Positions 1 to 64,000 of a stretch of DNA of 64,000 bases are shown here, in pieces (positions within the stretch are counted from its first letter, which is position 1; the number at the start of each line of letters is the position of its first letter). Location: NCBI RefSeq assembly GCF_000814765.1, contig NZ_JWIC01000004.1:62001-126000 (forward strand), in the 5' to 3' direction. The notes under the pieces are model-generated. The model was not told the DNA's origin. It was given only the letters and a program-made list of their open reading frames with translations, and ran no database searches. Source of the stretch: Pseudoalteromonas luteoviolacea (GTDB lineage: Bacteria > Pseudomonadota > Gammaproteobacteria > Enterobacterales > Alteromonadaceae). The position numbers and the translations under genes are program-made.

Positions 1-1223
1 GCGCCAACTTCGTTGATTTAATTGCTCAATATTATCAGCCTGGTAGCGATGATCTCGTATTTGTTTTGCTCGATATTGCACAGTTTTCAGATATTAATAA
101 TGGACTGGGTCAAGAAGTCGGTAATTTGCTGTTGTTGGCAGTCAAAGAACGGCTATGTATGGAGTTTCCTCAAAGTCAGTTACTGTCACGCATAGGGGCA
201 GATGTGTTTGGTTTATTACTCCCTAGCCAAATATTTGATGAACAGAATTTTATAGATACGATTACGGTACCCTACCAAGCAGGTGAGCATGTTTTGACGA
301 TGCATTTTCATATTGGTGTTTGTCGCCAAACAGACTTTCATCATTTGGGGTTGGAGACATTAAAGCTGGCGTATATTGCCTTGAATCAAGCAAAGCAAGC
401 CAATAAGATTTTAGATTGGTATACACCAGATTTAGAAGAAAAAATGGCTTGGCGGCTGGGACTTATTCGACAGCTTCGACAAGACTTTGAATTGAACAAA
501 TTAGAAATTTGGTATCAGCCTCAATTCAGTTTGGAAACGAATCAAGTGATTGGTTGTGAGGCTTTACTGCGCTGGCCTTCCGGAAATGGTGACTATATCT
601 CGCCTGGGATTTTTGTCCCACTTGCTGAAGATTCAGGTTTAATTGTTGATATTGGGCAGTGGGTGCTGGAGCAAGCGTGTAAATTACAACAGCAGCTGAG
701 TGCGCAAAATATAGATATTAGTGTTGCAGTTAACGTATCAGTCCCTCAATTTAAAGTGAGTGATTATGCTGAGCAAGTAAAAAGCACCATTGTCAGCCAC
801 CACGTTTCACCAGAAAAAATCGAACTGGAAGTAACAGAAAGCGTGGTGATGGACGAAATAAAAACAGTGATTGAAACGCTGGGGGAGCTCAAAACATTTG
901 GTGTGGAAGTGGCCATTGATGACTTCGGCACTGGCTTTTCGTCATTAAGTTATTTACAGCAATTACCGCTGGCGCGGTTGAAAATCGATAGAGCATTTGT
1001 GAAGGGGATCCCTGACTCCGATAGTGGTGCTATCGCTGAACTTGTTATTTCGTTAGGCAGACACCTTGGGTTAAAAACCATTGCAGAAGGGGTCGAAACG
1101 CAAGAGCAAGCAGATGTGCTCAAAAAGCTTGGGTGTGACGAAGTGCAGGGTTTCCTGTTGGCAAAGCCTATGCCTAAAGGTGAACTTTTGAAGTTTTTAG
1201 GCGCCAGTGATGGCGCTCAGTGA
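1..1223 (+). CDS. GGDEF/EAL-domain protein, 5' end outside window
   Basis: Cyclic-di-GMP phosphodiesterase-type protein. The frame is open from base 3, so the true start lies upstream; about 406 codons are visible. The first ~110 residues are the end of a GGDEF domain in which the signature has decayed to GADVF, so cyclase activity is unlikely. The EAL domain follows and keeps the residues expected of an active enzyme: EALLRW, the Asn of VNVS, EVTES, DDFGTG, KIDR, AEGVE and the Gln of VQGF. I infer an active phosphodiesterase with a non-catalytic, possibly GTP-sensing, GGDEF domain. The sensory part cannot be seen. It stands alone upstream of ygiQ. Confidence 0.9.
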   Translation, partial: ANFVDLIAQYYQPGSDDLVFVLLDIAQFSDINNGLGQEVGNLLLLAVKERLCMEFPQSQLLSRIGADVFGLLLPSQIFDEQNFIDTITVPYQAGEHVLTMHFHIGVCRQTDFHHLGLETLKLAYIALNQAKQANKILDWYTPDLEEKMAWRLGLIRQLRQDFELNKLEIWYQPQFSLETNQVIGCEALLRWPSGNGDYISPGIFVPLAEDSGLIVDIGQWVLEQACKLQQQLSAQNIDISVAVNVSVPQFKVSDYAEQVKSTIVSHHVSPEKIELEVTESVVMDEIKTVIETLGELKTFGVEVAIDDFGTGFSSLSYLQQLPLARLKIDRAFVKGIPDSDSGAIAELVISLGRHLGLKTIAEGVETQEQADVLKKLGCDEVQGFLLAKPMPKGELLKFLGASDGAQ

Positions 1224-1260
1224 GCCAAATTGGCAGTGCAATAGTTATCTAAAACGCATC

Positions 1261-1285
1261 ATCGTGCTTGATAGCAAAGCACGAT
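1261..1285 (+). terminator. hairpin downstream of the EAL gene
   Basis: A perfect 9-bp inverted repeat, ATCGTGCTT (1261-1269) and AAGCACGAT (1277-1285), with a 7-nt loop, 38 nt after the EAL stop codon. No T tract follows, so it may be a weak terminator or an mRNA 3' stabiliser. Confidence 0.35.
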
Positions 1286-1309
1286 ATACGACTTATATAA
1301 CCGGATAAG

Positions 1310-1435
1310 TTGACAATATGCATTACTCTATTTAGATATAAATTTTATTTTAGACTAATAATTACAGTAAATTAGATATTTTAGTTTGATATTTCGACAC
1401 ATTTAGTGCGGTAGCATGCATCGCTGAGGTATAAT
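1310..1435 (+). promoter_or_regulatory. candidate promoters of ygiQ
   Basis: There are two sigma-70-like candidates. A perfect TTGACA (1310-1315) is 17 nt upstream of TAGATA (1333-1338). A perfect TATAAT (1430-1435) lacks a good -35 but would start transcription about 27 nt before the chosen ygiQ ATG. These are pattern matches only. Confidence 0.35.
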
Positions 1436-1468
1436 AAGAACCTTGCAAATTATTTGAGCCGTCACTCT

Positions 1469-3682
1469 ATGAATACATCAAAGGTCTCCGGGTTAAAAGC
1501 GGAACGTTCGCTTTTCTCATACCCTAAATACTGGGCTGAATGCTTTGGCCCAGCCCCATTTTTACCAACTTGCCGTGCTGAAATGGATGCTTTAGGGTGG
1601 GACAGTTGTGACATCATCATTGTTACAGGTGACGCATATGTCGATCATCCAAGCTTTGGTATGGCGGTAATTGGTCGAGTACTAGAAGCACAGGGCTTCA
1701 GAGTAGGTATTATTGCGCAGCCGGATTGGTCCGATAAAACAGCCTTCGAGTCATTGGGTAAGCCAAACTTATTTTTTGGTGTGACGGCTGGCAATATGGA
1801 CTCTATGATCAATCGCTACACTGCTGAGAAGCGGATCCGCCATGATGATGCTTATACACCTGGTAATATTGGTGGTAAGCGTCCTGATAGAGCCGTCGTT
1901 GTGTATAGCCAACGCTGCCGTGAAGCATATAAAGATGTACCTGTTGTGATTGGTGGTATTGAGGCCAGCTTACGCCGTATTGCACATTATGATTACTGGC
2001 AAGAAAAAGTTCGCCGCAGTGTAATCTTTGATGCCAAAGCGGATATCTTGATTTACGGTAATGCTGAGCGTCCACTGGTCGAAGTGGCACACCGTATTGC
2101 CAACGGCGAGACCATTGACACAATTCAAGATGTGCGAGGTACCGCGGTTATTCGTAAGACGCCAATTGAAGGTTGGCGAGGCAGTGATTCAACTGCCATC
2201 GATAAAGTAGGGAAGATAGACCCTATTCCAAATCCATATGGTGCCGATGATATGGGGTGTAGCAAGTCCGAATTTGCCAAAGCGGGTATCGATTTAAAAA
2301 GTGAGGCGGCAAAGCCTATCACCGTACAGCCGCCAAGATTAAAGCCGTGGGAAAAGGTATATGTTAAGCTGCCTGCTTTTGAGCAAGTGAGCGTGAATAA
2401 GCCATTATATGCCCATGCTTCGCGTATCTTGCACCAAGAAACAAACCCAGGGTGTGCCAGAGCACTATTCCAACGTCATGGCGATCGCTCAGTCTGGGTA
2501 AACCCACCTGCATTTCCGCTAGAAACAGAAGAAATGGATCATGTATTTGGACTGCCTTATCAGCGTATTCCACACCCTGCTTATGGCGATGACAAGATCC
2601 CAGCCTATGACATGATCAAAACCTCAGTCAACATTATGCGGGGCTGCTTTGGGGGCTGTAGTTTCTGCTCGATCACTGAGCATGAAGGTCGAATTATTCA
2701 AAGCCGTTCAGAAGAGTCTATTATCGAAGAAATAGAACAGATCAGAGATAAAGTACCTGGCTTTACTGGGGTGATTTCTGATTTAGGCGGCCCGACTGCA
2801 AACATGTATAAACTGCGTTGTAAGAGTAAAAAAGCGGAAAGCACCTGTCGTCGTTTATCGTGTGTGTATCCTGATATTTGTAAGCATATGGACACAGATC
2901 ACACCCCGACAATAGAGCTGTATCGCAAAGCACGAGATGTTGAAGGGGTTAAAAAGATCTTGATAGCGTCAGGTGTTCGCTACGACTTGGCGATTGAAGA
3001 TCCGCGTTATGTCAAAGAGCTGGTATCCCACCATGTTGGCGGCTACTTAAAAATTGCACCTGAGCATACAGAAAGTGGCCCGCTGTCGAAGATGATGAAG
3101 CCTGGTATGGGCACCTATGATAAATTCAAAGAGTTATTTGATAAATACTCAAAAGAGGCAGGCAAAAAGCAATACTTGATACCTTACTTTATTTCTGCGC
3201 ATCCAGGCACAACGGATGAGGATATGGTGAATATGGCGCTTTGGTTGAAAGCACATGACTTTAAGTTAGATCAGGTACAAAATTTTTATCCATCGCCTAT
3301 GGCCAACGCAACCACGATTTACCACACTGAAATGAACTCGTTGCGCAACATCAAAAACAATCATGAGGAAGTGCCGGTACCAAAAGGCGCGCGTCAGCGT
3401 CGTCTGCATAAAGCTATTTTACGTTATCATGACCCTGCGGGCTGGCCACAGATCCGTGAAGCGCTGAAAAACATGGGTAAAGCACACTTAATCGGTCGAG
3501 GACCTGAGTGCTTGGTACCTGATGAAAACACGCGAGGTAGACAAGCGGGCTCAGGGCAAAAACGTGGCAATAAAGCACTGACAAAGCACACCGGGTTTAG
3601 CCAGTTCAATCAAGCTAATACGAAACCTAGAGTCGGTAAAAATAAACGCAAGCCGAACAAGAGTAAGCCAACACATCATTAA
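1469..3682 (+). CDS. ygiQ: YgiQ family radical SAM protein (UPF0313)
   Basis: Closely resembles E. coli YgiQ along its whole length (about 737 aa), for example [20 protein letters not shown] near the N terminus. The radical SAM cluster motif CFGGCSFC supplies three cysteines at about residues 393, 397 and 400. A Cys-rich stretch ([12 protein letters not shown]) follows. The C-terminal tail is basic and of low complexity. The biochemical role of YgiQ is not established; it is assumed to be a SAM-cleaving Fe-S enzyme of the cytoplasm. I chose the ATG at 1469 over an in-frame TTG at 1454 because it gives the same distance to the first conserved motif as in E. coli. No clear Shine-Dalgarno is visible at either. 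Single-gene unit with its own terminator. Confidence 0.95.
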
Positions 3683-3686
3683 AATA

Positions 3687-3713
3687 AAAAAAGCCGCTTA
3701 GTGCGGCTTTTTT
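3687..3713. terminator. bidirectional intrinsic terminator
   Basis: GCCGC (3693-3697) and GCGGC (3703-3707) form a stem around TTAGT, flanked by six A on the left and six T on the right. It can terminate ygiQ on the plus strand and the S9 peptidase gene on the minus strand. Confidence 0.9.
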
Positions 3714-3762
3714 ATGACGTTTGACCCGTCCTAAATAGCATTGAAACCACTACTAGACGGTA

Positions 3763-6516
3763 TCAATCTTCAGGGCGATAGGCCTTGCCTGATGTGATCC
3801 ACTCAGGTGCAGGCATACCACGTAAGTAGTGGTCAAAATACTCCATCATGCGCACGGAGAAATCCACTTGATTTGGGAACTGCTTCAAGTGATGTGGTTC
3901 ACCTTCATATTGTAAGAAGATGGCGTCTTTATTATGGCGTCGCAGTGCTAAGTAGTATTGGATACCTTCTTGCCATGGTACTGCGCCATCTTTGTCTCCA
4001 AACATCAGTAGAATCGGCGTATTCACCTTATCTGCAAAAAATACCGGCGAGTTCTCAATGTATAGCTCAGGCGCTTCCGTCAACGTTTTACCAATTCGAC
4101 TTTGTCCTGTTTCATACTGGAATTGACGAGCAAGGCCTGACTTTAAACGTATGCCGCTATATGCAGAAGTCATGTTTGATACAGGTGCACCAGATACGAC
4201 GGCTTTAAACATATCTGTTTGCGTCACAGCATAAGCGCTTTGATAGCCGGCCCAAGAGTGACCTTGTAAACCAATTTTATCTTTGTCAGCAACGCCCATA
4301 TCAATCAGCTTTTGCGCTGCATTGATCAAGGTTTGTGTTGATGATGGTCCCGGCTTACCAATTTCAAAGCGAATATCGGGTAAAAATACCGCGTAACCGT
4401 TGGACGTGAACATTGGGAAATTAGGTCTGTGGTTGAGTTCCATTTTAGGGAAGTCATACATGCGTTGACTCATGTATCGATAGAAATAAATAACCACAGG
4501 GAGCTTTTGACCAGGTTTATAATCAGCAGGCTTGATAAGCACACCTTGCAGGTTTTCGCCATTGTAGCCCTTATATTGAACCAGTTCAGGTTTTTGACCC
4601 CAAGCAAATTTACTCACTTGCGGGTTAAGATTTGTAATTTGTTGAGCTTGTGTGAATTGACTATCTGTTTGCCAATAATCAGGGAACTGGTGATAGCTTT
4701 GCTGAGTGAAAATCAGCTTATCAACATGCTTTGCTTTTTTCACCAGATCAAATCGGGTTTTCCCTTCTAGTACGGTTTCTAGTTTACCGGTTTCAAGACT
4801 TAGTTTAGCAACATGTGTTTGCTTATTTTGTAAGTTATGGGCAGATAAGAAGAGCGTATCGTCTTTTTCAAAGCCAACCTGCTTTTTATCTAGTTTGATC
4901 ACACGATAACGAGTGTTGGTTTCTTTTCCAGACGTTAAGCGCTTAGCCTTGCCTGTCGCGCTATCAAAAGCCCAGATATCGTATTTACTGTATGCATACA
5001 AGGTGCTGCCATCTTTTTGCCATCCAGCAAAACCATAGCCTGGGTTTGGTTCAGGGTAGTCGTGTTGGTCATCCGCGAATATCGCTTGGTTAACCGCTTT
5101 ACTAACCGCTGTTTCTTTTTGTTGATGTAAATCTTTAAGCCATAGTTGGTCATGAAGAAAGTAAGCCGCATGTCTGCCTGTTGGGGAAAGTGAAGGCTGG
5201 TTTGGGGAATCTTTGACGATATACCCTTTGGCACCGGTACTGACTTTGACCGCATAGTAATCGGCATAAAAGCCTTTATACATGATTTTTTCTAGGTAAG
5301 GCTGGTCATTTTTACCTAGCAAGAAATCGGCTTCTGTATTGAGGGTGACATCGCGCACCGTTTCATCAGCCAGCTGAACAACTTTTTGCGACTCTATATG
5401 ATAAACCGCTTGGTACTGGCGCTCTCGATTGGTGTTTTTCCACGTATTTTGCTCGCGGGTCTTAATTTCAGGGTCATTGTTGTGCCAAATTTGTAGCCCA
5501 GATTGTTGGCGAATGGTATTAAAGTCTCTCAAAGAGGCGCTATCATCATATTTGAGCTTTTCTAACTTATCACTCAGCAGCGGGCGATTTTCAAAATAAA
5601 GTCGTTCACCTTGCTCTGACCATTCGAGGTTTGCCGTTTTTGAACTATACCAGCCAGCTGGGTTTTCTATGGTATTTAGTTTGTCTGTGTTGGCGTCCCA
5701 AAGCGTCACTTCGTAGCTGCGACGTCGTTTATCTTCGTTAACATAGTTACCAAGATTGAATGCCACAATACTTGAATACGGATGCCACGCTATGGCACTG
5801 ACGGTAACGCCTGGCTCACTAAATAAAGGACTGGTTGTGTTATTTGTTAAGTCGAGATACTGAACTTGATTATTGGCACCAGTTTCATCATGTTGACTGA
5901 ATAGCACACCGTATTCGGCGGGGCTTAGGCCATAGTTAACGACATTATCAAAGCGTTGTGTTTGGCTTGTTGTTAAATCGACAACTACTAATGTAAGCGG
6001 CTTATCTTTTTTATCTGCGGTGATTTTAGGGGCATCAACGTTTGACGCTGCGCTATTGGACTCTGCTTTTTTATCTTCGCGATAGGCTAACCAGCGTCCA
6101 TCATCACTGAGTTGATAGTCTTTGACTTGCTCGAAGTATTGTTGTTTTCCGGTTTGCGTGTTTACAAGTACCAGATCGCTTTTTAGTGCTTTTTTTTCTT
6201 TTTTACTGGCAGTTTCCAACGCAAGCAAAGTCGGAGTTTGAATAAACGCAGCCCAAGTAGCCGATTTATTCAAATGTGCTTTTGTACCACGTTCAACAGT
6301 CGCGAGCAGCTTATTCGTAGCTAGGTCATATACTTGTCCCTGTGCATTTCCTCGATAAGGCTTTGCACTGAATGCGAGCACTTTGCCATCTTCAGCTAAT
6401 TGTGTGCCTTGGGCATATTTGAAGTCAAAAACATCGGAGAATTCGAGTTGGGCTTTGCTGGCCATTACTTGACCAGAAAACAAAGCCGCTGCGATAAGCG
6501 AATAAGTATACTTCAT
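3763..6516 (-). CDS. secreted S9 family peptidase (prolyl oligopeptidase-like)
   Basis: A 917-aa protein with an N-terminal signal peptide (MKYTYSLIAAALFSGQVMA, cleavage about residue 19). A long beta-propeller-like region runs to about residue 650, and an alpha/beta-hydrolase domain forms the C terminus. Catalytic residues expected for family S9 are visible: Ser in GHSWAG (about 755), Asp in FGDKDG (about 839) and His in GEPHH (about 872). Family knowledge suggests hydrolysis of short peptides; DPP-IV-type or acylaminoacyl specificity cannot be decided. It probably acts in the periplasm or outside the cell. Transcribed alone, convergent with ygiQ. A second, unrelated-looking S9 enzyme lies at 24243-26696. 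Confidence 0.9.
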   Translation of the reverse strand: MKYTYSLIAAALFSGQVMASKAQLEFSDVFDFKYAQGTQLAEDGKVLAFSAKPYRGNAQGQVYDLATNKLLATVERGTKAHLNKSATWAAFIQTPTLLALETASKKEKKALKSDLVLVNTQTGKQQYFEQVKDYQLSDDGRWLAYREDKKAESNSAASNVDAPKITADKKDKPLTLVVVDLTTSQTQRFDNVVNYGLSPAEYGVLFSQHDETGANNQVQYLDLTNNTTSPLFSEPGVTVSAIAWHPYSSIVAFNLGNYVNEDKRRRSYEVTLWDANTDKLNTIENPAGWYSSKTANLEWSEQGERLYFENRPLLSDKLEKLKYDDSASLRDFNTIRQQSGLQIWHNNDPEIKTREQNTWKNTNRERQYQAVYHIESQKVVQLADETVRDVTLNTEADFLLGKNDQPYLEKIMYKGFYADYYAVKVSTGAKGYIVKDSPNQPSLSPTGRHAAYFLHDQLWLKDLHQQKETAVSKAVNQAIFADDQHDYPEPNPGYGFAGWQKDGSTLYAYSKYDIWAFDSATGKAKRLTSGKETNTRYRVIKLDKKQVGFEKDDTLFLSAHNLQNKQTHVAKLSLETGKLETVLEGKTRFDLVKKAKHVDKLIFTQQSYHQFPDYWQTDSQFTQAQQITNLNPQVSKFAWGQKPELVQYKGYNGENLQGVLIKPADYKPGQKLPVVIYFYRYMSQRMYDFPKMELNHRPNFPMFTSNGYAVFLPDIRFEIGKPGPSSTQTLINAAQKLIDMGVADKDKIGLQGHSWAGYQSAYAVTQTDMFKAVVSGAPVSNMTSAYSGIRLKSGLARQFQYETGQSRIGKTLTEAPELYIENSPVFFADKVNTPILLMFGDKDGAVPWQEGIQYYLALRRHNKDAIFLQYEGEPHHLKQFPNQVDFSVRMMEYFDHYLRGMPAPEWITSGKAYRPED

Positions 6517-6611
6517 GATTCTGTCTATTTTATTTATTGAGTGTGTCTTTGTAACACTTTTAATGCTTAAACAAAATCATGGTGCGTTGTGTGGAAGTGA
6601 AAAAGCGTTGG

Positions 6612-6630
6612 AAGCGGTATTGTACCGCTT
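6612..6630 (-). terminator. hairpin just after slmA
   Basis: Perfect 8-bp inverted repeat AAGCGGTA (6612-6619) and TACCGCTT (6623-6630) four nt past the slmA stop. On the minus strand a run of T follows, but only after about 8 nt, so termination strength is uncertain. Confidence 0.45.
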
Positions 6631-6634
6631 ATAT

Positions 6635-7222
6635 TTACAACCAAATACGTTGCAGTTCTTGCCAGTGATTATTGAACGTTGCTGTTGGTTTAGCCTTAAA
6701 GTCACTACGCACGAACTGATTCATTTTTCCTTCAACATGCGCTAAAAACAAGTTTGCGAGGGTGGCCTCGTCACTGTTAAATGCTTTGCCCTCTCTGAGC
6801 TTTCTTTCTCTTAATACTTGCTTAAATTGCGTTTCAAGCTTTTCGAATAGGCTTTGAACACGCTCTCTTAAACGTTCCTGCTCACCTTGCAGTGCATCAC
6901 CGGTTAAAATACGTGTAATACCGGGGTTTTTCTCAGAGAAGGTCAGTAGTAAATGAAGAATGTTATAAATGCGACTTTGTGTATCTTTTTCATTTTCTAA
7001 GATGATATTGATCCGCGAAAGTAGCGTGTCTTCTATAAATTCAATTAACCCTTCAAACATTCTCGCTTTACTTGGGAAATGACGGTATAAAGCGGCTTCA
7101 GAAACGCCTACTTCTGCTGCGAGCTTGGCAGTTGTGATTCGTTGACCTGGGCTAGTTTCAAGCATTTGCGCAAGAGATTGAAGAATTTGCTCTTTGCGAT
7201 TACTGCGTTTAGTCGCTGGCAT
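6635..7222 (-). CDS. slmA: nucleoid occlusion factor SlmA
   Basis: A TetR-family DNA-binding protein of 195 aa, the standard SlmA length. The N terminus carries the helix-turn-helix (about residues 28-50, [19 protein letters not shown]), which is strongly SlmA-like. In E. coli SlmA binds dispersed chromosomal sites and blocks FtsZ assembly over the nucleoid. A good Shine-Dalgarno (AAAGGAAA) lies 4-5 nt before the ATG. It follows coaBC on the same strand after 121 nt. In E. coli dut lies between these two genes, but no dut or dut remnant is seen here. One operon with coaBC is likely. Confidence 0.95.
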
Positions 7223-7343
7223 GAACTTTCCTTTAATAATTATCGTTATTCTGGTCTGTATGGTGTATTTTTATTAGGTCCATACTCAATAAAGACCTAT
7301 GTTAATGTTTTATTCAGCTTCTTTCCAGCCTTTTAACACTAGG

Positions 7344-8543
7344 TCAACTAAGTTTACTCGCAATTGCTTTAATGACAGTGAGTGCTAACTCCTTTTTACT
7401 TGATGCTGGCAAACTACACTGCTCATTTTCCCAAAACAAGGTTAAAGCGTTGTTATCTGAGTTAAAACCAAGGCCTTCTTGTGAAACATCATTAGCACAA
7501 ATCATATTGAGATGTTTGTTTTTTAATTTACCAAGTGCATATTGTTTGACATCTTGTGTCTCAGCGGCAAAACCGACTGTATAAGGGCGCTGTTGTTTTA
7601 ATGCTGCGACTGAAGCGATGATATCGGGATTTTTGACTAAAGTGAGCGTCATTTCATCTCCTTGCTTCTTAATCTTTTGGTCAGCGATATCCGCTGCACG
7701 ATAATCAGCAACGGCAGCACAGCCAATAAAAACATCTGATTGTGTCGCTAAATTTAGTGCAGCTTCATGCATATCTACGGCACTACTCACAGAAGTGATA
7801 TTAATGCCTTGTGGCGCTGGAATATTGACGGGTCCCGAAATTAAATTCACCGTTGCGCCCAACGAATGTGCTGCATGTGCGAGGGCATAGCCCATTTTGC
7901 CTGAGCTATGGTTGGTGATATAGCGAACAGGGTCCAGTGCTTCACGAGTGGGCCCCGCAGTAATAGTGATGGTGCGCCCCTCAAGTATTTTAGGAGCTGG
8001 ACTCAGAGCTGTTATACAGTGCTCAAGCAGTTCTTGAGGCTCTAACATGCGCCCTTTGCCAATATCACCGCAGGCTTGCTCTCCACTACCAGGTCCCCAA
8101 ACTGAAACGCCATAAGACGATAAAGTCGCTAAATTGTTTTGTGTTGCTGGATGGGCATACATTTGTTGGTTCATTGCCGGAGCAATGGCGACCTTTGCTG
8201 GTGTGGCAAGTACTAAGGTTGTCAGTAAATCATCAGCAATGCCCACTGCCATTTTGGCAATGGTATTGCAGGTTGCAGGTGCAATTAAGATTAAGTCTGC
8301 CCATTTGGCAAATTCTATATGGCCCATTGCTGCTTCAGCTTGTGGGTCGAGTAAAGAGTCTGAAACGGGGTCGCCTGAAACGGCTTGCATAGTCAGCGGC
8401 GTAATAAACTGTTTGGCAGAGTCTGTCATAACCACTTTGACTTCGCATTGCTGCTCCTTTAAGCGCCTCACAAGCTCTGCACATTTATATGCGGCAATAC
8501 CACCGCTGATCCCCAAAACTATTTTCTTGCCAGATAAGCTCAT
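7344..8543 (-). CDS. coaBC: bifunctional phosphopantothenoylcysteine decarboxylase/phosphopantothenate-cysteine ligase
   Basis: Makes 4'-phosphopantetheine from phosphopantothenate and cysteine in coenzyme A synthesis (cytoplasm). The N-terminal CoaC half is a flavoprotein: [10 protein letters not shown], the active-site His in [18 protein letters not shown], and the catalytic Cys in [10 protein letters not shown]. The C-terminal CoaB half has [27 protein letters not shown] and KIKK, as in E. coli Dfp. Length is about 399 aa. I start it at the ATG at 8543 ([11 protein letters not shown]), matching E. coli; an in-frame GTG two codons upstream (8549) is possible. Divergent from radC, upstream of slmA. 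Confidence 0.96.
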
Positions 8544-8729
8544 CTTCACATTCTCACAACTTAAACTGGGCTAAAGATATCACAGCCATGAGGTTGTTTT
8601 GAATCATCGAATGCAAAGTCTGTGATTAACGTAACAAATAGATAGGCTTTGAGCGTTTTTTTTATCAACTGACATGGTAAATAAGAAATGGATGCTATGG
8701 ATTCGGCCAATATCTTTAAAGGAGCAAAT

Positions 8730-9404
8730 ATGCAACTAACGCAATTACCAAAACATGCAAGGCCCAGAGAGAAGTTACTCAGCGATGGTCCCAGTGCGTT
8801 GAGCGATGCTGAGCTATTGGCAATTTTTTTACGCACAGGAGTAAGTGGTATGAACGCCATTGAATTGGCGGATTCATTATTACAACAGTGTGAGTCTTTA
8901 CAGCGACTTTTTAATGCCTCACAAGCTGAGTTTATTTCACTGAAAGGTGTCGGAGAGGCCAAATATGTGCAATTTCAGGCGGTTTTGGAGCTGTGTAAAC
9001 GATATTTAAAAGAAGGCTGTGAGCGCGCGTTTAAATTTGAGAGTCCTGCTATGGTCTTTGATTACTTAAGCATGCAATTGAAAGGGCTCGAGTATGAAGT
9101 CTTTATGGTTTTATATTTAGACAGTCAGCATCAGCTCATTAAGGATGAAATACTTTTTCGCGGAACAATCAATAGTGCTTCAGTGTATCCAAGAGAAGTG
9201 GTCAAAGCTGCGCTCAAGCACAATGCAGCGGCAATAATTTGTGCACACAATCATCCTTCCGGTGTGAGTGACCCCAGTCGAGCAGATAAAATTTTAACGG
9301 ACAAATTGCAAAAAGCGTTGTCATTGATGGATATCAAGGTGTTAGATCATGTCATTGTGGCGGGTAACCGCTGTGTTTCATTTGCCGATATGGGCTTATT
9401 ATGA
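8730..9404 (+). CDS. radC: RadC/JAMM-domain protein (DNA repair-associated)
   Basis: A 224-aa RadC family protein with an N-terminal helix-hairpin-helix-like region (LKGVGEAK) and a C-terminal JAMM/MPN metalloprotease-like domain with the signature HNHPSGVSDPSRAD. RadC's exact function is unresolved; the E. coli radC102 phenotype was later assigned to recG. The ATG at 8730 has a strong Shine-Dalgarno (AAAGGAG, 8718-8724, 5 nt spacing), so I prefer it to an in-frame ATG at 8688, which has no such site. Same order as in E. coli: coaBC divergent from radC, then rpmB. Confidence 0.94.
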   Translation: MQLTQLPKHARPREKLLSDGPSALSDAELLAIFLRTGVSGMNAIELADSLLQQCESLQRLFNASQAEFISLKGVGEAKYVQFQAVLELCKRYLKEGCERAFKFESPAMVFDYLSMQLKGLEYEVFMVLYLDSQHQLIKDEILFRGTINSASVYPREVVKAALKHNAAAIICAHNHPSGVSDPSRADKILTDKLQKALSLMDIKVLDHVIVAGNRCVSFADMGLL

Positions 9405-9486
9405 GTTTTAATTGACCACTTTCTACCTGCAAACCGTTATTTCGCTTAAATTTTATAAAATAGTTTAATTTAAATGCAGTTTTTAC

Positions 9487-9515
9487 TTTCCACAGGGGCT
9501 TATGATCATTATAAT
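9487..9515 (+). promoter_or_regulatory. rpmB-rpmG promoter
   Basis: TTTCCA (9487-9492), a 17-nt spacer, and a perfect TATAAT (9510-9515). Transcription would start near 9522, leaving a leader of about 160 nt before rpmB. The leader contains a small AGATC/GATCT hairpin (9560-9572). Confidence 0.6.
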
Positions 9516-9681
9516 TGGCCGCTATCAAATTTTACCCATGAGCTGACTAGGATATCATCAGATCCTTGATCTCTGCCTGCAGATGCTGTATAAAGAGCGC
9601 CCTTTGTTTTTACCCGGGGCACACCAGTGTAAGGCCTAAGGGGAAATTAAGCTCGAGCGAAGTTATTGGAGATACATAGAC

Positions 9682-9918
9682 ATGTCTAAAGTCTGTCAAG
9701 TTACAGGTAAGCGCCCGGTTGTTGGTAACAACCGTTCACACGCGCGCAACGCAACTAAGCGTCGTTTCCTACCTAACCTACAAACACACCGTTTCTGGGT
9801 TGAAAGTGAAAAACGTTTCGTTACTCTACGCACTACTACTAAAGGTATGCGTATTATCGATAAAAAAGGCATCGACGCGGTATTAGTAGATATCCGTGCT
9901 CGCGGCGAAAAAGTATAA
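9682..9918 (+). CDS. rpmB: 50S ribosomal protein L28
   Basis: A 78-aa protein starting [20 protein letters not shown], the canonical bacterial L28 N terminus, and the usual 78-residue length of gammaproteobacterial L28. Part of the large ribosomal subunit. GGAG lies about 10 nt before the ATG, a rather long spacing. It is followed after 11 nt by rpmG in one transcript with a shared promoter and terminator. Confidence 0.98.
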
Positions 9919-9929
9919 GGAGCTAAATC

Positions 9930-10085
9930 ATGCGTGATAAGATCCGTTTAGTTTCAACTGCTGGTACTGGTTATTTCTACACTACCGACAAGAACAAGCG
10001 TAACATGCCTGAAAAAATGGAGATCAAAAAGTACGATCCTAAAGTACGTAAGCACGTGATCTTCAAAGAAGCAAAAATTAAATAA
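9930..10085 (+). CDS. rpmG: 50S ribosomal protein L33
   Basis: A 51-aa protein with the L33 pattern: [20 protein letters not shown] at the N terminus and [10 protein letters not shown] at the C terminus. It lacks the first four residues (MAKG) of the E. coli protein and has no zinc-binding CxxC pairs, so it is the zinc-independent type. AAGGAG sits just upstream. Second gene of the rpmB-rpmG operon. In E. coli mutM follows directly; here mutM lies 3.4 kb downstream. Confidence 0.97.
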
Positions 10086-10102
10086 TTTTGCTTTGAGAAT
10101 TG

Positions 10103-10130
10103 AAAAACCCAGTCTTGTACTGGGTTTTTT
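10103..10130 (+). terminator. rpmBG intrinsic terminator
   Basis: AAACCCAGT and ACTGGGTTT pair around CTTGT (10114-10118), followed by a run of six T. It lies 18 nt past the rpmG stop codon. Confidence 0.92.
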
Positions 10131-10560
10131 GTTGCCTGCAATTTAATATTTTTGAGGGTAAGCTAAAGTGTGAGGTCCGTGTATACTACACCACCTTACA
10201 TAACTTTAAGTTCAATATAACTACACTAATAACACAGATGAGCAAAGATATCTTATAATGCTACTGTGGCTACTTTTTCTCTCTGTCATTATGTCGTTTA
10301 GTGAAATCAAATGGCTTGTTATAACGAGAGTTACTGTATTTACTACAGTTACAGTAGATTAAAATATTAAGCTTTAAAGTATTTTAAATATAAAAATAAA
10401 GCGATAATACAGTTTATCTCTTATCTTAATATATTCTAAAAGCGTATTTTATCGGTAATTGCGCAGTTTTATTTGGTTGGCCTTTACGACTGATTTATAG
10501 GGGGAATTATATGCTGTATGTTGTATCGCGAAATAAGCACGTTGATAGTGATATTTATAA
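10131..10560. other. AT-rich intergenic region without a convincing gene
   Basis: About 430 nt between the rpmBG terminator and the next hairpin. It holds one short open frame (10258-10362, 34 codons, hydrophobic start MLLWLLFLSVIMSF) with no clear ribosome site, and an imperfect dyad CTGTA/TACAG (10334-10348). I see no conserved gene or RNA. Confidence 0.5.
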
Positions 10561-10588
10561 AAAACCGAAGCGAAGGCTTCGGTTTTTT
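10561..10588. terminator. intrinsic terminator of the orphan secreted-protein gene
   Basis: CCGAAGC (10565-10571) and GCTTCGG (10576-10582) around GAAG, with A run on the left and six T on the right. It can work on both strands; on the minus strand it would end the gene at 10652-11428. The stem sequence is shared with the hairpin at 11803-11835. Confidence 0.85.
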
Positions 10589-10651
10589 ATTTAAAATAAA
10601 GATAACTAGCTTTACAAGCAATAACTTTATTTTGTATATCTAAATCTCCCC

Positions 10652-11428
10652 TTATTCTGGGTAGCAAACCATATTAACAACTCGCCATAATCCAGAGCCT
10701 GTGTAAGTGGTACGGCATCTCATTTTGAAGCTGTTAAACGACTCAAGGATGTGTAATTGTCTGCGCAGATCTGATGTTGAACCATCTCTTAGTCTAAAAC
10801 TTGAGTCGACGCGGTCGCCACTTTTATGTGTAAATACGACGTCTTCTTCTATGTCACAAGTACCGGCTGTACTTACTTTACACATGGATATAGGTTTTCT
10901 TTGTCCGCCAATTACTTTAGCTGTAATTATATAAGTAGCCAGAGAATTTGAGTTTTTTGATTTATCGATAAGTTTATTTGTTATTGCTGAAATTGACGTG
11001 GATCCAACTTCTGCCGCTGCACCAGTAACTAGCCCTTCTAATATTCTAGAGCGGGTAGATCCTACACCTGCATTTTGCATACTGTATTCATCATCTAAAT
11101 CAATCATCTCTGGTTGTCTGCATGCTTGTTCAGTACAACCTCCTGGTGGTGGAGTATACGATCTGTATGTGTATAAACGATTATTTCTAACTGCACTCAC
11201 AAAGTTATACATGATGGTATATATTTCTTGATCTCGATTACATTGAGAGGAATAACAAGTAATATCAAACTTTAACGAGTTTATTCGATTACTGGATGAT
11301 GTGTGTTTAACTTTGACTTCAGTACTACCCGATTTAAAATATGTGCCTCCAACTTGCCAAGCGCTGACAGATATTGGGGATAGCAGGAACGCCATTAGAG
11401 ATGCATAATAAAATAGTTTTCTTTGCAT
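10652..11428 (-). CDS. orphan secreted protein of unknown function
   Basis: I do not recognise this 258-aa protein. It has a clear signal peptide (hydrophobic core ASLMAFLLSP, predicted cleavage after SVSA near residue 23). The mature part has nine cysteines (C58, C63, C98, C102, C182, C189, C237 and C255 among them), which suggests a disulfide-bonded periplasmic or extracellular protein. The middle (about 125-160) is a small-residue-rich segment that could be a hydrophobic helix. AAGGAA gives a good ribosome site before the ATG. It stands alone, in AT-rich DNA, between two look-alike terminators, in a place where rpmG and mutM are neighbours in other gammaproteobacteria. This fits an accessory gene gained recently. 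Confidence 0.75.
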   Translation of the reverse strand: MQRKLFYYASLMAFLLSPISVSAWQVGGTYFKSGSTEVKVKHTSSSNRINSLKFDITCYSSQCNRDQEIYTIMYNFVSAVRNNRLYTYRSYTPPPGGCTEQACRQPEMIDLDDEYSMQNAGVGSTRSRILEGLVTGAAAEVGSTSISAITNKLIDKSKNSNSLATYIITAKVIGGQRKPISMCKVSTAGTCDIEEDVVFTHKSGDRVDSSFRLRDGSTSDLRRQLHILESFNSFKMRCRTTYTGSGLWRVVNMVCYPE

Positions 11429-11802
11429 AAATAATTCCTTTTTATTTACTAGTTAAGTAACTTTTTATAATAATACTTCAAGATGATGAAGTGTAAACAT
11501 TGTTAAATTTTTGATTTTATTTGTCAATGTTTTTGTTTTGGGAACTTTGTTTTATGTTAAAGGTTAGTGGCGGTAGAATGTGTAATTATAAAAATAAATT
11601 CATATTTATTAAGGTTTTATGTTGTTTTTAGGTTTTTTATTTTGTGTAAAGTTAAATGTGAGTGATTTTTTTAATTGAATTGCATATGGCTTTATTCATT
11701 TTTTAATGCACTAAATATTCTATTGCAGTGATAAAAAGTAATAATAGTATCGGGAATACTAACTTGTCGGTTGCATGTTAAGTATAGTGCTAGCATTTCA
11801 AT
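11429..11802. other. AT-rich intergenic region upstream of the orphan gene
   Basis: About 370 nt of very AT-rich sequence with long T runs. It must contain the promoter of the minus-strand orphan gene, but no good -35/-10 pair stands out. No coding frame of note on either strand. Confidence 0.45.
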
Positions 11803-11835
11803 AAAAAAACCGAAGCCATGGCTTCGGTTTTTTTT
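11803..11835. terminator. bidirectional intrinsic terminator after ppaC
   Basis: An 18-nt palindrome, CCGAAGCC (11810-11817) and GGCTTCGG (11820-11827), flanked by seven A and eight T. It lies 12 nt past the ppaC stop codon on the minus strand. Confidence 0.92.
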
Positions 11836-11847
11836 AAACAGAGGCGA

Positions 11848-12768
11848 TTAAGCAAATGCATCTTGAAGTGGCGGTACCACTTGCTTTTTACGGCTAAGAA
11901 CGCCATCAAGCCAAACGCGGCTTTGCTCAGGCGCTTGACCGTATGCTGTTTGGATAATGCCTTCATCATCAGATGCAATCAGCATTTGAGAGCCTTCTTT
12001 CATGATATCAGTAAGCAGTAGTAGTACTGAGTGACGGCCACCTTCTTCTTTTAGTTTGGCGATATCTGCTTCAAGGTCTGCTTTGATTTCGTCAAACACA
12101 GCGAGGTCGATAACTTCTAGCTGGCCGATGCCCACTAAATTACCGTTCATGTTAAAGTCTTTAAAGTCACGCATTACAAGATCGCGAGCAGGCGTGCCTT
12201 CAACCGCTGATTTTACTTTGAACATTTCCATACCAAATGCTTTGAAATCTTCGATACCAGCAATTTCTGCCAGTACTTCAACGCATTTGATATCTGCTGT
12301 TGTACATGTCGGTGATTTGAAAATAACCGTATCAGATAAAATCGCGCCTAACATCAGGCCTGCGATGTCCTTAGGAATTTCAACACCGTAAAAGTCATAC
12401 ATCATCTTGATGATGGTGTTACTACAGCCGACTGGGCGGATCCAACATTCAAGTGGCGTTGAAGTGGTTAAATCACCTAGTTTATGGTGATCAACTACAC
12501 CTACAACAGTGGCTTCGTCAATGTCATCAGGTGCTTGTGTTTTTTCTGTGTGATCAACGATATACACTTCTTCACCTGCATAGCTTAATTTAAGCTCTGG
12601 GGCTTCGAAGCCAAAACGATCTAGAATAAACTGTGTTTCTGGTGATACATCACCTAAACGAGTAGGAATTGCTTCTTCACCAATTTGGTTTTTAAGATAA
12701 GACAGTGCAATTGCACCACAAATTGAATCAGAATCAGGGATTTTATGACCCACTACATACATTGCCAT
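11848..12768 (-). CDS. ppaC: manganese-dependent inorganic pyrophosphatase (family II)
   Basis: Hydrolyses pyrophosphate to phosphate in the cytoplasm. This is the DHH-type enzyme, not the common family I Ppa. Metal ligands are visible: H8, D12 and D14 in GHKIPDSDS, Asp in IVDHTE, and the DHH signature in GVVDHHKLGD. The C-terminal DHHA2 domain ends with the substrate-binding SRKKQVVPPL. The length of 306 aa is typical. The first ATG (MAM) is backed by AGGAG about 8 nt upstream. Monocistronic, ending in a strong terminator. Confidence 0.96.
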   Translation of the reverse strand: MAMYVVGHKIPDSDSICGAIALSYLKNQIGEEAIPTRLGDVSPETQFILDRFGFEAPELKLSYAGEEVYIVDHTEKTQAPDDIDEATVVGVVDHHKLGDLTTSTPLECWIRPVGCSNTIIKMMYDFYGVEIPKDIAGLMLGAILSDTVIFKSPTCTTADIKCVEVLAEIAGIEDFKAFGMEMFKVKSAVEGTPARDLVMRDFKDFNMNGNLVGIGQLEVIDLAVFDEIKADLEADIAKLKEEGGRHSVLLLLTDIMKEGSQMLIASDDEGIIQTAYGQAPEQSRVWLDGVLSRKKQVVPPLQDAFA

Positions 12769-12975
12769 TGACGGACTCCTAAAAAATTTTGTCGCTTATT
12801 TTAGCAAAAATTAATCACATTAATACAGTCTCAGAGGGGTTTTGGACCTAGAAAATAGTCTAAGCTGTGTTTATGAAATAACGTAGATTGGACAATTAAA
12901 AGTACAGGTCCGCAATACTGCAAGGTATAGTAGTGTGATCTAAGTCATCTTCCTGTGAGTATGTATGGGGCCATT

Positions 12976-13467
12976 ATGGGGTTAAGCCGAAAAGCCTGGA
13001 ACAATGTGGTGATTTTCTCCATGTTGATTATGATCTTCTTTCTCAATGGGCTACATCATAAGTTAAATCCGCAACAAGCTGAATTTGAGAGGGTTATGGT
13101 ATTGCCAGAGCACAGCTTTGTACTGGCTATGGCCTACCCAGGGGTTAAGATAGAGCGTATAGGCACTACGTGGCGTATTGAAAATAAGCTGGGTGGTAAA
13201 GTGCAAACAGCCTATACCGAGCAAGAGCTTGTTCAGATAGTTCAGCTTTGGCAACACACGGAATTACAATCGATAGCACCACCTCAGCTCAATCCAGAGT
13301 CAGCAATTTCGGTTGCGACTTTTTGGGTAGCTGGAGAGGAATTACCATTAAGTTATCAGCTATATCGAACTGATGAGCTGTATTTGCTCTATGCTAAGCG
13401 TCAACAGCTGTGGCTGGAACTTAATGCCGATATAGCAACGCAATTATTTAAACCAATAGAATTATAG
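12976..13467 (+). CDS. small membrane-anchored protein of unknown function upstream of mutM
   Basis: I do not recognise the family. The protein (163 aa from the ATG at 12976; in-frame GTG 12955 and ATG 12961 are alternatives) has one N-terminal membrane segment ([13 protein letters not shown]) and a soluble remainder with an alternating-charge, beta-strand-like pattern, probably exposed to the periplasm. It ends 2 nt before mutM, so the two are surely co-transcribed. The mutM link is by position only; a role in repair does not follow. GGGG 5-6 nt before the 12976 ATG is the best ribosome site. Confidence 0.7.
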
Positions 13468-13469
13468 TT

Positions 13470-14279
13470 ATGCCAGAATTACCAGAAGTTGAAGTCAGCC
13501 GTTTAGGTATTGAGCCTCATATCAAAGGCCATGTTGTCAATGAAGTCCGCATTCATAATGGCCGTTTACGCTGGCCTGTGCCTGAAGATGTTGCGCGTTT
13601 AGAGGGAAAAGCAATTTCAGCGGTGAGACGCAGAGCTAAATATTTACTGTTAGACAGCGAAGCGGGCACTGGGATCCTTCATTTGGGGATGTCTGGCAAT
13701 TTACGAGTCGTTGAGCACAGTGAACCTTTGAAAAAACACGATCATGTTGAATTGCTCTTTGATAACGGTTTAGCCTTGCGGCTTAATGATCCACGCCGTT
13801 TTGGCGCATTTTTATGGCAAGACCCCGAACAGCAACACAGTGTTTTTGCTAAGTTGGGCCCAGAGCCGTTAACAGATGCTTTTGACGCCAATCATTTATA
13901 TCAAGCCAGTCGTGGTAAAAAAGTTGCGGTGAAGCAATTCATTATGGATAACCACGTGGTCGTCGGGGTTGGCAACATATATGCTAATGAGTCTTTGTTT
14001 AAAGCGGGGATCCACCCAAAACGTGAAGCTGGTAAAATTTCGCTAGCACGTTATCAAAAGCTCACGCCAATCATTAAAGAAACGCTCGCAGCAGCCATTA
14101 AACAAGGTGGAACAACCCTAAAAGACTTTGCTCAAAGTGATGGTAAGCCGGGTTACTTTGCCCAAGAGCTTTTAGTGTATGGTCGAAAAGGCGAGCCCTG
14201 TGTGCAATGCGATACCACGTTGCAAGAGATCCGATTAGGGCAGCGTAGCACTGTGTACTGCACTAAGTGCCAACGCTGA
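13470..14279 (+). CDS. mutM: formamidopyrimidine-DNA glycosylase
   Basis: Bifunctional DNA glycosylase/AP lyase that removes 8-oxoguanine and formamidopyrimidines. The N terminus [20 protein letters not shown] shows the catalytic Pro2 and Glu3. Lys in [10 protein letters not shown], the H2TH motif ([19 protein letters not shown]) and the C-terminal zinc finger with CVQC and CTKC are all present. Length 269 aa is usual. It is two nt from the upstream gene and 8 nt from the convergent M20 gene, leaving no room for a terminator. Separated here from rpmBG, its usual neighbour. Confidence 0.97.
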
Positions 14280-14287
14280 CAAAATCC

Positions 14288-15415
14288 CTATGCTTGATGT
14301 GCCGCAGGTGTCGCTATGCTCGCTCGAAAACAGAGTTCAGATAATATGGCCGTCATTTGTTCAGTGCGCAACTCGAAACTGGACTTGAGTGCACGCTCAT
14401 TGCGAGTGTGATCACCATCGCCATAGGGGCCGAAGCCGTCTAATGTGGGCGTCCCTGTGGCAGAAGCTGTATTTGCGTCTGATACGCCACCACGATGTTC
14501 AATTGGTTGAGCTTCCCCAAGGATGTCGTTAATTTCTTCGAGCAGTGACTGTTGTGCGGCGTTTGGTGCCATCACGCCACGTTGCAATCCTCCCTGTATC
14601 TCCACCTCCACGCCAGTGATTTCGATGGCCATACAAATGTTTTCAATCCCTTCCAATAACCTTTGTTGTTCTGCTTGGTTTGTAAATCGCGCTTCAACCT
14701 GCATACTTGCTTTACCTGAAATGGTGTTCGCACCAATGCCGCCTTGCACTTTACCGACATTCACAGTACTACCCGCTTTGAGGTCGGTTAATGAGGCCAT
14801 TTCTAACAACATATTTGCCATAGCAAAGTTGGCATCAATGCCATCTCTGTAGTGATTACCTGCATGGGCAGGTTTGCCTGTCACTGTGATGTGATAGGTT
14901 GCAATGCCTTTTCTGGCCACGACAAGCTCATGCTCTTTTCCTGCGGCTTCAAATACAAAACATGCATCATATTGTTTGGCTATCTTCGTCGTCAAAGCTT
15001 GGCTGTCGTCACTGCCAATTTCTTCATCACTCACTAGCAACCAGTCTATATTTGCGAGTTGACCATATTGCTGTTTAAGGCGTCTTAGTGCGTTCAGTGC
15101 CACCCAGTTACCGCCTTTCATATCACACACACCAGGCCCATAAACATAGCGGTCGTCTTCGGAAAACTCGGTGAAAGTATCTTTGGGAAAGACGGTGTCT
15201 AGATGTCCTAATAACAATATGCGTTTGCCTGAACTACGAGGTGAGCGAAACAGTAAATGGTCACCAATATGTTCACGTTGGTAGCGTGTCAGTGAAAAGC
15301 CAAGCGGTTCAATGAGAGCGATCATTTGTTCACCGTGTTGATCCACCCCGACTTTATTTTTACTGTGCGAGTTACAGCGTATTAAGTCTGCTAATTCTGC
15401 ATAGTTTAGATTCAT
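14288..15415 (-). CDS. M20 family metallopeptidase (glutamate carboxypeptidase-like)
   Basis: A 375-aa zinc peptidase of family M20, most like carboxypeptidase G2/ArgE-type enzymes. The di-zinc and catalytic residues are visible: H71 and D73 (GHLDTVFP), bridging D98 (CDMKGG), E131-E132 (DEEIGS), E156 (FEAAG), the dimer-face His in PAHAG, and a C-terminal His in GDGDHTRN. There is no signal peptide, so it should act in the cytoplasm. It is divergent from the ATP-grasp/M14 operon and shares its 180-nt control region, so a joint pathway is plausible. Substrate unknown; C-terminal amino acids of short peptides or N-acyl amino acids are the family options. Confidence 0.88.
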   Translation of the reverse strand: MNLNYAELADLIRCNSHSKNKVGVDQHGEQMIALIEPLGFSLTRYQREHIGDHLLFRSPRSSGKRILLLGHLDTVFPKDTFTEFSEDDRYVYGPGVCDMKGGNWVALNALRRLKQQYGQLANIDWLLVSDEEIGSDDSQALTTKIAKQYDACFVFEAAGKEHELVVARKGIATYHITVTGKPAHAGNHYRDGIDANFAMANMLLEMASLTDLKAGSTVNVGKVQGGIGANTISGKASMQVEARFTNQAEQQRLLEGIENICMAIEITGVEVEIQGGLQRGVMAPNAAQQSLLEEINDILGEAQPIEHRGGVSDANTASATGTPTLDGFGPYGDGDHTRNERALKSSFELRTEQMTAILSELCFRASIATPAAHQA

Positions 15416-15533
15416 CCTAATCTTCTCCCTGTGAAGGTTTGGCTCATCGTGGCGTTTTTCGGTTGCAGTTCGGTGAAGCTTTTATGAACAGTTTTCAGTT
15501 CAGTAAAAGGATCAAAAATTTGTCATACAGATG

Positions 15534-15550
15534 GTCTTAACTAGTAAGAC
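15534..15550. promoter_or_regulatory. inverted repeat in the divergent control region
   Basis: GTCTTA (15534-15539) and TAAGAC (15545-15550) around ACTAG, between the M20 gene and the first ATP-grasp gene. A TTGTCA (15520-15525) nearby could be a -35. Possible operator; not tested. Confidence 0.35.
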
Positions 15551-15594
15551 ATCACTCTGTTTTTGCACCTATTTTTAAACCAAGGAGATACTTT

Positions 15595-16542
15595 ATGACT
15601 GCCGTATCGCGGGCGCCTCATGTCGGGATTTGGATGTACGAAAATGGCGGGGGAAGAGAAATTGAACAACAGTTAGTTCACGCTTTAGCTGAGCGTGGGA
15701 TCCAAGCTAGTACAGGTCTAAATCTGCGTGATGCTAGAGCGCGAGATGGTGGAATTGAATGTAATGGTGTGTCCATGGAGCAGTTAGATGCCTTTTTGAG
15801 CTACAACGCGGGTCAGCAAACGCAATATCAGCTTTACCTTTATGAAACTCTAAACGAAACGATCCCTACACTGAATAATTATCGCGCTTTTGCATTGGCA
15901 GAAGACAAGTTTCGTACGTCACACTTGCTCAATAGCCATGGGATCTGTACACCAGATTATCGTTTATGCCATAAAAATGACATGGATGGTCTGCGTGCTG
16001 CGCTGCACGATTTTGGGGGGAAGTTAGTCTATAAACCCACAGATGGTTGGGGCGGCGTCGGCATTGTAAAAATAGAAGGCGAACAGGCGCTGGATATGAT
16101 CATGCCTTTTTTAAGTCGTACTGATTTACGTTACTTTTACGTTGAGCGTTTTATCAATTATGACAATACCGATTATCGTGTTGATGTTGTAGATGGGCAG
16201 TTTGTTGGCTGTTATGGCCGAAAAGCTCCTAAAGATGATTGGAAAACCAATGTAACCAGCGGTGGGAGCGTTTTTGTGCGTGAAGCCAATGATGAAGTGG
16301 TGGCACTGGCATTAAAAGCAACTAAAGCGCTGGGTCTTGAAATCTCTGGCGTTGATTTAATTTACGACCGCGAAAAAGAACAATATGTGGTGTTAGAGGT
16401 GAACACAATTCCTGCCTTTGCCACCCCAGAGCAAGAGCAGTTAGGACTGACATTTAATCAAGCTAAAATCCAAGCTATGGTGGGTTTGATTGAAAAAACA
16501 GTGACCAATAAAACTTCATTTCAATCTGCCAAGGTGGCCTAA
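15595..16542 (+). CDS. RimK-like ATP-grasp ligase
   Basis: A 315-aa protein of the ATP-grasp superfamily, RimK-like. The N-terminal part is a pre-ATP-grasp domain; the grasp fold follows (about 95-305), with EDKFRTSHLL, the ATP-binding Lys in VYKPTDGWGGVGI, a Gly-rich loop, GGSVFVRE, SGVDLIYD and the Mg-binding VLEVNTIP. Enzymes of this group join a carboxylate to an amine through an acyl phosphate (peptides, side-chain extension by Glu). Strong ribosome site AAGGAG, 7 nt spacing. It is followed 4 nt later by a second ATP-grasp gene. No signal peptide. The substrate is unknown. Confidence 0.87.
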   Translation: MTAVSRAPHVGIWMYENGGGREIEQQLVHALAERGIQASTGLNLRDARARDGGIECNGVSMEQLDAFLSYNAGQQTQYQLYLYETLNETIPTLNNYRAFALAEDKFRTSHLLNSHGICTPDYRLCHKNDMDGLRAALHDFGGKLVYKPTDGWGGVGIVKIEGEQALDMIMPFLSRTDLRYFYVERFINYDNTDYRVDVVDGQFVGCYGRKAPKDDWKTNVTSGGSVFVREANDEVVALALKATKALGLEISGVDLIYDREKEQYVVLEVNTIPAFATPEQEQLGLTFNQAKIQAMVGLIEKTVTNKTSFQSAKVA

Positions 16543-16546
16543 TCTC

Positions 16547-17926
16547 ATGCAAAATAAAACACAATTACCTAAAATCGGACTACTTTATCTCGATTATGTA
16601 CTGCGCTTTTTTGACAAGTCTAATTTTAAAGGGTGGCCCGATAAAATTGAAACTGTGGTATTTCACTGGGGGAATGACAAGGCGCGTTTTATTGCTGAGG
16701 TAAAGCGTAAAAAAATAGATGTCCTGATCGGCAATATTCCGGCAACGGCATATGAAACATTTAGAGAGATCGCCAGAGCATTGCCAGAAGTCAGGTTTTT
16801 GCCTTCATTGGACAGCCAATTCTCCAATAAATCTAAAGAAAATGTGACGCATTTTTGCCGCAAATATAAGCTGCCAGCACCACATACTGAAATATTTTAT
16901 ATTCCAGAGAGAGCGCAGCAATATCTAGCAAATGCACAGTATCCAAAAATTATTAAGCGCTCTTATGGACCTTCAAATTATGGGGGCTACTTTGTTCATA
17001 AAGTAGATAGTGCTGAAGAAGCCAAGACTTTATTGAGTGAGAAAAAGTATTACCCACTTTATATTCAAGATTTTGTGCCTATGGAAGCGGATATTCGTGT
17101 GATGCTGATTGGGCATAAACCTGTATGTGCTTTTTGGCGCAGACCTCCTGAAGGGGAATGGTTAACCAACACCAGCCAAGGTGGGAGTATGGATTACCAA
17201 GCGGTGCCTAAGTCGGTATTAAAACTCGCAACAGCGGCTTCTAAAGCGGCAAATGCAGAGTATTGGGCATGTGATATTGCTCTGGGTAAAGATGGTAAAT
17301 TACGTATCTTAGAATGTGCAACAGCCTTTGCTGCATTCCCTTACATTCGAGATTGGATTGGTCAATACTTGATGTGGTTATTGTCGAGTGGATACTTCAG
17401 AAAGCCTAATATCCCGCTCTACAACTGGGAAGAACTCGGCAAAATTGACGCGCGTTTACTGCGCACGATGCGCCACATTGGATTTTCTCAGTACACACCA
17501 AGCCAAGATTGCGGTGAAGTATTCAAGCAACTGGATGAGCAGGCTTTTCCTATTCTAGACACTGATTTTAAATTGGGAGAAGAGTGGCCAAGTGAAGTGT
17601 GGAATCTGCAAGATAACTTTGTGTTGGGCGCCAGAACAGTTGCGGCTAAGGCGATGCAGCCAATCCCTGCCAGTGATGAGCTAGCTGAAGATCTGAATAA
17701 TTATGATGCCCCGCAATTTGATGAAGCGCAAGTGAGAGCGTTACTGAGTCAAGTCCGTGGTGTGGGCGAAAAAATGGTCGATGACATTATGACGACATTC
17801 GGTGCACATGGTGTTGTTGAAGCATTAAATACTGATCCACAAAAGTTGTGTGTTGTGAAAAACCTCAAGGATAAGAAATTAGAAAAAATAGTCGAGCACT
17901 GGCAAAACCATGCTGGGCAAATCTAA
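16547..17926 (+). CDS. ATP-grasp-like protein with C-terminal helix-hairpin-helix region
   Basis: A 459-aa protein. The first ~100 residues resemble a pre-ATP-grasp domain. Residues about 105-300 look like a RimK-type grasp domain: KIIKRSYGPSNYGGY (ATP lysine and loop), YIQDFVPMEADIRVMLIG, TSQGGSMDY and, in place of the usual NxxP, ILECATAFAAFP. After a linker, the last ~60 residues read like tandem helix-hairpin-helix motifs (VRGVGEKMVDDI, then VKNLKDKKLEKIVEHW), known from RuvA/UvrC-type DNA-binding or protein-protein modules. Such a fusion to an ATP-grasp enzyme is unusual. Its Mg site is less canonical than that of the upstream ligase. Four nt separate the two genes, so they are co-transcribed. 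Confidence 0.82.
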   Translation: MQNKTQLPKIGLLYLDYVLRFFDKSNFKGWPDKIETVVFHWGNDKARFIAEVKRKKIDVLIGNIPATAYETFREIARALPEVRFLPSLDSQFSNKSKENVTHFCRKYKLPAPHTEIFYIPERAQQYLANAQYPKIIKRSYGPSNYGGYFVHKVDSAEEAKTLLSEKKYYPLYIQDFVPMEADIRVMLIGHKPVCAFWRRPPEGEWLTNTSQGGSMDYQAVPKSVLKLATAASKAANAEYWACDIALGKDGKLRILECATAFAAFPYIRDWIGQYLMWLLSSGYFRKPNIPLYNWEELGKIDARLLRTMRHIGFSQYTPSQDCGEVFKQLDEQAFPILDTDFKLGEEWPSEVWNLQDNFVLGARTVAAKAMQPIPASDELAEDLNNYDAPQFDEAQVRALLSQVRGVGEKMVDDIMTTFGAHGVVEALNTDPQKLCVVKNLKDKKLEKIVEHWQNHAGQI

Positions 17927-18001
17927 TGGATACCAACAGATAGACCAAGTGACGGGGGCTGTTGCCGCCGTCTATTTTCGTTCAACGAGTAAGCCTGTGC
18001 T

Positions 18002-20587
18002 ATGAAAATTCAATACGCTTCCTATCAAGATACTATCGACGCTTTGCAATCTGCAATGAGTGAACACCCGCATTTAATTCGACTTCAGAGTATTGGCCAA
18101 ACGTGGGAGGGGCGACCGATCATGTTGGTAACGGTCTCTTTAGACGTCACTTACGCCGATGATAAACCCGCTCTATTGTACACCGGCTCTATTCATGCCA
18201 GAGAGTGGATAGGCAATGAATTGGCACTCAAGTTTATTCAGTACATTACTGAAAATTATCGCTTTAACCCCAAGTTGCAGAATGCTTTGACGCGCAATAC
18301 TTTGTACATGGTGCCTTGTTTAAACCCGGATGGTTTTGAATATTCTCGCAATCACTTTTCGTTTTGGCGTAAGAATCGTCGCAACAATGGTGATGGCACT
18401 TATGGAGTAGACTTAAACCGTAATTTTGATGCTAAGTTTATGCGTAATCAAAATATGGGATCAAATACCTATGGTGGGCCACACGCGTTTTCTGAGCCCG
18501 AGACGTGTGCGATCCGAGATTTTGTTGAGCTGCATGACAATATTCGTATTGCGCTAGATTATCACTCTCAAGGGAATGTATTTTTTCCTGCGCACAAATT
18601 TAACCATGAAGTAGAAATAGAAGGGGCTGATTTAAATATCTTATGCGCCAACATGAATCATGAGATTAAAAAAGTGACGGGTAGGCAATATGGCATTCAT
18701 CGCGGCAAGCCTCCCGCTCAGCTCATTCATGGCAGTGGTCGAGAATATTATTATCGTAAAGGCATTATTGCCACCGTTGTTGAGGTGGGGACGAGAAACA
18801 TTCCAGATTATATGAAAAATATGTCGGAAAGCGTCGCTGAAAATATTCCGGCAATTGTACACGCGCTAAGTGAAGCGATTAATTACTCGCCTCTGGCACC
18901 GGAACGTGTTGTCGGGTTTACTATCAAGGAAATTGATCATGAGGGCGTTGAGCTTGAGTGGCAATATGACAATAGAGATGATATTTACTTTGAGTTGTAT
19001 CGTAGTGAGAGTAATAAAAGCCCCTGCGGTGAGGAAAGCCTAATCGCTATAACCAAGTCATTGTCTTTCAGAGATTCACAGCTGCGCAGTGGACAGAGCT
19101 ATTTTTATAATATCCGTGCTGTAGATAAGGTAACAAAGATAAAATCGCCTTTTAGTCCTGAGTTGCGATTAAAAACACATCTAGATCGACATCAAAGTGC
19201 TCGCACTTTATTTCCTGCCAAGGAGTTTGTCGGCTATCTGAGCGAAAACTATCTCTCTAAGAATAAGGAGCACTTTGGTTATAACTCGATGTTTATTGGA
19301 GTGGATAAAAAGCGTGGGGTGAGTATTGGCGTCGTGCAGTTTGATTTAAGCTCTTTACCTGTCGGTGCTGATATCGAGCGGGCGGAGTTTTCCCTGTACC
19401 CGATGAATCGAGTCGCTGCCAAAATTGAACAATACGGCGAGTGGTCAGTGGCCATTATTGATGCGCATAGTGTGTCAGATATTTATGATTATCAGGCTGT
19501 GAGTGAGGCTAAACCACTTCATACCTTAGGACAGACGTTTGAATCAGATAAAATGACGCAAGGGATCTGGATGAAGTGGCAATTTAATGGCGTTGAGCGC
19601 ACACTCTTAAACTCATTAATTAAACGACAAAGTTTGCTATTACGCTTACAAGGTCCCAAAACATTGCCCATTGGTAATGACTCGCAGGTAATGCAATTTG
19701 ATATTGGCTATGGCCCTTTTGGTAGCGGTTTGCACTACCGGCCTAATTTAGAGCTTGTTTATCAGGTGCCAGAACAGCAATTAACCTTACTGCCTACGCG
19801 TTGCAATACCATCTATAAGGAGTCAGTCGTAGCAGATAGACTGGCCTCTGGATTTGATGAGCATGGCGAGATTGTATATGGACAAATGGCCTTTACATTA
19901 AATGCAGATTTACCGGTGGACAAAACGGTTTTCACACAAGCGTGTCTAACACTGCGTAGCTGCAATAGCATAGCCAGCGCTAAAGATGTACGTTTTACTA
20001 TTGAGCTAGTGGAGCTTCAAGATGTTGATTTTCAAGCTGTTAAACAACGTCAAAAGATAGAGTATATCGGCTATGAAGTGAGTAATGAGCAGTTGCGAGA
20101 ACGCGCAGAGCATCATTTTATCTTCGATAGTTATAGCCTACAGGCACTAGAGCGGCTTCATCAGGCGCATACGCCTTTTTATTTTATTATTCGTGCGACA
20201 TCTGAATCTCAAGCCACCAATGCGCTCGTGAATTGGACTGCTTGCCAGGACCAACATCCAGCCCAGTTAAACATTCATTATATTACCAGGCGCAAACATG
20301 CTGTCACAGCACCACAAAACTTGTCGGCACACGTAGAAGGCGGTGTTGTTAAATTAGTTTGGGAAAACCCTGAAGACGAAGATTTTGTCGGCTGCTTTGT
20401 GGTACGAAACCGTTTTCATCCACCGCGCTCTCCTTTTGATGGGGTTAAGCTTTATGGCGGAAAAGATGCATATACGCTGGATAACTTTGGTAACGCGAAG
20501 TTGAGTAAGTACTATGCTGTGTTTAGCTATGATGATGTGCCAAATTATTCAGCTCCCTTGGTTCTACATTACTCTGGTGAAGAGTAA
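18002..20587 (+). CDS. multidomain M14 zinc carboxypeptidase
   Basis: An 861-aa protein. Residues 1-290 form an M14 carboxypeptidase domain with zinc ligands H65 and E68 (HAREW) and H188 (DYHSQG), substrate-binding NPDGFEYSRN and DLNRNF, and general base E261 (VVEVGT). Then follow a fibronectin-III-like domain (about 300-395), two jelly-roll modules of DNRLRE/CBM-like type (about 400-590, with FDLSSLPVGADIERAEFSLY, and 590-760), and a C-terminal Fn3 domain (about 765-861). Such accessory domains are normally extracellular, yet there is no signal peptide and an in-frame TAA (17990) excludes an upstream start. It lies 75 nt after the ATP-grasp-HhH gene on the same strand, so the ligases and a carboxypeptidase probably share one transcript. 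Substrate unknown. Confidence 0.87.
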   Translation: MKIQYASYQDTIDALQSAMSEHPHLIRLQSIGQTWEGRPIMLVTVSLDVTYADDKPALLYTGSIHAREWIGNELALKFIQYITENYRFNPKLQNALTRNTLYMVPCLNPDGFEYSRNHFSFWRKNRRNNGDGTYGVDLNRNFDAKFMRNQNMGSNTYGGPHAFSEPETCAIRDFVELHDNIRIALDYHSQGNVFFPAHKFNHEVEIEGADLNILCANMNHEIKKVTGRQYGIHRGKPPAQLIHGSGREYYYRKGIIATVVEVGTRNIPDYMKNMSESVAENIPAIVHALSEAINYSPLAPERVVGFTIKEIDHEGVELEWQYDNRDDIYFELYRSESNKSPCGEESLIAITKSLSFRDSQLRSGQSYFYNIRAVDKVTKIKSPFSPELRLKTHLDRHQSARTLFPAKEFVGYLSENYLSKNKEHFGYNSMFIGVDKKRGVSIGVVQFDLSSLPVGADIERAEFSLYPMNRVAAKIEQYGEWSVAIIDAHSVSDIYDYQAVSEAKPLHTLGQTFESDKMTQGIWMKWQFNGVERTLLNSLIKRQSLLLRLQGPKTLPIGNDSQVMQFDIGYGPFGSGLHYRPNLELVYQVPEQQLTLLPTRCNTIYKESVVADRLASGFDEHGEIVYGQMAFTLNADLPVDKTVFTQACLTLRSCNSIASAKDVRFTIELVELQDVDFQAVKQRQKIEYIGYEVSNEQLRERAEHHFIFDSYSLQALERLHQAHTPFYFIIRATSESQATNALVNWTACQDQHPAQLNIHYITRRKHAVTAPQNLSAHVEGGVVKLVWENPEDEDFVGCFVVRNRFHPPRSPFDGVKLYGGKDAYTLDNFGNAKLSKYYAVFSYDDVPNYSAPLVLHYSGEE

Positions 20588-20594
20588 GTAACTT

Positions 20595-20617
20595 GATTCA
20601 GGGGACCCCCCTGAATC
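20595..20617 (+). terminator. hairpin after the M14 gene
   Basis: GATTCAGGG (20595-20603) and CCCTGAATC (20609-20617) form a perfect 9-bp stem with a 5-nt loop, 7 nt after the stop codon. A weak T-rich stretch follows (TGTCTTAATT). Probable end of the ATP-grasp/M14 operon. Confidence 0.6.
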
Positions 20618-21121
20618 TGTCTTAATTCAATTAACTAAAAATAAACTTAAAATTAATAAATTAATTTACAGCGTATGGAGCGTCCTTTTATACCGTAACC
20701 CATTAATTTAATTATTTTTAGTTCTTAATGCTGCCTGTCGATGGTAAGAAAAATTCCCGAGTCACCTGCTAATTTTATCGCCAGTGAGCGAGGTTAATTT
20801 AACACCTATGAGTGTCTTATAGAGTACAGCTGCACACGCTGAAGTGCAGTGCTCGCTCGCTAAGTGTATCGCTCTTCCCTATTTTTTATTGGCGCATGAA
20901 CAGGTTTTAGGGTGAATTGTATGGGAACGGGAGGGTGGCCAAACTGTCCGTAATTGGGTGACCCATTTTATGTTCGATCAAGGCAATGGATTGCTAAGAT
21001 AAGAGTGATACGCATGGACGCTTTGTTACATGCGTGAAAGTGCGCTACCGGTTTTTATACTTGGCGCGTACCTGGGATGTCAGTTACCATTTAGGTTTTA
21101 TAGTAAATGTGAAAAACGTGT
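20618..21121. other. intergenic region, no gene seen
   Basis: About 500 nt. The first 130 nt are very AT-rich; the rest is of mixed composition with several short GC-rich repeats of GCTCGC type. No frame over 30 codons with a ribosome site and no recognisable RNA. It must hold the promoter of the following gene. Confidence 0.4.
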
Positions 21122-21736
21122 ATGACTGAACTATATCACTGGTTTGATTTGCTGGGTGTTATGGTCTTTGCAATCTCTGGTACTTTATTGGCTTATCGCA
21201 AGCATATGGATGGCTTTGGTGTGGTTGTGCTTGCAACGGTTACTGGCATTGGTGGTGGCACAATACGGGATGTGATATTAGATACCCCGGTATTTTGGCT
21301 CCATGATAGTAGCTATTTTATCGCTATTTTTAGTGCGGTTATATTATGTATCTGGTGGATTAATCGGCAAAAAACGGTGCCCAAACAGCGATTATTGACT
21401 GCCGATGCATTTGGATTGGCCTTTTTTGCCGTGATGGGAATGCAAAAAGCCATGAGCTTGGATATGCCAGATACCACTGTCATTATCATGGGGGTTTTAA
21501 CCGGGTGTTTTGGTGGCGTTGTCAGGGATGTATTAGCAGATGAGATGCCAATATTACTCAAAGGTGAGCTTTATGCTATTACCTGTATTATTGGGGGAAT
21601 AGTGTATACGCAATTGATGCATTTGGGCGTCTCACTTGAAGTCACTATGGTGGTGTCGATGTTGACTATTTTATTGTTGCGTCTTGCTGCTATTCGTTGG
21701 CATTTGGTGTTACATGTATTCCAATATAAAGCTTAG
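21122..21736 (+). CDS. TRIC-family trimeric cation channel protein (YicG-like, UPF0126)
   Basis: An inner membrane protein of 204 aa with about seven membrane segments arranged as two repeats. Each repeat has the glycine-rich kink and RDV motif of the prokaryotic TRIC family: GIGGGTIRDVIL near residue 40 and GCFGGVVRDVLADE near 125. Prokaryotic TRIC homologues form trimers that pass monovalent cations; the physiological role in bacteria is unclear, and E. coli YicG has been linked to glycine uptake. It stands alone 80 nt upstream of comM, in the same direction. Confidence 0.9.
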   Translation: MTELYHWFDLLGVMVFAISGTLLAYRKHMDGFGVVVLATVTGIGGGTIRDVILDTPVFWLHDSSYFIAIFSAVILCIWWINRQKTVPKQRLLTADAFGLAFFAVMGMQKAMSLDMPDTTVIIMGVLTGCFGGVVRDVLADEMPILLKGELYAITCIIGGIVYTQLMHLGVSLEVTMVVSMLTILLLRLAAIRWHLVLHVFQYKA

Positions 21737-21816
21737 CCATATCATGGTGTTAATATAAATTTCTAGTCGTAATTTACCCAGGGATTAGTCTAGAAAAATA
21801 AGATGTGAGACAACGG

Positions 21817-23328
21817 ATGTCACTAGCTAAAACCTATACTCGAGCACAAGTGGGCGTTAATGCGCCACTTGTGACCGTCGAAGTTCACTTAAGTAATGGC
21901 TTACCTGCGTTTAATATGGTTGGTTTGCCAGAAGCCTCAGTTAAAGAGTCAAAAGAGCGTGTACGTTGCGCATTAGCGCATTGTCACTTTTTATTTCCTG
22001 AGCAGCGTATTACCGTTAACCTTGCCCCAGCAGACCTACCTAAGCAAGGTGGTCGATATGATTTGGCCATCGCGATTGGCATTTTATTGGCATCAGGTCA
22101 GCTGCAAAACGCCCACATACATGAGTATGAATTCTATGGTGAGTTGGCCTTAACGGGAGAGTTGCGTGAGGTCACAGCGGTGATCCCTGCATTAATAGCT
22201 GCAGCAAACGCGCAGCGTTGTTGCTTTATACCTCAATCGAATCAAGTGATGGCGAGTTTAGTTACTTATGGCACACGTAAATCAGCAGGTAATTTGCGAG
22301 ATGTATGGATGGATTTAGGTGGCCAGCAAGCACTGTCTTTTGATAAAGCTATGGTGTGTCCTGATGAAGAACAATTCAATATGCATATTGATATGAATGA
22401 AGTGAAAGGCCAGGTAGTTGCGAAGCGGGTACTTGAAATCGCTGCGGCAGGGGCACACAATGTTTTATTTTTAGGCCCTCCGGGTACAGGCAAGTCGATG
22501 CTGGCACAGCGGATGCCGACCATTATGCCACCGATGCAGATAGAACAAGCTCTAGAAACCGCGTCGGTGTATTCATTGATCGGTAAAAGTATAGATCCCA
22601 AAAAGTGGCGTCAAAGACCCTTTCGTTCGCCGCATCACACTTGTTCAGCGGTGGCATTAGTTGGCGGTTCTTCAACCCCTAAACCAGGGGAAATCTCCTT
22701 GGCTCACAATGGTATTTTGTTTCTTGATGAATTGCCTGAGTATGAAAGAAAAGTGTTAGATTCTTTGCGAGAGCCGATGGAAACAGGCACTGTGAACATT
22801 TCGCGTGCAGCACAACAGGTAGACTTCCCTGCACGGTTCCAGCTCATCGCAGCATTGAACCCGAGCCCCACTGGGTGCCATCATGATAAACGCTCAACAC
22901 CAGATCAAGTATTGCGCTACTTAAGTAAAATATCAGGGCCATTTATTGATCGCATTGATCTACAAATTGAGTTGCCAAGACTCAGTACGTCAGAGTTACA
23001 GTCAAAGGATGAAGCTGAAGCCAGTGCCAGTATTCGTGCGCGAGTTGCACTAGCACGTTCAATGGCCATAGAGCGTCAAGGCAAAGAAAATGCCATGCTT
23101 TCCACTAAAGAGCTTGAAAGGTACTGTGCATTATCAGAGGTCGTGGGTGAATATTTGGCAAAAGCGACAGAAAAGCTGCAGTTATCGCCTCGTTCCTACC
23201 ACCGCGTGGTTAAGGTCGCGAGAACAATCGCGGATCTAAATAAACATGATGTGATTGCGCTGTCTGATTTGAAAGAAGCACTCAGCTATCGTGCTTTTGA
23301 GCGCTTACTTTCTCAATTGACTCGCTAA
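21817..23328 (+). CDS. comM: YifB/ComM family Mg-chelatase-like AAA+ ATPase
   Basis: A 503-aa protein. The N-terminal ChlI-type domain (VTVEVHLSNGLPAFNMVGLP, NLAPADLPKQGGRYDLAIA) precedes an AAA+ module with Walker A GPPGTGKSM, Walker B ILFLDELPEY, and a C-terminal Mg-chelatase domain (YHRVVKVARTIADL). In naturally transformable gammaproteobacteria ComM is a hexameric helicase that speeds branch migration during recombination of taken-up DNA. The ATG at 21817 (MSLAKTYTRAQVGVNAP) matches E. coli YifB; an upstream in-frame GTG (21805) adds only four residues. Its stop codon overlaps that of the convergent regulator gene. Confidence 0.94.
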   Translation: MSLAKTYTRAQVGVNAPLVTVEVHLSNGLPAFNMVGLPEASVKESKERVRCALAHCHFLFPEQRITVNLAPADLPKQGGRYDLAIAIGILLASGQLQNAHIHEYEFYGELALTGELREVTAVIPALIAAANAQRCCFIPQSNQVMASLVTYGTRKSAGNLRDVWMDLGGQQALSFDKAMVCPDEEQFNMHIDMNEVKGQVVAKRVLEIAAAGAHNVLFLGPPGTGKSMLAQRMPTIMPPMQIEQALETASVYSLIGKSIDPKKWRQRPFRSPHHTCSAVALVGGSSTPKPGEISLAHNGILFLDELPEYERKVLDSLREPMETGTVNISRAAQQVDFPARFQLIAALNPSPTGCHHDKRSTPDQVLRYLSKISGPFIDRIDLQIELPRLSTSELQSKDEAEASASIRARVALARSMAIERQGKENAMLSTKELERYCALSEVVGEYLAKATEKLQLSPRSYHRVVKVARTIADLNKHDVIALSDLKEALSYRAFERLLSQLTR

Positions 23329-24029
23329 GCAGACAGCATATAGCCCTTGCCACGAACCGTAACAATGCGTTTTTGGTCTTTCTCATCACCCAGTTTTTTT
23401 CGTAATCGGCCGATTAATACGTCAACGGTGCGATCACTTGGACTCCAGTCTGGCTGCCCGATGTCCTCAGAAATTTTTGCCCGTGACGTGGCTTTACCTG
23501 CATTGGCAATCAGGCAAATGAGTACTTTATGCTCAGCTTCAGTGAGTCTAGCTTCATCCCCGTTAGGGTTGATTAAGGTGCGGTTATCAGGGTGAAGTTT
23601 AAAGTCTGCGTATTCTATAAACTCTTCAGACTCGTCTTCATTGCGCGCGCCAGCTAAACGCTTGTACAGAGCACGCATACGTAATTCTAACTCTAGTAAG
23701 TCAACTGGCTTACAGACGTAATCATCAGCCCCTTGCGCTAAGCCTGCAATACGGTCAGCTTGAGAGTCACGGCTTGATAACATAATCACACCAAGATCAG
23801 TCAATGTGTTAAGTTCTTTCGCCAGCTGTAGGCCATCGGTGGCTGGTAGAACAATATCGATGATAGCCATCATAAAAGGAGTACCCGTTTGGGCTTGCTC
23901 CTGCACACGTTCTAGTGTCTGAGCACCGGTATTATCAACGGTGATTTGAAACTCCGTTTGTGCAAAGTGACTTTCGACTCTTTTAGCCAGTAACTCATCG
24001 TCTTCGACTAATAATACGTTTATGCTCAT
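23325..24029 (-). CDS. OmpR-family response regulator, no adjacent kinase
   Basis: A 234-aa two-component regulator. The receiver domain has the acidic pair (VEDDE), phospho-acceptor D58 (IIDIVLPATDG) and the Lys of CKPVD. The C-terminal winged helix (about 135-234, EARLTEAEHKVLICLIANAG, then RTVDVLIGRLRKKLG and VRGKGYML) binds DNA. No histidine kinase lies in either neighbouring position, so its partner is elsewhere. It overlaps the convergent comM gene by 4 nt at the stop codons. A 14-bp palindrome lies in its promoter region (24070-24083). Confidence 0.92.
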   Translation of the reverse strand: MSINVLLVEDDELLAKRVESHFAQTEFQITVDNTGAQTLERVQEQAQTGTPFMMAIIDIVLPATDGLQLAKELNTLTDLGVIMLSSRDSQADRIAGLAQGADDYVCKPVDLLELELRMRALYKRLAGARNEDESEEFIEYADFKLHPDNRTLINPNGDEARLTEAEHKVLICLIANAGKATSRAKISEDIGQPDWSPSDRTVDVLIGRLRKKLGDEKDQKRIVTVRGKGYMLSA

Positions 24030-24069
24030 GGTCTCGAAACTTATTCAATAATTAATCTTTATCTTAGCA

Positions 24070-24083
24070 CCGAGAATTCTCGG
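24070..24083. promoter_or_regulatory. palindrome upstream of the response regulator
   Basis: CCGAGAATTCTCGG is a perfect 14-bp palindrome 40-54 nt before the regulator's start codon, where its promoter should be. It may be an autoregulatory operator, although OmpR-type proteins more often bind direct repeats. Confidence 0.35.
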
Positions 24084-24206
24084 CTGAGAACCCTAAGTTA
24101 TCTATTTTTATATAAAAACTCTAATGAAAAGCGACAGTAATTAGTACGCTATTTAGTCACTTTTTAAAAATAATGAAATAGTTCTAGCTTTTTATTACTT
24201 ACACAT

Positions 24207-24235
24207 AAAAAAATAGCAGCACTAAAGTGCTGCTA
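24207..24235 (-). terminator. intrinsic terminator of the second S9 gene
   Basis: TAGCAGCACT (24214-24223) and AGTGCTGCTA (24226-24235), perfect 10-bp stem; on the minus strand it is followed by seven T. It lies 7 nt past the stop codon. Confidence 0.92.
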
Positions 24236-24242
24236 CAAGGTT

Positions 24243-26696
24243 TTATTTACCGTACATGTGCTGCCACCACTGTGGCTCATCTTTTAGGTGTTTATCGAAG
24301 TAGGCCAACATGGTGTCCCACCATTGAAAACGACGGTCTCTTGCAAAAATTTGGTGATCTGCACCTTTATATTCGATCAACTCGACATCTTGATTAAGCA
24401 TTTTAAGCGCTGTGTACATAATGTGGCTTTCACCGACAGGTACGTTTACATCCGCATCACCATGAACTAACAAGAGTGGTGTTTTGACCTTGTCTGCATT
24501 GAATACCGGGCTTTGTTGGCTATAAAGGTGACTATTATTCCAAGGGTAGCTGTGCTTTGATGCCTCTGCTGAATAGAGGTAACCCCACCACCCATGACCC
24601 CAATAAGAGGTTAGGTTCGAGATACCAGCATGAGAAATGGATGCACTGAACATGTCTGTTTTAGTCGCTAAAGTCATTGTCATAAAGCCACCGTATGATG
24701 CACCTAAGTTGCCCAAGCGCTTTTTATCGACAAATTGATATGCATCTAAGAATGCATTGGTGCCTTCAATGATATCGTCCGCTGCGCGGTTACCCCAATC
24801 ATTCACATGTTTTGCTGAGAACTCCTGACCAAAGCCAGTGGCACCTGATGGTTGCAATACATAGACAACGTAACCGTTTGTTGCCCAGAAATTAAATGGA
24901 TAGCGACCTGTAAAGCCTCGTGACACTGGCGATGTACCACCATAATAGTAAATTAACGCAGGGTGTTTTTTACTCTTGTCTAAGCCATGAGGAACATACA
25001 CTCGACCTTTGATCTCTGTACCGACAGAGTTTGTAAAGTTAAACTCTTCAAGTGTCGCGATTTCGGCATTCTTGTATGCAATGGGCTGAGAGTCCCATAC
25101 CGTGCTGGCTTTATTGCTTTTGACACTCAGTTGTATCAGTTTGTTCGGGGTTGAAGCCGTTGTACCACTGGCAAGTACTACAGGGCTACGTTTATCAGCA
25201 ACGCTATATTTATCAACGACATCTAATTTCGTTTTTAACGACTTGAATTTATTCTTACTTTCATCGAAAAGGTATAGCTTTTTACGATCTTCGTCAGTCA
25301 CTTTGAGTACTAAATCACCGTTGTTAAGCACTTTGAATGAATCAATAGAAGGATCGAATTGCTTGCTGAGCGCTTTGATATCGCGGCCTTGTGCATTCAT
25401 CCAGAACAGCTGAGTGTCATAGTTGTTTGCCAGTACGCCTTCTTTTAATGAGCGACCTAAACCATTTCCAAACTCAGCACCTGCTGAGACGTAGATACCA
25501 TCGTTACCATAACGTGCATCTTTAAACGTACCATATTGACCCAATACTTTACTGCTGTTGTTGCTCAAATCGAATTCAACCAGTTCTGTCACACTATGGT
25601 ATGGCGCAGCATAGTTTTGCGGGGAGCGCGTTGCCAAAATACGATTGTTCTTTGCGTCAAAGTCTTCTAACGAGTGACTTAAGTTATGTTCAGTTACTGC
25701 TTGAATAAGACCTGTACTGATGTCCATCAAGTAAACTTGGCTGATATTACGAGCGTAAGACCAGCGGTCTTCAAGACCTTTGTAGTGCTTAACGATTTTG
25801 TCGCCTTCAGGCGCTGTTTTAGTCCAAGTGAAGATCAGGGTCGTATCATCAAAATATTGAAACCCACTTGCGCCTGCTAAGTCTTCTGCAATTACGGTTT
25901 CTTTTAGTGACTTAATATCGAGCGTTTTAAGCTGCTTGTTTTGCACAAATACCACGCTTTTAGAGTCGCTCTTCCACTTAACAGCATTTGCATTAACGCC
26001 ATGGAGTCGATAGATAACATCGCCGTCTTCATTGTATAAGGCTGTGTCTCGCAAGGCTGAATTGCCCTTGTTATCTTGATAGCGTTGCTCAGTGGCAACG
26101 TAGTAATCCGCGTTTGGCGATAATGAGATAGCACTGATGGTTGGAGAATCAAAAAGTTGTTTCGCAGAGAGCGCTTTGGTGCTTTTTTGGGTGAACACCA
26201 GCTGATCATGCTCGGCTTTACCTGTGAAATCTACAGCCACTTTTTTCCAATCACTGACTTGCTCGGCGATAATGAGTAATTGATGATCACCTGTAACGGC
26301 ACTGATCTGGTGAGTATTTTTCCCATCAAGCAGCTGACCATTTAGAAATACATGTGCTTTCTCAATACCGGTCAGGTTTAGCTTACCTTGTACGAAGCGA
26401 CCTGTAGAAAACTCTAACTTAAGTGCCTGTAAACCACCCATAGTTAGGGCATTCACATCAGCAAGTGGTTGCCACTTTATGCGCTCACCAAATACTTCTA
26501 ATGCGTCATTATCAGTGCTGAGCTTGTTTGCTAGGTTTTTTACAATAGCCGACTGATGTCCAGTATGGTGCGGTTTCGTTTGAATATTTTGGCCGATAGG
26601 ACCAATGAACTGTATGTATTGAGTATCGATTGGCGCTGCGCTGAGTTGCGTAGCTATTGCGGAAAATAGTAAAGTAACCGCTGACTTAAATTTCAT
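24243..26696 (-). CDS. secreted S9 family prolyl oligopeptidase
   Basis: An 817-aa secreted peptidase. Signal peptide MKFKSAVTLLFSAIATQLSA, cleavage about residue 20. A beta-propeller-like region runs to about 560, followed by an alpha/beta-hydrolase domain with Ser in GASYGGFM (about 667), Asp in HGDADVNVP (about 748) and His in GADHQIF (about 779). The GxSYGG and LLVHGDAD motifs place it nearer to DPP-IV/acylaminoacyl peptidases. Probably a periplasmic or exported scavenging enzyme. Single gene with its own terminator. It is not a close copy of the S9 protein at 3763-6516. Confidence 0.91.
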   Translation of the reverse strand: MKFKSAVTLLFSAIATQLSAAPIDTQYIQFIGPIGQNIQTKPHHTGHQSAIVKNLANKLSTDNDALEVFGERIKWQPLADVNALTMGGLQALKLEFSTGRFVQGKLNLTGIEKAHVFLNGQLLDGKNTHQISAVTGDHQLLIIAEQVSDWKKVAVDFTGKAEHDQLVFTQKSTKALSAKQLFDSPTISAISLSPNADYYVATEQRYQDNKGNSALRDTALYNEDGDVIYRLHGVNANAVKWKSDSKSVVFVQNKQLKTLDIKSLKETVIAEDLAGASGFQYFDDTTLIFTWTKTAPEGDKIVKHYKGLEDRWSYARNISQVYLMDISTGLIQAVTEHNLSHSLEDFDAKNNRILATRSPQNYAAPYHSVTELVEFDLSNNSSKVLGQYGTFKDARYGNDGIYVSAGAEFGNGLGRSLKEGVLANNYDTQLFWMNAQGRDIKALSKQFDPSIDSFKVLNNGDLVLKVTDEDRKKLYLFDESKNKFKSLKTKLDVVDKYSVADKRSPVVLASGTTASTPNKLIQLSVKSNKASTVWDSQPIAYKNAEIATLEEFNFTNSVGTEIKGRVYVPHGLDKSKKHPALIYYYGGTSPVSRGFTGRYPFNFWATNGYVVYVLQPSGATGFGQEFSAKHVNDWGNRAADDIIEGTNAFLDAYQFVDKKRLGNLGASYGGFMTMTLATKTDMFSASISHAGISNLTSYWGHGWWGYLYSAEASKHSYPWNNSHLYSQQSPVFNADKVKTPLLLVHGDADVNVPVGESHIMYTALKMLNQDVELIEYKGADHQIFARDRRFQWWDTMLAYFDKHLKDEPQWWQHMYGK

Positions 26697-26824
26697 AGTA
26701 TGCGCCTATTGTAGGTAAATAATTTGCGTTAATATAACATATTCATAAAGATTACTATGGGCTGTGCGATTAAGTGCTGCACAGTTAAGATTTAAATAAA
26801 TGGTTGTTACATGAGGAGTAGACC

Positions 26825-27904
26825 TTGTTTTTGTTAATTAGCTACATGTTACTAGCTATCGCGATTTCTTTTTTGTGCTCGGTAATGGAGGCGGTATTAC
26901 TGAGTATTACGCCTAGCCATGTTGGGATGATGAAGCAACAAAACCCAACTTTGGCTGCCAGAGTACAAAAGTTGAAAGACAATATTGATAAACCTCTAGC
27001 AGCTATTCTAACACTTAATACTGTGGCACACACTGCGGGTGCTGCGGGTGTGGGTGCACAAGCAGCGGTTGTTTTTGGGGATGCTGCTGTGGGGGTGGCT
27101 TCTGCCGTAATGACATTGCTGGTTTTGGTATTGTCTGAAATTATTCCAAAAACACTAGGTGCGACTTACTGGCGTGCACTGACTCCGAGCGTCAGCTTTG
27201 CATTGGTATGGATGGTACGTCTGCTTAAGCCATTTGTATGGATGTCAGATCAACTGACAAAGCTTATTGGCAAAAAAGGGGATGAGTCAGTCTATATTCG
27301 TCAAGAAATTGAAGCGATGGCTGAAATGGGCTCTCAAGCTGGCGCATTGCAGGCAGAAGAGTCAGCGACTATTCGCAGTTTATTGCAGTTTAGGCATGCG
27401 AAATTAGAAAACCTGATGACCCCTAGAACGGTGCTTTTTAAAATACACAAAGATATGACGGTGCACGATTATCTTGCGGATCATGGATCAGTGTCATTTT
27501 CTCGAGTATTAGTTTTCGATCAAAATAGTGATGACATTGTTGGTTTTGTACATAAAAATGACATCATGTTGGCTTACCACCGCCTTGGCGAAGACTATAA
27601 AATCAGCAAGCTGATGAAACCGTTATATACGGTGCCAGAAACCTTGGCTGCGCCTACTTTATTCCAGACATTGCTAGAAAAACGCATTCACATTGCGCTG
27701 GTTGTTGATGAATATGGTGACATTCAAGGTATTGTTACTTTAGAAGATTTATTGGAATCCCTGATGGGCATGGACATCGTTGACGAGCGAGAGCAGACCA
27801 GTGATATGCAGGCCGCTGCAAAGCAAAAGTGGCAGCAACGAGTGGATAATCACAGTCACCTGATCGTCACAGAAAATGAACCTGAAGAGCAGGAAAAAAA
27901 ATGA
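26825..27904 (+). CDS. CNNM/HlyC-CorC family membrane protein with CBS pair
   Basis: A 359-aa inner membrane protein. An N-terminal DUF21/CNNM transmembrane domain (about 1-170; SFLCSVMEAVLLSITPSH, VLSEIIPKTLGA) is followed by two CBS domains (about 190-315; LMTPRTVLF, then VVDEYGDIQGIVTLEDLLES). Bacterial relatives transport or regulate magnesium or sodium. The HlyC/CorC C-terminal domain is absent; the tail is short and acidic. The TTG start (26825) is supported by AGGAG (26814-26818) at 6 nt spacing. Divergent from the S9 gene; only 25 nt separate it from the convergent receiver-EAL gene. Confidence 0.88.
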   Translation: MFLLISYMLLAIAISFLCSVMEAVLLSITPSHVGMMKQQNPTLAARVQKLKDNIDKPLAAILTLNTVAHTAGAAGVGAQAAVVFGDAAVGVASAVMTLLVLVLSEIIPKTLGATYWRALTPSVSFALVWMVRLLKPFVWMSDQLTKLIGKKGDESVYIRQEIEAMAEMGSQAGALQAEESATIRSLLQFRHAKLENLMTPRTVLFKIHKDMTVHDYLADHGSVSFSRVLVFDQNSDDIVGFVHKNDIMLAYHRLGEDYKISKLMKPLYTVPETLAAPTLFQTLLEKRIHIALVVDEYGDIQGIVTLEDLLESLMGMDIVDEREQTSDMQAAAKQKWQQRVDNHSHLIVTENEPEEQEKK

Positions 27905-27929
27905 TTTTCAAGGTGTAGTACGTCCGCCC

Positions 27930-29138
27930 CTAAGGGTTAGAGTTGATCATTCTTTGCCATGAATGGATCCAACGTACGAACTCATGCAGAGCTTTTGGTC
28001 GACTGATCAAATAGCCCTGCATGAGCAAACTGAATTTATACCGCTCTAGGTATTGTAATTCTTCAATTCGCTCAATACCTTCCGCAACGATATCCAGTTG
28101 CTCATTTTGGGCAATGTCTATCAAGCTATCTACTAACACTTGTGAAAAGCGATCGGACTCGATATAGGTGATCAGCGAACGGTCAATTTTGATTTCAGTA
28201 AAAGGCAGTGTTTTAAGTTGATGAATATTGGTAAAACCCGTGCCAAAATCATCTAATGCAAGGTCAAAGCCTCGCAACCTTAAGCGATTAATGGTCTCGA
28301 GTTGTAAGCTGGTCACAATTGGCTGGTTTTCGGTAATTTCGACAATGACTTCCTGTGGCTTTAGGCGGTTAAGCTCTAATATCAAAGCGAGTTTGTCTGG
28401 GCAGCTAGTATCATTAAGCTGTATGGGGGAGAGGTTAAACGCCAGCTTAAAGGGGTAATTTAATTCGTTCCTGATCAATTGAAATTCGGTTGCGGCTTTC
28501 TCAAATAGTTGAAAAGTGAGTAAGTTCACCAAATCAAGATCTTCGGCAACGCCAATAAAGCGCTTGGGTAGCATCACTTGCCCTTGGTCTTTGGAAACGA
28601 TACGCGCAAGTACTTCGACACTTTTGATTTGCTTGGTACCACGGTGCACTTTTGGTTGATAAAAAGGGGTGATCTCATGTTGGCTGATCGCCTCAAGCAG
28701 CTTATCTTCCGAGATAGGTTGCTCGTACTCTTCTTCTGTCCCAACAAAGCTGTCGAGCTTTTTTAAATTCCTTTCAACATCTAGTAGTTGTACTGGTTTG
28801 GCAATATTACCAATTAAGTGGGTACAGTGCTGCCTTGCTAAATTTGCCGCAAGATCGATGATGCGATTTTCCATCTCTGAAATAATGATGATCCCTCCGG
28901 GGTAATGTAATTCCCCCAAATGGCGAATAAATTCCATCCCATCCATTTCTGGCATATTGAGATCGGTAAAAATGGCATCAAAAGGGTGAGGGGACTGGCG
29001 TATTTTTTCTAATGCTTTTACAGCGCTATCGACGACAGTAATATATTCGACATCGAGCTCAGAGAGGATAGCCTGCATCACGACAAGAATTGCTTGGGAG
29101 TCATCTACAACAAGTATACGTCGGCTACGATTGTTCAT
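27930..29138 (-). CDS. response regulator with EAL phosphodiesterase domain
   Basis: A 402-aa protein. The receiver domain (1-125) has VVDDSQ, phospho-acceptor D59 (FTDLNMPEMDGMEF) and Lys in IAKPV. The EAL domain (about 150-395) shows a variant EVL signature in EVLAR, NLSP, EITEN, DDFGTG, KIDR, AEGIE and the Gln of MQGYL, so the catalytic residues are retained and cyclic-di-GMP hydrolysis is likely. Phosphorylation would couple it to an unlinked kinase. AGGAA lies close before the ATG. Similar in build to the RocR class of regulators. Confidence 0.92.
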   Translation of the reverse strand: MNNRSRRILVVDDSQAILVVMQAILSELDVEYITVVDSAVKALEKIRQSPHPFDAIFTDLNMPEMDGMEFIRHLGELHYPGGIIIISEMENRIIDLAANLARQHCTHLIGNIAKPVQLLDVERNLKKLDSFVGTEEEYEQPISEDKLLEAISQHEITPFYQPKVHRGTKQIKSVEVLARIVSKDQGQVMLPKRFIGVAEDLDLVNLLTFQLFEKAATEFQLIRNELNYPFKLAFNLSPIQLNDTSCPDKLALILELNRLKPQEVIVEITENQPIVTSLQLETINRLRLRGFDLALDDFGTGFTNIHQLKTLPFTEIKIDRSLITYIESDRFSQVLVDSLIDIAQNEQLDIVAEGIERIEELQYLERYKFSLLMQGYLISRPKALHEFVRWIHSWQRMINSNP

Positions 29139-29347
29139 AATTTCCTGTCCCTAGGGCTGAATTGTATATTTGCTCGTTAGGCTTAAAACCCTACCAGCTT
29201 TGCTGATTTCACATTATGACCAAAGTATTTCAAACTGATCATAAAGTGTGTCTCTAAACAACTCCATAAGCGTAGTACAACTTAGTAATAATTCACCCAA
29301 TGTCTCTTCAATAGATACTGAGAATTGACGATAATAAGAGAAATTTC

Positions 29348-30379
29348 GTGAATGCAGTGAGCATAATGACAAGAATTGAACTTCCCATTGGTGACATGAT
29401 GATTTCTGTCATGATAAATCAGCAAAAAGTTGTGCAGATTTACAAAGAACAGCAAGCAGTCCCTATAGAAGTGCACGGTGAACATCAATTATGGGTTGAA
29501 CTGGGCGATCATCAGCTGCAACTCGATACCTCCGAACTCCATACAAACGCGCTTGCCATCTCCGTTGATCAGTCACCATGGCAATGGGTGGAAGTCCCCC
29601 ATGTTGAGGGTAAACGACGAGGTAATTGGTTAGGCTTAGCGGTGTTGGGCATTAAGCTATTTAAAAGCGCTAAGGTGATAAAAACGGCGCTCATTGGCGC
29701 TTCGGTGGCGGGCTATGCATGGCTATTCTCATGGCAGTTTGCTTTCATGTTAGTGGTTTGCCTCGTTGTTCATGAATACGGCCATGTGCGAGCGATGAAA
29801 TACTTTGGGCTAAAAACCAAAGGGTTTTACCTGATCCCATTTGTTGGGGGGTTAGCCATGAGTGAAGACAAAATGACGACACGCTGGCAGGATGTGATTA
29901 TTTCCTTGATGGGGCCTGCATTTGGTTTGTTCACTTCGATATTGGGGATGGTTTTATACTATATCACCGAGGCTGAAATTTTCGCAGGTGTCGCTGTATT
30001 AAGTGCATTGCTAAACCTCTTAAATTTGTTGCCTATTCTGCCATTAGATGGAGGGCATGTATTGAAAAGTATTAGCTTTTCCATGCGTTCTTGGGTTGGG
30101 CTTATGGCGTGCCTAGGTGGGCTTGCACTAGGGTTATGGGTTAGTTATGAATTTGGCTTAATGTTGCTGGTCGTGTTTATTTTTATCGGTAGCATAGAGA
30201 TTTTATTGGAGTGGCGCGGTAGACACCAAACACATTTATTGCCATTAGATCGCTATGGACAAATTGTGTCTGCGGCGTTATATGTGCTGGTTGCGGTGGG
30301 ACATATTGCCGTGATGTGGCACTTCGCAGACTCAGATAACGTCATTCTGAGTCTGCCAGTGAAGGTGTTATCTAGCTAA
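29348..30379 (+). CDS. M50 family (site-2 protease-like) membrane metalloprotease
   Basis: A 343-aa protein. A soluble N-terminal part (~95 residues, beta-rich) precedes several membrane segments. The zinc motif HEYGH (142-146) and the second metal-ligand motif LPLDGGH (Asp near 234) are both present and correctly spaced for intramembrane proteases of family M50. No PDZ domain is visible, unlike RseP. It may cut membrane-bound regulators; target unknown. The GTG start at 29348 has only a weak ribosome site; an ATG at 29366 is an alternative. The stop codon overlaps that of the convergent transporter gene. Confidence 0.87.
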   Translation: MNAVSIMTRIELPIGDMMISVMINQQKVVQIYKEQQAVPIEVHGEHQLWVELGDHQLQLDTSELHTNALAISVDQSPWQWVEVPHVEGKRRGNWLGLAVLGIKLFKSAKVIKTALIGASVAGYAWLFSWQFAFMLVVCLVVHEYGHVRAMKYFGLKTKGFYLIPFVGGLAMSEDKMTTRWQDVIISLMGPAFGLFTSILGMVLYYITEAEIFAGVAVLSALLNLLNLLPILPLDGGHVLKSISFSMRSWVGLMACLGGLALGLWVSYEFGLMLLVVFIFIGSIEILLEWRGRHQTHLLPLDRYGQIVSAALYVLVAVGHIAVMWHFADSDNVILSLPVKVLSS

Positions 30380-31689
30380 ACAAACGTTAAAACCGTCGCA
30401 ATAACAATGCCTGTTACCACGAGCTGTAACAGGCAAAATCCCATGATATCTCGAGCTTTAAGACCTGCGATGGCGAGTACAGGCAGCGCCCAAAATGGTT
30501 GAATTAAATTAGTCCATGCATCTCCCCATGCCACGGCCATGGCAACACGAGCGATATCTGCCTCCAGTGCTTGAGCCGCAGGGATCACGATAGGTGCTTG
30601 TACCGCCCATTGGCCCCCCCCTGAGGGCACAAAAATATTTACCAAGCCCGCACTTAAAAAACTCCAAAAAGGTAAGCTTTGGGCGCTGCTGATAGAGACA
30701 AATCCTGCAGAGATTTGCTCTGCTAGGCCTGTTTGTACCATGATGGCCATTATCCCTGCATAGAATGGGAATTGGATCACAATACCAGCTCCTCCTTTGA
30801 TGGCGTCTTGCAGTGAATTGAGTATCTGTGTAGCGGAGCCATGTAAAAGAATGGCTAAAAATAAAAATAATGCGATGATGATATTGAGGTTGAGTCCCCC
30901 ATTTCCAACGAGGAAGTAGTAGCCTAAATAACCGCACCCAATGAGCCCGATGAGTCCACCTAGGACAGGGCTGTGCTCTAAGCGTTCTGCAGGGGTGAGT
31001 GTGTGTTTGGGCGCTGCTTTCTGTGTACTTTGTAGTTTATTTTTATCGACGAAAACTTGTTCATTGTCTGGCGGTAGCATTGCGCGGTTTAACAGCGGTA
31101 AAACCACCATCATCACTGCAAGTAAGATGAGGTTAAAATAGGAAAAAATAGTCTGTTCAGTGGCTATGATACCAATTTGGGACTCGGCAAAGTGTCCCTC
31201 AGAGGCAACCGCAAGCGGTACTGAGCCTGCCAATCCACCATGCCAAACAATAAAGCCGGAATAGGCGCTAGCAATGAGTACGCGGTAGTCTACTTTTATC
31301 TGTCGAGCCAGTGCTTTTGCAAACAATGCGCCGATGACTAATCCAAACCCCCAGTTTAGCCAACTTGCGAGCATGGATATCAGTGTAACGAGCAAGATGG
31401 CTTGGCTGGGAGATGTTGCGAGCTTAGCTAGTCGATTCAGAAACTTGCCGCATATTGGTGTATTTGCCAGCATAAATCCCGCGATCAATACTAATAACAT
31501 TTGCATGGCGAATGTCAGTAAATTCCACAGCCCAGCCCCCCAAATTTGGATGGTTTCAATTGGTGTGGTTGGTGTGAAAAGAGTTGCCATAAACATCACA
31601 AACAAGGTGAGTATAATGACAAAAACAAAGGGATCGGGTAGGTAACGCTCTACCGCGCTACTGAGTGGTCGGGTGATTCTATTTAGCAT
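30376..31689 (-). CDS. atoE: AtoE-family short-chain fatty acid transporter
   Basis: A 437-aa inner membrane protein with about 11-12 membrane segments and strong likeness to the AtoE/TIGR00366 family, e.g. YLPDPFVFVIILTLFVM, WLNWGFGLVIGALFAKALAR and FVPSGGGQWAVQAP. E. coli AtoE carries acetoacetate and butyrate-like short-chain acids. There is no acetoacetate degradation gene next to it, so the substrate is inferred from family only. AGGA before the ATG. The upstream region has a set of GTTAGT repeats (31794-31837). Confidence 0.87.
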   Translation of the reverse strand: MLNRITRPLSSAVERYLPDPFVFVIILTLFVMFMATLFTPTTPIETIQIWGAGLWNLLTFAMQMLLVLIAGFMLANTPICGKFLNRLAKLATSPSQAILLVTLISMLASWLNWGFGLVIGALFAKALARQIKVDYRVLIASAYSGFIVWHGGLAGSVPLAVASEGHFAESQIGIIATEQTIFSYFNLILLAVMMVVLPLLNRAMLPPDNEQVFVDKNKLQSTQKAAPKHTLTPAERLEHSPVLGGLIGLIGCGYLGYYFLVGNGGLNLNIIIALFLFLAILLHGSATQILNSLQDAIKGGAGIVIQFPFYAGIMAIMVQTGLAEQISAGFVSISSAQSLPFWSFLSAGLVNIFVPSGGGQWAVQAPIVIPAAQALEADIARVAMAVAWGDAWTNLIQPFWALPVLAIAGLKARDIMGFCLLQLVVTGIVIATVLTFV

Positions 31690-32001
31690 GTTAAAGTCCT
31701 GTTTTTATTATTTCGACTCGCATGGCACAGTGTATATCGCTAAGGGAATACCAATTGGCGTGCTAAGCTAAAGTGGTCATATTGAGTAATATAACTAACG
31801 AAATCGCTAATAGTTAGTCTTTTAGACTAAAGTTAGTTGTGTAGAGTTGTTTTTATTTGTATAAGTTATTGATATATTTAAATTAAAAAATTGGCATACA
31901 TTGTGATTAAGATTATACATAGTGAATGAAGCAAGGAGCTTCTACACACTCTGTCACAATTTGATGTTTTTGGAATAAACATACAACAAAGAGAGGTATT
32001 T
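31690..32001. promoter_or_regulatory. divergent control region with spaced GTTAGT repeats
   Basis: Intergenic region of 312 nt between atoE and the small TM2-like gene. It holds ACTAAC (31794-31799), GTTAGT (31813-31818) and GTTAGT (31832-31837), each exactly 19 bp apart, plus a 7-bp inverted repeat TTAGTCT/AGACTAA (31814-31830). This arrangement looks like operator sites for a regulator of atoE, read from the opposite strand. The rest is AT-rich and empty. Confidence 0.4.
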
Positions 32002-32226
32002 ATGGCAGGACAAGGTTCTGGCGGTAATGTTATCGCAGCGATATGTAATATATTTTTTCCTGGGTTGGGCCAACTCGTTCAAGGCCGTATATTAGCTGCG
32101 ATTATTTTTGCGATTATTACGGTAGGTGGTTACGCATTGTGGTTTTTAGTGGTGCCAGCGATTATTGCAGCAGTTGTTCACTTGTGGGCAATTATTGATG
32201 CTGCTAAGTACTCTCCTCGAGATTAG
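32002..32226 (+). CDS. small TM2-like membrane protein
   Basis: A 74-aa protein with two hydrophobic segments (about 10-25 and 29-63) joined by a short GQLVQGR turn, and ending in WAIIDAAKYSPRD. The FFPGLGQLVQGR and W-x2-DAAKY pattern resembles the TM2 domain family. The function of such bacterial proteins is unknown. AGAGAGG provides a good ribosome site 6 nt before the ATG. It lies alone upstream of a lipoprotein gene. Confidence 0.75.
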   Translation: MAGQGSGGNVIAAICNIFFPGLGQLVQGRILAAIIFAIITVGGYALWFLVVPAIIAAVVHLWAIIDAAKYSPRD

Positions 32227-32256
32227 CTTAGATAGCTACTCTTTATAAGGAAAACT

Positions 32257-32292
32257 AGCTCAGTTGTATGGATAGAGTTATACCACTGAGCT
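32257..32292 (+). other. long imperfect hairpin between two small envelope genes
   Basis: AGCTCAGT-T-GTAT (32257-32269) pairs with ATAC-C-ACTGAGCT (32280-32292): 12 of 13 positions pair, with a 10-nt loop. No T tract follows, so it is not a standard terminator. It might be an RNA processing or stability element between the TM2-like gene and the lipoprotein gene. Confidence 0.5.
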
Positions 32293-32475
32293 TGGCAGGT
32301 TGATTATCAGCCAGAGACACCTTGAATAACACATGGCTTTTTAGGCTTAATACGCTTTTCTCTCCCTCTTGTTTAAATCTATTTACAAATCAGCGCGTTT
32401 AATCTGCTTTGCATGTTGTTACGTAGCAGGCCTTGCAATACCATATGGCTGGATTTTAATAGATAGGAAATTTCA

Positions 32476-33738
32476 ATGCAGTCTACAATTGAAAAACAGG
32501 TCATGATGACTAAAAAGCTGGCATTAACCGCTGCGGTTGCGTTATCTCTTAGTGCATGTGGCGGTGGTTCAGGGGGGTCAAAGGACACCACTCCAGCTGT
32601 AACGACACAAACAATTACTTATCAGGCATTACCTTCGTTTGTTGACGTTAATGAAGGCGAGCAAGTTCGCTTATCGCTTAATACAAAGGGAAGTGGTGCA
32701 TCAGATTTAAAATTTGACTGGCAAGTCAGTTTTGACAATCAACCTTTAACAATTTCAGGTCAAGGTTCTGATACGATTTCGTTTACTGCCCCTCAAGTAG
32801 ACGGTCGCCGCACAGTTCAGGTTAGGGTGGCATTGTCGGACAGTAGTGAAGCAAATACTTTTGGCTTTCAAGATCAATTCTTAACGGTCAATGTTGCTGA
32901 TTTAACGCCTACTGAGCCGACGACAGGGCCGCAAAGTGAGCTGGGCACTATCGTTACAGAAATCGATATGTCTGCGATGGTGGCTGGGAGTACTTGGATA
33001 GAAACTCAAAACCAATATACCAAGCAAGCTCAGTTAGATAATACATATACAGCGATTCATACGGAGCTTACGCGTTCATTTATCCTAGGAGCCGTTGATC
33101 AAAATAATCAGACGATTGCAACTAATTACTGTGGTTTTGAGGATTTGACTTCCGTTGATCTCGCTTCAGTATTTGCCGGTGTAAGCTGTGACTCTGGCAA
33201 TAGAACGCGACAGTTTTTCCAAAAAGATGGCAGTTTCTCTGTTGTTGAAAAGTGTGATGATACTGTCATTGGTCAAAGCACATTCAAACAAAAAAGTGCA
33301 GAGTCGATCACTGATTTTGGTAACTTAACTATCAATTTTGATAATTACCCTAAGCTCGATAACAGTGCATGTGGTGTTGTCGTTTCAACGGAAGTTGAGT
33401 CAATTAACCAGGATAATGAAGTGCTGGTCAGTGTTGAGGCGACTGCTTTTCGTCTAATTACTGAATATGAAGGCAATGATTTTGAGGTGCTGTTTAGCTT
33501 TGAGGGTACGACCGATGACTTCCTTGTTTCAATAGGTGGTATTATTGGTGCTGAAAATAGAGCTATTATTCAATCAGATAGCTATGCAGAGCTCGGTGGT
33601 GAGGCTTCTCGTGGCTTCTTAAAATTTGAATTTGGAAATACCCCTGTGAATTTCAAAGGGACTTTCGATTTAACTTTACCAAGTTCTACGGCTGTTGATG
33701 AACAGCTTGAAGGTGAGTTTGAGCTTGTACTTGAATAA
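32476..33738 (+). CDS. lipoprotein with Ig-like N-terminal region, unknown function
   Basis: A 420-aa protein with a lipoprotein signal ending in the lipobox LSAC (Cys28), followed by a Gly/Ser linker. Residues about 45-135 (VDVNEGEQVRLSLNTKG, FDWQV, VQVRVALSD) look like a PKD/Ig-like beta sandwich. The rest is a beta-rich region that I cannot assign, with four cysteines that may form disulfides. It should sit on the outer or inner membrane facing the periplasm. Start 32476 has AGGA 7 nt upstream; an ATG at 32503/32506 would give a shorter, more typical signal. Confidence 0.78.
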   Translation: MQSTIEKQVMMTKKLALTAAVALSLSACGGGSGGSKDTTPAVTTQTITYQALPSFVDVNEGEQVRLSLNTKGSGASDLKFDWQVSFDNQPLTISGQGSDTISFTAPQVDGRRTVQVRVALSDSSEANTFGFQDQFLTVNVADLTPTEPTTGPQSELGTIVTEIDMSAMVAGSTWIETQNQYTKQAQLDNTYTAIHTELTRSFILGAVDQNNQTIATNYCGFEDLTSVDLASVFAGVSCDSGNRTRQFFQKDGSFSVVEKCDDTVIGQSTFKQKSAESITDFGNLTINFDNYPKLDNSACGVVVSTEVESINQDNEVLVSVEATAFRLITEYEGNDFEVLFSFEGTTDDFLVSIGGIIGAENRAIIQSDSYAELGGEASRGFLKFEFGNTPVNFKGTFDLTLPSSTAVDEQLEGEFELVLE

Positions 33739-33797
33739 ACGAGTCATTGCTATCCCACAGGATAGTGTTGCTGAGCTTATTCAATCGTAAAATTTAG

Positions 33798-33826
33798 AGG
33801 GTTGCATAGGTGGTCTTTGCAACCCT
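33798..33826. terminator. terminator between convergent lipoprotein and AEC genes
   Basis: AGGGTTGCA (33798-33806) and TGCAACCCT (33818-33826), a 9-bp stem with an 11-nt loop, with ATTTAAT to the right and AAAATTT to the left. It can serve both convergent genes. Confidence 0.7.
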
Positions 33827-33838
33827 ATTTAATAAGTA

Positions 33839-34747
33839 TTAAAGGACAAGCCAATATAGCCAAAGGCTCATAGTCAGTGGGCTGAGTAGAGTGGACATGA
33901 CCACGCTACTGGCAAGTGTAGCCTGTGCGCACTGTTGTTGTCTGGCGACAAGATAAGCATTGACCCCCAGCGGGGATGCGGCCATTAAAGTAAGCACAGA
34001 GATTTGCATTGTCGGTAATGCGAGCCAAGAAGCAAACCCCCAGACCATGGCAGGCAAAAGCAGCAGCTTCACGAGGCTTAAAATGAGTGCACTTTGCCAT
34101 GCTTGTTGCAGTGAATATTGCACTAAACTTACCCCCAGAACAAACAGCGCCCCCGCAATAGCAGGTTTGGCCAGCCAATCCAATCCAGAGAGCATTAATT
34201 TAGGAATAGAAAACTCAAGTGCATTTAGCAACAGCCCAAGACTAATACTCAATACAATGGGATTGATGAATAAGGGTTTGAAGGTACCTATGAGGGACTG
34301 CTTCACCGTACTTGAGAATAGGAAGCTGAGCGCGAATAACAAAGCGCTGTGGAAGGTGATGATCATAAATACCATAGCACCTGCATCAGTGCCAAGCGCT
34401 GCAATAATTACGGGTAAACCAACCAGTACGGTATTTGAGTAGGTGCCGCTTAATCCCCACATGGCGGCTTCATTCAGTGCATTTTTATGTGTCATCCATT
34501 TTGCAAATAGCACTAAGAAGTAACAGGTCGCGACAGGGAGATAAAAAGCCAGTAATAGTTTTGCAGATGCCACCTTTGATAGATCAGCTTGGTACATATT
34601 AAGAAATAAAAAAACGGGGATCGCCAAGTAAAATATAAAGCGTCTGAGGCCTTCAAGTTGGTTGGTGGCTATAAAACCGGTTTTACCGCATACAAACCCC
34701 GCAAGGACTAAAAATATTAAGGGGAATAGAATTTCAACAGGGGTCAT
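33839..34747 (-). CDS. AEC family transporter (auxin efflux carrier-like)
   Basis: A 302-aa inner membrane protein with about ten membrane segments and the AEC pattern: LAGFVCGKTGFI near the N terminus, GLSGTYSNTVLVGLPV near residue 105, and ASPLGVNAYLVA near the C terminus. Bacterial members export or import organic acids such as malate or malonate; the substrate here is unknown. It is a single gene, divergent from yacL. Confidence 0.88.
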   Translation of the reverse strand: MTPVEILFPLIFLVLAGFVCGKTGFIATNQLEGLRRFIFYLAIPVFLFLNMYQADLSKVASAKLLLAFYLPVATCYFLVLFAKWMTHKNALNEAAMWGLSGTYSNTVLVGLPVIIAALGTDAGAMVFMIITFHSALLFALSFLFSSTVKQSLIGTFKPLFINPIVLSISLGLLLNALEFSIPKLMLSGLDWLAKPAIAGALFVLGVSLVQYSLQQAWQSALILSLVKLLLLPAMVWGFASWLALPTMQISVLTLMAASPLGVNAYLVARQQQCAQATLASSVVMSTLLSPLTMSLWLYWLVL

Positions 34748-34839
34748 AGCAAAACGGTGCGAGTGAATGAGAAGTGCATTATACGAGCATGAAGGTTTTT
34801 TTCATGACTTTATTTCGGACTTTTTAGTGTGTCATTCTC

Positions 34840-34870
34840 TTGCCCATTTGGGGTTATTCCGCGATATAAT
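34840..34870 (+). promoter_or_regulatory. yacL promoter
   Basis: TTGCCC (34840-34845), a 19-nt spacer, and a perfect TATAAT (34865-34870). Transcription from about 34877 fits the chosen start at 34901 and excludes the long upstream frame that begins before it. Confidence 0.45.
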
Positions 34871-34900
34871 AAAACACTGTCCAGTGTGAGTATGAGTAGT

Positions 34901-35272
34901 ATGGAATATCAGTTTATTAGAGATCCAATCACAGGTTATCGTGTGCGAATGTCACAGGAGCATGCGTTAGTTGGACGCTGGCTCAATGAAGAGCTGACGA
35001 TTGCCGATGTAAAGTCCTTTGTTGAGCAAATGAAAAGCATCGTCAGCAGTCAGGATGAGATCCGTATAGAAGGACGTGAAGTCCGTTTGATCTTATCTAA
35101 AGACGAAGCCCTGTTTGAAGCGCACTCTTTGTATCAAAATGATGTTGATTTATCTCGGTATGAGGATGACTTTTTAGAGCTAGACGAGGATGGCCTTGTC
35201 GCAGGATGCGGTTTTGAAGACTTTCAAGCCCTGATGCTGGATTGGCAAGCGTTTACACAGGGCCGAAGATAA
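34901..35272 (+). CDS. yacL: YacL family protein (UPF0231)
   Basis: A 123-aa cytoplasmic acidic protein resembling E. coli YacL: MEYQFIRDPITGYRVRMSQE at the start (E. coli MDYEFLRD...KVRMSMGHE), VGRWLNEE, and GCGFEDFQALM near the end. No function is established. The ATG at 34901 is chosen because it aligns with E. coli and follows a good -10 box; an ATG three codons upstream (34892) is possible. It ends 7 nt before the convergent oxygenase gene. Confidence 0.85.
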   Translation: MEYQFIRDPITGYRVRMSQEHALVGRWLNEELTIADVKSFVEQMKSIVSSQDEIRIEGREVRLILSKDEALFEAHSLYQNDVDLSRYEDDFLELDEDGLVAGCGFEDFQALMLDWQAFTQGRR

Positions 35273-35279
35273 CTCTCAA

Positions 35280-35996
35280 TTAAGCAGTGGCGTTTTGCGG
35301 TGGTGCACCGTATAGGCGCTCAGCTCTTTGAAATAACACCCAAGAGGTTAAGATATATTTGTCATTGGATAAAGGCATATTGCCTCTGTGGGTATGCGTG
35401 AAGTAACTCGGTGCAATCACCATACTGCCTTGCTTAGGAGTAAGCTTTTTATTTTGATAGAAAAACTCGGTTTCTCCGCCATCTTCCACATCATTGAGGT
35501 AAAACATAAATAACAGTACGCGGTGCAGTGCTTCATTATGATGGAGCTGTGGGTAAACCTCGCTGTGCCAATATGGGTAGCCGCCTTTGTTGACCGGATA
35601 TTTTTGTGCCTGAATGGGCCCTAATCGAAATAGCTGTTGCGTTAAAATAGGCAGCTGCGGTTTACCGATTTCTTCGAAGTTATCCATAGTTAGGTTGACT
35701 GGTTGGCCTGTTTGCGGATGATAGACATTCAAGCCAAATGCACCAAGCATCATAAAAAAGTGCTCTTCTATATACTCAAATAAATATTTTGAGGTGGCTT
35801 GTTCAATTTCGCGCAGTTGACTCTGATATTCAGGGTGATTATTGAGATACAAATCTTGGCTGACTTTTTTGCTGAGATCGACGCCGCCAGACGTTTGTCC
35901 TTGAGCTAAATGTGGACTTTCATCAAAGGTTTGCATAAATTTGTTGCAAAACTCTGCACTGAGTGCATTGTCATAAACGCGAATAAAATCAGTCAT
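35280..35996 (-). CDS. 2-oxoglutarate/Fe(II)-dependent oxygenase (prolyl 4-hydroxylase-like)
   Basis: A 238-aa protein. The double-stranded beta-helix has the iron ligands HSE (YWHSEVYP, near 155), the distal His in FTHTHRGN, and a basic residue for 2-oxoglutarate in NDKYILTSW. LFMFYLNDVEDGGETEF is typical of the P4H/PiuC-like 2OG-FeII_Oxy_3 group. Such enzymes hydroxylate protein or small-molecule targets; the substrate is unknown. The ATG at 35996 has GAGG six nt upstream and is preferred to an in-frame TTG at 36008. Divergent from the thioesterase gene, 29 nt apart, so their promoters overlap. Confidence 0.88.
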   Translation of the reverse strand: MTDFIRVYDNALSAEFCNKFMQTFDESPHLAQGQTSGGVDLSKKVSQDLYLNNHPEYQSQLREIEQATSKYLFEYIEEHFFMMLGAFGLNVYHPQTGQPVNLTMDNFEEIGKPQLPILTQQLFRLGPIQAQKYPVNKGGYPYWHSEVYPQLHHNEALHRVLLFMFYLNDVEDGGETEFFYQNKKLTPKQGSMVIAPSYFTHTHRGNMPLSNDKYILTSWVLFQRAERLYGAPPQNATA

Positions 35997-36025
35997 CTCA
36001 ATCCTCAAAGGTTATTAGAATTATT

Positions 36026-36415
36026 ATGCTTACAGAAAAAATCATGCCGCGCTTCAGTGAAACCGATGTGCTTGGCCATATAAACAATACCGTACTCCCA
36101 GTGTGGTTTGAAGCTGCTAGAGCACCTATTTTCAAAATATTTACACCTGATTTAAATCCACATAACTGGAAACTGATTGTCGCCAAGGTAGAAGTTGTCT
36201 TCAAAGGGGAGCTTTTTTATGGCCAAGAAGTAGAAATAAAGACCATGATTGAAAAGCTAGGAAATAGCTCTTTTGTGATTTTGCAGCAAGTTTGGCAACA
36301 CGGTGAATGCTGTGCAGAAGGACGTACCGTTATGGTGCGTTATGATTTTGCAAGCAAGTCTTCTCAGCTTTTAAGTGATACTGAGCGCGAGGCATTGTCC
36401 ACGTATCTTTTGTAA
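36026..36415 (+). CDS. 4HBT-family acyl-CoA thioesterase
   Basis: A 129-aa hot-dog fold protein of the YbgC/FcbC type. The catalytic Asp lies in RFSETDVLGHINNT near residue 14, followed by the usual VWFEAAR. It hydrolyses acyl-CoA thioesters; chain length preference cannot be read from sequence. It is not next to tol-pal, so it is probably not YbgC itself. The start is within 30 nt of the divergent oxygenase gene. Confidence 0.9.
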   Translation: MLTEKIMPRFSETDVLGHINNTVLPVWFEAARAPIFKIFTPDLNPHNWKLIVAKVEVVFKGELFYGQEVEIKTMIEKLGNSSFVILQQVWQHGECCAEGRTVMVRYDFASKSSQLLSDTEREALSTYLL

Positions 36416-36425
36416 AGCGGTCGTG

Positions 36426-36447
36426 TGGCGCTGCGTACACAGCGCCA
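36426..36447. terminator. hairpin between convergent genes
   Basis: TGGCGCTG (36426-36433) and CAGCGCCA (36440-36447) form a perfect 8-bp GC-rich stem with a 6-nt loop; a short TTT follows. It sits in the 40-nt gap between the thioesterase and the membrane protein gene. Confidence 0.6.
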
Positions 36448-36455
36448 TTTAAGGG

Positions 36456-37505
36456 TTACTTGGTGGTAATGTGTGCTTTAAATTGATGCCCCAGCGCTGC
36501 AGAAATACAAGGGAGCACATCGTATTGGTAGCTTGATAAGGTATTGGCATCATCTAATTTGGTGATTTGCAATATCTCATAATCATTTAACTCGATGATG
36601 CGTGTTCCGGGGGCATGCTCACAGCGCGAACGCGAGTCTGCTTCATATTCATAAATAAAATGCGCCAATATACGTTTTAAATGGGTTTCGTATTTCACCG
36701 TGTTTTCACTGACGGTTGAAATGCTCACTTTAAACGCTTCAAAGTCAGGATCTTCTTCAACGTTCTCTGCGGGCTCAACTTTTAAGAGATTAACTTCGTT
36801 GGTTTGCGGGAGTTCATTATTTGACACTGCAACAGTAACTGGTTGGTTAGTAATGATTTCAAACCAACCTCTGAGAAATTGGTTTACACCGCCAGACAAG
36901 CCTGTGTGTGATAATAAATTAGCGACTTGTACAAGAATAAATAAGCTAAAAATAAAGCGTAGCAGCCCAGTGGTAACCGGGAACTTGTAATCGGTAGGTT
37001 GCCAAATACGGTGCAGGCCAAATGGCCTCAATAATATCAGCGCTAACAAATATAACGGCTGAATAATTTGCAAGAGCAACAGCAATACGATGGTGGTGAG
37101 AAAAAACCAAGTGGGTAATGAGAGCAGTACACTGAGGTTGTGACTGTAGGGCAGGGGATCTGAACTGACGCCCGTAATGTCGTTGATCATGCCAGCGGCT
37201 TGCACTAATGCATAGTTAGCGATAAAGGCATAGAAGAGTAAAATAATCGCTTTACCTGGCAAGCTCTCCCAAAACACAAGAAATTTTGGCCAAAATTCGT
37301 AGATCATGGCGCACAGGACCAGTACTGCCACCAAGTTAAACCAGCCAGTATTATCTTGATTAGCAAATAGAATGGCGTAGAGACTGATAAATAGGGACGA
37401 GAAGTACAGTCTTTGCGGTGTATTCAGTGAATGCCAAAAACGCTCAAAGGGGGCACTGATCTTTTTAGCTGTTTGCTTAACTGTGGTCCATGCGGGGTGA
37501 TTCAT
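36456..37505 (-). CDS. inner membrane protein of unknown function
   Basis: I do not recognise this 349-aa protein. It has about five membrane segments in the first 210 residues (for example LYFSSLFISLYAILFA and FFLTTIVLLLLLQIIQPLYL), then a soluble C-terminal domain of about 135 residues that starts with an acidic linker (VEPAENVEEDPDFEAF). The soluble part has two cysteines and no known motif. Membrane topology would place it in cytoplasm or periplasm depending on the number of segments. It follows uvrA on the same strand after 70 nt and may be read through from it. Confidence 0.72.
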   Translation of the reverse strand: MNHPAWTTVKQTAKKISAPFERFWHSLNTPQRLYFSSLFISLYAILFANQDNTGWFNLVAVLVLCAMIYEFWPKFLVFWESLPGKAIILLFYAFIANYALVQAAGMINDITGVSSDPLPYSHNLSVLLSLPTWFFLTTIVLLLLLQIIQPLYLLALILLRPFGLHRIWQPTDYKFPVTTGLLRFIFSLFILVQVANLLSHTGLSGGVNQFLRGWFEIITNQPVTVAVSNNELPQTNEVNLLKVEPAENVEEDPDFEAFKVSISTVSENTVKYETHLKRILAHFIYEYEADSRSRCEHAPGTRIIELNDYEILQITKLDDANTLSSYQYDVLPCISAALGHQFKAHITTK

Positions 37506-37575
37506 TGTTATGTTAATTCCCTACTGTTTAAAACTAAGTCGCAGTGGTGAATGTATTACCACTGCGACTGGTTAG

Positions 37576-40395
37576 TTATAACATAGGGCTAAGATAACGA
37601 CCAGTGTGTGATTGCGGGTGTTGTGCGACGTCTTCAGGTGTGCCTGATACTAAAATTTGTCCACCACCTGAGCCACCTTCAGGGCCAAGATCGACAATCC
37701 AGTCTGCAGTTTTAATCACATCTAAGTTATGCTCGATCACAACCACGGTATTACCATGATCGCGTAAACGGTGCAGGACGACCAATAACTGTTGGATATC
37801 ATGGAAGTGCAAACCTGTGGTTGGCTCATCAAGAATATATAGGGTTTTACCTGTATCACGCTTTGAGAGCTCTCTTGCTAACTTAACTCGCTGAGCTTCA
37901 CCACCTGAGAGTGTCGTAGCCGCTTGACCAAGTCGGATATAAGACAAACCAACATCCATCAATGTTTGCAGTTTGCGTTTAATAGCAGGAATTTTATCAA
38001 AGAACTCGCGCGCATCTTCGACCGTCATCTCGAGTACTTCATGAATGTTTTTACCCTTGTAGAGCACTTCCAGTGTTTCTCGATTGTAGCGTTTACCTGT
38101 ACATACATCACAAGGGACATACACATCCGGTAAAAAGTGCATTTCGACTTTTAATACGCCGTCACCTTGACAAGCTTCACAGCGTCCGCCTTTCACATTG
38201 AAGCTAAAGCGCCCGACTTTGTAGCCGCGAGAGCGTGCTTCTTGCGTACCTGCAAATAATTCTCGAATCGCAGTGAATATCCCAGTATATGTTGCTGGAT
38301 TAGAACGTGGTGTGCGGCCAATTGGGCTTTGATCGATGTCGATGACTTTATCAAAATGATCTAAGCCTTGAATGTCTTTATGTGGTGCAGGTTCTGACAC
38401 CGTGGCACCGTTCAAGGCGCGATGTGCAAGCTTGTACAGTGTGTCGTTGATCAGTGTTGATTTACCAGAACCAGATACACCTGTGACACACGTCATTAGA
38501 CCAAACGGGATCTTTAAGTCGACATTTTTTAAGTTATTCCCAGTGGCACCAAACAACTCCAACCATTTATCGTTTGGTTGGTGACGTTCTTGTGGCACGA
38601 CAATTTGCTTGGTACCCGCCAAGTATTGACCTGTTAACGAGTCTTTGTTTGCAATGATGTCATCACGAGCACCTTCAGCAACTACATGGCCGCCATGCAC
38701 ACCAGCACCTGGGCCAATATCGATGATGTGATCGGCTGCGCGAATGGCATCTTCGTCATGTTCAACCACGATAACCGTATTACCCAAATCACGAAGATGG
38801 GTAAGTGTACTAAGAAGTCTGTCATTATCTCTTTGGTGTAAGCCAATTGAAGGCTCATCGAGGACATACATGACGCCAACCAAACCCGCACCAATTTGAC
38901 TTGCCAGTCTGATCCTTTGCGCCTCACCTCCTGATAAGGTATCAGCACTGCGTTCGAGTGAGAGATAGTTCAGACCTACATTAATCAAAAATGACAGTCT
39001 GTCACGGATCTCTTTGAGTACCTTTTCTGCGATTTGCGCTTTTTGACCTGACAAAGTGAGATTTTCAAAGAACTGACATGCTTCGCCAATGCTCATGGTA
39101 GTCACGACCGGTAGGTTGGTATCACCAATAAATACATGTCTTGCTTCTTCTCTCAGTCGCGAGCCATTACAGCTAGGACAGGCTTGGCTGGTTTGGTATT
39201 TAGCGAGCTCTTCACGCACTGAGGTAGACTCAGTTTCGTGATAACGGCGATTCATATTATTTAAAACGCCTTCAAACTCATGATTGCGGGTGATTAAGTC
39301 TCCACGATCATTGCGGTAACTAAATGCGATCTTCGTTTTACCAGAGCCTTCTAAAACGACTTTTTGTGCGGATGCAGGGAGCTCACCAAATGGAATGTCT
39401 AAATCGAATCCATAATGTTGTGCAACCGACGTCAGCATCTGAAAATAGTAGAAGCTGCGTTTATCCCAGCCTTTGATAGCACCGCCTGCCAAGCTCAGCT
39501 CAGGGTTTTGTACGACACGATTTGGATCAAAGTATTGTCTTACACCAAGGCCATCACAGCTTTGGCACGCACCAGCCGGGTTATTAAATGAAAATAGGCG
39601 AGGCTCTAATTCGGTCATGGCATAGCCACAAGTGGGGCAGGCAAAGTTGGCAGAAAAAATTAAATCTTCTGCATCCGGGTCATCCATACTGGCGATTTGC
39701 GCAATGCCATCTGCTAATTCAAGTGCTGTTTCAAAGGACTCGGCTAATCGCTGTTGCAGGCCATCTTTTACTTTAAAGCGGTCAACGACGACTTCAATAG
39801 TATGCTTTTTGTGGAGTTCCAATGTGGGGGGATCAGAGAGATCGCATACCTCTCCATCAATACGTGCTCGGATAAAACCTTGGCTGGCAAGCTGTTCCAA
39901 CAGTTTTACGTGTTCACCTTTACGGTTTTTCACCACAGGTGCGAGCAACATAAGTTTGCTGCCCTCTGGCTGTGCAAGTGCGGTATCGACCATCTGGCTG
40001 ACTGTTTGCGCTTTAAGTGGCAGATCATGTGTTGGACAGCGTGGCTCACCGACTCGGGCGAATAAAAGTCGTAAATAGTCGTAGATCTCAGTAATGGTGC
40101 CTACAGTTGAACGTGGGTTGTGCGACGTAGATTTTTGCTCGATAGAGATAGCCGGAGAAAGTCCTTCAATGTGATCGACATCGGGTTTTTCCATCAAGGA
40201 TAAAAATTGTCTAGCGTAAGCGGAGAGAGACTCGACATAGCGTCTTTGGCCTTCGGCGTATAATGTATCGAAAGCAAGAGAAGATTTTCCTGAACCAGAC
40301 AGTCCAGTAATAACAATTAACTTGTCTCTTGGGATAGTTAAAGAGATGTCTTTGAGGTTGTGCGTACGCGCACCTCTTACTTCTATTTTATCCAT
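37576..40395 (-). CDS. uvrA: excinuclease ABC subunit UvrA
   Basis: The damage-recognition ATPase of nucleotide excision repair (UvrA2-UvrB complex). It has 939 aa, the usual length. Two ABC modules are visible: Walker [16 protein letters not shown] and [15 protein letters not shown], signatures [14 protein letters not shown] and [14 protein letters not shown], and Walker [12 protein letters not shown] and [11 protein letters not shown]. Zinc fingers with CPTCGYA, CQSCDG and [18 protein letters not shown] are intact. A perfect LexA box (40559-40574) lies 164 nt upstream, so SOS control is likely as in E. coli. Unlike E. coli, ssb is not the divergent neighbour. Confidence 0.98.
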
Positions 40396-40752
40396 AGTGG
40401 CCTTATGTGAATCTCATGTGCTTGCAACCATTATTTGGTACGTATATCCCGATTTGCGGTGTTTGCTATTTCACCGTTGTGAAATGTGTGTATCTTTGAT
40501 ACGTACTTAATTAACCTAGGTGATCACGCTTAGGGTTTGCAAACTAAATTATGGGTAGCTGTATACACATACAGTATACTAAAAGCTGCGGTTATTCCAC
40601 CTTTGATACGTGCTAAGCCATGTACTGGCTCACTCGCTGAGGTTGATTGCAAGAATAGACGGAATAAGCGCGCATGTTAGCGCATCCGACATACAAAATT
40701 AAGCTTTTGCAAAAATAAACAACTAAACTTATTTTTGAATATCACCTACTGA
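40396..40752. other. uvrA upstream region, mostly empty
   Basis: About 360 nt between uvrA (minus) and the solute-binding protein gene (plus). It holds the LexA box listed separately and a direct repeat CTTTGATACGT at 40494-40504 and 40601-40611, one on each side of that box. No gene seen. Confidence 0.5.
40559..40574. promoter_or_regulatory. LexA (SOS) box
   Basis: CTGTATACACATACAG is a perfect match to the gammaproteobacterial LexA consensus CTGT-N8-ACAG, with an AT-rich alternating core. It lies 164 nt upstream of the uvrA start. The uvrA -10 may be CATAAT on the minus strand just beyond it (40548-40553). Confidence 0.85.
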
Positions 40753-41505
40753 GTGGTGCAAGTGCGTTTTTTGCTTTTGAGTCTTTTTTTTCTACCGCCT
40801 TTGTGGGCATGTGAAATGACGGTGCGATTTGAAAATTACGCCGCGCAATCTCGTTTGGATGAAGAAAAGGGCTGGCACGGAATGGATGTTGATTTTGCCA
40901 AAGCCTTATTGGATGAGGCTGGGTGCAGTTATAAGTTCGTCAGTATTCCATGGGGACGTTCATTGAAAATGCTAGAAGCGGGTAATATTGACTTGGTACT
41001 CAGCGTGACCCGCACGCAAGAGCGCACTGAATTTGCCTATTTTGTGGGTCCTCAGCGCATGGAAACCATCGTGTTTGCGATGAATGCTGAGCGTCTGTTC
41101 AACGTTGATAGCATGGATGATTTGTTTTCTCTACCGGTTCCTGTTGCGATACAGCAAGGCGCATTTTACGGGCGTACTTTTACCGAACGGTATAGCAAAC
41201 GGTTAGGCGATGAAACCCAATTCATCTTTGTTCCTGATAATCAAACTAAACTCAGTTTGCTCAAACATGGACGGATTGCTGGATTTTTAGAAGAAAAGTT
41301 TAATATTATTTTTCAGTCAACCAATCACCCTGATTTTATGACCATAAAAATCGCACCGCTGGTGGTGAATCAATCACCGGTCTATTTTGCCTTTAGTAAA
41401 AAAAGTGTGTCTGACAAGCAACTAGAACACTTGGTAAGCGCGTATAACAGATTGAATAAAACTGGGCGTTTTAGTGAAATATTAAAAAAATATCAGTTGG
41501 ACTGA
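40753..41505 (+). CDS. periplasmic solute-binding protein (SBP_bac_3-type)
   Basis: A 250-aa protein with a signal peptide (hydrophobic core FLLLSLFFLPPLWA, cleavage before CEMTV). The mature part has the amino acid-type family 3 fold: MTVRFENYAAQSRLDEEKGW, GMDVDFAKALLDEAGCSYKF, GNIDLVLSVTRTQERTEFAYF. No ABC permease or ATPase lies nearby, so it may be an orphan binding protein or serve a distant transporter. The start is one of several GTG codons (40753, 40756, 40762); none has a strong ribosome site. It is 52 nt upstream of the MFS gene. Confidence 0.82.
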   Translation: MVQVRFLLLSLFFLPPLWACEMTVRFENYAAQSRLDEEKGWHGMDVDFAKALLDEAGCSYKFVSIPWGRSLKMLEAGNIDLVLSVTRTQERTEFAYFVGPQRMETIVFAMNAERLFNVDSMDDLFSLPVPVAIQQGAFYGRTFTERYSKRLGDETQFIFVPDNQTKLSLLKHGRIAGFLEEKFNIIFQSTNHPDFMTIKIAPLVVNQSPVYFAFSKKSVSDKQLEHLVSAYNRLNKTGRFSEILKKYQLD

Positions 41506-41557
41506 GTTTTTGCTAAACTAGCTCGCGATTTTTTACTGTTTGACTTTACGTTACTTT

Positions 41558-42925
41558 ATGTCCAATCAATCTTTAAACCAAATTGAAAAACGCGCCGCTT
41601 TTTCACTAGCAGGCGTCTTTGCTTTTCGCATGCTTGGCTTATTTATGCTGATGCCTGTGCTGGCTATTTATAGTGATTCGTTCGAAGATGTATCGCCGCT
41701 TTGGATTGGTTTGGCCATTGGCGCGTATGGTCTGACCCAAGCATTGCTGCAGATCCCAATGGGATGGTTATCAGACAAATTCGGCCGAAAACCGATTATT
41801 ATTGGAGGACTGGTGGTGTTCGCCATCGGTTCTGTTATTGCGGCCACCGCGGACTCTATTTATTGGGTGACCGCCGGACGAGCATTGCAAGGGATGGGTG
41901 CGATTGCCAGTGCACTGTTGGCGTTGGCATCTGATTTGAGTCGTGATGAACAGCGGCCTAAAGTGATGGCTGTAATTGGCATGTGCATAGGTTTGAGTTT
42001 CGCAGTGGCAATGCTGGTGGGCCCTATGGTAGCGGCATCATTTGGTATTGCTGGGGTATTTTGGTTGACGGCGATTTTGGCTTTGGTGGGCATTGTAATT
42101 GTGTTGTTTGTGGTGCCAAATGCCGTTCATAAAGCACCGAAAGGTGATACCGTCGCATCGTTAGGGGATATCAAAAACTTAATTAAACACCCACAATTAC
42201 TACGACTGGATATCGGGGTGTTACTCCTCCATTTAACGCTGACAACCTTGTTTGTTGTGCTGCCTGCGAAGCTTATCAATGAAGGATTAGAGGCACAATC
42301 TCACTGGCAAATTTATATTCCAGTGCTGATCCTAGCTTTTGTCCTGATGGCACCTTTGATGATAGTGGCCATTAAAAAGCAAAAAGAGAAGCAAGTATTT
42401 TTAGCTGCGATTGCCATATTAAGTATGAGTACGTTTTTGTTGATTTGGTTATCGGGTAGTTTATGGGGGATCGCTTTGTCGATGACTCTGTATTTTATTG
42501 CATTTAATTTCTTAGAAGCGACCATGCCAGCGTTAGTGTCTCGTATATCTCCAGCAACGCAAAAAGGCTCAGCGATGGGAGTATTTTCATCGGGACAGTT
42601 CTTGGGGGCGTTTTTAGGGGGCGTCCTTGGTGGCTTTTTAGCACAGCATTACGAAACGCAAACTGTATTTGCTGCGGCAGCAGGAATTGGGGTAATATGG
42701 CTGGCTATTGCATGGCGCATGCAAGTCCCTCCACGTAGTAAAGCGTTAAGCTTTGTAACGGAACTCGATAAACCCCAGCATGCACAAACACTTGCTGATA
42801 AACTGGTTACATTACCGGGCGTGCTAGAGGCGACTGTAGTCAGTGAAGAAAATCGCGCTTATTTAAAAGTGGATGAAAGTAAATTTGATTTAAACCAAGC
42901 TAAGCAAATTTTATATTCTTCATAA
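41558..42925 (+). CDS. yajR: YajR-like MFS transporter with YAM domain
   Basis: A 455-aa inner membrane protein with 12 predicted segments and an MFS A motif (GWLSDKFGRKPIIIGGL). After the last segment comes a soluble ~65-residue ferredoxin-like YAM domain (LADKLVTLPGVLEATVVSEE, YLKVDESKFDL), the feature that marks E. coli YajR. RMLGLFMLMPVLAIY and YGLTQALLQIPMG are close to YajR. The substrate of YajR is not known. The ATG at 41558 aligns with homologues; an upstream TTG (41540) is less likely. It lies between uvrA and ssb, as in some other marine gammaproteobacteria. Confidence 0.87.
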   Translation: MSNQSLNQIEKRAAFSLAGVFAFRMLGLFMLMPVLAIYSDSFEDVSPLWIGLAIGAYGLTQALLQIPMGWLSDKFGRKPIIIGGLVVFAIGSVIAATADSIYWVTAGRALQGMGAIASALLALASDLSRDEQRPKVMAVIGMCIGLSFAVAMLVGPMVAASFGIAGVFWLTAILALVGIVIVLFVVPNAVHKAPKGDTVASLGDIKNLIKHPQLLRLDIGVLLLHLTLTTLFVVLPAKLINEGLEAQSHWQIYIPVLILAFVLMAPLMIVAIKKQKEKQVFLAAIAILSMSTFLLIWLSGSLWGIALSMTLYFIAFNFLEATMPALVSRISPATQKGSAMGVFSSGQFLGAFLGGVLGGFLAQHYETQTVFAAAAGIGVIWLAIAWRMQVPPRSKALSFVTELDKPQHAQTLADKLVTLPGVLEATVVSEENRAYLKVDESKFDLNQAKQILYSS

Positions 42926-43032
42926 CGAGGGTTCGGTTGCGATGAGGAGTCGAATTCGACGTGCAATCGGTATACAATCGATATATAGAATGAAACTAAG
43001 CAATGCTTGTAATTGTGTGAGGAGAGGGTGCC

Positions 43033-43692
43033 ATGGCACGCGGTGTGAATAAAGTAATCTTGGTGGGTAACTTAGGCCAAGATCCTGAAGTTCGATATAT
43101 GCCCAACGGTAACGGTGTGGCGAATATCAGTATTGCAACCACTGATAGTTGGAAAGACAAAAACACAGGTCAGCTGCAAGAGCGTACAGAGTGGCACAGA
43201 GTTGTGTTATTCGGTAAGTTAGCTGAAGTGGCTGGTGAATACTTACGTAAGGGTTCACAGGTTTATATTGAAGGCCGTTTGCAGACGCGTAAGTGGACAG
43301 ATCAAAGCGGTCAAGACAAGTATACAACAGAAATAGTGGTAGACATGGGTGGCCAAATGCAAATGCTAGGTGGCCGCAATGAGCAAGGCGGTCAATACCA
43401 GTCAGGCGGCAACCAAGGCGGTTATGGTCAGCAACAAGGTGGTTTTGCACCACAGCAAAACAACCAGCAGCAATATGGTCAGCCAGCAGCACAGCAAGGC
43501 GGTTTTGCACCACAGCAACAAGCGCCTCAGCAAAGTGCGCCTCAGCCACAAAATAGTAACTTTGGTGGACAAGCACAGAGTGCGCCTGCGCAAGGTGGTC
43601 AGTCTCAAGGCGGTTTTGCACCACAGCAGCAGGGTAGTGCTTCTAACCCGATGGAGCCACCAATAGATTTTGACGACGATATTCCGTTCTAA
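43033..43692 (+). CDS. ssb: single-stranded DNA-binding protein
   Basis: A 219-aa SSB that coats single-stranded DNA in replication, repair and recombination. The OB fold is 1-115 ([54 protein letters not shown]). A long Gln/Gly/Pro-rich linker follows, and the protein ends with the partner-binding tip [13 protein letters not shown]. The linker is longer than in E. coli (178 aa total) because of repeated QGGFAPQQ units. GGAG upstream of the ATG. It has its own terminator. Only 2.6 kb from uvrA, not divergent from it. Confidence 0.98.
43438..43628 (+). repeat. repeated GGFAPQQ-coding unit in the ssb linker
   Basis: Three copies of a nearly identical 20-nt unit (GGYGGTTTTGCACCACAGCA) start at 43438, 43498 and 43609 within the ssb linker. 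This is the result of internal duplication and a likely site of length variation. Confidence 0.85.
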
Positions 43693-43729
43693 GAGCCAGT
43701 ACGTCTAAAGTCATAAAATTAGTTTTTAG

Positions 43730-43786
43730 AAAGCCCTTTGCGCATATCAATAATCGGTGTCGATTTTGAGCTGTGCAAAGGGCTTT
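43730..43786 (+). terminator. ssb terminator with long stem
   Basis: AAAGCCCTTTGC (43730-43741) pairs with GCAAAGGGCTTT (43775-43786), 12 bp, then more T. The 33-nt loop contains an inner AATCG/CGATT hairpin, so the element is a two-tier stem-loop. Confidence 0.85.
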
Positions 43787-44288
43787 TTTGTATAGAAAAG
43801 TATTAGTTCTTCATTTGCACCTTACCTAAATAGCGCATACCTAATAAGGATGAAATGTACGCCAATGTGATTGCGTCAATCATGCTTCTATATCAAGCAT
43901 AGGCATATTTAAAAGATACCTACCCAACAAGAACAGCATGAGTCACGAGGGAATGTTATGAGCTAAAAAGCGGTTGCGACGTACATTGATGACTTTAGCG
44001 TACTTTATTTTCATTTTACATCGGTATAACAGAGTTACCGATAAAACAACACTGTACTTTTTATGTTATAAAAAAGGGTGTTTTCTGTAATGGTTAGAGT
44101 ATTGCTATATATCGTATTATTAAGTTGTTTAACTCATTCAGGTTTGAACTGAGGTTTGGTATTTATACTTTGATTTTTATGGTTAAATATTGCTGAGTTA
44201 TTTGTGAGAAACGTCGTCATTAAGATGTTTTATTGGTGTTATTTTATGTATAGTCATCGCGATTAAAATAAGACAATAAAGGAATGAG
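43787..44288. other. AT-rich intergenic region
   Basis: About 500 nt after the ssb terminator. It holds a 20-codon frame with a signal-peptide-like start (44090-44152, MVRVLLYIVLLSCLTHSGLN), perhaps a remnant of a secreted protein gene or chance. No RNA gene seen. The promoter of the next operon should be in the last 150 nt. Confidence 0.4.
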
Positions 44289-45626
44289 ATGACTCAAGAC
44301 AGTGAATATAAGCTACTTGATAGTTTGTTTGATGAACTGTTCCCGCTCTGCAGATCCATCACAGGTCATGGTATAGAAGCATCTATGGATATCATCGGTA
44401 GATATATGCCATTGACGTTCGATAAAGTAAAAAGTGGCACTCAGGTTTTTGATTGGGTTGTGCCTGCCCAATGGAACTTCCGACGTGCACGACTTTGGGG
44501 GCCTGACGGGGAGGTGATCTGTGACACTAATATCAATAATTTACATGTTGTTAGTTATTCTGAGCCCGTCGATAAATACCTCACCTTAGAAGAGTTGCAG
44601 CCGCACTTACATAGTTTACCAACGCTGCCAGATGCTATCCCTTACGTGACAAGTTATTATCAAAGAACATGGGGGTTTTGTCTTAAAGATAAAGACAGAC
44701 AAGCATTACAGCAGGGGCGTTACCGAGTTTTGATAGAATCTGAATTTGATCCTGAGGGGGGAGTGCCATTTGCGCAAACGCTGCTTGAGGGGCAAAGCCA
44801 AAAAGAAGTCTTGCTTAGCAGCTATCTTTGTCACCCTTCGCTTGCTAACAATGAACTCAGTGGGCCACTGGTGTTACTTGGTTTATATAATCGAATCAAG
44901 CAATGGCCAAAAAGGCGCTTTTCCTATCGGTTTTTACTGAATCCAGAAACTATTGGTTCGTTATGCTTTTTACACAAACACTATCAATCACTCGCTGAAA
45001 ACTTAGAAGCAGGTCTGATCCTCACTTGTATGGGTGGTGATGTGGACTCGTTAAGGTATAAAGCGAGCCGCAGAGGTGACAGCGTTTTTGATCAACTGGC
45101 TAGGCAGTTAAGCGATTCGGATAGCCTTCGCTTTGTTGAGTTTACGCCTTTGCATGGCTCTGATGAACGTCAGTATTGTGCACCTGGGTTCAACTTACCT
45201 GTTGCCCAAGTCAGTCGTTCATTGAATGTTACTGAGGTGCCATATCACACTTCTATGGATGATAAAGATGCGATGAACATGGCACGCATCATTCAGTCAA
45301 TCGATGAGGTTGAGCGCTACTTAAAGTTGGGGGAAATTGCGGGGAATGCCGTTAATCAAAGTCCATTTGGTGAACCACAGCTTGGGAAACGAAACCTCTA
45401 TCCAAATATGAATACCCTTGCTCATGCTGATAAATCTAGTGACAGTTTGGTGGATGGTCGCACAAAGCTGAACGCTATTTTGACTATATTAAGTGAGTCT
45501 GATGGCACCAAAGCGATGGTGAACATTGCACAGTCATTGGGGTTGGAGTTGGCCTCATTGGAATCTGTGATTGATGAACTGGAACAACATCGGCTGATTG
45601 AGTTTAATACTGGAGAAGTGTTATGA
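44289..45626 (+). CDS. DUF4910/DUF2172-type aminopeptidase-like protein
   Basis: A 445-aa protein resembling the DUF4910 family: SLFDELFPLCRSITG at the N terminus, FDWVVPAQWNFRRA, SSYLCHPSLANNELSGPLV (likely zinc-site region), LNPETIGSLCFL, GSDERQYCAPG and EVPYHTSMDD. A winged-helix-like C-terminal part (about 380-445) ends the protein. Family knowledge: zinc aminopeptidase-like fold, often encoded in surface polysaccharide or modified-sugar loci. No signal peptide. AAGGA lies 5 nt before the ATG. It overlaps the next gene by 4 nt (ATGA), so the two products are translationally coupled. The substrate is unknown. Confidence 0.85.
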   Translation: MTQDSEYKLLDSLFDELFPLCRSITGHGIEASMDIIGRYMPLTFDKVKSGTQVFDWVVPAQWNFRRARLWGPDGEVICDTNINNLHVVSYSEPVDKYLTLEELQPHLHSLPTLPDAIPYVTSYYQRTWGFCLKDKDRQALQQGRYRVLIESEFDPEGGVPFAQTLLEGQSQKEVLLSSYLCHPSLANNELSGPLVLLGLYNRIKQWPKRRFSYRFLLNPETIGSLCFLHKHYQSLAENLEAGLILTCMGGDVDSLRYKASRRGDSVFDQLARQLSDSDSLRFVEFTPLHGSDERQYCAPGFNLPVAQVSRSLNVTEVPYHTSMDDKDAMNMARIIQSIDEVERYLKLGEIAGNAVNQSPFGEPQLGKRNLYPNMNTLAHADKSSDSLVDGRTKLNAILTILSESDGTKAMVNIAQSLGLELASLESVIDELEQHRLIEFNTGEVL

Positions 45627-46420
45627 GTATCGTTTTTATCACTGGTAATCACCCAAGACATGCTTACATAGCCCGGTGTTTGGCAGCCACAGGCAAATTA
45701 AAAAAAGTGATTATTGAGCAACGAGAGGCGCATTTACCTGCGCCGCCTGCAGACATTGATGCTCAATTAAAGTCATTATTTCGCGCGCATTTTGCTAAGC
45801 GAGAAGAGGCTGAGTTTGAAATGTTTGGGGCGCCACGATGGCCAGATGTGGAAACGGTCAATATTGATGTGCAAGCGCTCAACACTGAGTATGTTAAACA
45901 GCATATAGCAGCCACTGATCCCGACTTGTTAATCACTTATGGCTGCCATATGTTGAGTGATGATACATTGGCGTGCGCCACTGGTGAAAAATGGAATATT
46001 CATGGTGGATTGTCCCCGTGGTACCGAGGAGCCATTACACATTTCTGGCCAAGTTACATGCTTGAGCCACACAAAACGGGTATGACAGTACATGAGTTAA
46101 CTCAAGACTTAGATGCTGGGGCCGTCGTTCATCAATGTGTCGCACCGTTGTACAGAGGAGATGGGCTTCATCAATTAGCGGCGAGAGCGGTGTTAAAAAT
46201 CGGTGATGAGCTACCTCAATTGGTGGGCATGTTATACGAACAGGGGGCAAACTCGATTACCAAGCTAGCGCATACTACGACAGGCAAACTATGGCTTGGC
46301 AGTCAGTGGCGCCCAGAGCATTTAAAGCTCATTTATCAGTTTTATAATGACGATATTGTTGATCATTACCTCGATGGCAAATTTGGTAAAAGTGAGTTAA
46401 AGCTACACCGACAGTTTTAA
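45623..46420 (+). CDS. formyltransferase-family enzyme
   Basis: A 265-aa protein of the methionyl-tRNA/GART formyltransferase fold. The catalytic triad is visible: N125 and H127 in WNIHGGLSPWYRG and D164 in TQDLDAGAVVHQ. It lacks a C-terminal tRNA-binding domain, so it is not Fmt. Enzymes of this size formylate amino sugars (from 10-formyl-tetrahydrofolate) or related amines. The ATGA overlap with the aminopeptidase-like gene shows they work together, but no glycosyltransferase or nucleotide-sugar gene is next to them. The acceptor is therefore unknown. Confidence 0.85.
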   Translation: MSIVFITGNHPRHAYIARCLAATGKLKKVIIEQREAHLPAPPADIDAQLKSLFRAHFAKREEAEFEMFGAPRWPDVETVNIDVQALNTEYVKQHIAATDPDLLITYGCHMLSDDTLACATGEKWNIHGGLSPWYRGAITHFWPSYMLEPHKTGMTVHELTQDLDAGAVVHQCVAPLYRGDGLHQLAARAVLKIGDELPQLVGMLYEQGANSITKLAHTTTGKLWLGSQWRPEHLKLIYQFYNDDIVDHYLDGKFGKSELKLHRQF

Positions 46421-46805
46421 AGTGTTTCGGTGAACATGACATGAGTATGACTTACGCATGTCATGTGAATCGTAAAATGAAGCGCTCTTTTTGGTTATTT
46501 ATAAATACTAGGTAATGAAACCGAGCGTTTTGCTCACCAATGCTGCGTTGGTGGCGTATTTATGTGCGCTGGGTAATGTGCGAACCGAGCACAGCCCACT
46601 ATTTAACTATGATAGAAAAGGCAGTTAGGTGAGTGGGTGCAAGGTGAGCTTACGCCTATTGTTTTCGGGAGAGATTTCACTCAGGCATTCGCGAAAAAAT
46701 AATATCCGCAAGATCAGCAGCTTTTAGGAATCTTAATCTGGTGTCCTTGAGTTTTGTATTAGATTGAACAAAACTTTAATCAGACTACTTAATGGCTGCC
46801 TTATT
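46421..46805. other. intergenic region with ACATGACATG hairpin
   Basis: About 385 nt. A perfect 10-bp inverted repeat, ACATGACATG (46434-46443) and CATGTCATGT (46457-46466) with a 13-nt loop, lies 14 nt after the formyltransferase stop codon; no T tract follows directly. The rest shows no gene. Confidence 0.5.
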
Positions 46806-48452
46806 ATGTTCCACTTCGCACTTGCAAAACACACAGTTAAACGTGAGTACGTGGTTGTAGGCGCGTGGTGTATTCTTTTGTTTATTTGTAATTTATCAAT
46901 AGTGCAATTAACGAGTGGGTGGATCGACGAGCAAGCCCAACGTTTAGATACGCAGCTGTCCTACTATATTGTTCCTATTTCTTCTCATGAACTTAATGCG
47001 TTAGTTAAGCAATTTGGATTTAGTGTTTTTCCCAGCAGTGATGCAGTAACGGCTTGGCTGTCATCACCCCAACAATTTAAAATGGGAGAAGATGCACTGA
47101 GCCTGCACCCGACAGACATTGTGAATAATGGGATTACATGGGCGTTGTGGCTTAATGCTATGTTAATGTGCCTTGCCGTGGGGGCTTGGGTGTTGTACGT
47201 AAAACGCGGGAATAGACGAGCAGATCGCCGGCGTGCTGCGCCATTCAGTGGAGGACAAAAACCGATAGACAAAGGGCGCTCAACTGGTGTCCAACATGTC
47301 ACGACAGATAAGCAAGTTACAGTGTTTGCTATGTTTAAATGGCGATGTGAGCTCCCCAAACATATTGAACCCCAAAGCCATTTTAGCGTTACATTAGCTA
47401 AATGTTTTAACAAATATAAATATTGTTCAGCAAAGTATTTATCTTCAGGCACTTTGACTGTCACACTCAGTGATGTAAGTAAAGATGAGGTCGAGCAGAC
47501 GATTAAGCGCTTACACGAAGTTGTCTACCAGGCGCTGTTGGCCTTTCGAGGAGACTTGTCTCGCAGTGCTGTGAAGTGCGGTGCATGTTTCTATGGCGAG
47601 GGCGCTGACCAAACGCAAGTTTATCAGATAGCTAGATCGTCTTTGAGTATCGCGCAAAACCATGTGTGGCAGCATATCCATATGTTGCCGCTTAACCATA
47701 CTCTTGCGGAAAGTCTACTGGATGCAGAAACCCATATTATGCAAGACATTAGAGCTGGTCGGTTTGTGTTATTTTGTCAGCCTTTATTTGATTTTAAGTC
47801 ACAAGACGTGATCCAAAGCGAAGCGTTATTGCGGGTACGTCATAAAACGCTGGGGCTGATCACTGCGGGACAATTTATTCATAAAATTCACCATAATCAA
47901 CACTTGGTGGAATTGGACAAGGCAATTGTGATGCAGGCCTTAAAAGTTTTGTCCAAGGAACCGAAGGGGTTTTCGGTCAGTGTTAATTTGCATGTTGTGA
48001 ACTGGTCAAATAGCGTTTTTCTCAACTGGCTGATAGGGGTATTAAGAGACTCTGGCCGTGCGAGTGATGTGACGTTAGAGCTGATGATCAGTGATTACTA
48101 TCAGCATAAAAGTTATTTTGAGCAATTCTTTTGCTCATTGGCACCACTTGGTACGAACGTTGTGCTTGATCATGTTAATAAGCCGCTAGATGTGATCCAA
48201 CTACAGCAACTACATAATGTCATAGGCATTAAGTTAGCATTTGAATTAATTCATGGCATCAATGGCTGTGCAAAACGCCGAGCAGTAGTTAAGCAAATTG
48301 TTGGGCAAGCCAAAAAGCTTCAAGTCCCAGTTTATGCGGTAGGTGTAGAAACCCAAGATGAATTTAACTGTATTCAACGCTTAGGAGTGGATGGCGCACA
48401 AGGCTACTTTTTCAGCGCCCCCTTACTTGAGCTTGAGAACAGTTTAAATTAA
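46806..48452 (+). CDS. CsrD-like membrane protein with degenerate GGDEF and EAL domains
   Basis: About 548 aa. Two N-terminal membrane segments flank a periplasmic loop of ~90 residues, then a diverged region where a GGDEF domain would be (no recognisable motif), then an EAL domain (about 315-545). The EAL domain keeps SEALLR and Asn (VNLHV) but has lost others: ELMISD for ExTE, LDHVN for DDFGTG, and AVGVE for AEGVE. It is thus probably not a phosphodiesterase. This fits CsrD/MshH, the RNase E-dependent decay factor of CsrB/C RNAs, whose gene in E. coli lies directly before mreB. I use the ATG at 46806; a TTG at 46764 is possible. It overlaps the convergent PLP gene by 9 nt. Confidence 0.75.
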   Translation: MFHFALAKHTVKREYVVVGAWCILLFICNLSIVQLTSGWIDEQAQRLDTQLSYYIVPISSHELNALVKQFGFSVFPSSDAVTAWLSSPQQFKMGEDALSLHPTDIVNNGITWALWLNAMLMCLAVGAWVLYVKRGNRRADRRRAAPFSGGQKPIDKGRSTGVQHVTTDKQVTVFAMFKWRCELPKHIEPQSHFSVTLAKCFNKYKYCSAKYLSSGTLTVTLSDVSKDEVEQTIKRLHEVVYQALLAFRGDLSRSAVKCGACFYGEGADQTQVYQIARSSLSIAQNHVWQHIHMLPLNHTLAESLLDAETHIMQDIRAGRFVLFCQPLFDFKSQDVIQSEALLRVRHKTLGLITAGQFIHKIHHNQHLVELDKAIVMQALKVLSKEPKGFSVSVNLHVVNWSNSVFLNWLIGVLRDSGRASDVTLELMISDYYQHKSYFEQFFCSLAPLGTNVVLDHVNKPLDVIQLQQLHNVIGIKLAFELIHGINGCAKRRAVVKQIVGQAKKLQVPVYAVGVETQDEFNCIQRLGVDGAQGYFFSAPLLELENSLN

Positions 48453-49346
48453 GCGTCGATAGCGAAGACCATCTAGACCCTGTAAGCCCCCTGTGTGGAT
48501 GGCAATAATGCGACTGTGTTGTGGGAATTGGTCCTGTTCAATCATTTGCCATAGACCATACATCATTTTACCCGTGTAGATGGGCTCTAGTGGCAAGTGG
48601 TGATCACGTTTCATGGTTTGACAAAAGTCCCAAAGTGATGTGGAAAACTTGCCGTATCCGCCGCCATGGAATTCAGTGAGGATTTGCCAATTGGTCAGCT
48701 CAAGGGCGCTTGGATTGAGTGTCGTAACCTCTCCATTTAAATATTCAGCATTTTTTAGTACCGCAAACCCCAGTACCTTCGTCGTCTTATGTACGCCTTG
48801 TAAAATGCCTGCGAGTGTGCCACCACTACCCACGGCACAACAGAGGTAATCACTCGGCGGAAGTGATTGCGCCAACTCTTTACAACCCTGCAATGCAAAC
48901 TGGTTACTCCCCCCTTCTGGGATAATGAAGGCAGAGGGGAATTGATGCTTTAGTTGTTCGAGATAATGTACATCATGGCGTTGTCTATACTCAATTCTAG
49001 TTACTGGGTGCAGATTAACCTTGCACGCTTTAGCAAAGCGTATTGTCGGGTTACTCAAGTCAAGATGTGGGCCTCGGACAATAAAGTGTGCTGGAATATG
49101 AAATAGTTTACTCGCCATGGCGGTGGCATAGAGGTGATTCGAAAATGCACCACCAAATGTGAGTAAACACTGAGACTGCTGGCGCTTTAGCGCTATGAGA
49201 TTGTATTTGAGCTTTCGCCATTTATTACCCTGCACGCTTGGGTGCAGTAAATCATCTCTCTTTACTTGCAGCTGGATTTTTTTGGCTGTTAGTAACGGGT
49301 GCTTAATGGTCTGAAGAGGTGATTCTAAGTGGCTTGAAGTCTTCAT
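48444..49346 (-). CDS. PLP-dependent ACC deaminase/D-cysteine desulfhydrase family enzyme
   Basis: A 300-aa PLP enzyme of the tryptophan synthase beta fold. The cofactor lysine is in VQGNKWRKLKYN (about K42), with FGGAFSNHLYA (phosphate/cofactor contact), EGGSNQ, VGSGGTLAGI and HTGGLQG. Relatives remove H2S from D-cysteine or act as ACC deaminases. The gene has no metabolic partner nearby and lies between the CsrD-like and PEGA-SUMF1 genes. It overlaps the CsrD-like gene tail to tail by 9 nt. Confidence 0.88.
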   Translation of the reverse strand: MKTSSHLESPLQTIKHPLLTAKKIQLQVKRDDLLHPSVQGNKWRKLKYNLIALKRQQSQCLLTFGGAFSNHLYATAMASKLFHIPAHFIVRGPHLDLSNPTIRFAKACKVNLHPVTRIEYRQRHDVHYLEQLKHQFPSAFIIPEGGSNQFALQGCKELAQSLPPSDYLCCAVGSGGTLAGILQGVHKTTKVLGFAVLKNAEYLNGEVTTLNPSALELTNWQILTEFHGGGYGKFSTSLWDFCQTMKRDHHLPLEPIYTGKMMYGLWQMIEQDQFPQHSRIIAIHTGGLQGLDGLRYRRLI

Positions 49347-49557
49347 TAGATTTTCGATTTATCTGTAAATACACGCTTTGAGGTTATTATTTCATGAAAA
49401 TGTGCTCAGAACACTGGTAAGTACGTGACTAATAGTTGTAAACTCAGATATTAATTGTGCAAGGCTTGTGTTTTACATCGTAACTACATAGCATTGAGCA
49501 TTAAAACATCAAAAATAACAAAGACCAAAACAACTGCCGCTGTTGGGAATGGAATAT

Positions 49558-51570
49558 ATGCGAATTGCTCCTTTATCTCTTTTTGTCTCTGCCGCCTTAT
49601 TGTCTGTAAGTGTTTGGGCACAAGATACTGCGACTGTGACAGCTATCGAGTCAGAGCGCTCCGAGAAACAAGCTGAGTTAGATAGATATACTCAGATATT
49701 AGACAAGCACGTGGCTGAAGAAGCCCGTTTACAATCGCAACTAGAACTGTTGAGGAGTAACTCGACGGAACTGGATAAAGAAAAAAATCAGGCACTCGAT
49801 GCCATGAATGATTTGTATCGTCGGCTTATCGATGATCCATCTATTGATATTTCATCGGCACAGATGCGATACCAGCAGTCTGTTGCTGATCATAAAGCGA
49901 ATAAAGAAGACATAGCGATGCAATTAGCGGCCATAGCATCGCACCGCAAGGATATTGAGCAGATCCGTGTTAGCAAGCACACACTCGTTAATACGCTCGC
50001 GAGTTTAAAAGACCAGCTTAGTACTGCGCGCGTTGAGCGACTTCGCAATGAATTTACCCGAGAGGGCACTCTTGAGGTTGAGCATACAATTAATTGTAAG
50101 CGGACTGAAACGTTAGCGGCTTGTGAGCAAAGAGGCCAGCAGCTGGGTTTGCAAAAAGCAACCAAACGCTTTATCGACCAAATATTTGCAAACTTAACAG
50201 AGCAACGGGCAGTTGAGCCAAAACGTCATTTGGCTGGGGCACAAGTGCAGGTCGTGAGTAGTCACGTGATTGGCAGTGCATTTAGTGGTCAAGGCAACTA
50301 CAGTGTTAACTTAAGTGTGACGATGCGAGGCGACGTCAATAATAGCCGTTTGTGTGGTCTACTTGCGTTGGATAACCGTTTTTGTAGTGAATATGGCACG
50401 CCATTATCGGTGGGCTATCAAGCAAGCTATCCAACAACATTCAGTGATAGTCAGCTGACGTTTAAAGATGAACTAGATAAACCGACGCCGAGCGTGCCTA
50501 GCGTGACGGCAATGCAGCCGAAAACGGAAATCAAATCTCAAATTATTCAGCAATCACCACAGGATAGACAAGTCGATCTAACTCTAAGGTCAAATGTGTA
50601 TGATGATGAAGTCTTTATCGATGGTGTGAGCTATGGTTCGACTAAGCTTGTGGTCAGTGTGCCTTTAGGATCTTACGATATTGAAATCCGAAAGCTTGGG
50701 TATGAGTCTTATAAGGCAAGAGTTGACGTGCGTCGCGCACGAACGATAAACGCTAAGCTGATAAAAAAGCCTGAGTCGATTGCTGCACCGACACCGAAAA
50801 GAGAGCAAGTTGAGCGACAAGTCGCTGTGCAAAAGTCAGTGACGCCCAACTTGGTTGAAAATAAAGTGGTGATTATCCCTGCAGGTTCATTCCAAATGGG
50901 AGATTTAACGGGGAATGGCCTTGCTAATGAGCGCCCGGTTGTCGAGAAAGTACTGAGTCATTCATATGCCATGCAAAGCAATGAAGTGACGGTTGCAGAA
51001 TTCAGGCAGTTCATTATAAGTACGGGTTATCAAACTGAAGCTGAGAAAGGGACGGGCTGTGCACACTATAAAAACGGTGAGCCGATTTGGGAAAGCGAAT
51101 ACAACTGGAGCAATCCAGGTTTTGAGCAAGCTGAAAACTTTCCAGTGGTGTGTGTGACTTATGAAGATGCTAAAGCATATGCAAATTGGTTGTCTGCAGA
51201 ACAAGGGATCCAATATCGTTTGCCTAATGAAGTTGAGTGGGAATATGCGGCTCGAGCGGGTACCAGTTCAGAATACCCTTGGGGCAATGAAATTGGTCGA
51301 GGGCTGGCAAACTGTGGATGGTGTGGCAGTGAGTGGTCAAATAAAAGCCCATCACCAGTAGGTGAATTTTCACCAAATAACTATGGTTTGTATGATACCG
51401 TTGGCAACGTATGGGAGTGGACGCAAAAGCGTGCTTCTCAAGATGATGTCACGGTGCGCGGAGGTGCATGGAACTTTGCGCCTAGCTTAGCTAGAGTGTC
51501 TACTCGCTTAGCGTTAGCGCCTGATTTTAGAGCTAATTATATTGGTTTTAGATTAGTTCGAGAAAGATAA
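49558..51570 (+). CDS. secreted coiled-coil/PEGA/SUMF1-domain protein
   Basis: About 670 aa. Signal peptide (MRIAPLSLFVSAALLSVSVWA), a coiled-coil of ~120 residues rich in Glu/Lys/Gln, a cysteine-bearing middle domain (about 160-290), a PEGA domain (DDEVFIDGVSYGSTKLVVSV, about 355-410), a linker, and a C-terminal SUMF1/formylglycine-generating-enzyme-like domain (about 430-670; PAGSFQMGD, RLPNEVEWEYAARAGT, YGLYDTVGNVWEWT, VRGGAWN, YIGFRLVRER). The domain lacks the paired cysteines of a true formylglycine-generating enzyme near the C terminus (IGFRL in place of IGFRC), so catalysis of that kind is unlikely. Start at 49558 or an ATG three codons upstream. Between the CsrD-like gene and mreB. 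Confidence 0.86.
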   Translation: MRIAPLSLFVSAALLSVSVWAQDTATVTAIESERSEKQAELDRYTQILDKHVAEEARLQSQLELLRSNSTELDKEKNQALDAMNDLYRRLIDDPSIDISSAQMRYQQSVADHKANKEDIAMQLAAIASHRKDIEQIRVSKHTLVNTLASLKDQLSTARVERLRNEFTREGTLEVEHTINCKRTETLAACEQRGQQLGLQKATKRFIDQIFANLTEQRAVEPKRHLAGAQVQVVSSHVIGSAFSGQGNYSVNLSVTMRGDVNNSRLCGLLALDNRFCSEYGTPLSVGYQASYPTTFSDSQLTFKDELDKPTPSVPSVTAMQPKTEIKSQIIQQSPQDRQVDLTLRSNVYDDEVFIDGVSYGSTKLVVSVPLGSYDIEIRKLGYESYKARVDVRRARTINAKLIKKPESIAAPTPKREQVERQVAVQKSVTPNLVENKVVIIPAGSFQMGDLTGNGLANERPVVEKVLSHSYAMQSNEVTVAEFRQFIISTGYQTEAEKGTGCAHYKNGEPIWESEYNWSNPGFEQAENFPVVCVTYEDAKAYANWLSAEQGIQYRLPNEVEWEYAARAGTSSEYPWGNEIGRGLANCGWCGSEWSNKSPSPVGEFSPNNYGLYDTVGNVWEWTQKRASQDDVTVRGGAWNFAPSLARVSTRLALAPDFRANYIGFRLVRER

Positions 51571-51575
51571 ATTAC

Positions 51576-51597
51576 AATGCGCCCTGTTGGGCGCATT
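51576..51597 (+). terminator. hairpin after the PEGA-SUMF1 gene
   Basis: AATGCGCCC (51576-51584) and GGGCGCATT (51589-51597), perfect 9-bp stem with TGTT loop, 5 nt after the stop codon. There is no clear T tract, so the strength is uncertain. Confidence 0.6.
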
Positions 51598-51673
51598 CAG
51601 TTAAAGTGCAGTTTGCACTTTGTATACTTAAATATTTCAGCCGCAGCGACAGTTACTGCGGTTTGGTGATTAA

Positions 51674-52743
<1,070 letters not shown>

Positions 52744-52744
<1 letters not shown>

Positions 52745-53586
52745 TGAATTTACTGTTTGTCCGAAGCATATCTTTACAACTGCGACTTACTGTCGCAGTT
52801 GTGCTTAGTATTGTCTTAATCATTGGTGATAGATATACCTCTGGTGGCACTTTTGTCAGAACGACCCTCAATACGCTCGTCAGTCCGGTATTATACGCTG
52901 CCAATGTTCCTTATGAACTGTTTAACGTTGGCGCACAGACTTTACATACACGTGATAGGCTGCTCAACGAGAATGAACTGCTTAGAGCCAAGCAATTGCT
53001 ACAAAGCGAACAACTTCAGCAATATCAATTCTTACTCAAAGAAAACAGTGAGCTACGAGCGCTATTAGGCGCATCTTCCCGTCAATCTCAAAGTCGCCAA
53101 ATAGCACAAGTGCTATCGGTGCGATCGAATCGTTATAACCATCAAATTGTCGTGAATAAAGGCACTATCGATGGTGTTTCCGAGGGGCAAGCGGTTATTG
53201 ACGAGTTGGGCTTGGTCGGCCAGCTCACACATGTTGGCACAACGACTTCTCGTGTCCTTCTGATGACTGACACCACCCATGCTACACCGGTTCGAATATT
53301 AAGAAATGATGTCAGTATGGTGGTCGAAGGGATTGGTAAAATTAACCTAGTTCAGCTTGCCCACGTATCGCACAGCTTAGATATTCGAATCGGAGATATT
53401 TTAGTTACGTCGGGGCTTGGGAGTCGTTTCCCTGAAGGCTACCCGGTGGCGGTGGTGACTGAAATTGATCGAGATGAAGGACTCCCTTTCGCCAAGGTAT
53501 ACGCTGAGCCAATCGCACAGCTTGATAGGATCCGGCTATTAGTTATTTTAGGAGAAAGCAACGCAGAGGTTAACAATGAGTCGTAG
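52744..53586 (+). CDS. mreC: rod shape-determining protein MreC
   Basis: A 280-aa single-pass inner membrane protein. A membrane segment (LTVAVVLSIVLIIGD) is followed by a periplasmic coiled-coil (about 75-115) and the beta-domain (ARSNRY-type start, VVNKGTIDGVSEGQAVID, LVTSGLGSRFPEGYPVA). It links MreB to PBP2 and RodA. It overlaps mreB by 1 nt and mreD by 11 nt, so translation of the three is coupled. Confidence 0.97.
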
Positions 53587-54052
53587 TTTTTCTTTTATCA
53601 CCTTCAGCGTATTTCTCGCCCTTATCATGGCGTTGATGCCATTACCTTTTTCTTTAGAACCTTTTAGGCCGGATTGGGTCCTATTGGTATTGATGTATTG
53701 GTCTATTGCATTACCCCATCGAGTTAATATTGGTTGGGCGTGGTGTACAGGCTTAATCATGGATTTGGCAGTGGGGTCGCCTCTGGGAATTAATTCGTTG
53801 ACTTATTCTGTATGTATTTACATTACGGTCAGTAATTTTCAGAAGTTAAGAAATTTTTCGTTGTGGCAGCAAGCGATGTTAATAGGCTTGTTTCTAGCGC
53901 TTTACCACTTATTGCAGTTTTGGTTAAACCACTTCTTGTTAGATATTTACTTTAACCCTGCATATTTATGGCCAGCACTGGTGGGCATGCTGTGTTGGCC
54001 TTGGATATTTCTCTTACTCAGAAAGTATCGTAGACACTTTAGGATCCGTTAA
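53576..54052 (+). CDS. mreD: rod shape-determining protein MreD
   Basis: A 158-aa inner membrane protein with about five membrane segments. PFSLEPFRPDWVLLVLMYW and GLIMDLAVGSPLGINSLTY are typical for MreD. It completes the MreBCD complex. It overlaps mreC by 11 nt upstream and maf by 1 nt downstream (TAATG). Confidence 0.95.
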   Translation: MSRSFSFITFSVFLALIMALMPLPFSLEPFRPDWVLLVLMYWSIALPHRVNIGWAWCTGLIMDLAVGSPLGINSLTYSVCIYITVSNFQKLRNFSLWQQAMLIGLFLALYHLLQFWLNHFLLDIYFNPAYLWPALVGMLCWPWIFLLLRKYRRHFRIR

Positions 54053-54621
54053 TGGCAGTAAAACTATATTTAGCATCGGCTTCACCACGCCGTAAAGCGC
54101 TACTGAGTCAACTTGGTTATGTCTTTGAGCAATTTTCTGTCGATGCGGATGAGCGCGCGCTGCCAAATGAACATCCAAAGGCATTGGTGGAACGACTTGC
54201 TCGTTTAAAAGCGCAAACTGGAGTAGGGATCGGACAAGAAGATCGTCCCGTGTTAGGCAGTGATACGATCGTTGTGGCAGAAGGTAAAGCACTCGGTAAA
54301 CCAGTCAATAAGGCCGACTTTTTATCGATGATGGCAAGGCTATCGGGCAAGACACATCAGGTGATGACGGCAATTGCATTAGCAAATAGTGAAAAGGTCA
54401 TAAGCCAGACGGTGGTGACCGATGTGACATTTAAAGTGCTGTCAGATGATGAAATTGAACAGTATTGGTTAAGTGGAGAGCCTCAAGATAAAGCGGGTGG
54501 TTATGGTATACAGGGCCTAGGTGGGCGATTTGTAACACAGCTCAAAGGTAGTTATTTTGCAGTAGTCGGACTACCTTTATATGAAACAGACGAATTAATT
54601 CAAGCATTTATGGCGGGCTGA
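54052..54621 (+). CDS. yhdE: Maf-like nucleotide pyrophosphatase (YhdE)
   Basis: A 189-aa Maf/ITPase-fold enzyme. SASPRRKALL at the N terminus, the metal/base-site LGSDTIVV (catalytic Asp) and GKPVN, and DKAGGYGIQG are all present. The E. coli homologue YhdE removes dTTP, UTP and modified pyrimidine nucleotides. It starts on the mreD stop codon, in the same order as E. coli (mreD-yhdE-rng). Confidence 0.95.
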   Translation: MAVKLYLASASPRRKALLSQLGYVFEQFSVDADERALPNEHPKALVERLARLKAQTGVGIGQEDRPVLGSDTIVVAEGKALGKPVNKADFLSMMARLSGKTHQVMTAIALANSEKVISQTVVTDVTFKVLSDDEIEQYWLSGEPQDKAGGYGIQGLGGRFVTQLKGSYFAVVGLPLYETDELIQAFMAG

Positions 54622-54622
54622 G

Positions 54623-56095
54623 ATGAGTAGCGAATTATTGATCAATGTGACACCCAGTGAAAGTCGCGTCGCACTAATTGAAAATGGTGTACTGCAAGAA
54701 GTTCAAGTCGAACGGGTAGGCAACCTGGGCATTGTCGGCAATATTTATTTAGGCAAAGTAAGTCGAGTATTGCCTGGCATGCAGGCTGCATTCGTTGATA
54801 TTGGGTTAGAGAAAGCGGCTTTCTTGCATGCCTCAGATATCGTAAGTAGTGCGTCTATTGAAGAGGCAGTCGACGATCAGCCAATTAAAAAAGTGCAGGA
54901 CATTAGAGAGTTGGTTAAACAGGGCCAATTCATCATGGTGCAAGTTGTAAAAGATCCTATCGGCACCAAAGGTGCACGTTTAACCACAGATATTACTATC
55001 CCGTCACGTTATTTGGTTTTTATGCCAGATGCGACACATGTGGGTGTGAGCCAACGAATAGAAACCGAGGAAGAACGCGATAGACTAAAGCATATTGTTG
55101 CTGAATATAATGATGAAAATGGTGGTTTTATCGTCCGCACTGCCGCGGAAGGCGCTGCGGAGGCTGAATTAAAACACGACGCTGAGTTTCTAAAAAAACT
55201 GTGGCAAAAAATTATCAGCAAACGTAGGAAAACCAGTAAGGCGAGCATCTTACATGAAGATTTAACGCTCGCTTTTCGTACCTTACGAGATTATGTCGGC
55301 GAGGATATGGAGCGCATCCGAGTTGACTCTAAGCTTACTTATCAACAATTAAAGACTTTTACAGAAGAATTTGTCCCTCAGCTTTCTGAAACGCTTGAAT
55401 ACTATCCTGGAGAGCGACCTATTTTCGATCTTTTTGATGTTGAAGCTGAAATTCAAAAAGCATTGCATCGTAAGGTTGAGCTTAAATCAGGTGGCTACTT
55501 AATCATTGATCAAACAGAAGCTATGACAACCGTAGATGTTAATACCGGGGCTTTTGTTGGCCATAGGAATTTAGAAGAAACCATCTTTAATACTAATGTG
55601 GAAGCAACGTCGGCCATTGCGCGTCAGCTCAGGTTAAGGAACCTTGGCGGTATTATCATAATTGACTTTATTGATATGGTTTCAGATGAACATAAGCGCC
55701 GCGTGCTGCACTCTTTGGAAGCTGCATTGGCAAAAGATCGTGCTAAAGCGAATATTAATGGTCTGTCAGCACTCGGTCTGGTCGAAATGACGCGAAAACG
55801 CACCAGAGAAAGTTTAGAGCACATCTTATGTGATGTCTGCCCTTCATGCTCTGGCAGAGGATCGTTGAAAACAGTTGAAACGGTCTGTTATGAGATATTG
55901 CGTGAAATTGTGCGAGTAAATCGTGCATATGAAGCAGATAAATTTATGGTATATGCGTCAGCGGCAGTAAGTGAAGCTTTGGTGAATGATGAATATCACA
56001 ATTTGGCTGAGCTTGAATTGTTTATCGGGAAACAAGTGAGTATCCAAACTGAAAACTTGTACAGCCAAGAGCAGTTTGATGTGGTAATGATGTAG
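54623..56095 (+). CDS. rng: ribonuclease G
   Basis: Endoribonuclease that matures the 5' end of 16S rRNA and degrades some mRNAs. 490 aa. The S1 domain is at about 35-125 (GNIYLGKVSRVLPGMQAAF), the RNase H-like and catalytic core has DVNTGAFVG and IDFIDM with the Mg-binding aspartates, and the Zn-link is in CDVCPSCSGRG. There is no long C-terminal scaffold as in RNase E. One nt after maf, so co-transcribed. Confidence 0.98.
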   Translation: MSSELLINVTPSESRVALIENGVLQEVQVERVGNLGIVGNIYLGKVSRVLPGMQAAFVDIGLEKAAFLHASDIVSSASIEEAVDDQPIKKVQDIRELVKQGQFIMVQVVKDPIGTKGARLTTDITIPSRYLVFMPDATHVGVSQRIETEEERDRLKHIVAEYNDENGGFIVRTAAEGAAEAELKHDAEFLKKLWQKIISKRRKTSKASILHEDLTLAFRTLRDYVGEDMERIRVDSKLTYQQLKTFTEEFVPQLSETLEYYPGERPIFDLFDVEAEIQKALHRKVELKSGGYLIIDQTEAMTTVDVNTGAFVGHRNLEETIFNTNVEATSAIARQLRLRNLGGIIIIDFIDMVSDEHKRRVLHSLEAALAKDRAKANINGLSALGLVEMTRKRTRESLEHILCDVCPSCSGRGSLKTVETVCYEILREIVRVNRAYEADKFMVYASAAVSEALVNDEYHNLAELELFIGKQVSIQTENLYSQEQFDVVMM

Positions 56096-56101
56096 GCCGA
56101 T

Positions 56102-59100
56102 ATGCACCCCAAAACAATTTGCTTTTTTTGTATTCGCAAGGTTTGGCAGGTTTTTGCTGTTACGCTGGTCATTGTGGCGGTTTTGGTTTCGCTGCTGAAA
56201 CTAAGCCTCCCATATGCTAATGATTACAAAACAAGCATTGAATCTTTAATTTATCGTCAACTTAATGTCGAATTAAGTATCGGCTCAATCAGCGCAAGTT
56301 GGCAGGGGACTGGACCTGCGCTGGTACTTGAAAATGTAAGTTTCGAAGATAATCAAAATGCGCCTATCTCCTTGCATATCGATAACACCAGTTTGCAAGT
56401 GAATGTGGTGCAGTCTCTTAGGCAGTGGCAATTAGTATCCAATTATTTTGTACTGGATGGCTTTAAAGCCAATATTCATTTAGATCGGCTCAATTTAGCT
56501 GAAAGCTCAGGTGATTTTGAGCAACAAGCTTTGCTTGAAGGCCTGTTTCTAGGTGAAACTGGTCATTTTGCGGTGCAAAACAGTGAAGTAAAGTTATTTA
56601 TCGAGGATGACAATTACCACAAGGTACTTGTTCAAGATATGGTATGGCAAAATAGTACCAATGCTCATCACGGTGAAGGTCGGTTAATCTTTCCAAGTCT
56701 GTCACAAGGCAGCTTGAATACTCGGGTTAAACTGTCAGGAGAAAGCTTACATGAGATCGCTGGAGATATTTATCTTCAAGCACACGATCTGAATGTTTTG
56801 GATCTTATCGATGAGCACTTAGATGATGATTATCGAAATTTAAGTGCGAGTATTAATGGCCAGCTTTGGGCACAGTTAGAGCTGGGTAAATTACAAGACA
56901 TCTTGATTGAAGTGCAGCCAAGCTACGTCACATGGTTAGATAGTAGCCAGACTAATAAATTAGGTCTGGAATCCGGTCAAATCCGTTTTGCCCCCGCTGA
57001 GCATGGTTGGTCGCTTTCAAGTTCTGAGTTTCATTTTCGCAGCAATGAGCAAGATTACCCACCCATGTATTTTCAAGGAAAGTGGTCTGACACACACTCT
57101 ACTTTTTGGATACAACAGTTTGATTTAGAGCCCATTGCTCATGCTTTAGCCTTAACACACTACGGCTGGGCCAAAGGCATTGAACAAAGTGAATTTCATG
57201 GCGCATTGAGTAAAGCAAAGCTTACCTTTAGTGACAGTGAAGGCGTCACCGCTTGGGGGGAACTAGAAGATATAGGCTGGCAAGAGAGCGACAACGCCCC
57301 TGGGCTTAAAGGGCTTAATCTTGAGTTTAACTGGCAAGGACAGCGAGGTGTCGTCAGTGTCAGTGCTCATCAGCAGCAACTTGTCACTGGACCGCGCTTT
57401 AAAGCCCCCATTGATATTGATGAACTCAATGGTGATATTCATTTTTGGCAGGATCAGCAAGATAATTGGCACGTTAATTCAGACAACTTATGGGCCAGCA
57501 ACAAGCAAATTGCTGTGGCACTTGAGTTTCATACTCGATTGTTCGAATACCCTGAGCTTGATTTATATGCTGAGGCATTTGCTAAAGATGCTTCTATTGC
57601 AGGCCATTATTTTCCACTCGACTTAATGCACAGTAACCTCGTTGAATATCTCGAACGCGGGATCATTGCTGGGCAAGATGTCCGTGCCCAAGTACTGCTA
57701 TCAGGACCGTTAACAGCATTCCCATTTCGTGATAAGCAGGGACAATTTGAGGTATTGGCAAAGATACAAGGTGCGGAGTTCTTATTTGCTCCTGACTGGC
57801 AAAGCGTCAAAGATGCGGGCGTTGAGCTACACTTCCACAATGAACGTATGGACATATTAGCAACTTCAGGCAAGCTGTCTAATCAGACTATCGACGGTGA
57901 AGTGCTCGTGAGTTTACCGGATCTTGAACAAGCCGATAACCTTTACGTGAAAATTAAGCAGCAAACTGAGGCTGCCAGTTTAAAAGACTTTTTTGCAGAC
58001 ACTCCCATAGCTGATCCTTTAGTCAATGTATTTGAAGTTGTGCAAGGGCAAGGGCGTGCTGAAGGTGATATTGAACTTGATATCGATCTTAAAGATCTGA
58101 ATGTGCTTGCTAAAGGCAAGGTACTACTGGATAACAACCGAATTTATTTAAGTAAGCCGGGCATGCAACTTGATAATGTTGCTGGTGAGCTTACTTTTCA
58201 TGACGATGAAATTAAGCTGATAGATGCGAAAGCAACTTGGCTTACTATGCCTATCGACTTCTCTGTGAGGGGCAGTGACGATAAACAAGGCTATGAAGTG
58301 AATGTGCAAACATCATTGCTTGCGAACAGCGAAGCGTTATTGCCTCATGGGACTGGCCTGATGGATGGGTTTATTGCCGGTACTTCTGTGCTAGATACCA
58401 ATGTGGCATTGAATTTTACTGAGCAAGGGTTTAATTATTTGGCAAGCTTTAGCTCCGACCTAAGTGGAACTGCTGTGACACTGCCTGCGCCGTATAACAA
58501 GTTAGCACAGACGAAAGGAAAGTTAATTGGTGAGGTGAGAGGGGATGATATTTCTAACCTGATCACAGCAAACATTAATGATCTACTTTACTTTAATGGG
58601 ATTCTGGATAATCAAAGCGGACAGTTTGATAAAGCACATTTAGTTATCAGCAAGCAGAATAGGGGCTTAGATAGACCCGGTTTCTCCGTGACCATTGACC
58701 AAGATGAATTACAACTCGATAGTTGGTTTGAATTTCTTGATAGAGTCATTGAGCAAAGTAAGGGCGCCACTGAGCAAGACCAAAGTTTATTGCCCCAATT
58801 TAGTGAAATTCGGGCAAATTTAGGTCAACTTTATGTTGGCAATATCTTGTTCAACGATGTTGAAATGCTTATGAAGCCTGACAGTGACGGGCTTGAAATG
58901 CGTTTGAATGGTAAGGAGCTTAGGGCACAGGTGCAGTTGCCTAGACAAGATACCAGTCCTATTCGTGTGCAAGCGGATTATCTACGGATTAATTCACAGC
59001 AGACAGAAGCAACCGAACCACCTAAAGCGCAGATTGGGGGAGACGAGTGGTTAGTCAATATCCCTGCCATAGAGTTTGGCTGTGATGATTGCCGCATTAA

Positions 59101-60136
59101 CCAATATCAGTTAGATAGGGTGAATCTGGCATTTTCAGGTAATGGTGAGCAACTGATAATCAGTAACCTCAATGTTGATAAAGGCACACATACCCTCTCG
59201 GCGACAGGGCGCTGGCAAGATGGTGTATCTCATGTTAGCGGTAATTTAAGTAGTGCGGACTTTGGCGATTTAATGGAGGAGTTTGATATAACTTCCACTG
59301 TTAAGGACTCCCAAGCGAATATTGACTTCGATCTAAATTGGCGCGCAGCACCGTACGACTTTGATTGGGAGACATTGGGTGGGGAGATCCAGTGGCAACT
59401 TGGTGAAGGGCATTTAACAGACATCAGTGACCAAGGCGCACGTGTTTTTTCATTGCTGAGTTTAGACTCGTTGGTTCGAAAGTTAAAATTAGACTTTCGT
59501 GATGTATTTGCAAAAGGGTTTTTCTATAACCAGATGGAAGGCAGCTTGCAGATAGAGAATGGGGTTGCTTACACGCAGGATACAAAAATGGATGGTGTTC
59601 CTGCGGATCTCAGCATTACAGGGTATGTCAATTTAAAGACTCATGAAATCAATTATGATTTAGCCATTGCGCCACAAGTTACGTCAAGTTTACCGGTCAT
59701 TGTGGGTTGGATGGTGAATCCTGTAACTGGGCTTGCGGCGTTAGCTATTGATAAAGTGATCCACTCAGCCCGAGTTATTTCTGAAATTAACTTTAAAGTG
59801 ACAGGCACAATGCAAGAGCCCGTTGTGACAGAGGTTGATAGAAAGAGTCGAGAAGTCACTTTACCGGGTGTCAAAGCACCTGAAGAACCTAAACCAACTC
59901 CATCTCCATCAACTGAGGCGCAAGATACCCATCAGAGTGAACAAAGCAAGCCTGTTCAAGTCGAACCACCATCTCCTGCACCTGTGAATCTCAAAGCAGG
60001 TCAGCAAGCTGTTGAAGGGCAAAAGAAACCTGAAAAGTCAGACGTTAAACCATCAAATAAAGCGCTTGATAAAGCTGAAAAAAAGGATAAACAAGCTAGC
60101 AAAGTGCTCGATGAAAACACTGACATGGTACTTTAA
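56102..60136 (+). CDS. yhdP: AsmA-like phospholipid transport protein YhdP
   Basis: A 1344-aa protein with one N-terminal membrane helix (VFAVTLVIVAVLVSLLKLSL) and a very long periplasmic part of repeated beta-strand groove, including the DUF3971 region and the AsmA-like C-terminal part (FDLNWRAAPYDFDWETLGGE, GEGHLTDIS, GARVFSLLSL). E. coli YhdP, with TamB and YdbH, spans the periplasm to move phospholipids to the outer membrane. The last ~85 residues form a Pro/Lys/Glu-rich low-complexity tail (from about 1257) beyond the conserved part. Six nt after rng. Confidence 0.95.
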   Translation: MHPKTICFFCIRKVWQVFAVTLVIVAVLVSLLKLSLPYANDYKTSIESLIYRQLNVELSIGSISASWQGTGPALVLENVSFEDNQNAPISLHIDNTSLQVNVVQSLRQWQLVSNYFVLDGFKANIHLDRLNLAESSGDFEQQALLEGLFLGETGHFAVQNSEVKLFIEDDNYHKVLVQDMVWQNSTNAHHGEGRLIFPSLSQGSLNTRVKLSGESLHEIAGDIYLQAHDLNVLDLIDEHLDDDYRNLSASINGQLWAQLELGKLQDILIEVQPSYVTWLDSSQTNKLGLESGQIRFAPAEHGWSLSSSEFHFRSNEQDYPPMYFQGKWSDTHSTFWIQQFDLEPIAHALALTHYGWAKGIEQSEFHGALSKAKLTFSDSEGVTAWGELEDIGWQESDNAPGLKGLNLEFNWQGQRGVVSVSAHQQQLVTGPRFKAPIDIDELNGDIHFWQDQQDNWHVNSDNLWASNKQIAVALEFHTRLFEYPELDLYAEAFAKDASIAGHYFPLDLMHSNLVEYLERGIIAGQDVRAQVLLSGPLTAFPFRDKQGQFEVLAKIQGAEFLFAPDWQSVKDAGVELHFHNERMDILATSGKLSNQTIDGEVLVSLPDLEQADNLYVKIKQQTEAASLKDFFADTPIADPLVNVFEVVQGQGRAEGDIELDIDLKDLNVLAKGKVLLDNNRIYLSKPGMQLDNVAGELTFHDDEIKLIDAKATWLTMPIDFSVRGSDDKQGYEVNVQTSLLANSEALLPHGTGLMDGFIAGTSVLDTNVALNFTEQGFNYLASFSSDLSGTAVTLPAPYNKLAQTKGKLIGEVRGDDISNLITANINDLLYFNGILDNQSGQFDKAHLVISKQNRGLDRPGFSVTIDQDELQLDSWFEFLDRVIEQSKGATEQDQSLLPQFSEIRANLGQLYVGNILFNDVEMLMKPDSDGLEMRLNGKELRAQVQLPRQDTSPIRVQADYLRINSQQTEATEPPKAQIGGDEWLVNIPAIEFGCDDCRINQYQLDRVNLAFSGNGEQLIISNLNVDKGTHTLSATGRWQDGVSHVSGNLSSADFGDLMEEFDITSTVKDSQANIDFDLNWRAAPYDFDWETLGGEIQWQLGEGHLTDISDQGARVFSLLSLDSLVRKLKLDFRDVFAKGFFYNQMEGSLQIENGVAYTQDTKMDGVPADLSITGYVNLKTHEINYDLAIAPQVTSSLPVIVGWMVNPVTGLAALAIDKVIHSARVISEINFKVTGTMQEPVVTEVDRKSREVTLPGVKAPEEPKPTPSPSTEAQDTHQSEQSKPVQVEPPSPAPVNLKAGQQAVEGQKKPEKSDVKPSNKALDKAEKKDKQASKVLDENTDMVL

Positions 60137-60166
60137 GTTAGATATTTACGCTGGGGTTAAAGCAAT

Positions 60167-60997
60167 ATGATGAGAGCAAAGCAGGCCAATCTAGTCGTCA
60201 TCCCGATGTGTTCAGGGAGTGTCCCGGAAGATAACTTTCGATATTTAACTGAGCAACTCAATGCCATATGTGTTGAATCCCCCACGTTAGTTTGCTTACC
60301 GGAAGCTTGGTTGGCATTTTGTGCAAATGGAAGTGATACGTTTGATGTCGCTCAATCCAGTGATGTGTGGATAGAGAAAATCTCGCAGCTTTGCAAAGAG
60401 AAAAATATTTGGCTGCATGCAGGTACAATTCCTATTCAAGCGACTGGGGAGAAATATTATGCGGCTAGCTGCTTATTTGATGATCAAGGTCAGCTTGTCG
60501 CTCAGTATAATAAAATTCACTTATTTGATGCGGATGTCAGCGATCAATCTAAACGCTACAGAGAATCAGACTTTACCGAAGCTGGCAGTGAAGTTGTTGT
60601 TGTAGATAGTCCATTTGGTAGACTAGGCTTAAGTGTGTGTTACGACATGCGCTTTGCAGGCCTTTATCAGGTTCAACGTGCACAGCAAGCGAATATATTG
60701 CTAGTACCCAGTGCATTTACTACCGTAACAGGGGAAGCACACTGGCTGCCATTGCTACAGGCCAGAGCGATTGAAACGCAGTGTTTTGTTATTGCAGCGG
60801 CCCAAGTTGGGTTACACCAAAACGGGCGAGAAACTTATGGGCACAGTGTGATTATTTCTCCATGGGGAGAGGTGTTGGATGATAGTATGCTATCTTTGCA
60901 GCCCATTCAAAGACAGTTAGATTTTACCGAGCTGTATGATATTAGGCATGCGATGCCTGTATTCAAGCACAATCGATTTAAGAGCAATATGATATGA
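60167..60997 (+). CDS. carbon-nitrogen hydrolase (nitrilase superfamily, Nit1-like)
   Basis: A 276-aa cytoplasmic amidohydrolase. The Glu-Lys-Cys triad is E46 (LPEAW), K116 (NKIHLFD) and C158 (VCYDMRF), spaced as in the family. It is most like Nit1/NIT2-type amidases, which hydrolyse deaminated glutathione or omega-amides of 2-oxo acids; which of these is not decided. It overlaps tldD by 4 nt (ATGA), and follows yhdP by 30 nt. It lies between yhdP and tldD, which are neighbours in E. coli. Confidence 0.9.
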
Positions 60998-62433
60998 ATC
61001 AAGTTGAAAAAAGCTTGTTAGCTGATAGCCAGTTAACCAGAGAGCAGCTGGAACAAACACTTAATTATATCCATCAATATAATGTGGATTATTCCGATCT
61101 GTATTTTCAGTCCAGTTACAATGAAACTTGGGTGCTTGAAGATGGCAAGGTCAAAGAGGGTAGCTACAATATTGAACGCGGTGTTGGTGTAAGGGCAGTC
61201 AGTGGTGAGCAAACGGGGTTTAGCTACTCGGATGCGATTAATTTAGAGGCCATCAACCAAGCTGCCGAGGCTGCGAGGTCGATTGCACAGCAAGGTGAAT
61301 CCAAAACGATACAGGTTTTTACAGACGTTCAGGCGCCAATTCAGTTTCAACCTGTGCAACCTTTGTTGAGTATGAGTGACGAAGAAAAGATCACCTTGCT
61401 CAGAGAAGTAGACAATGCAATTAGGGAACTGGCACCGGACGCGCAACAGGTGGTTTGTTCAATTGCTGCAGTCTATGAAGAGGTCTTAATCGCTGCAAGT
61501 GATGGGACGTTTGCTACAGATATTCGTCCACTAGTGCGATTAAATTGCTCTGTATTACTTGAGAATAATGGTCGTAGAGAGCGCGGTAGTGCCGGTGGTG
61601 GCGCCCGTTTAGATTACGGCTATTTTAAAGAGTTAGAAGATGGCCAGCCGCGCTGGATGAGTTATGCAAAAGAAGCGGTCAGGCAAGCGCGTGTTAATTT
61701 AACCGCGATTGATGCGCCTGCGGGGACGATGCCTGTGGTGTTGGGGTCGGGTTGGCCGGGTGTCTTGTTACATGAAGCCGTCGGTCATGGACTGGAAGGT
61801 GATTTCAATCGTAAAGGTGCCTCAGCTTTTAGTGGCCGTGTGGGTGAGCAAGTGGCATCTTCACTGTGCACAGTGGTAGATGATGGCACGATGGCTAACC
61901 GTCGTGGTTCATTGAATATTGACGATGAAGGTACGCCTGCAGGATATAATGTGCTGATCGAAAACGGCATTTTAAAAGGGTATATGCAAGACAAAACCAA
62001 TGCGCGTCTAATGGAGACTCAGCCAACCGGTAATGCACGCAGAGAGTCTTTTGCACATCTCCCTATGCCAAGAATGACCAATACTTACATGTTGGCTGGC
62101 GAGAGTACACAGCAAGACATTATCAGCTCAGTGAAAAAAGGGATATTTGCGAGCAACTTTGGCGGTGGTCAAGTCGATATTACGTCAGGCAAGTTTGTGT
62201 TCTCAGCGTCAGAAGCGTACTTAATTGAAGATGGTAAAGTGACTCAACCAATTAAAGGAGCGACTTTGATTGGTAACGGTCCCGAAGCCATGCAGCAGAT
62301 CTCGATGGTTGGCAACGATTTGTCACTGGATAGAGGCGTCGGTGTGTGCGGTAAAGATGGTCAAAGTGTCCCTGTAGGGGTCGGTCAGCCAAGCCTTAAA
62401 ATTGATCAACTGACTGTGGGTGGCACGGCTTAG
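60994..62433 (+). CDS. tldD: metalloprotease TldD
   Basis: A 479-aa subunit of the TldD/TldE (PmbA) heterodimeric zinc protease, which processes unfolded or modified peptides such as microcin B17 and CcdA in E. coli. The HExxxH motif lies in [13 protein letters not shown] (near residue 262). [18 protein letters not shown] and [12 protein letters not shown] are typical. Last gene of the mre-tldD run, ended by a hairpin. The partner pmbA is 0.7 kb downstream. Confidence 0.97.
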
Positions 62434-62448
62434 CCATAGGTGTAGCGT

Positions 62449-62468
62449 AGGGGAGGCGCGACTCCCCT
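62449..62468. terminator. hairpin between tldD and darP
   Basis: AGGGGAG (62449-62455) and CTCCCCT (62462-62468) form a 7-bp stem with a 6-nt loop between two convergent genes; a strong T tract is absent. Confidence 0.5.
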
Positions 62469-62479
62469 TACATAACATA

Positions 62480-63004
62480 CTAAGGCAAGATGGCTTCTTT
62501 TAAATATTGAAAGAGTTCTTTGTAACCTTTTGCAGGCTTTTCAGCTTTCAATTCTTTATTTGCTTGGCGCACTAGTTGGCGCAGCTTTTGGCGCTCCATT
62601 GATGGGTGTGCCTCAAGCAATTCATTAATCTTGCTGTCACCTAGCTTTAATACATCATCACGTACTCTTTCGACTTGACCAAGTAAAACTTCGGCTTGAT
62701 TGTTCCTATTTAGCAACATATCCAAAGCCGTTTGCAGCTGTTCAACATTGTCTGTGGTACGCAGTACTTTTGCTATGTAGTTCATGTGACGACGATACGC
62801 ATCGTGTTTACCGCGAATTTTATCCGCAAGGGCCATCGCTTCAACGAGTTCGTTAGTGAGCGGAAGCTTCTCTCGCTGCTTTTTACCTAGTTCGGCGATA
62901 TCAATGCCCAGTTGCTGGTATTGCTGCGCATCTCGCTTCAATTCACTCTTTGATACATAGATGATTTCTTCGTCTTCGACGTTATGGTCTGGTTTTTTTG
63001 CCAT
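62480..63004 (-). CDS. darP: ribosome-associated protein DarP (YjgA, UPF0307)
   Basis: A 174-aa helical, highly charged protein resembling E. coli YjgA: VSKSELKRDAQQYQQLG, RGKHDAYRRHMNYIAKVLR and GYKELFQYLKEAI. DarP binds late 50S assembly intermediates. Convergent with tldD and divergent from pmbA, as in E. coli, where yjgA and pmbA also lie back to back. Confidence 0.95.
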   Translation of the reverse strand: MAKKPDHNVEDEEIIYVSKSELKRDAQQYQQLGIDIAELGKKQREKLPLTNELVEAMALADKIRGKHDAYRRHMNYIAKVLRTTDNVEQLQTALDMLLNRNNQAEVLLGQVERVRDDVLKLGDSKINELLEAHPSMERQKLRQLVRQANKELKAEKPAKGYKELFQYLKEAILP

Positions 63005-63154
63005 GATATTAGGCCATTTAATATTACAATATTATTGATTATACCAAGAAGCGCAGAAAAATATCGCTATAGTGAAGTCATTCGCAATCTATCTCAGCGA
63101 AATTGTATGTCCTGTGTTAGGATTGAAGTGTTTACAAGTATTTGGAAAAGCAAC

Positions 63155-64000
63155 ATGAATGATAACCAAGCTGGTTCTATATACCATCAAATCGACGAAG
63201 TGAAAGGTGCTGTCTCAGAAGTGTTAACTATGGCTTCTGAATTGGGCGCAACTTCCGCTGAAGCGGCAATGAGTCGTACCTCAGGGCTGTCTGTTAGTAC
63301 TCGAATGGGTGAAGTTGATACGATTGAGTTTAATCAAGATGGCAGTTTGGGGATCAGCGTGTACGTTGGCAATCACAAAGGCTCTGCTTCTACAGCGGAT
63401 CTAAGTGAGCAAGCTTTACGTTCAGTGGTTAAAAAAGCCATTGAAATTGCAAAATATACGGCTGATGATGAGTGCAATGGGCTTGCTGACAAAGCGCTGA
63501 TGGCAACAGACATTCCCGATCTGGATCTGCATCACCCTTGGAGTTTATCACCACAAGAAGCGATTGAGCATTGTATTGAAGCTGAAAAGTCTGCATTAGA
63601 GTTTGATGAACGTATCGTCAATTCAGACGGGGCCAGCTTAGCTTCTCATCAAGGGTTAAGGGTATATGGTAATAGTCACGGTTTTTTGGCGGGCTTTCCT
63701 CGCTCACGTCATACCTTAAGTACGATGGTCATTGGCCAAGAAGGTGACATGATGCAGCGTGACTCGGCTTTCAGTATTGCGAGAAAGCATGACCACTTAA
63801 AAGACCCGCAGGCTGTTGGAGTGGAAGCCGCGCAGTCGACACTGGCGAAGCTTAGTAGCCAAAAGCTGTCGACGATGAAAGTACCGGTTGTGTTTCGTGC
63901 GGATATTGCCAATAGCTTATTTGGACATCTGGTGTCGGCAATTGGCGGCGGGGCTTTGTACCGCAAGTCTAGCTTCTTACTCGATACACTTGGAAAGCAA
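63155..64000 (+). CDS. pmbA: metalloprotease subunit PmbA (TldE), 3' end outside window
   Basis: 282 codons are visible and the frame is open to the last base; the E. coli protein has 450 aa, so about a third is missing. RTSGLSVSTRMGEVDTIEFN and DGSLGISVYVGNHKGSAST are typical of PmbA. It lacks the HExxxH motif carried by TldD and forms the regulatory or substrate-binding half of the dimer. GGAAAAG lies close to the ATG. Confidence 0.95.
   Translation, partial: MNDNQAGSIYHQIDEVKGAVSEVLTMASELGATSAEAAMSRTSGLSVSTRMGEVDTIEFNQDGSLGISVYVGNHKGSASTADLSEQALRSVVKKAIEIAKYTADDECNGLADKALMATDIPDLDLHHPWSLSPQEAIEHCIEAEKSALEFDERIVNSDGASLASHQGLRVYGNSHGFLAGFPRSRHTLSTMVIGQEGDMMQRDSAFSIARKHDHLKDPQAVGVEAAQSTLAKLSSQKLSTMKVPVVFRADIANSLFGHLVSAIGGGALYRKSSFLLDTLGKQ

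Follow-up and report, generated by a model that had tools for sequence, protein, structure and literature searches.

In tubulin glutamylation, TTLL ligases are set against CCP carboxypeptidases, that is, an ATP-grasp-type ligase against an M14-family carboxypeptidase with acidic preference. The RimK-type ligases RIMKLA/B make the acidic dipeptide NAAG, which a dedicated peptidase, glutamate carboxypeptidase II, breaks. An ATP-grasp ligase and a metallopeptidase also share the small operon for N-acetylglutaminylglutamine amide, and the LysX/ArgX-LysW-LysK pathway combines ligases of the LysX/ArgX fold with an M20-type releasing enzyme. RimK acts on ribosomal protein S6. In RimK/RimB, a RimK-fold ATP-grasp ligase is opposed by a protease, acidic residues being put on and taken off (PMC12239564). 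The same source describes RloA/B/C of Pseudomonas, where one operon encodes an ATP-grasp protein together with a protease that cleaves polyglutamate (PMC12239564). A four-gene module in Pseudoalteromonas luteoviolacea resembles each of these in part, and has the look of a system, apparently undescribed, that builds and then trims an acidic peptide tag or a small molecule.

The window is the whole stretch of P. luteoviolacea DNA that was analysed, 64,000 nt in length. In it, the initial annotation had placed two ATP-grasp genes (here G1 and G2) 4 nt apart, an M14 carboxypeptidase gene 75 nt further on, and an M20 peptidase gene read divergently. A check of the window sequence found the four open reading frames intact at their claimed positions, and the layout was borne out by coordinates and Pfam families:

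14288-15415, minus strand: M20 metallopeptidase (Pfam M20 and M20_dimer; PDB 1cg2), divergently transcribed
15416-15594, no strand: divergent control region of 179 nt, between M20 and G1
15595-16542, plus strand: G1, RimK/LysX/MptN-type ATP-grasp ligase, metal motif E-V-N intact
16547-17926, plus strand: G2, second ATP-grasp protein (LysX/ArgX/RimK fold), E-C-A replacing E-x-N, with a C-terminal helix-hairpin-helix
18002-20587, plus strand: M14A carboxypeptidase, Peptidase_M14 followed by fn3, DNRLRE-like and fn3-like domains

G1, G2 and the M14 gene form an operon, from which the M20 gene is read divergently.

The four genes had been proposed to act as one unit, and we looked for their independent occurrence in relatives. 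Among 41 genomes (the own genome and 40 relatives), orthologues of all four were present in 10 and none of them in 31. An order-level sample of 345 genomes, searched with G1, G2 and M14 as queries at a threshold of E 1e-40, gave the three genes in identical sets of 9 genomes, and 0 genomes carried only some of the three. The suggested check of gene order was run on 90 loci, including 6 duplicates, and the order proved fixed with rare exceptions: G1 adjoins G2 in 90 of 90, M14 comes next after G2 in 85 of the 88 testable loci, and the M20 gene is read divergently in 83 of 84. One locus (L089) has the ligases without adjacent M14 and M20, another (L105) lacks M14 only, and in a third (L099) M14 is missing beside the ligases, where the contig is short; in L053, L095 and L104, M14 is a short frame. 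Because M14 or M20 is absent beside them in a few loci and some M14 frames are short, it may be that neither peptidase is needed for the ligases to act.

The relatives kept (80 of 220 found) belong to Gammaproteobacteria (48) and Campylobacterota (32), and are mostly taxa that we presume from the organism names to be marine, vent or saline. The distribution of the module is patchy, and the Veronia and Motilimonas copies nest among those of Pseudoalteromonas, which indicates transfer between genera. A wide class sample gave matches at 1e-15 in 2 of 369 genomes, one being the own genome; the second (57.9 bits, residues 86-262) was partial and was taken as a different ATP-grasp protein. The pairwise distances of the four proteins, taken from the window together with 72 loci in which all four are full length (duplicates included), correlate at r = 0.87 to 0.94. 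No fifth gene was widely common, the next family occurring in just 8 of 57 loci. The association of the genes is far beyond chance. All-or-none occurrence in the genomes searched, fixed order, presence in two phyla and the failed test for independent occurrence support the four genes as one functional unit.

An inverted repeat, GTCTTA-N5-TAAGAC, exists in the control region at 15534-15550, as the initial annotation had stated; the candidate role as an operator did not hold and was rejected, since of the 13 control regions aligned from Pseudoalteromonas only 1, that of the window itself, has the complete repeat. A separate block at about 15473-15530 is partly conserved in the alignment of the 13 Pseudoalteromonas loci. 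A search of the own genome for a regulon sharing this block found its two-part pattern at one place; the first half alone, with up to 3 mismatches allowed, gave 9 places, of which 8 had the full 3 mismatches, and the reversed control gave 12. Scanning of 13400-21200 for an RNA element gave no Rfam match at gathering scores.

G1 matches Pfam RimK at 1.1e-21 and is nearest to alpha-L-glutamate and LysX-type ligases. Its best family model, TIGR00768, scored 134.2 bits, slightly under the cut-off of 143.4, and TIGR03103, the model for N-acetylglutaminylglutamine amide ligase, was a weak match (2.6e-10). E268 and N270 of the metal motif are invariant in 37 sequences, and active-site positions are likewise invariant in M14 and M20. 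G2 (Pfam RimK, 4e-11) has E-C-A in 36 of 36 sequences, the Asn of the E-x-N metal motif being lost. G2 still has two of its three metal ligands, along with lysines that are invariant, and may be catalytically inactive.

Structure models were examined for G2 and M14, the fold matches covering the ranges outside the helix-hairpin-helix (HhH) tail of G2 and the beta domains of M14. Among the fold matches of G2, ArgX in complex with LysW/Glu came first (Z 21.1, rmsd 3.0, 263 aligned), in a tie with LysX (Z 20.9) and RimK (Z 20.8). The HhH domain lies at residues about 393-458 (about 17723-17920), with a pLDDT of about 90; HHH_5 was matched by 28 of 36 G2 sequences at E up to 0.01, the window protein itself scoring under the curated cut-off. 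Two genomes of the order-level sample, G032 and G438, keep the module with a G2 frame of 403 residues, too short for the HhH domain, as judged from the alignment for G032 and from frame length only for G438. Neither the HhH domain nor the altered metal site was mentioned in the initial annotation.

The catalytic domain of M14 (Peptidase_M14, 9.8e-57) takes up residues 1-297 of 861, and is followed by fn3, a DNRLRE-like region that probably comprises two copies, and finally a beta domain resembling fn3. Among 31 orthologues, fn3 was found in 23 and DNRLRE in 27. Such domains are usual in surface proteins, and are more in keeping with secretion. H65, E68, H188, E261, R123, N139 and R140 are invariant in 31 sequences; we take these to be the zinc ligands of HxxE...H, the catalytic Glu, and the substrate-binding Arg and Asn-Arg. 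The model matched procarboxypeptidase B with Z 28.7 (rmsd 3.1, 288 aligned). Carboxypeptidase O, which belongs to M14 and has a preference for Glu/Asp at the C-terminus (PMC6214572), matched at Z 26.7, in 47th place among the best 50 matches. Carboxypeptidases B, T and A resemble M14 more closely in fold than carboxypeptidase O does.

Arg247 of M14 is invariant in 31 of 31 sequences and probably occupies the S1' specificity position, equivalent to residue 255. It lines up, with no net gap, with the residue-255 region of carboxypeptidase B, in a weak match (E 0.97) that was the sole carboxypeptidase among ten matches and in which the chain numbering is inferred; the net offset was the one usable quantity. 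An earlier search of the S1' region against solved carboxypeptidases had given two chance matches only, and the pLDDT of the model is below 50 on both sides of Arg247, at 234-244 and 263-270. Arg at residue 255 is presumably what serves the S1' pocket of carboxypeptidase O. The position that we take to correspond to Tyr248 of carboxypeptidase A is variable in M14. The same genome encodes another, secreted-looking M14 paralogue, which has no equivalent of Arg247 in the alignment.

M20 matches Peptidase_M20 (2.8e-22) and M20_dimer (9.1e-17), and the closest solved structure is carboxypeptidase G2 (CPG2; PDB 1cg2, 2.1e-28). H71, D98, E131/E132, E156, H336 and R308 align with CPG2 residues and are invariant in 32 sequences; from CPG2, we take them to be the residues of a two-metal site and the substrate Arg. 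The top model for the window protein was an unspecific 'hydrolase' (226 bits), followed by glutamate carboxypeptidase (183) and DapE/ArgE (106). The glutamate carboxypeptidase model was matched by 32 of 32 orthologues, and for PRK06133 the window protein reached 183.1 bits against a curated cut-off of 349; it is below the cut-off for all of the best 25 of 48 matched M20 models.

All four proteins had been described as having no signal peptide, and the window proteins agree with this. Over the N-terminal 40 residues, their best 11-residue hydropathy ranges from 0.21 to 1.31, with no strong hydrophobic stretch, against 1.95 for the secreted-looking M14 paralogue, on a simple scale with one control rather than a trained signal-peptide predictor. 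Among single orthologues the maxima are 1.49 for G1, 1.73 for G2, 1.66 for M14 and 2.58 for M20.

Our reading, held with moderate confidence, is that the locus encodes a complete cycle of its own in which acidic amino acids are ligated and trimmed, with RimK/RimB or tubulin glutamylation as analogues. G1 would use ATP to form an amide (peptide) bond that couples an amino acid, glutamate or aspartate being the likeliest, to an acceptor, which could be a protein tail, a free peptide or else a small molecule. G2 would either make a second linkage or hold and present the acceptor; in the copies that have an HhH tail, the tail may bring G2 to nucleic acid or nucleoprotein. M14 would trim C-terminal acidic residues and so reverse or shorten the chain, and M20, of glutamate-carboxypeptidase type, would cleave the last amide to return the acceptor or recycle the amino acid. 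The acidic theme is suggested by the nearness of G1 to glutamate ligases and LysX, the ArgX-like fold of G2, the nearness of M20 to CPG2 and Arg247 of M14; with the glutamate/LysX-type G1, M20 and the invariant Arg behind it, the glutamylation/deglutamylation logic of the initial annotation stands as a prediction. We infer the acidic specificity from homology and from one residue of presumed role, and the direction of each reaction and the cytoplasmic location are likewise predicted.

Two branches of this cycle differ in the acceptor, and their probabilities overlap with that of the cycle itself. It is possible, at about a one-in-four level of belief, that G1, which G2 would assist in recognition as a subunit, attaches a tail of Glu/Asp to one host protein encoded elsewhere, from which M14 and M20 remove it; this would be a bacterial parallel to tubulin glutamylation by TTLL ligases and CCPs, or to RimK/RimB on ribosomal protein S6. 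The RimK fold or family of G1 and G2, the HhH domain as a suggested macromolecular docking site, an M14 that could serve as a deglutamylase, and the lack of any further gene family in more than 8 of 57 loci favour such a protein target; the locus has no gene for a candidate target linked to it, however, and G032 and G438 retain the module with a G2 too short for HhH. Equally tentative is a peptide solute or peptidic natural product, such as an osmolyte or a storage peptide, ligated successively by G1 and G2 and broken by dedicated hydrolases, with the N-acetylglutaminylglutamine amide osmolyte system and NAAG from RIMKL enzymes as comparisons. The presumed marine, vent or saline origin of most taxa of the 80 loci fits such a product. 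Linked peptide ligases often act successively (PMC4431377). A common acyltransferase, amidotransferase or transporter was not found among the neighbours, whose next family is that in 8 of 57 loci, and a peptide solute leaves the HhH domain and an 861-residue carboxypeptidase unexplained. A more specific version of the protein-target branch is speculative and rather improbable: G2, with its HhH and altered metal site, would direct its active paralogue to a nucleic-acid-associated target, a cytoplasmic M14 deglutamylase and M20 would erase the acidic-tail mark, and the whole would be a bacterial code of reversible tails, carried by a horizontally moving cassette independent of RimK/RimB and tubulin glutamylation.

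Readings outside the ligate-and-trim cycle fare worse. In a graspetide pathway, the ATP-grasp pair would crosslink a ribosomal precursor peptide and the peptidases would mature the product. The two tandem ATP-grasp proteins, and the graspetide ligase PsnB (7dro) at place 37 of the G2 fold matches, recall such a pathway, but graspetide ligases are not the best matches of G1 or G2, and no short open reading frame (at least 18 residues) is common across genera in the gaps or flanks. The few cross-genus groups were M14 sequence caught by the region cuts, some 'M20 downstream' cuts having run into M14 on short contigs, and were discounted; we consider this pathway very improbable. Within Pseudoalteromonas, short frames are common in gaps and flanks, as conserved DNA would give. 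A cassette for anti-phage defence or for conflict between bacteria is just as improbable: the patchy occurrence of the module and its transfer from genus to genus would suit one, but 0 of 4 module proteins matched PADLOC, 0 of 157 pattern matches placed G2 relatives in viral contigs, and no neighbour family is held in common (next family, 8 of 57 loci). Least probable of all is a LysW-like carrier protein that receives Glu from the ligase and is freed of product by a LysK-like M20; the resemblance of G1 and G2 to LysX/ArgX and the match of 32 of 32 M20 orthologues to the [LysW]-lysine hydrolase model (best 1.8e-14, among many other models) are set against LysW (TIGR01206) in 0 of 1 genome searched, the own one, with the control search positive in 4 of 14 known genomes, and against a module without kinase, reductase or aminotransferase.

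The module occurs in an all-or-none manner (with rare exceptions among fetched loci) and in fixed order in Gammaproteobacteria and Campylobacterota, yet no description of the four-gene set was found in the literature searched, whose coverage left the 2009 amidoligase survey outside. If the ligate-and-trim cycle is true, it would be new chemistry in marine and vent bacteria, with a product that could be a solute or a protein mark. The set of four genes is small enough for transfer to E. coli and testing. Compared with the LysX/ArgX-LysW-LysK pathway, the module stands without the other pathway genes, and no LysW was found in the own genome. The module has neither the asparagine-synthase-like protein nor the GNAT domain on which the N-acetylglutaminylglutamine amide operon depends. 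RIMKLA/B and glutamate carboxypeptidase II are animal enzymes, the peptidase being M28 with no M14, whereas the module is bacterial, with M14 and M20. RimB is a retropepsin-like aspartic protease that works with one ligase only, and RloA/B/C include a secreted retropepsin and a membrane protein with no M14 or M20; the module has M14, M20 and two ATP-grasp proteins. A retropepsin-like aspartic protease is not among its common genes (the next family being in 8 of 57 loci), and the own genome encodes a separate RimK-like protein (L114). Tubulin glutamylation is eukaryotic and its CCPs belong to another M14 branch, and the module adds M20 and a second ATP-grasp protein. If the cycle is as proposed, the module would provide a bacterial ligase/carboxypeptidase pair with a logic comparable to eukaryotic glutamylation and deglutamylation.

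The four genes of the module were all found with intact open reading frames at the places proposed by the initial annotation, which had read them from the sequence as a candidate undescribed ligase and peptidase system. They are laid out as follows.

14288-15415, minus strand: M20 metallopeptidase, intact ORF
15416-15594: divergent gap between M20 and G1, 179 nt
15595-16542, plus strand: ATP-grasp protein G1, intact ORF
16547-17926, plus strand: second ATP-grasp protein G2, intact ORF, 4 nt past G1
18002-20587, plus strand: M14 carboxypeptidase, intact ORF, 75 nt past G2

The assigned families were upheld by Pfam. In NCBIfam, none of the models listed for the four proteins reached its curated cut-off, the window M20 falling below that of every model among its best 25 of 48. 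No strong N-terminal hydrophobic stretch was found in any of the four window proteins.

Independent occurrence of the four genes in relatives, which had been named as evidence against a single system, was not seen. Among the source genome and 40 relatives, orthologues of G2, G1, M14 and M20 (sharing 55% identity or more with the window proteins; next-best matches 38% for M20 and 33% for M14) were present in an identical set of 10 genomes and absent from the remaining 31. When 345 genomes of the order, the own genome among them, were searched with G2, G1 and M14, each was found in the same 9 genomes (E 1e-40). The four genes are a real unit. A sample of 369 genomes of the class gave, beyond the own genome, a single partial match of 57.9 bits, and the module is therefore rare and patchy. 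Genome contigs were also scanned with exact short peptide patterns, a wider search that yielded 220 G2 relatives, of which the best 80 were retained. By record titles these comprised 48 Gammaproteobacteria (29 Pseudoalteromonas, 6 Photobacterium, 3 Endozoicomonas, two each of Veronia, Neiella and Colwellia, and single Halomonas, Shewanella, Motilimonas and Alteromonadaceae MAG records) and 32 Campylobacterota MAGs, of which 13 have Sulfurovum in the title. A Photobacterium record from a plasmid collection also bears the module, with genes overlapping at both operon junctions.

Gene order was compared in 90 loci, namely the best 80 relatives, 9 further loci (6 of them counted as duplicates) and the plasmid-collection record. 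G1 lay upstream of G2 in 90/90 (median gap 4 nt), M14 came next after G2 in 85 of the 88 loci with sufficient sequence, and the divergent M20 was present in 83/84. M14 is missing from locus L105 and from L099, whose contig is short. Locus L089 (2300-4664, an Epsilonproteobacteria MAG) has G1 and G2 with neither M20 nor M14 adjoining; the core of the module may therefore consist of those two ATP-grasp proteins. Short M14 frames in L053 (10435-11481, Veronia nyctiphanis), L095 (4044-5465, Endozoicomonas MAG) and L104 (11006-12934, Shewanella marina) may reflect decay or sequencing error. No widely shared fifth gene family was found, the next commonest occurring in 8/57 loci.

Compared across the window and 72 loci, pairwise distances for the four proteins gave correlations of 0.87 to 0.94. 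Trees were built from 56 thinned rows and midpoint-rooted; Campylobacterota were monophyletic in each protein's tree (17/17 tips), and Gammaproteobacteria formed one clade in the M14 tree only. In the joined tree Pseudoalteromonas copies enclose those of Veronia and Motilimonas, a nesting that indicates transfer of the whole module between genera. Many Pseudoalteromonas loci carry the module directly downstream of mutM; in others no mutM match was present in the fetched stretch.

Elsewhere in the window, the row of MreB, MreC, an RNase E/G family protein, YhdP, a carbon-nitrogen hydrolase and a PmbA/TldD-type metallopeptidase (51701-62433) is ordinary context. A protein joining a PEGA domain to an FGE-sulfatase (sulfatase-modifying factor) domain lies at 49543-51570. 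At 44289-46420 a winged-helix DUF4910/DUF2172 protein, probably of the CA_C2195 type, is directly followed by a formyltransferase-like protein. For a 258-residue protein (10652-11428) Pfam gave nothing at 1e-5, and inspection by eye suggests a signal sequence.

The inverted repeat reported in the shared control region is present but not conserved, being whole in 1 of 13 aligned Pseudoalteromonas regions. Another block, at about 15473-15530 (GTGAAGCTTTTATGAACA, further on TCAAAA with TGTCA), is partly conserved in 13/13 and is the better operator or promoter candidate. Its two-part pattern occurs once in the own genome, so no regulon was seen, and the control region had no Rfam match.

G1 retains intact RimK-type motifs (K105, K147, D254, E268 and N270 invariant in 37 sequences), and its top family models are RimK-family, MptN and LysX. 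G2 shares this fold (model pLDDT 71.8 overall); the top solved structure was ArgX with LysW/Glu/ADP (Z 21.1, rmsd 3.0, 263 aligned), with LysX and RimK tied. All 36 G2 sequences read E-C-A, in contrast to E-V-N in G1 and in the RimK-like protein of the own genome. At its C-terminus G2 carries a helix-hairpin-helix (HhH) domain, which HHH_5 matched in 28/36 (E up to 0.01); that of the window protein scored under the curated cut-off and was modelled at pLDDT about 90. Two G2 frames of the order sample (genomes G032 and G438) lack room for it.

Judged by its residues, M14 is an intact M14A enzyme: H65, E68, H188, E261, R123, N139 and R140, whose roles we assume from the M14A family, are invariant in 31 sequences. 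Its model matched procarboxypeptidase B (Z 28.7), narrowly ahead of carboxypeptidases T and A. Arg247, also invariant, probably occupies the residue-255 position, which governs C-terminal specificity in the family; this register follows a weak carboxypeptidase B sequence match (E 0.97, no net gap) and motif reading, close to regions modelled with low confidence. The other M14 of the own genome has no Arg at the aligned position. Carboxypeptidase O, 47th among the best 50 structures listed (Z 26.7), favours C-terminal Glu and Asp (PMC6214572). The rest of M14 comprises fn3 (23/31), DNRLRE (27/31), a second DNRLRE copy suggested by the arrangement of strands in the model, and a terminal fn3-like part. 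Surface proteins are the usual carriers of DNRLRE domains, a poor fit with an M14 that has no signal peptide.

The closest solved structure to M20 was carboxypeptidase G2 (2.1e-28), and the metal-ligand positions and an Arg ahead of the GG motif are conserved. A glutamate carboxypeptidase model matched 32/32 members and is outscored by an unspecific hydrolase model.

Gene families, conservation and co-occurrence of the module are established; acidic specificity and the directions of reaction we infer. The evidence from G1, M14 and M20 favours acidic amino acids or glutamate-type amides, more strongly for some of the three than for others; together with two ATP-grasp proteins set against two hydrolases, it suggests a cycle in which acidic residues would be joined to an acceptor and later trimmed off. 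G1 would be the working ligase, and G2 would be either another ligase, its metal site being unusual, or an acceptor-recognising subunit. M14 would trim residues off the C-terminal end of the chain, and M20 would cleave the last amide. The HhH domain of G2 argues for a macromolecular acceptor, and the compactness and mostly marine spread of the module argue for a small solute.

No description of the four-gene set was found in the literature searched, which took in few subscription journals. The module differs from RimK/RimB and from LysX-LysW-LysK in one tested defining feature of each, and is set apart from Rlo and tubulin glutamylation by what is known of both. With all four systems it would have in common the logic of adding and removing residues.
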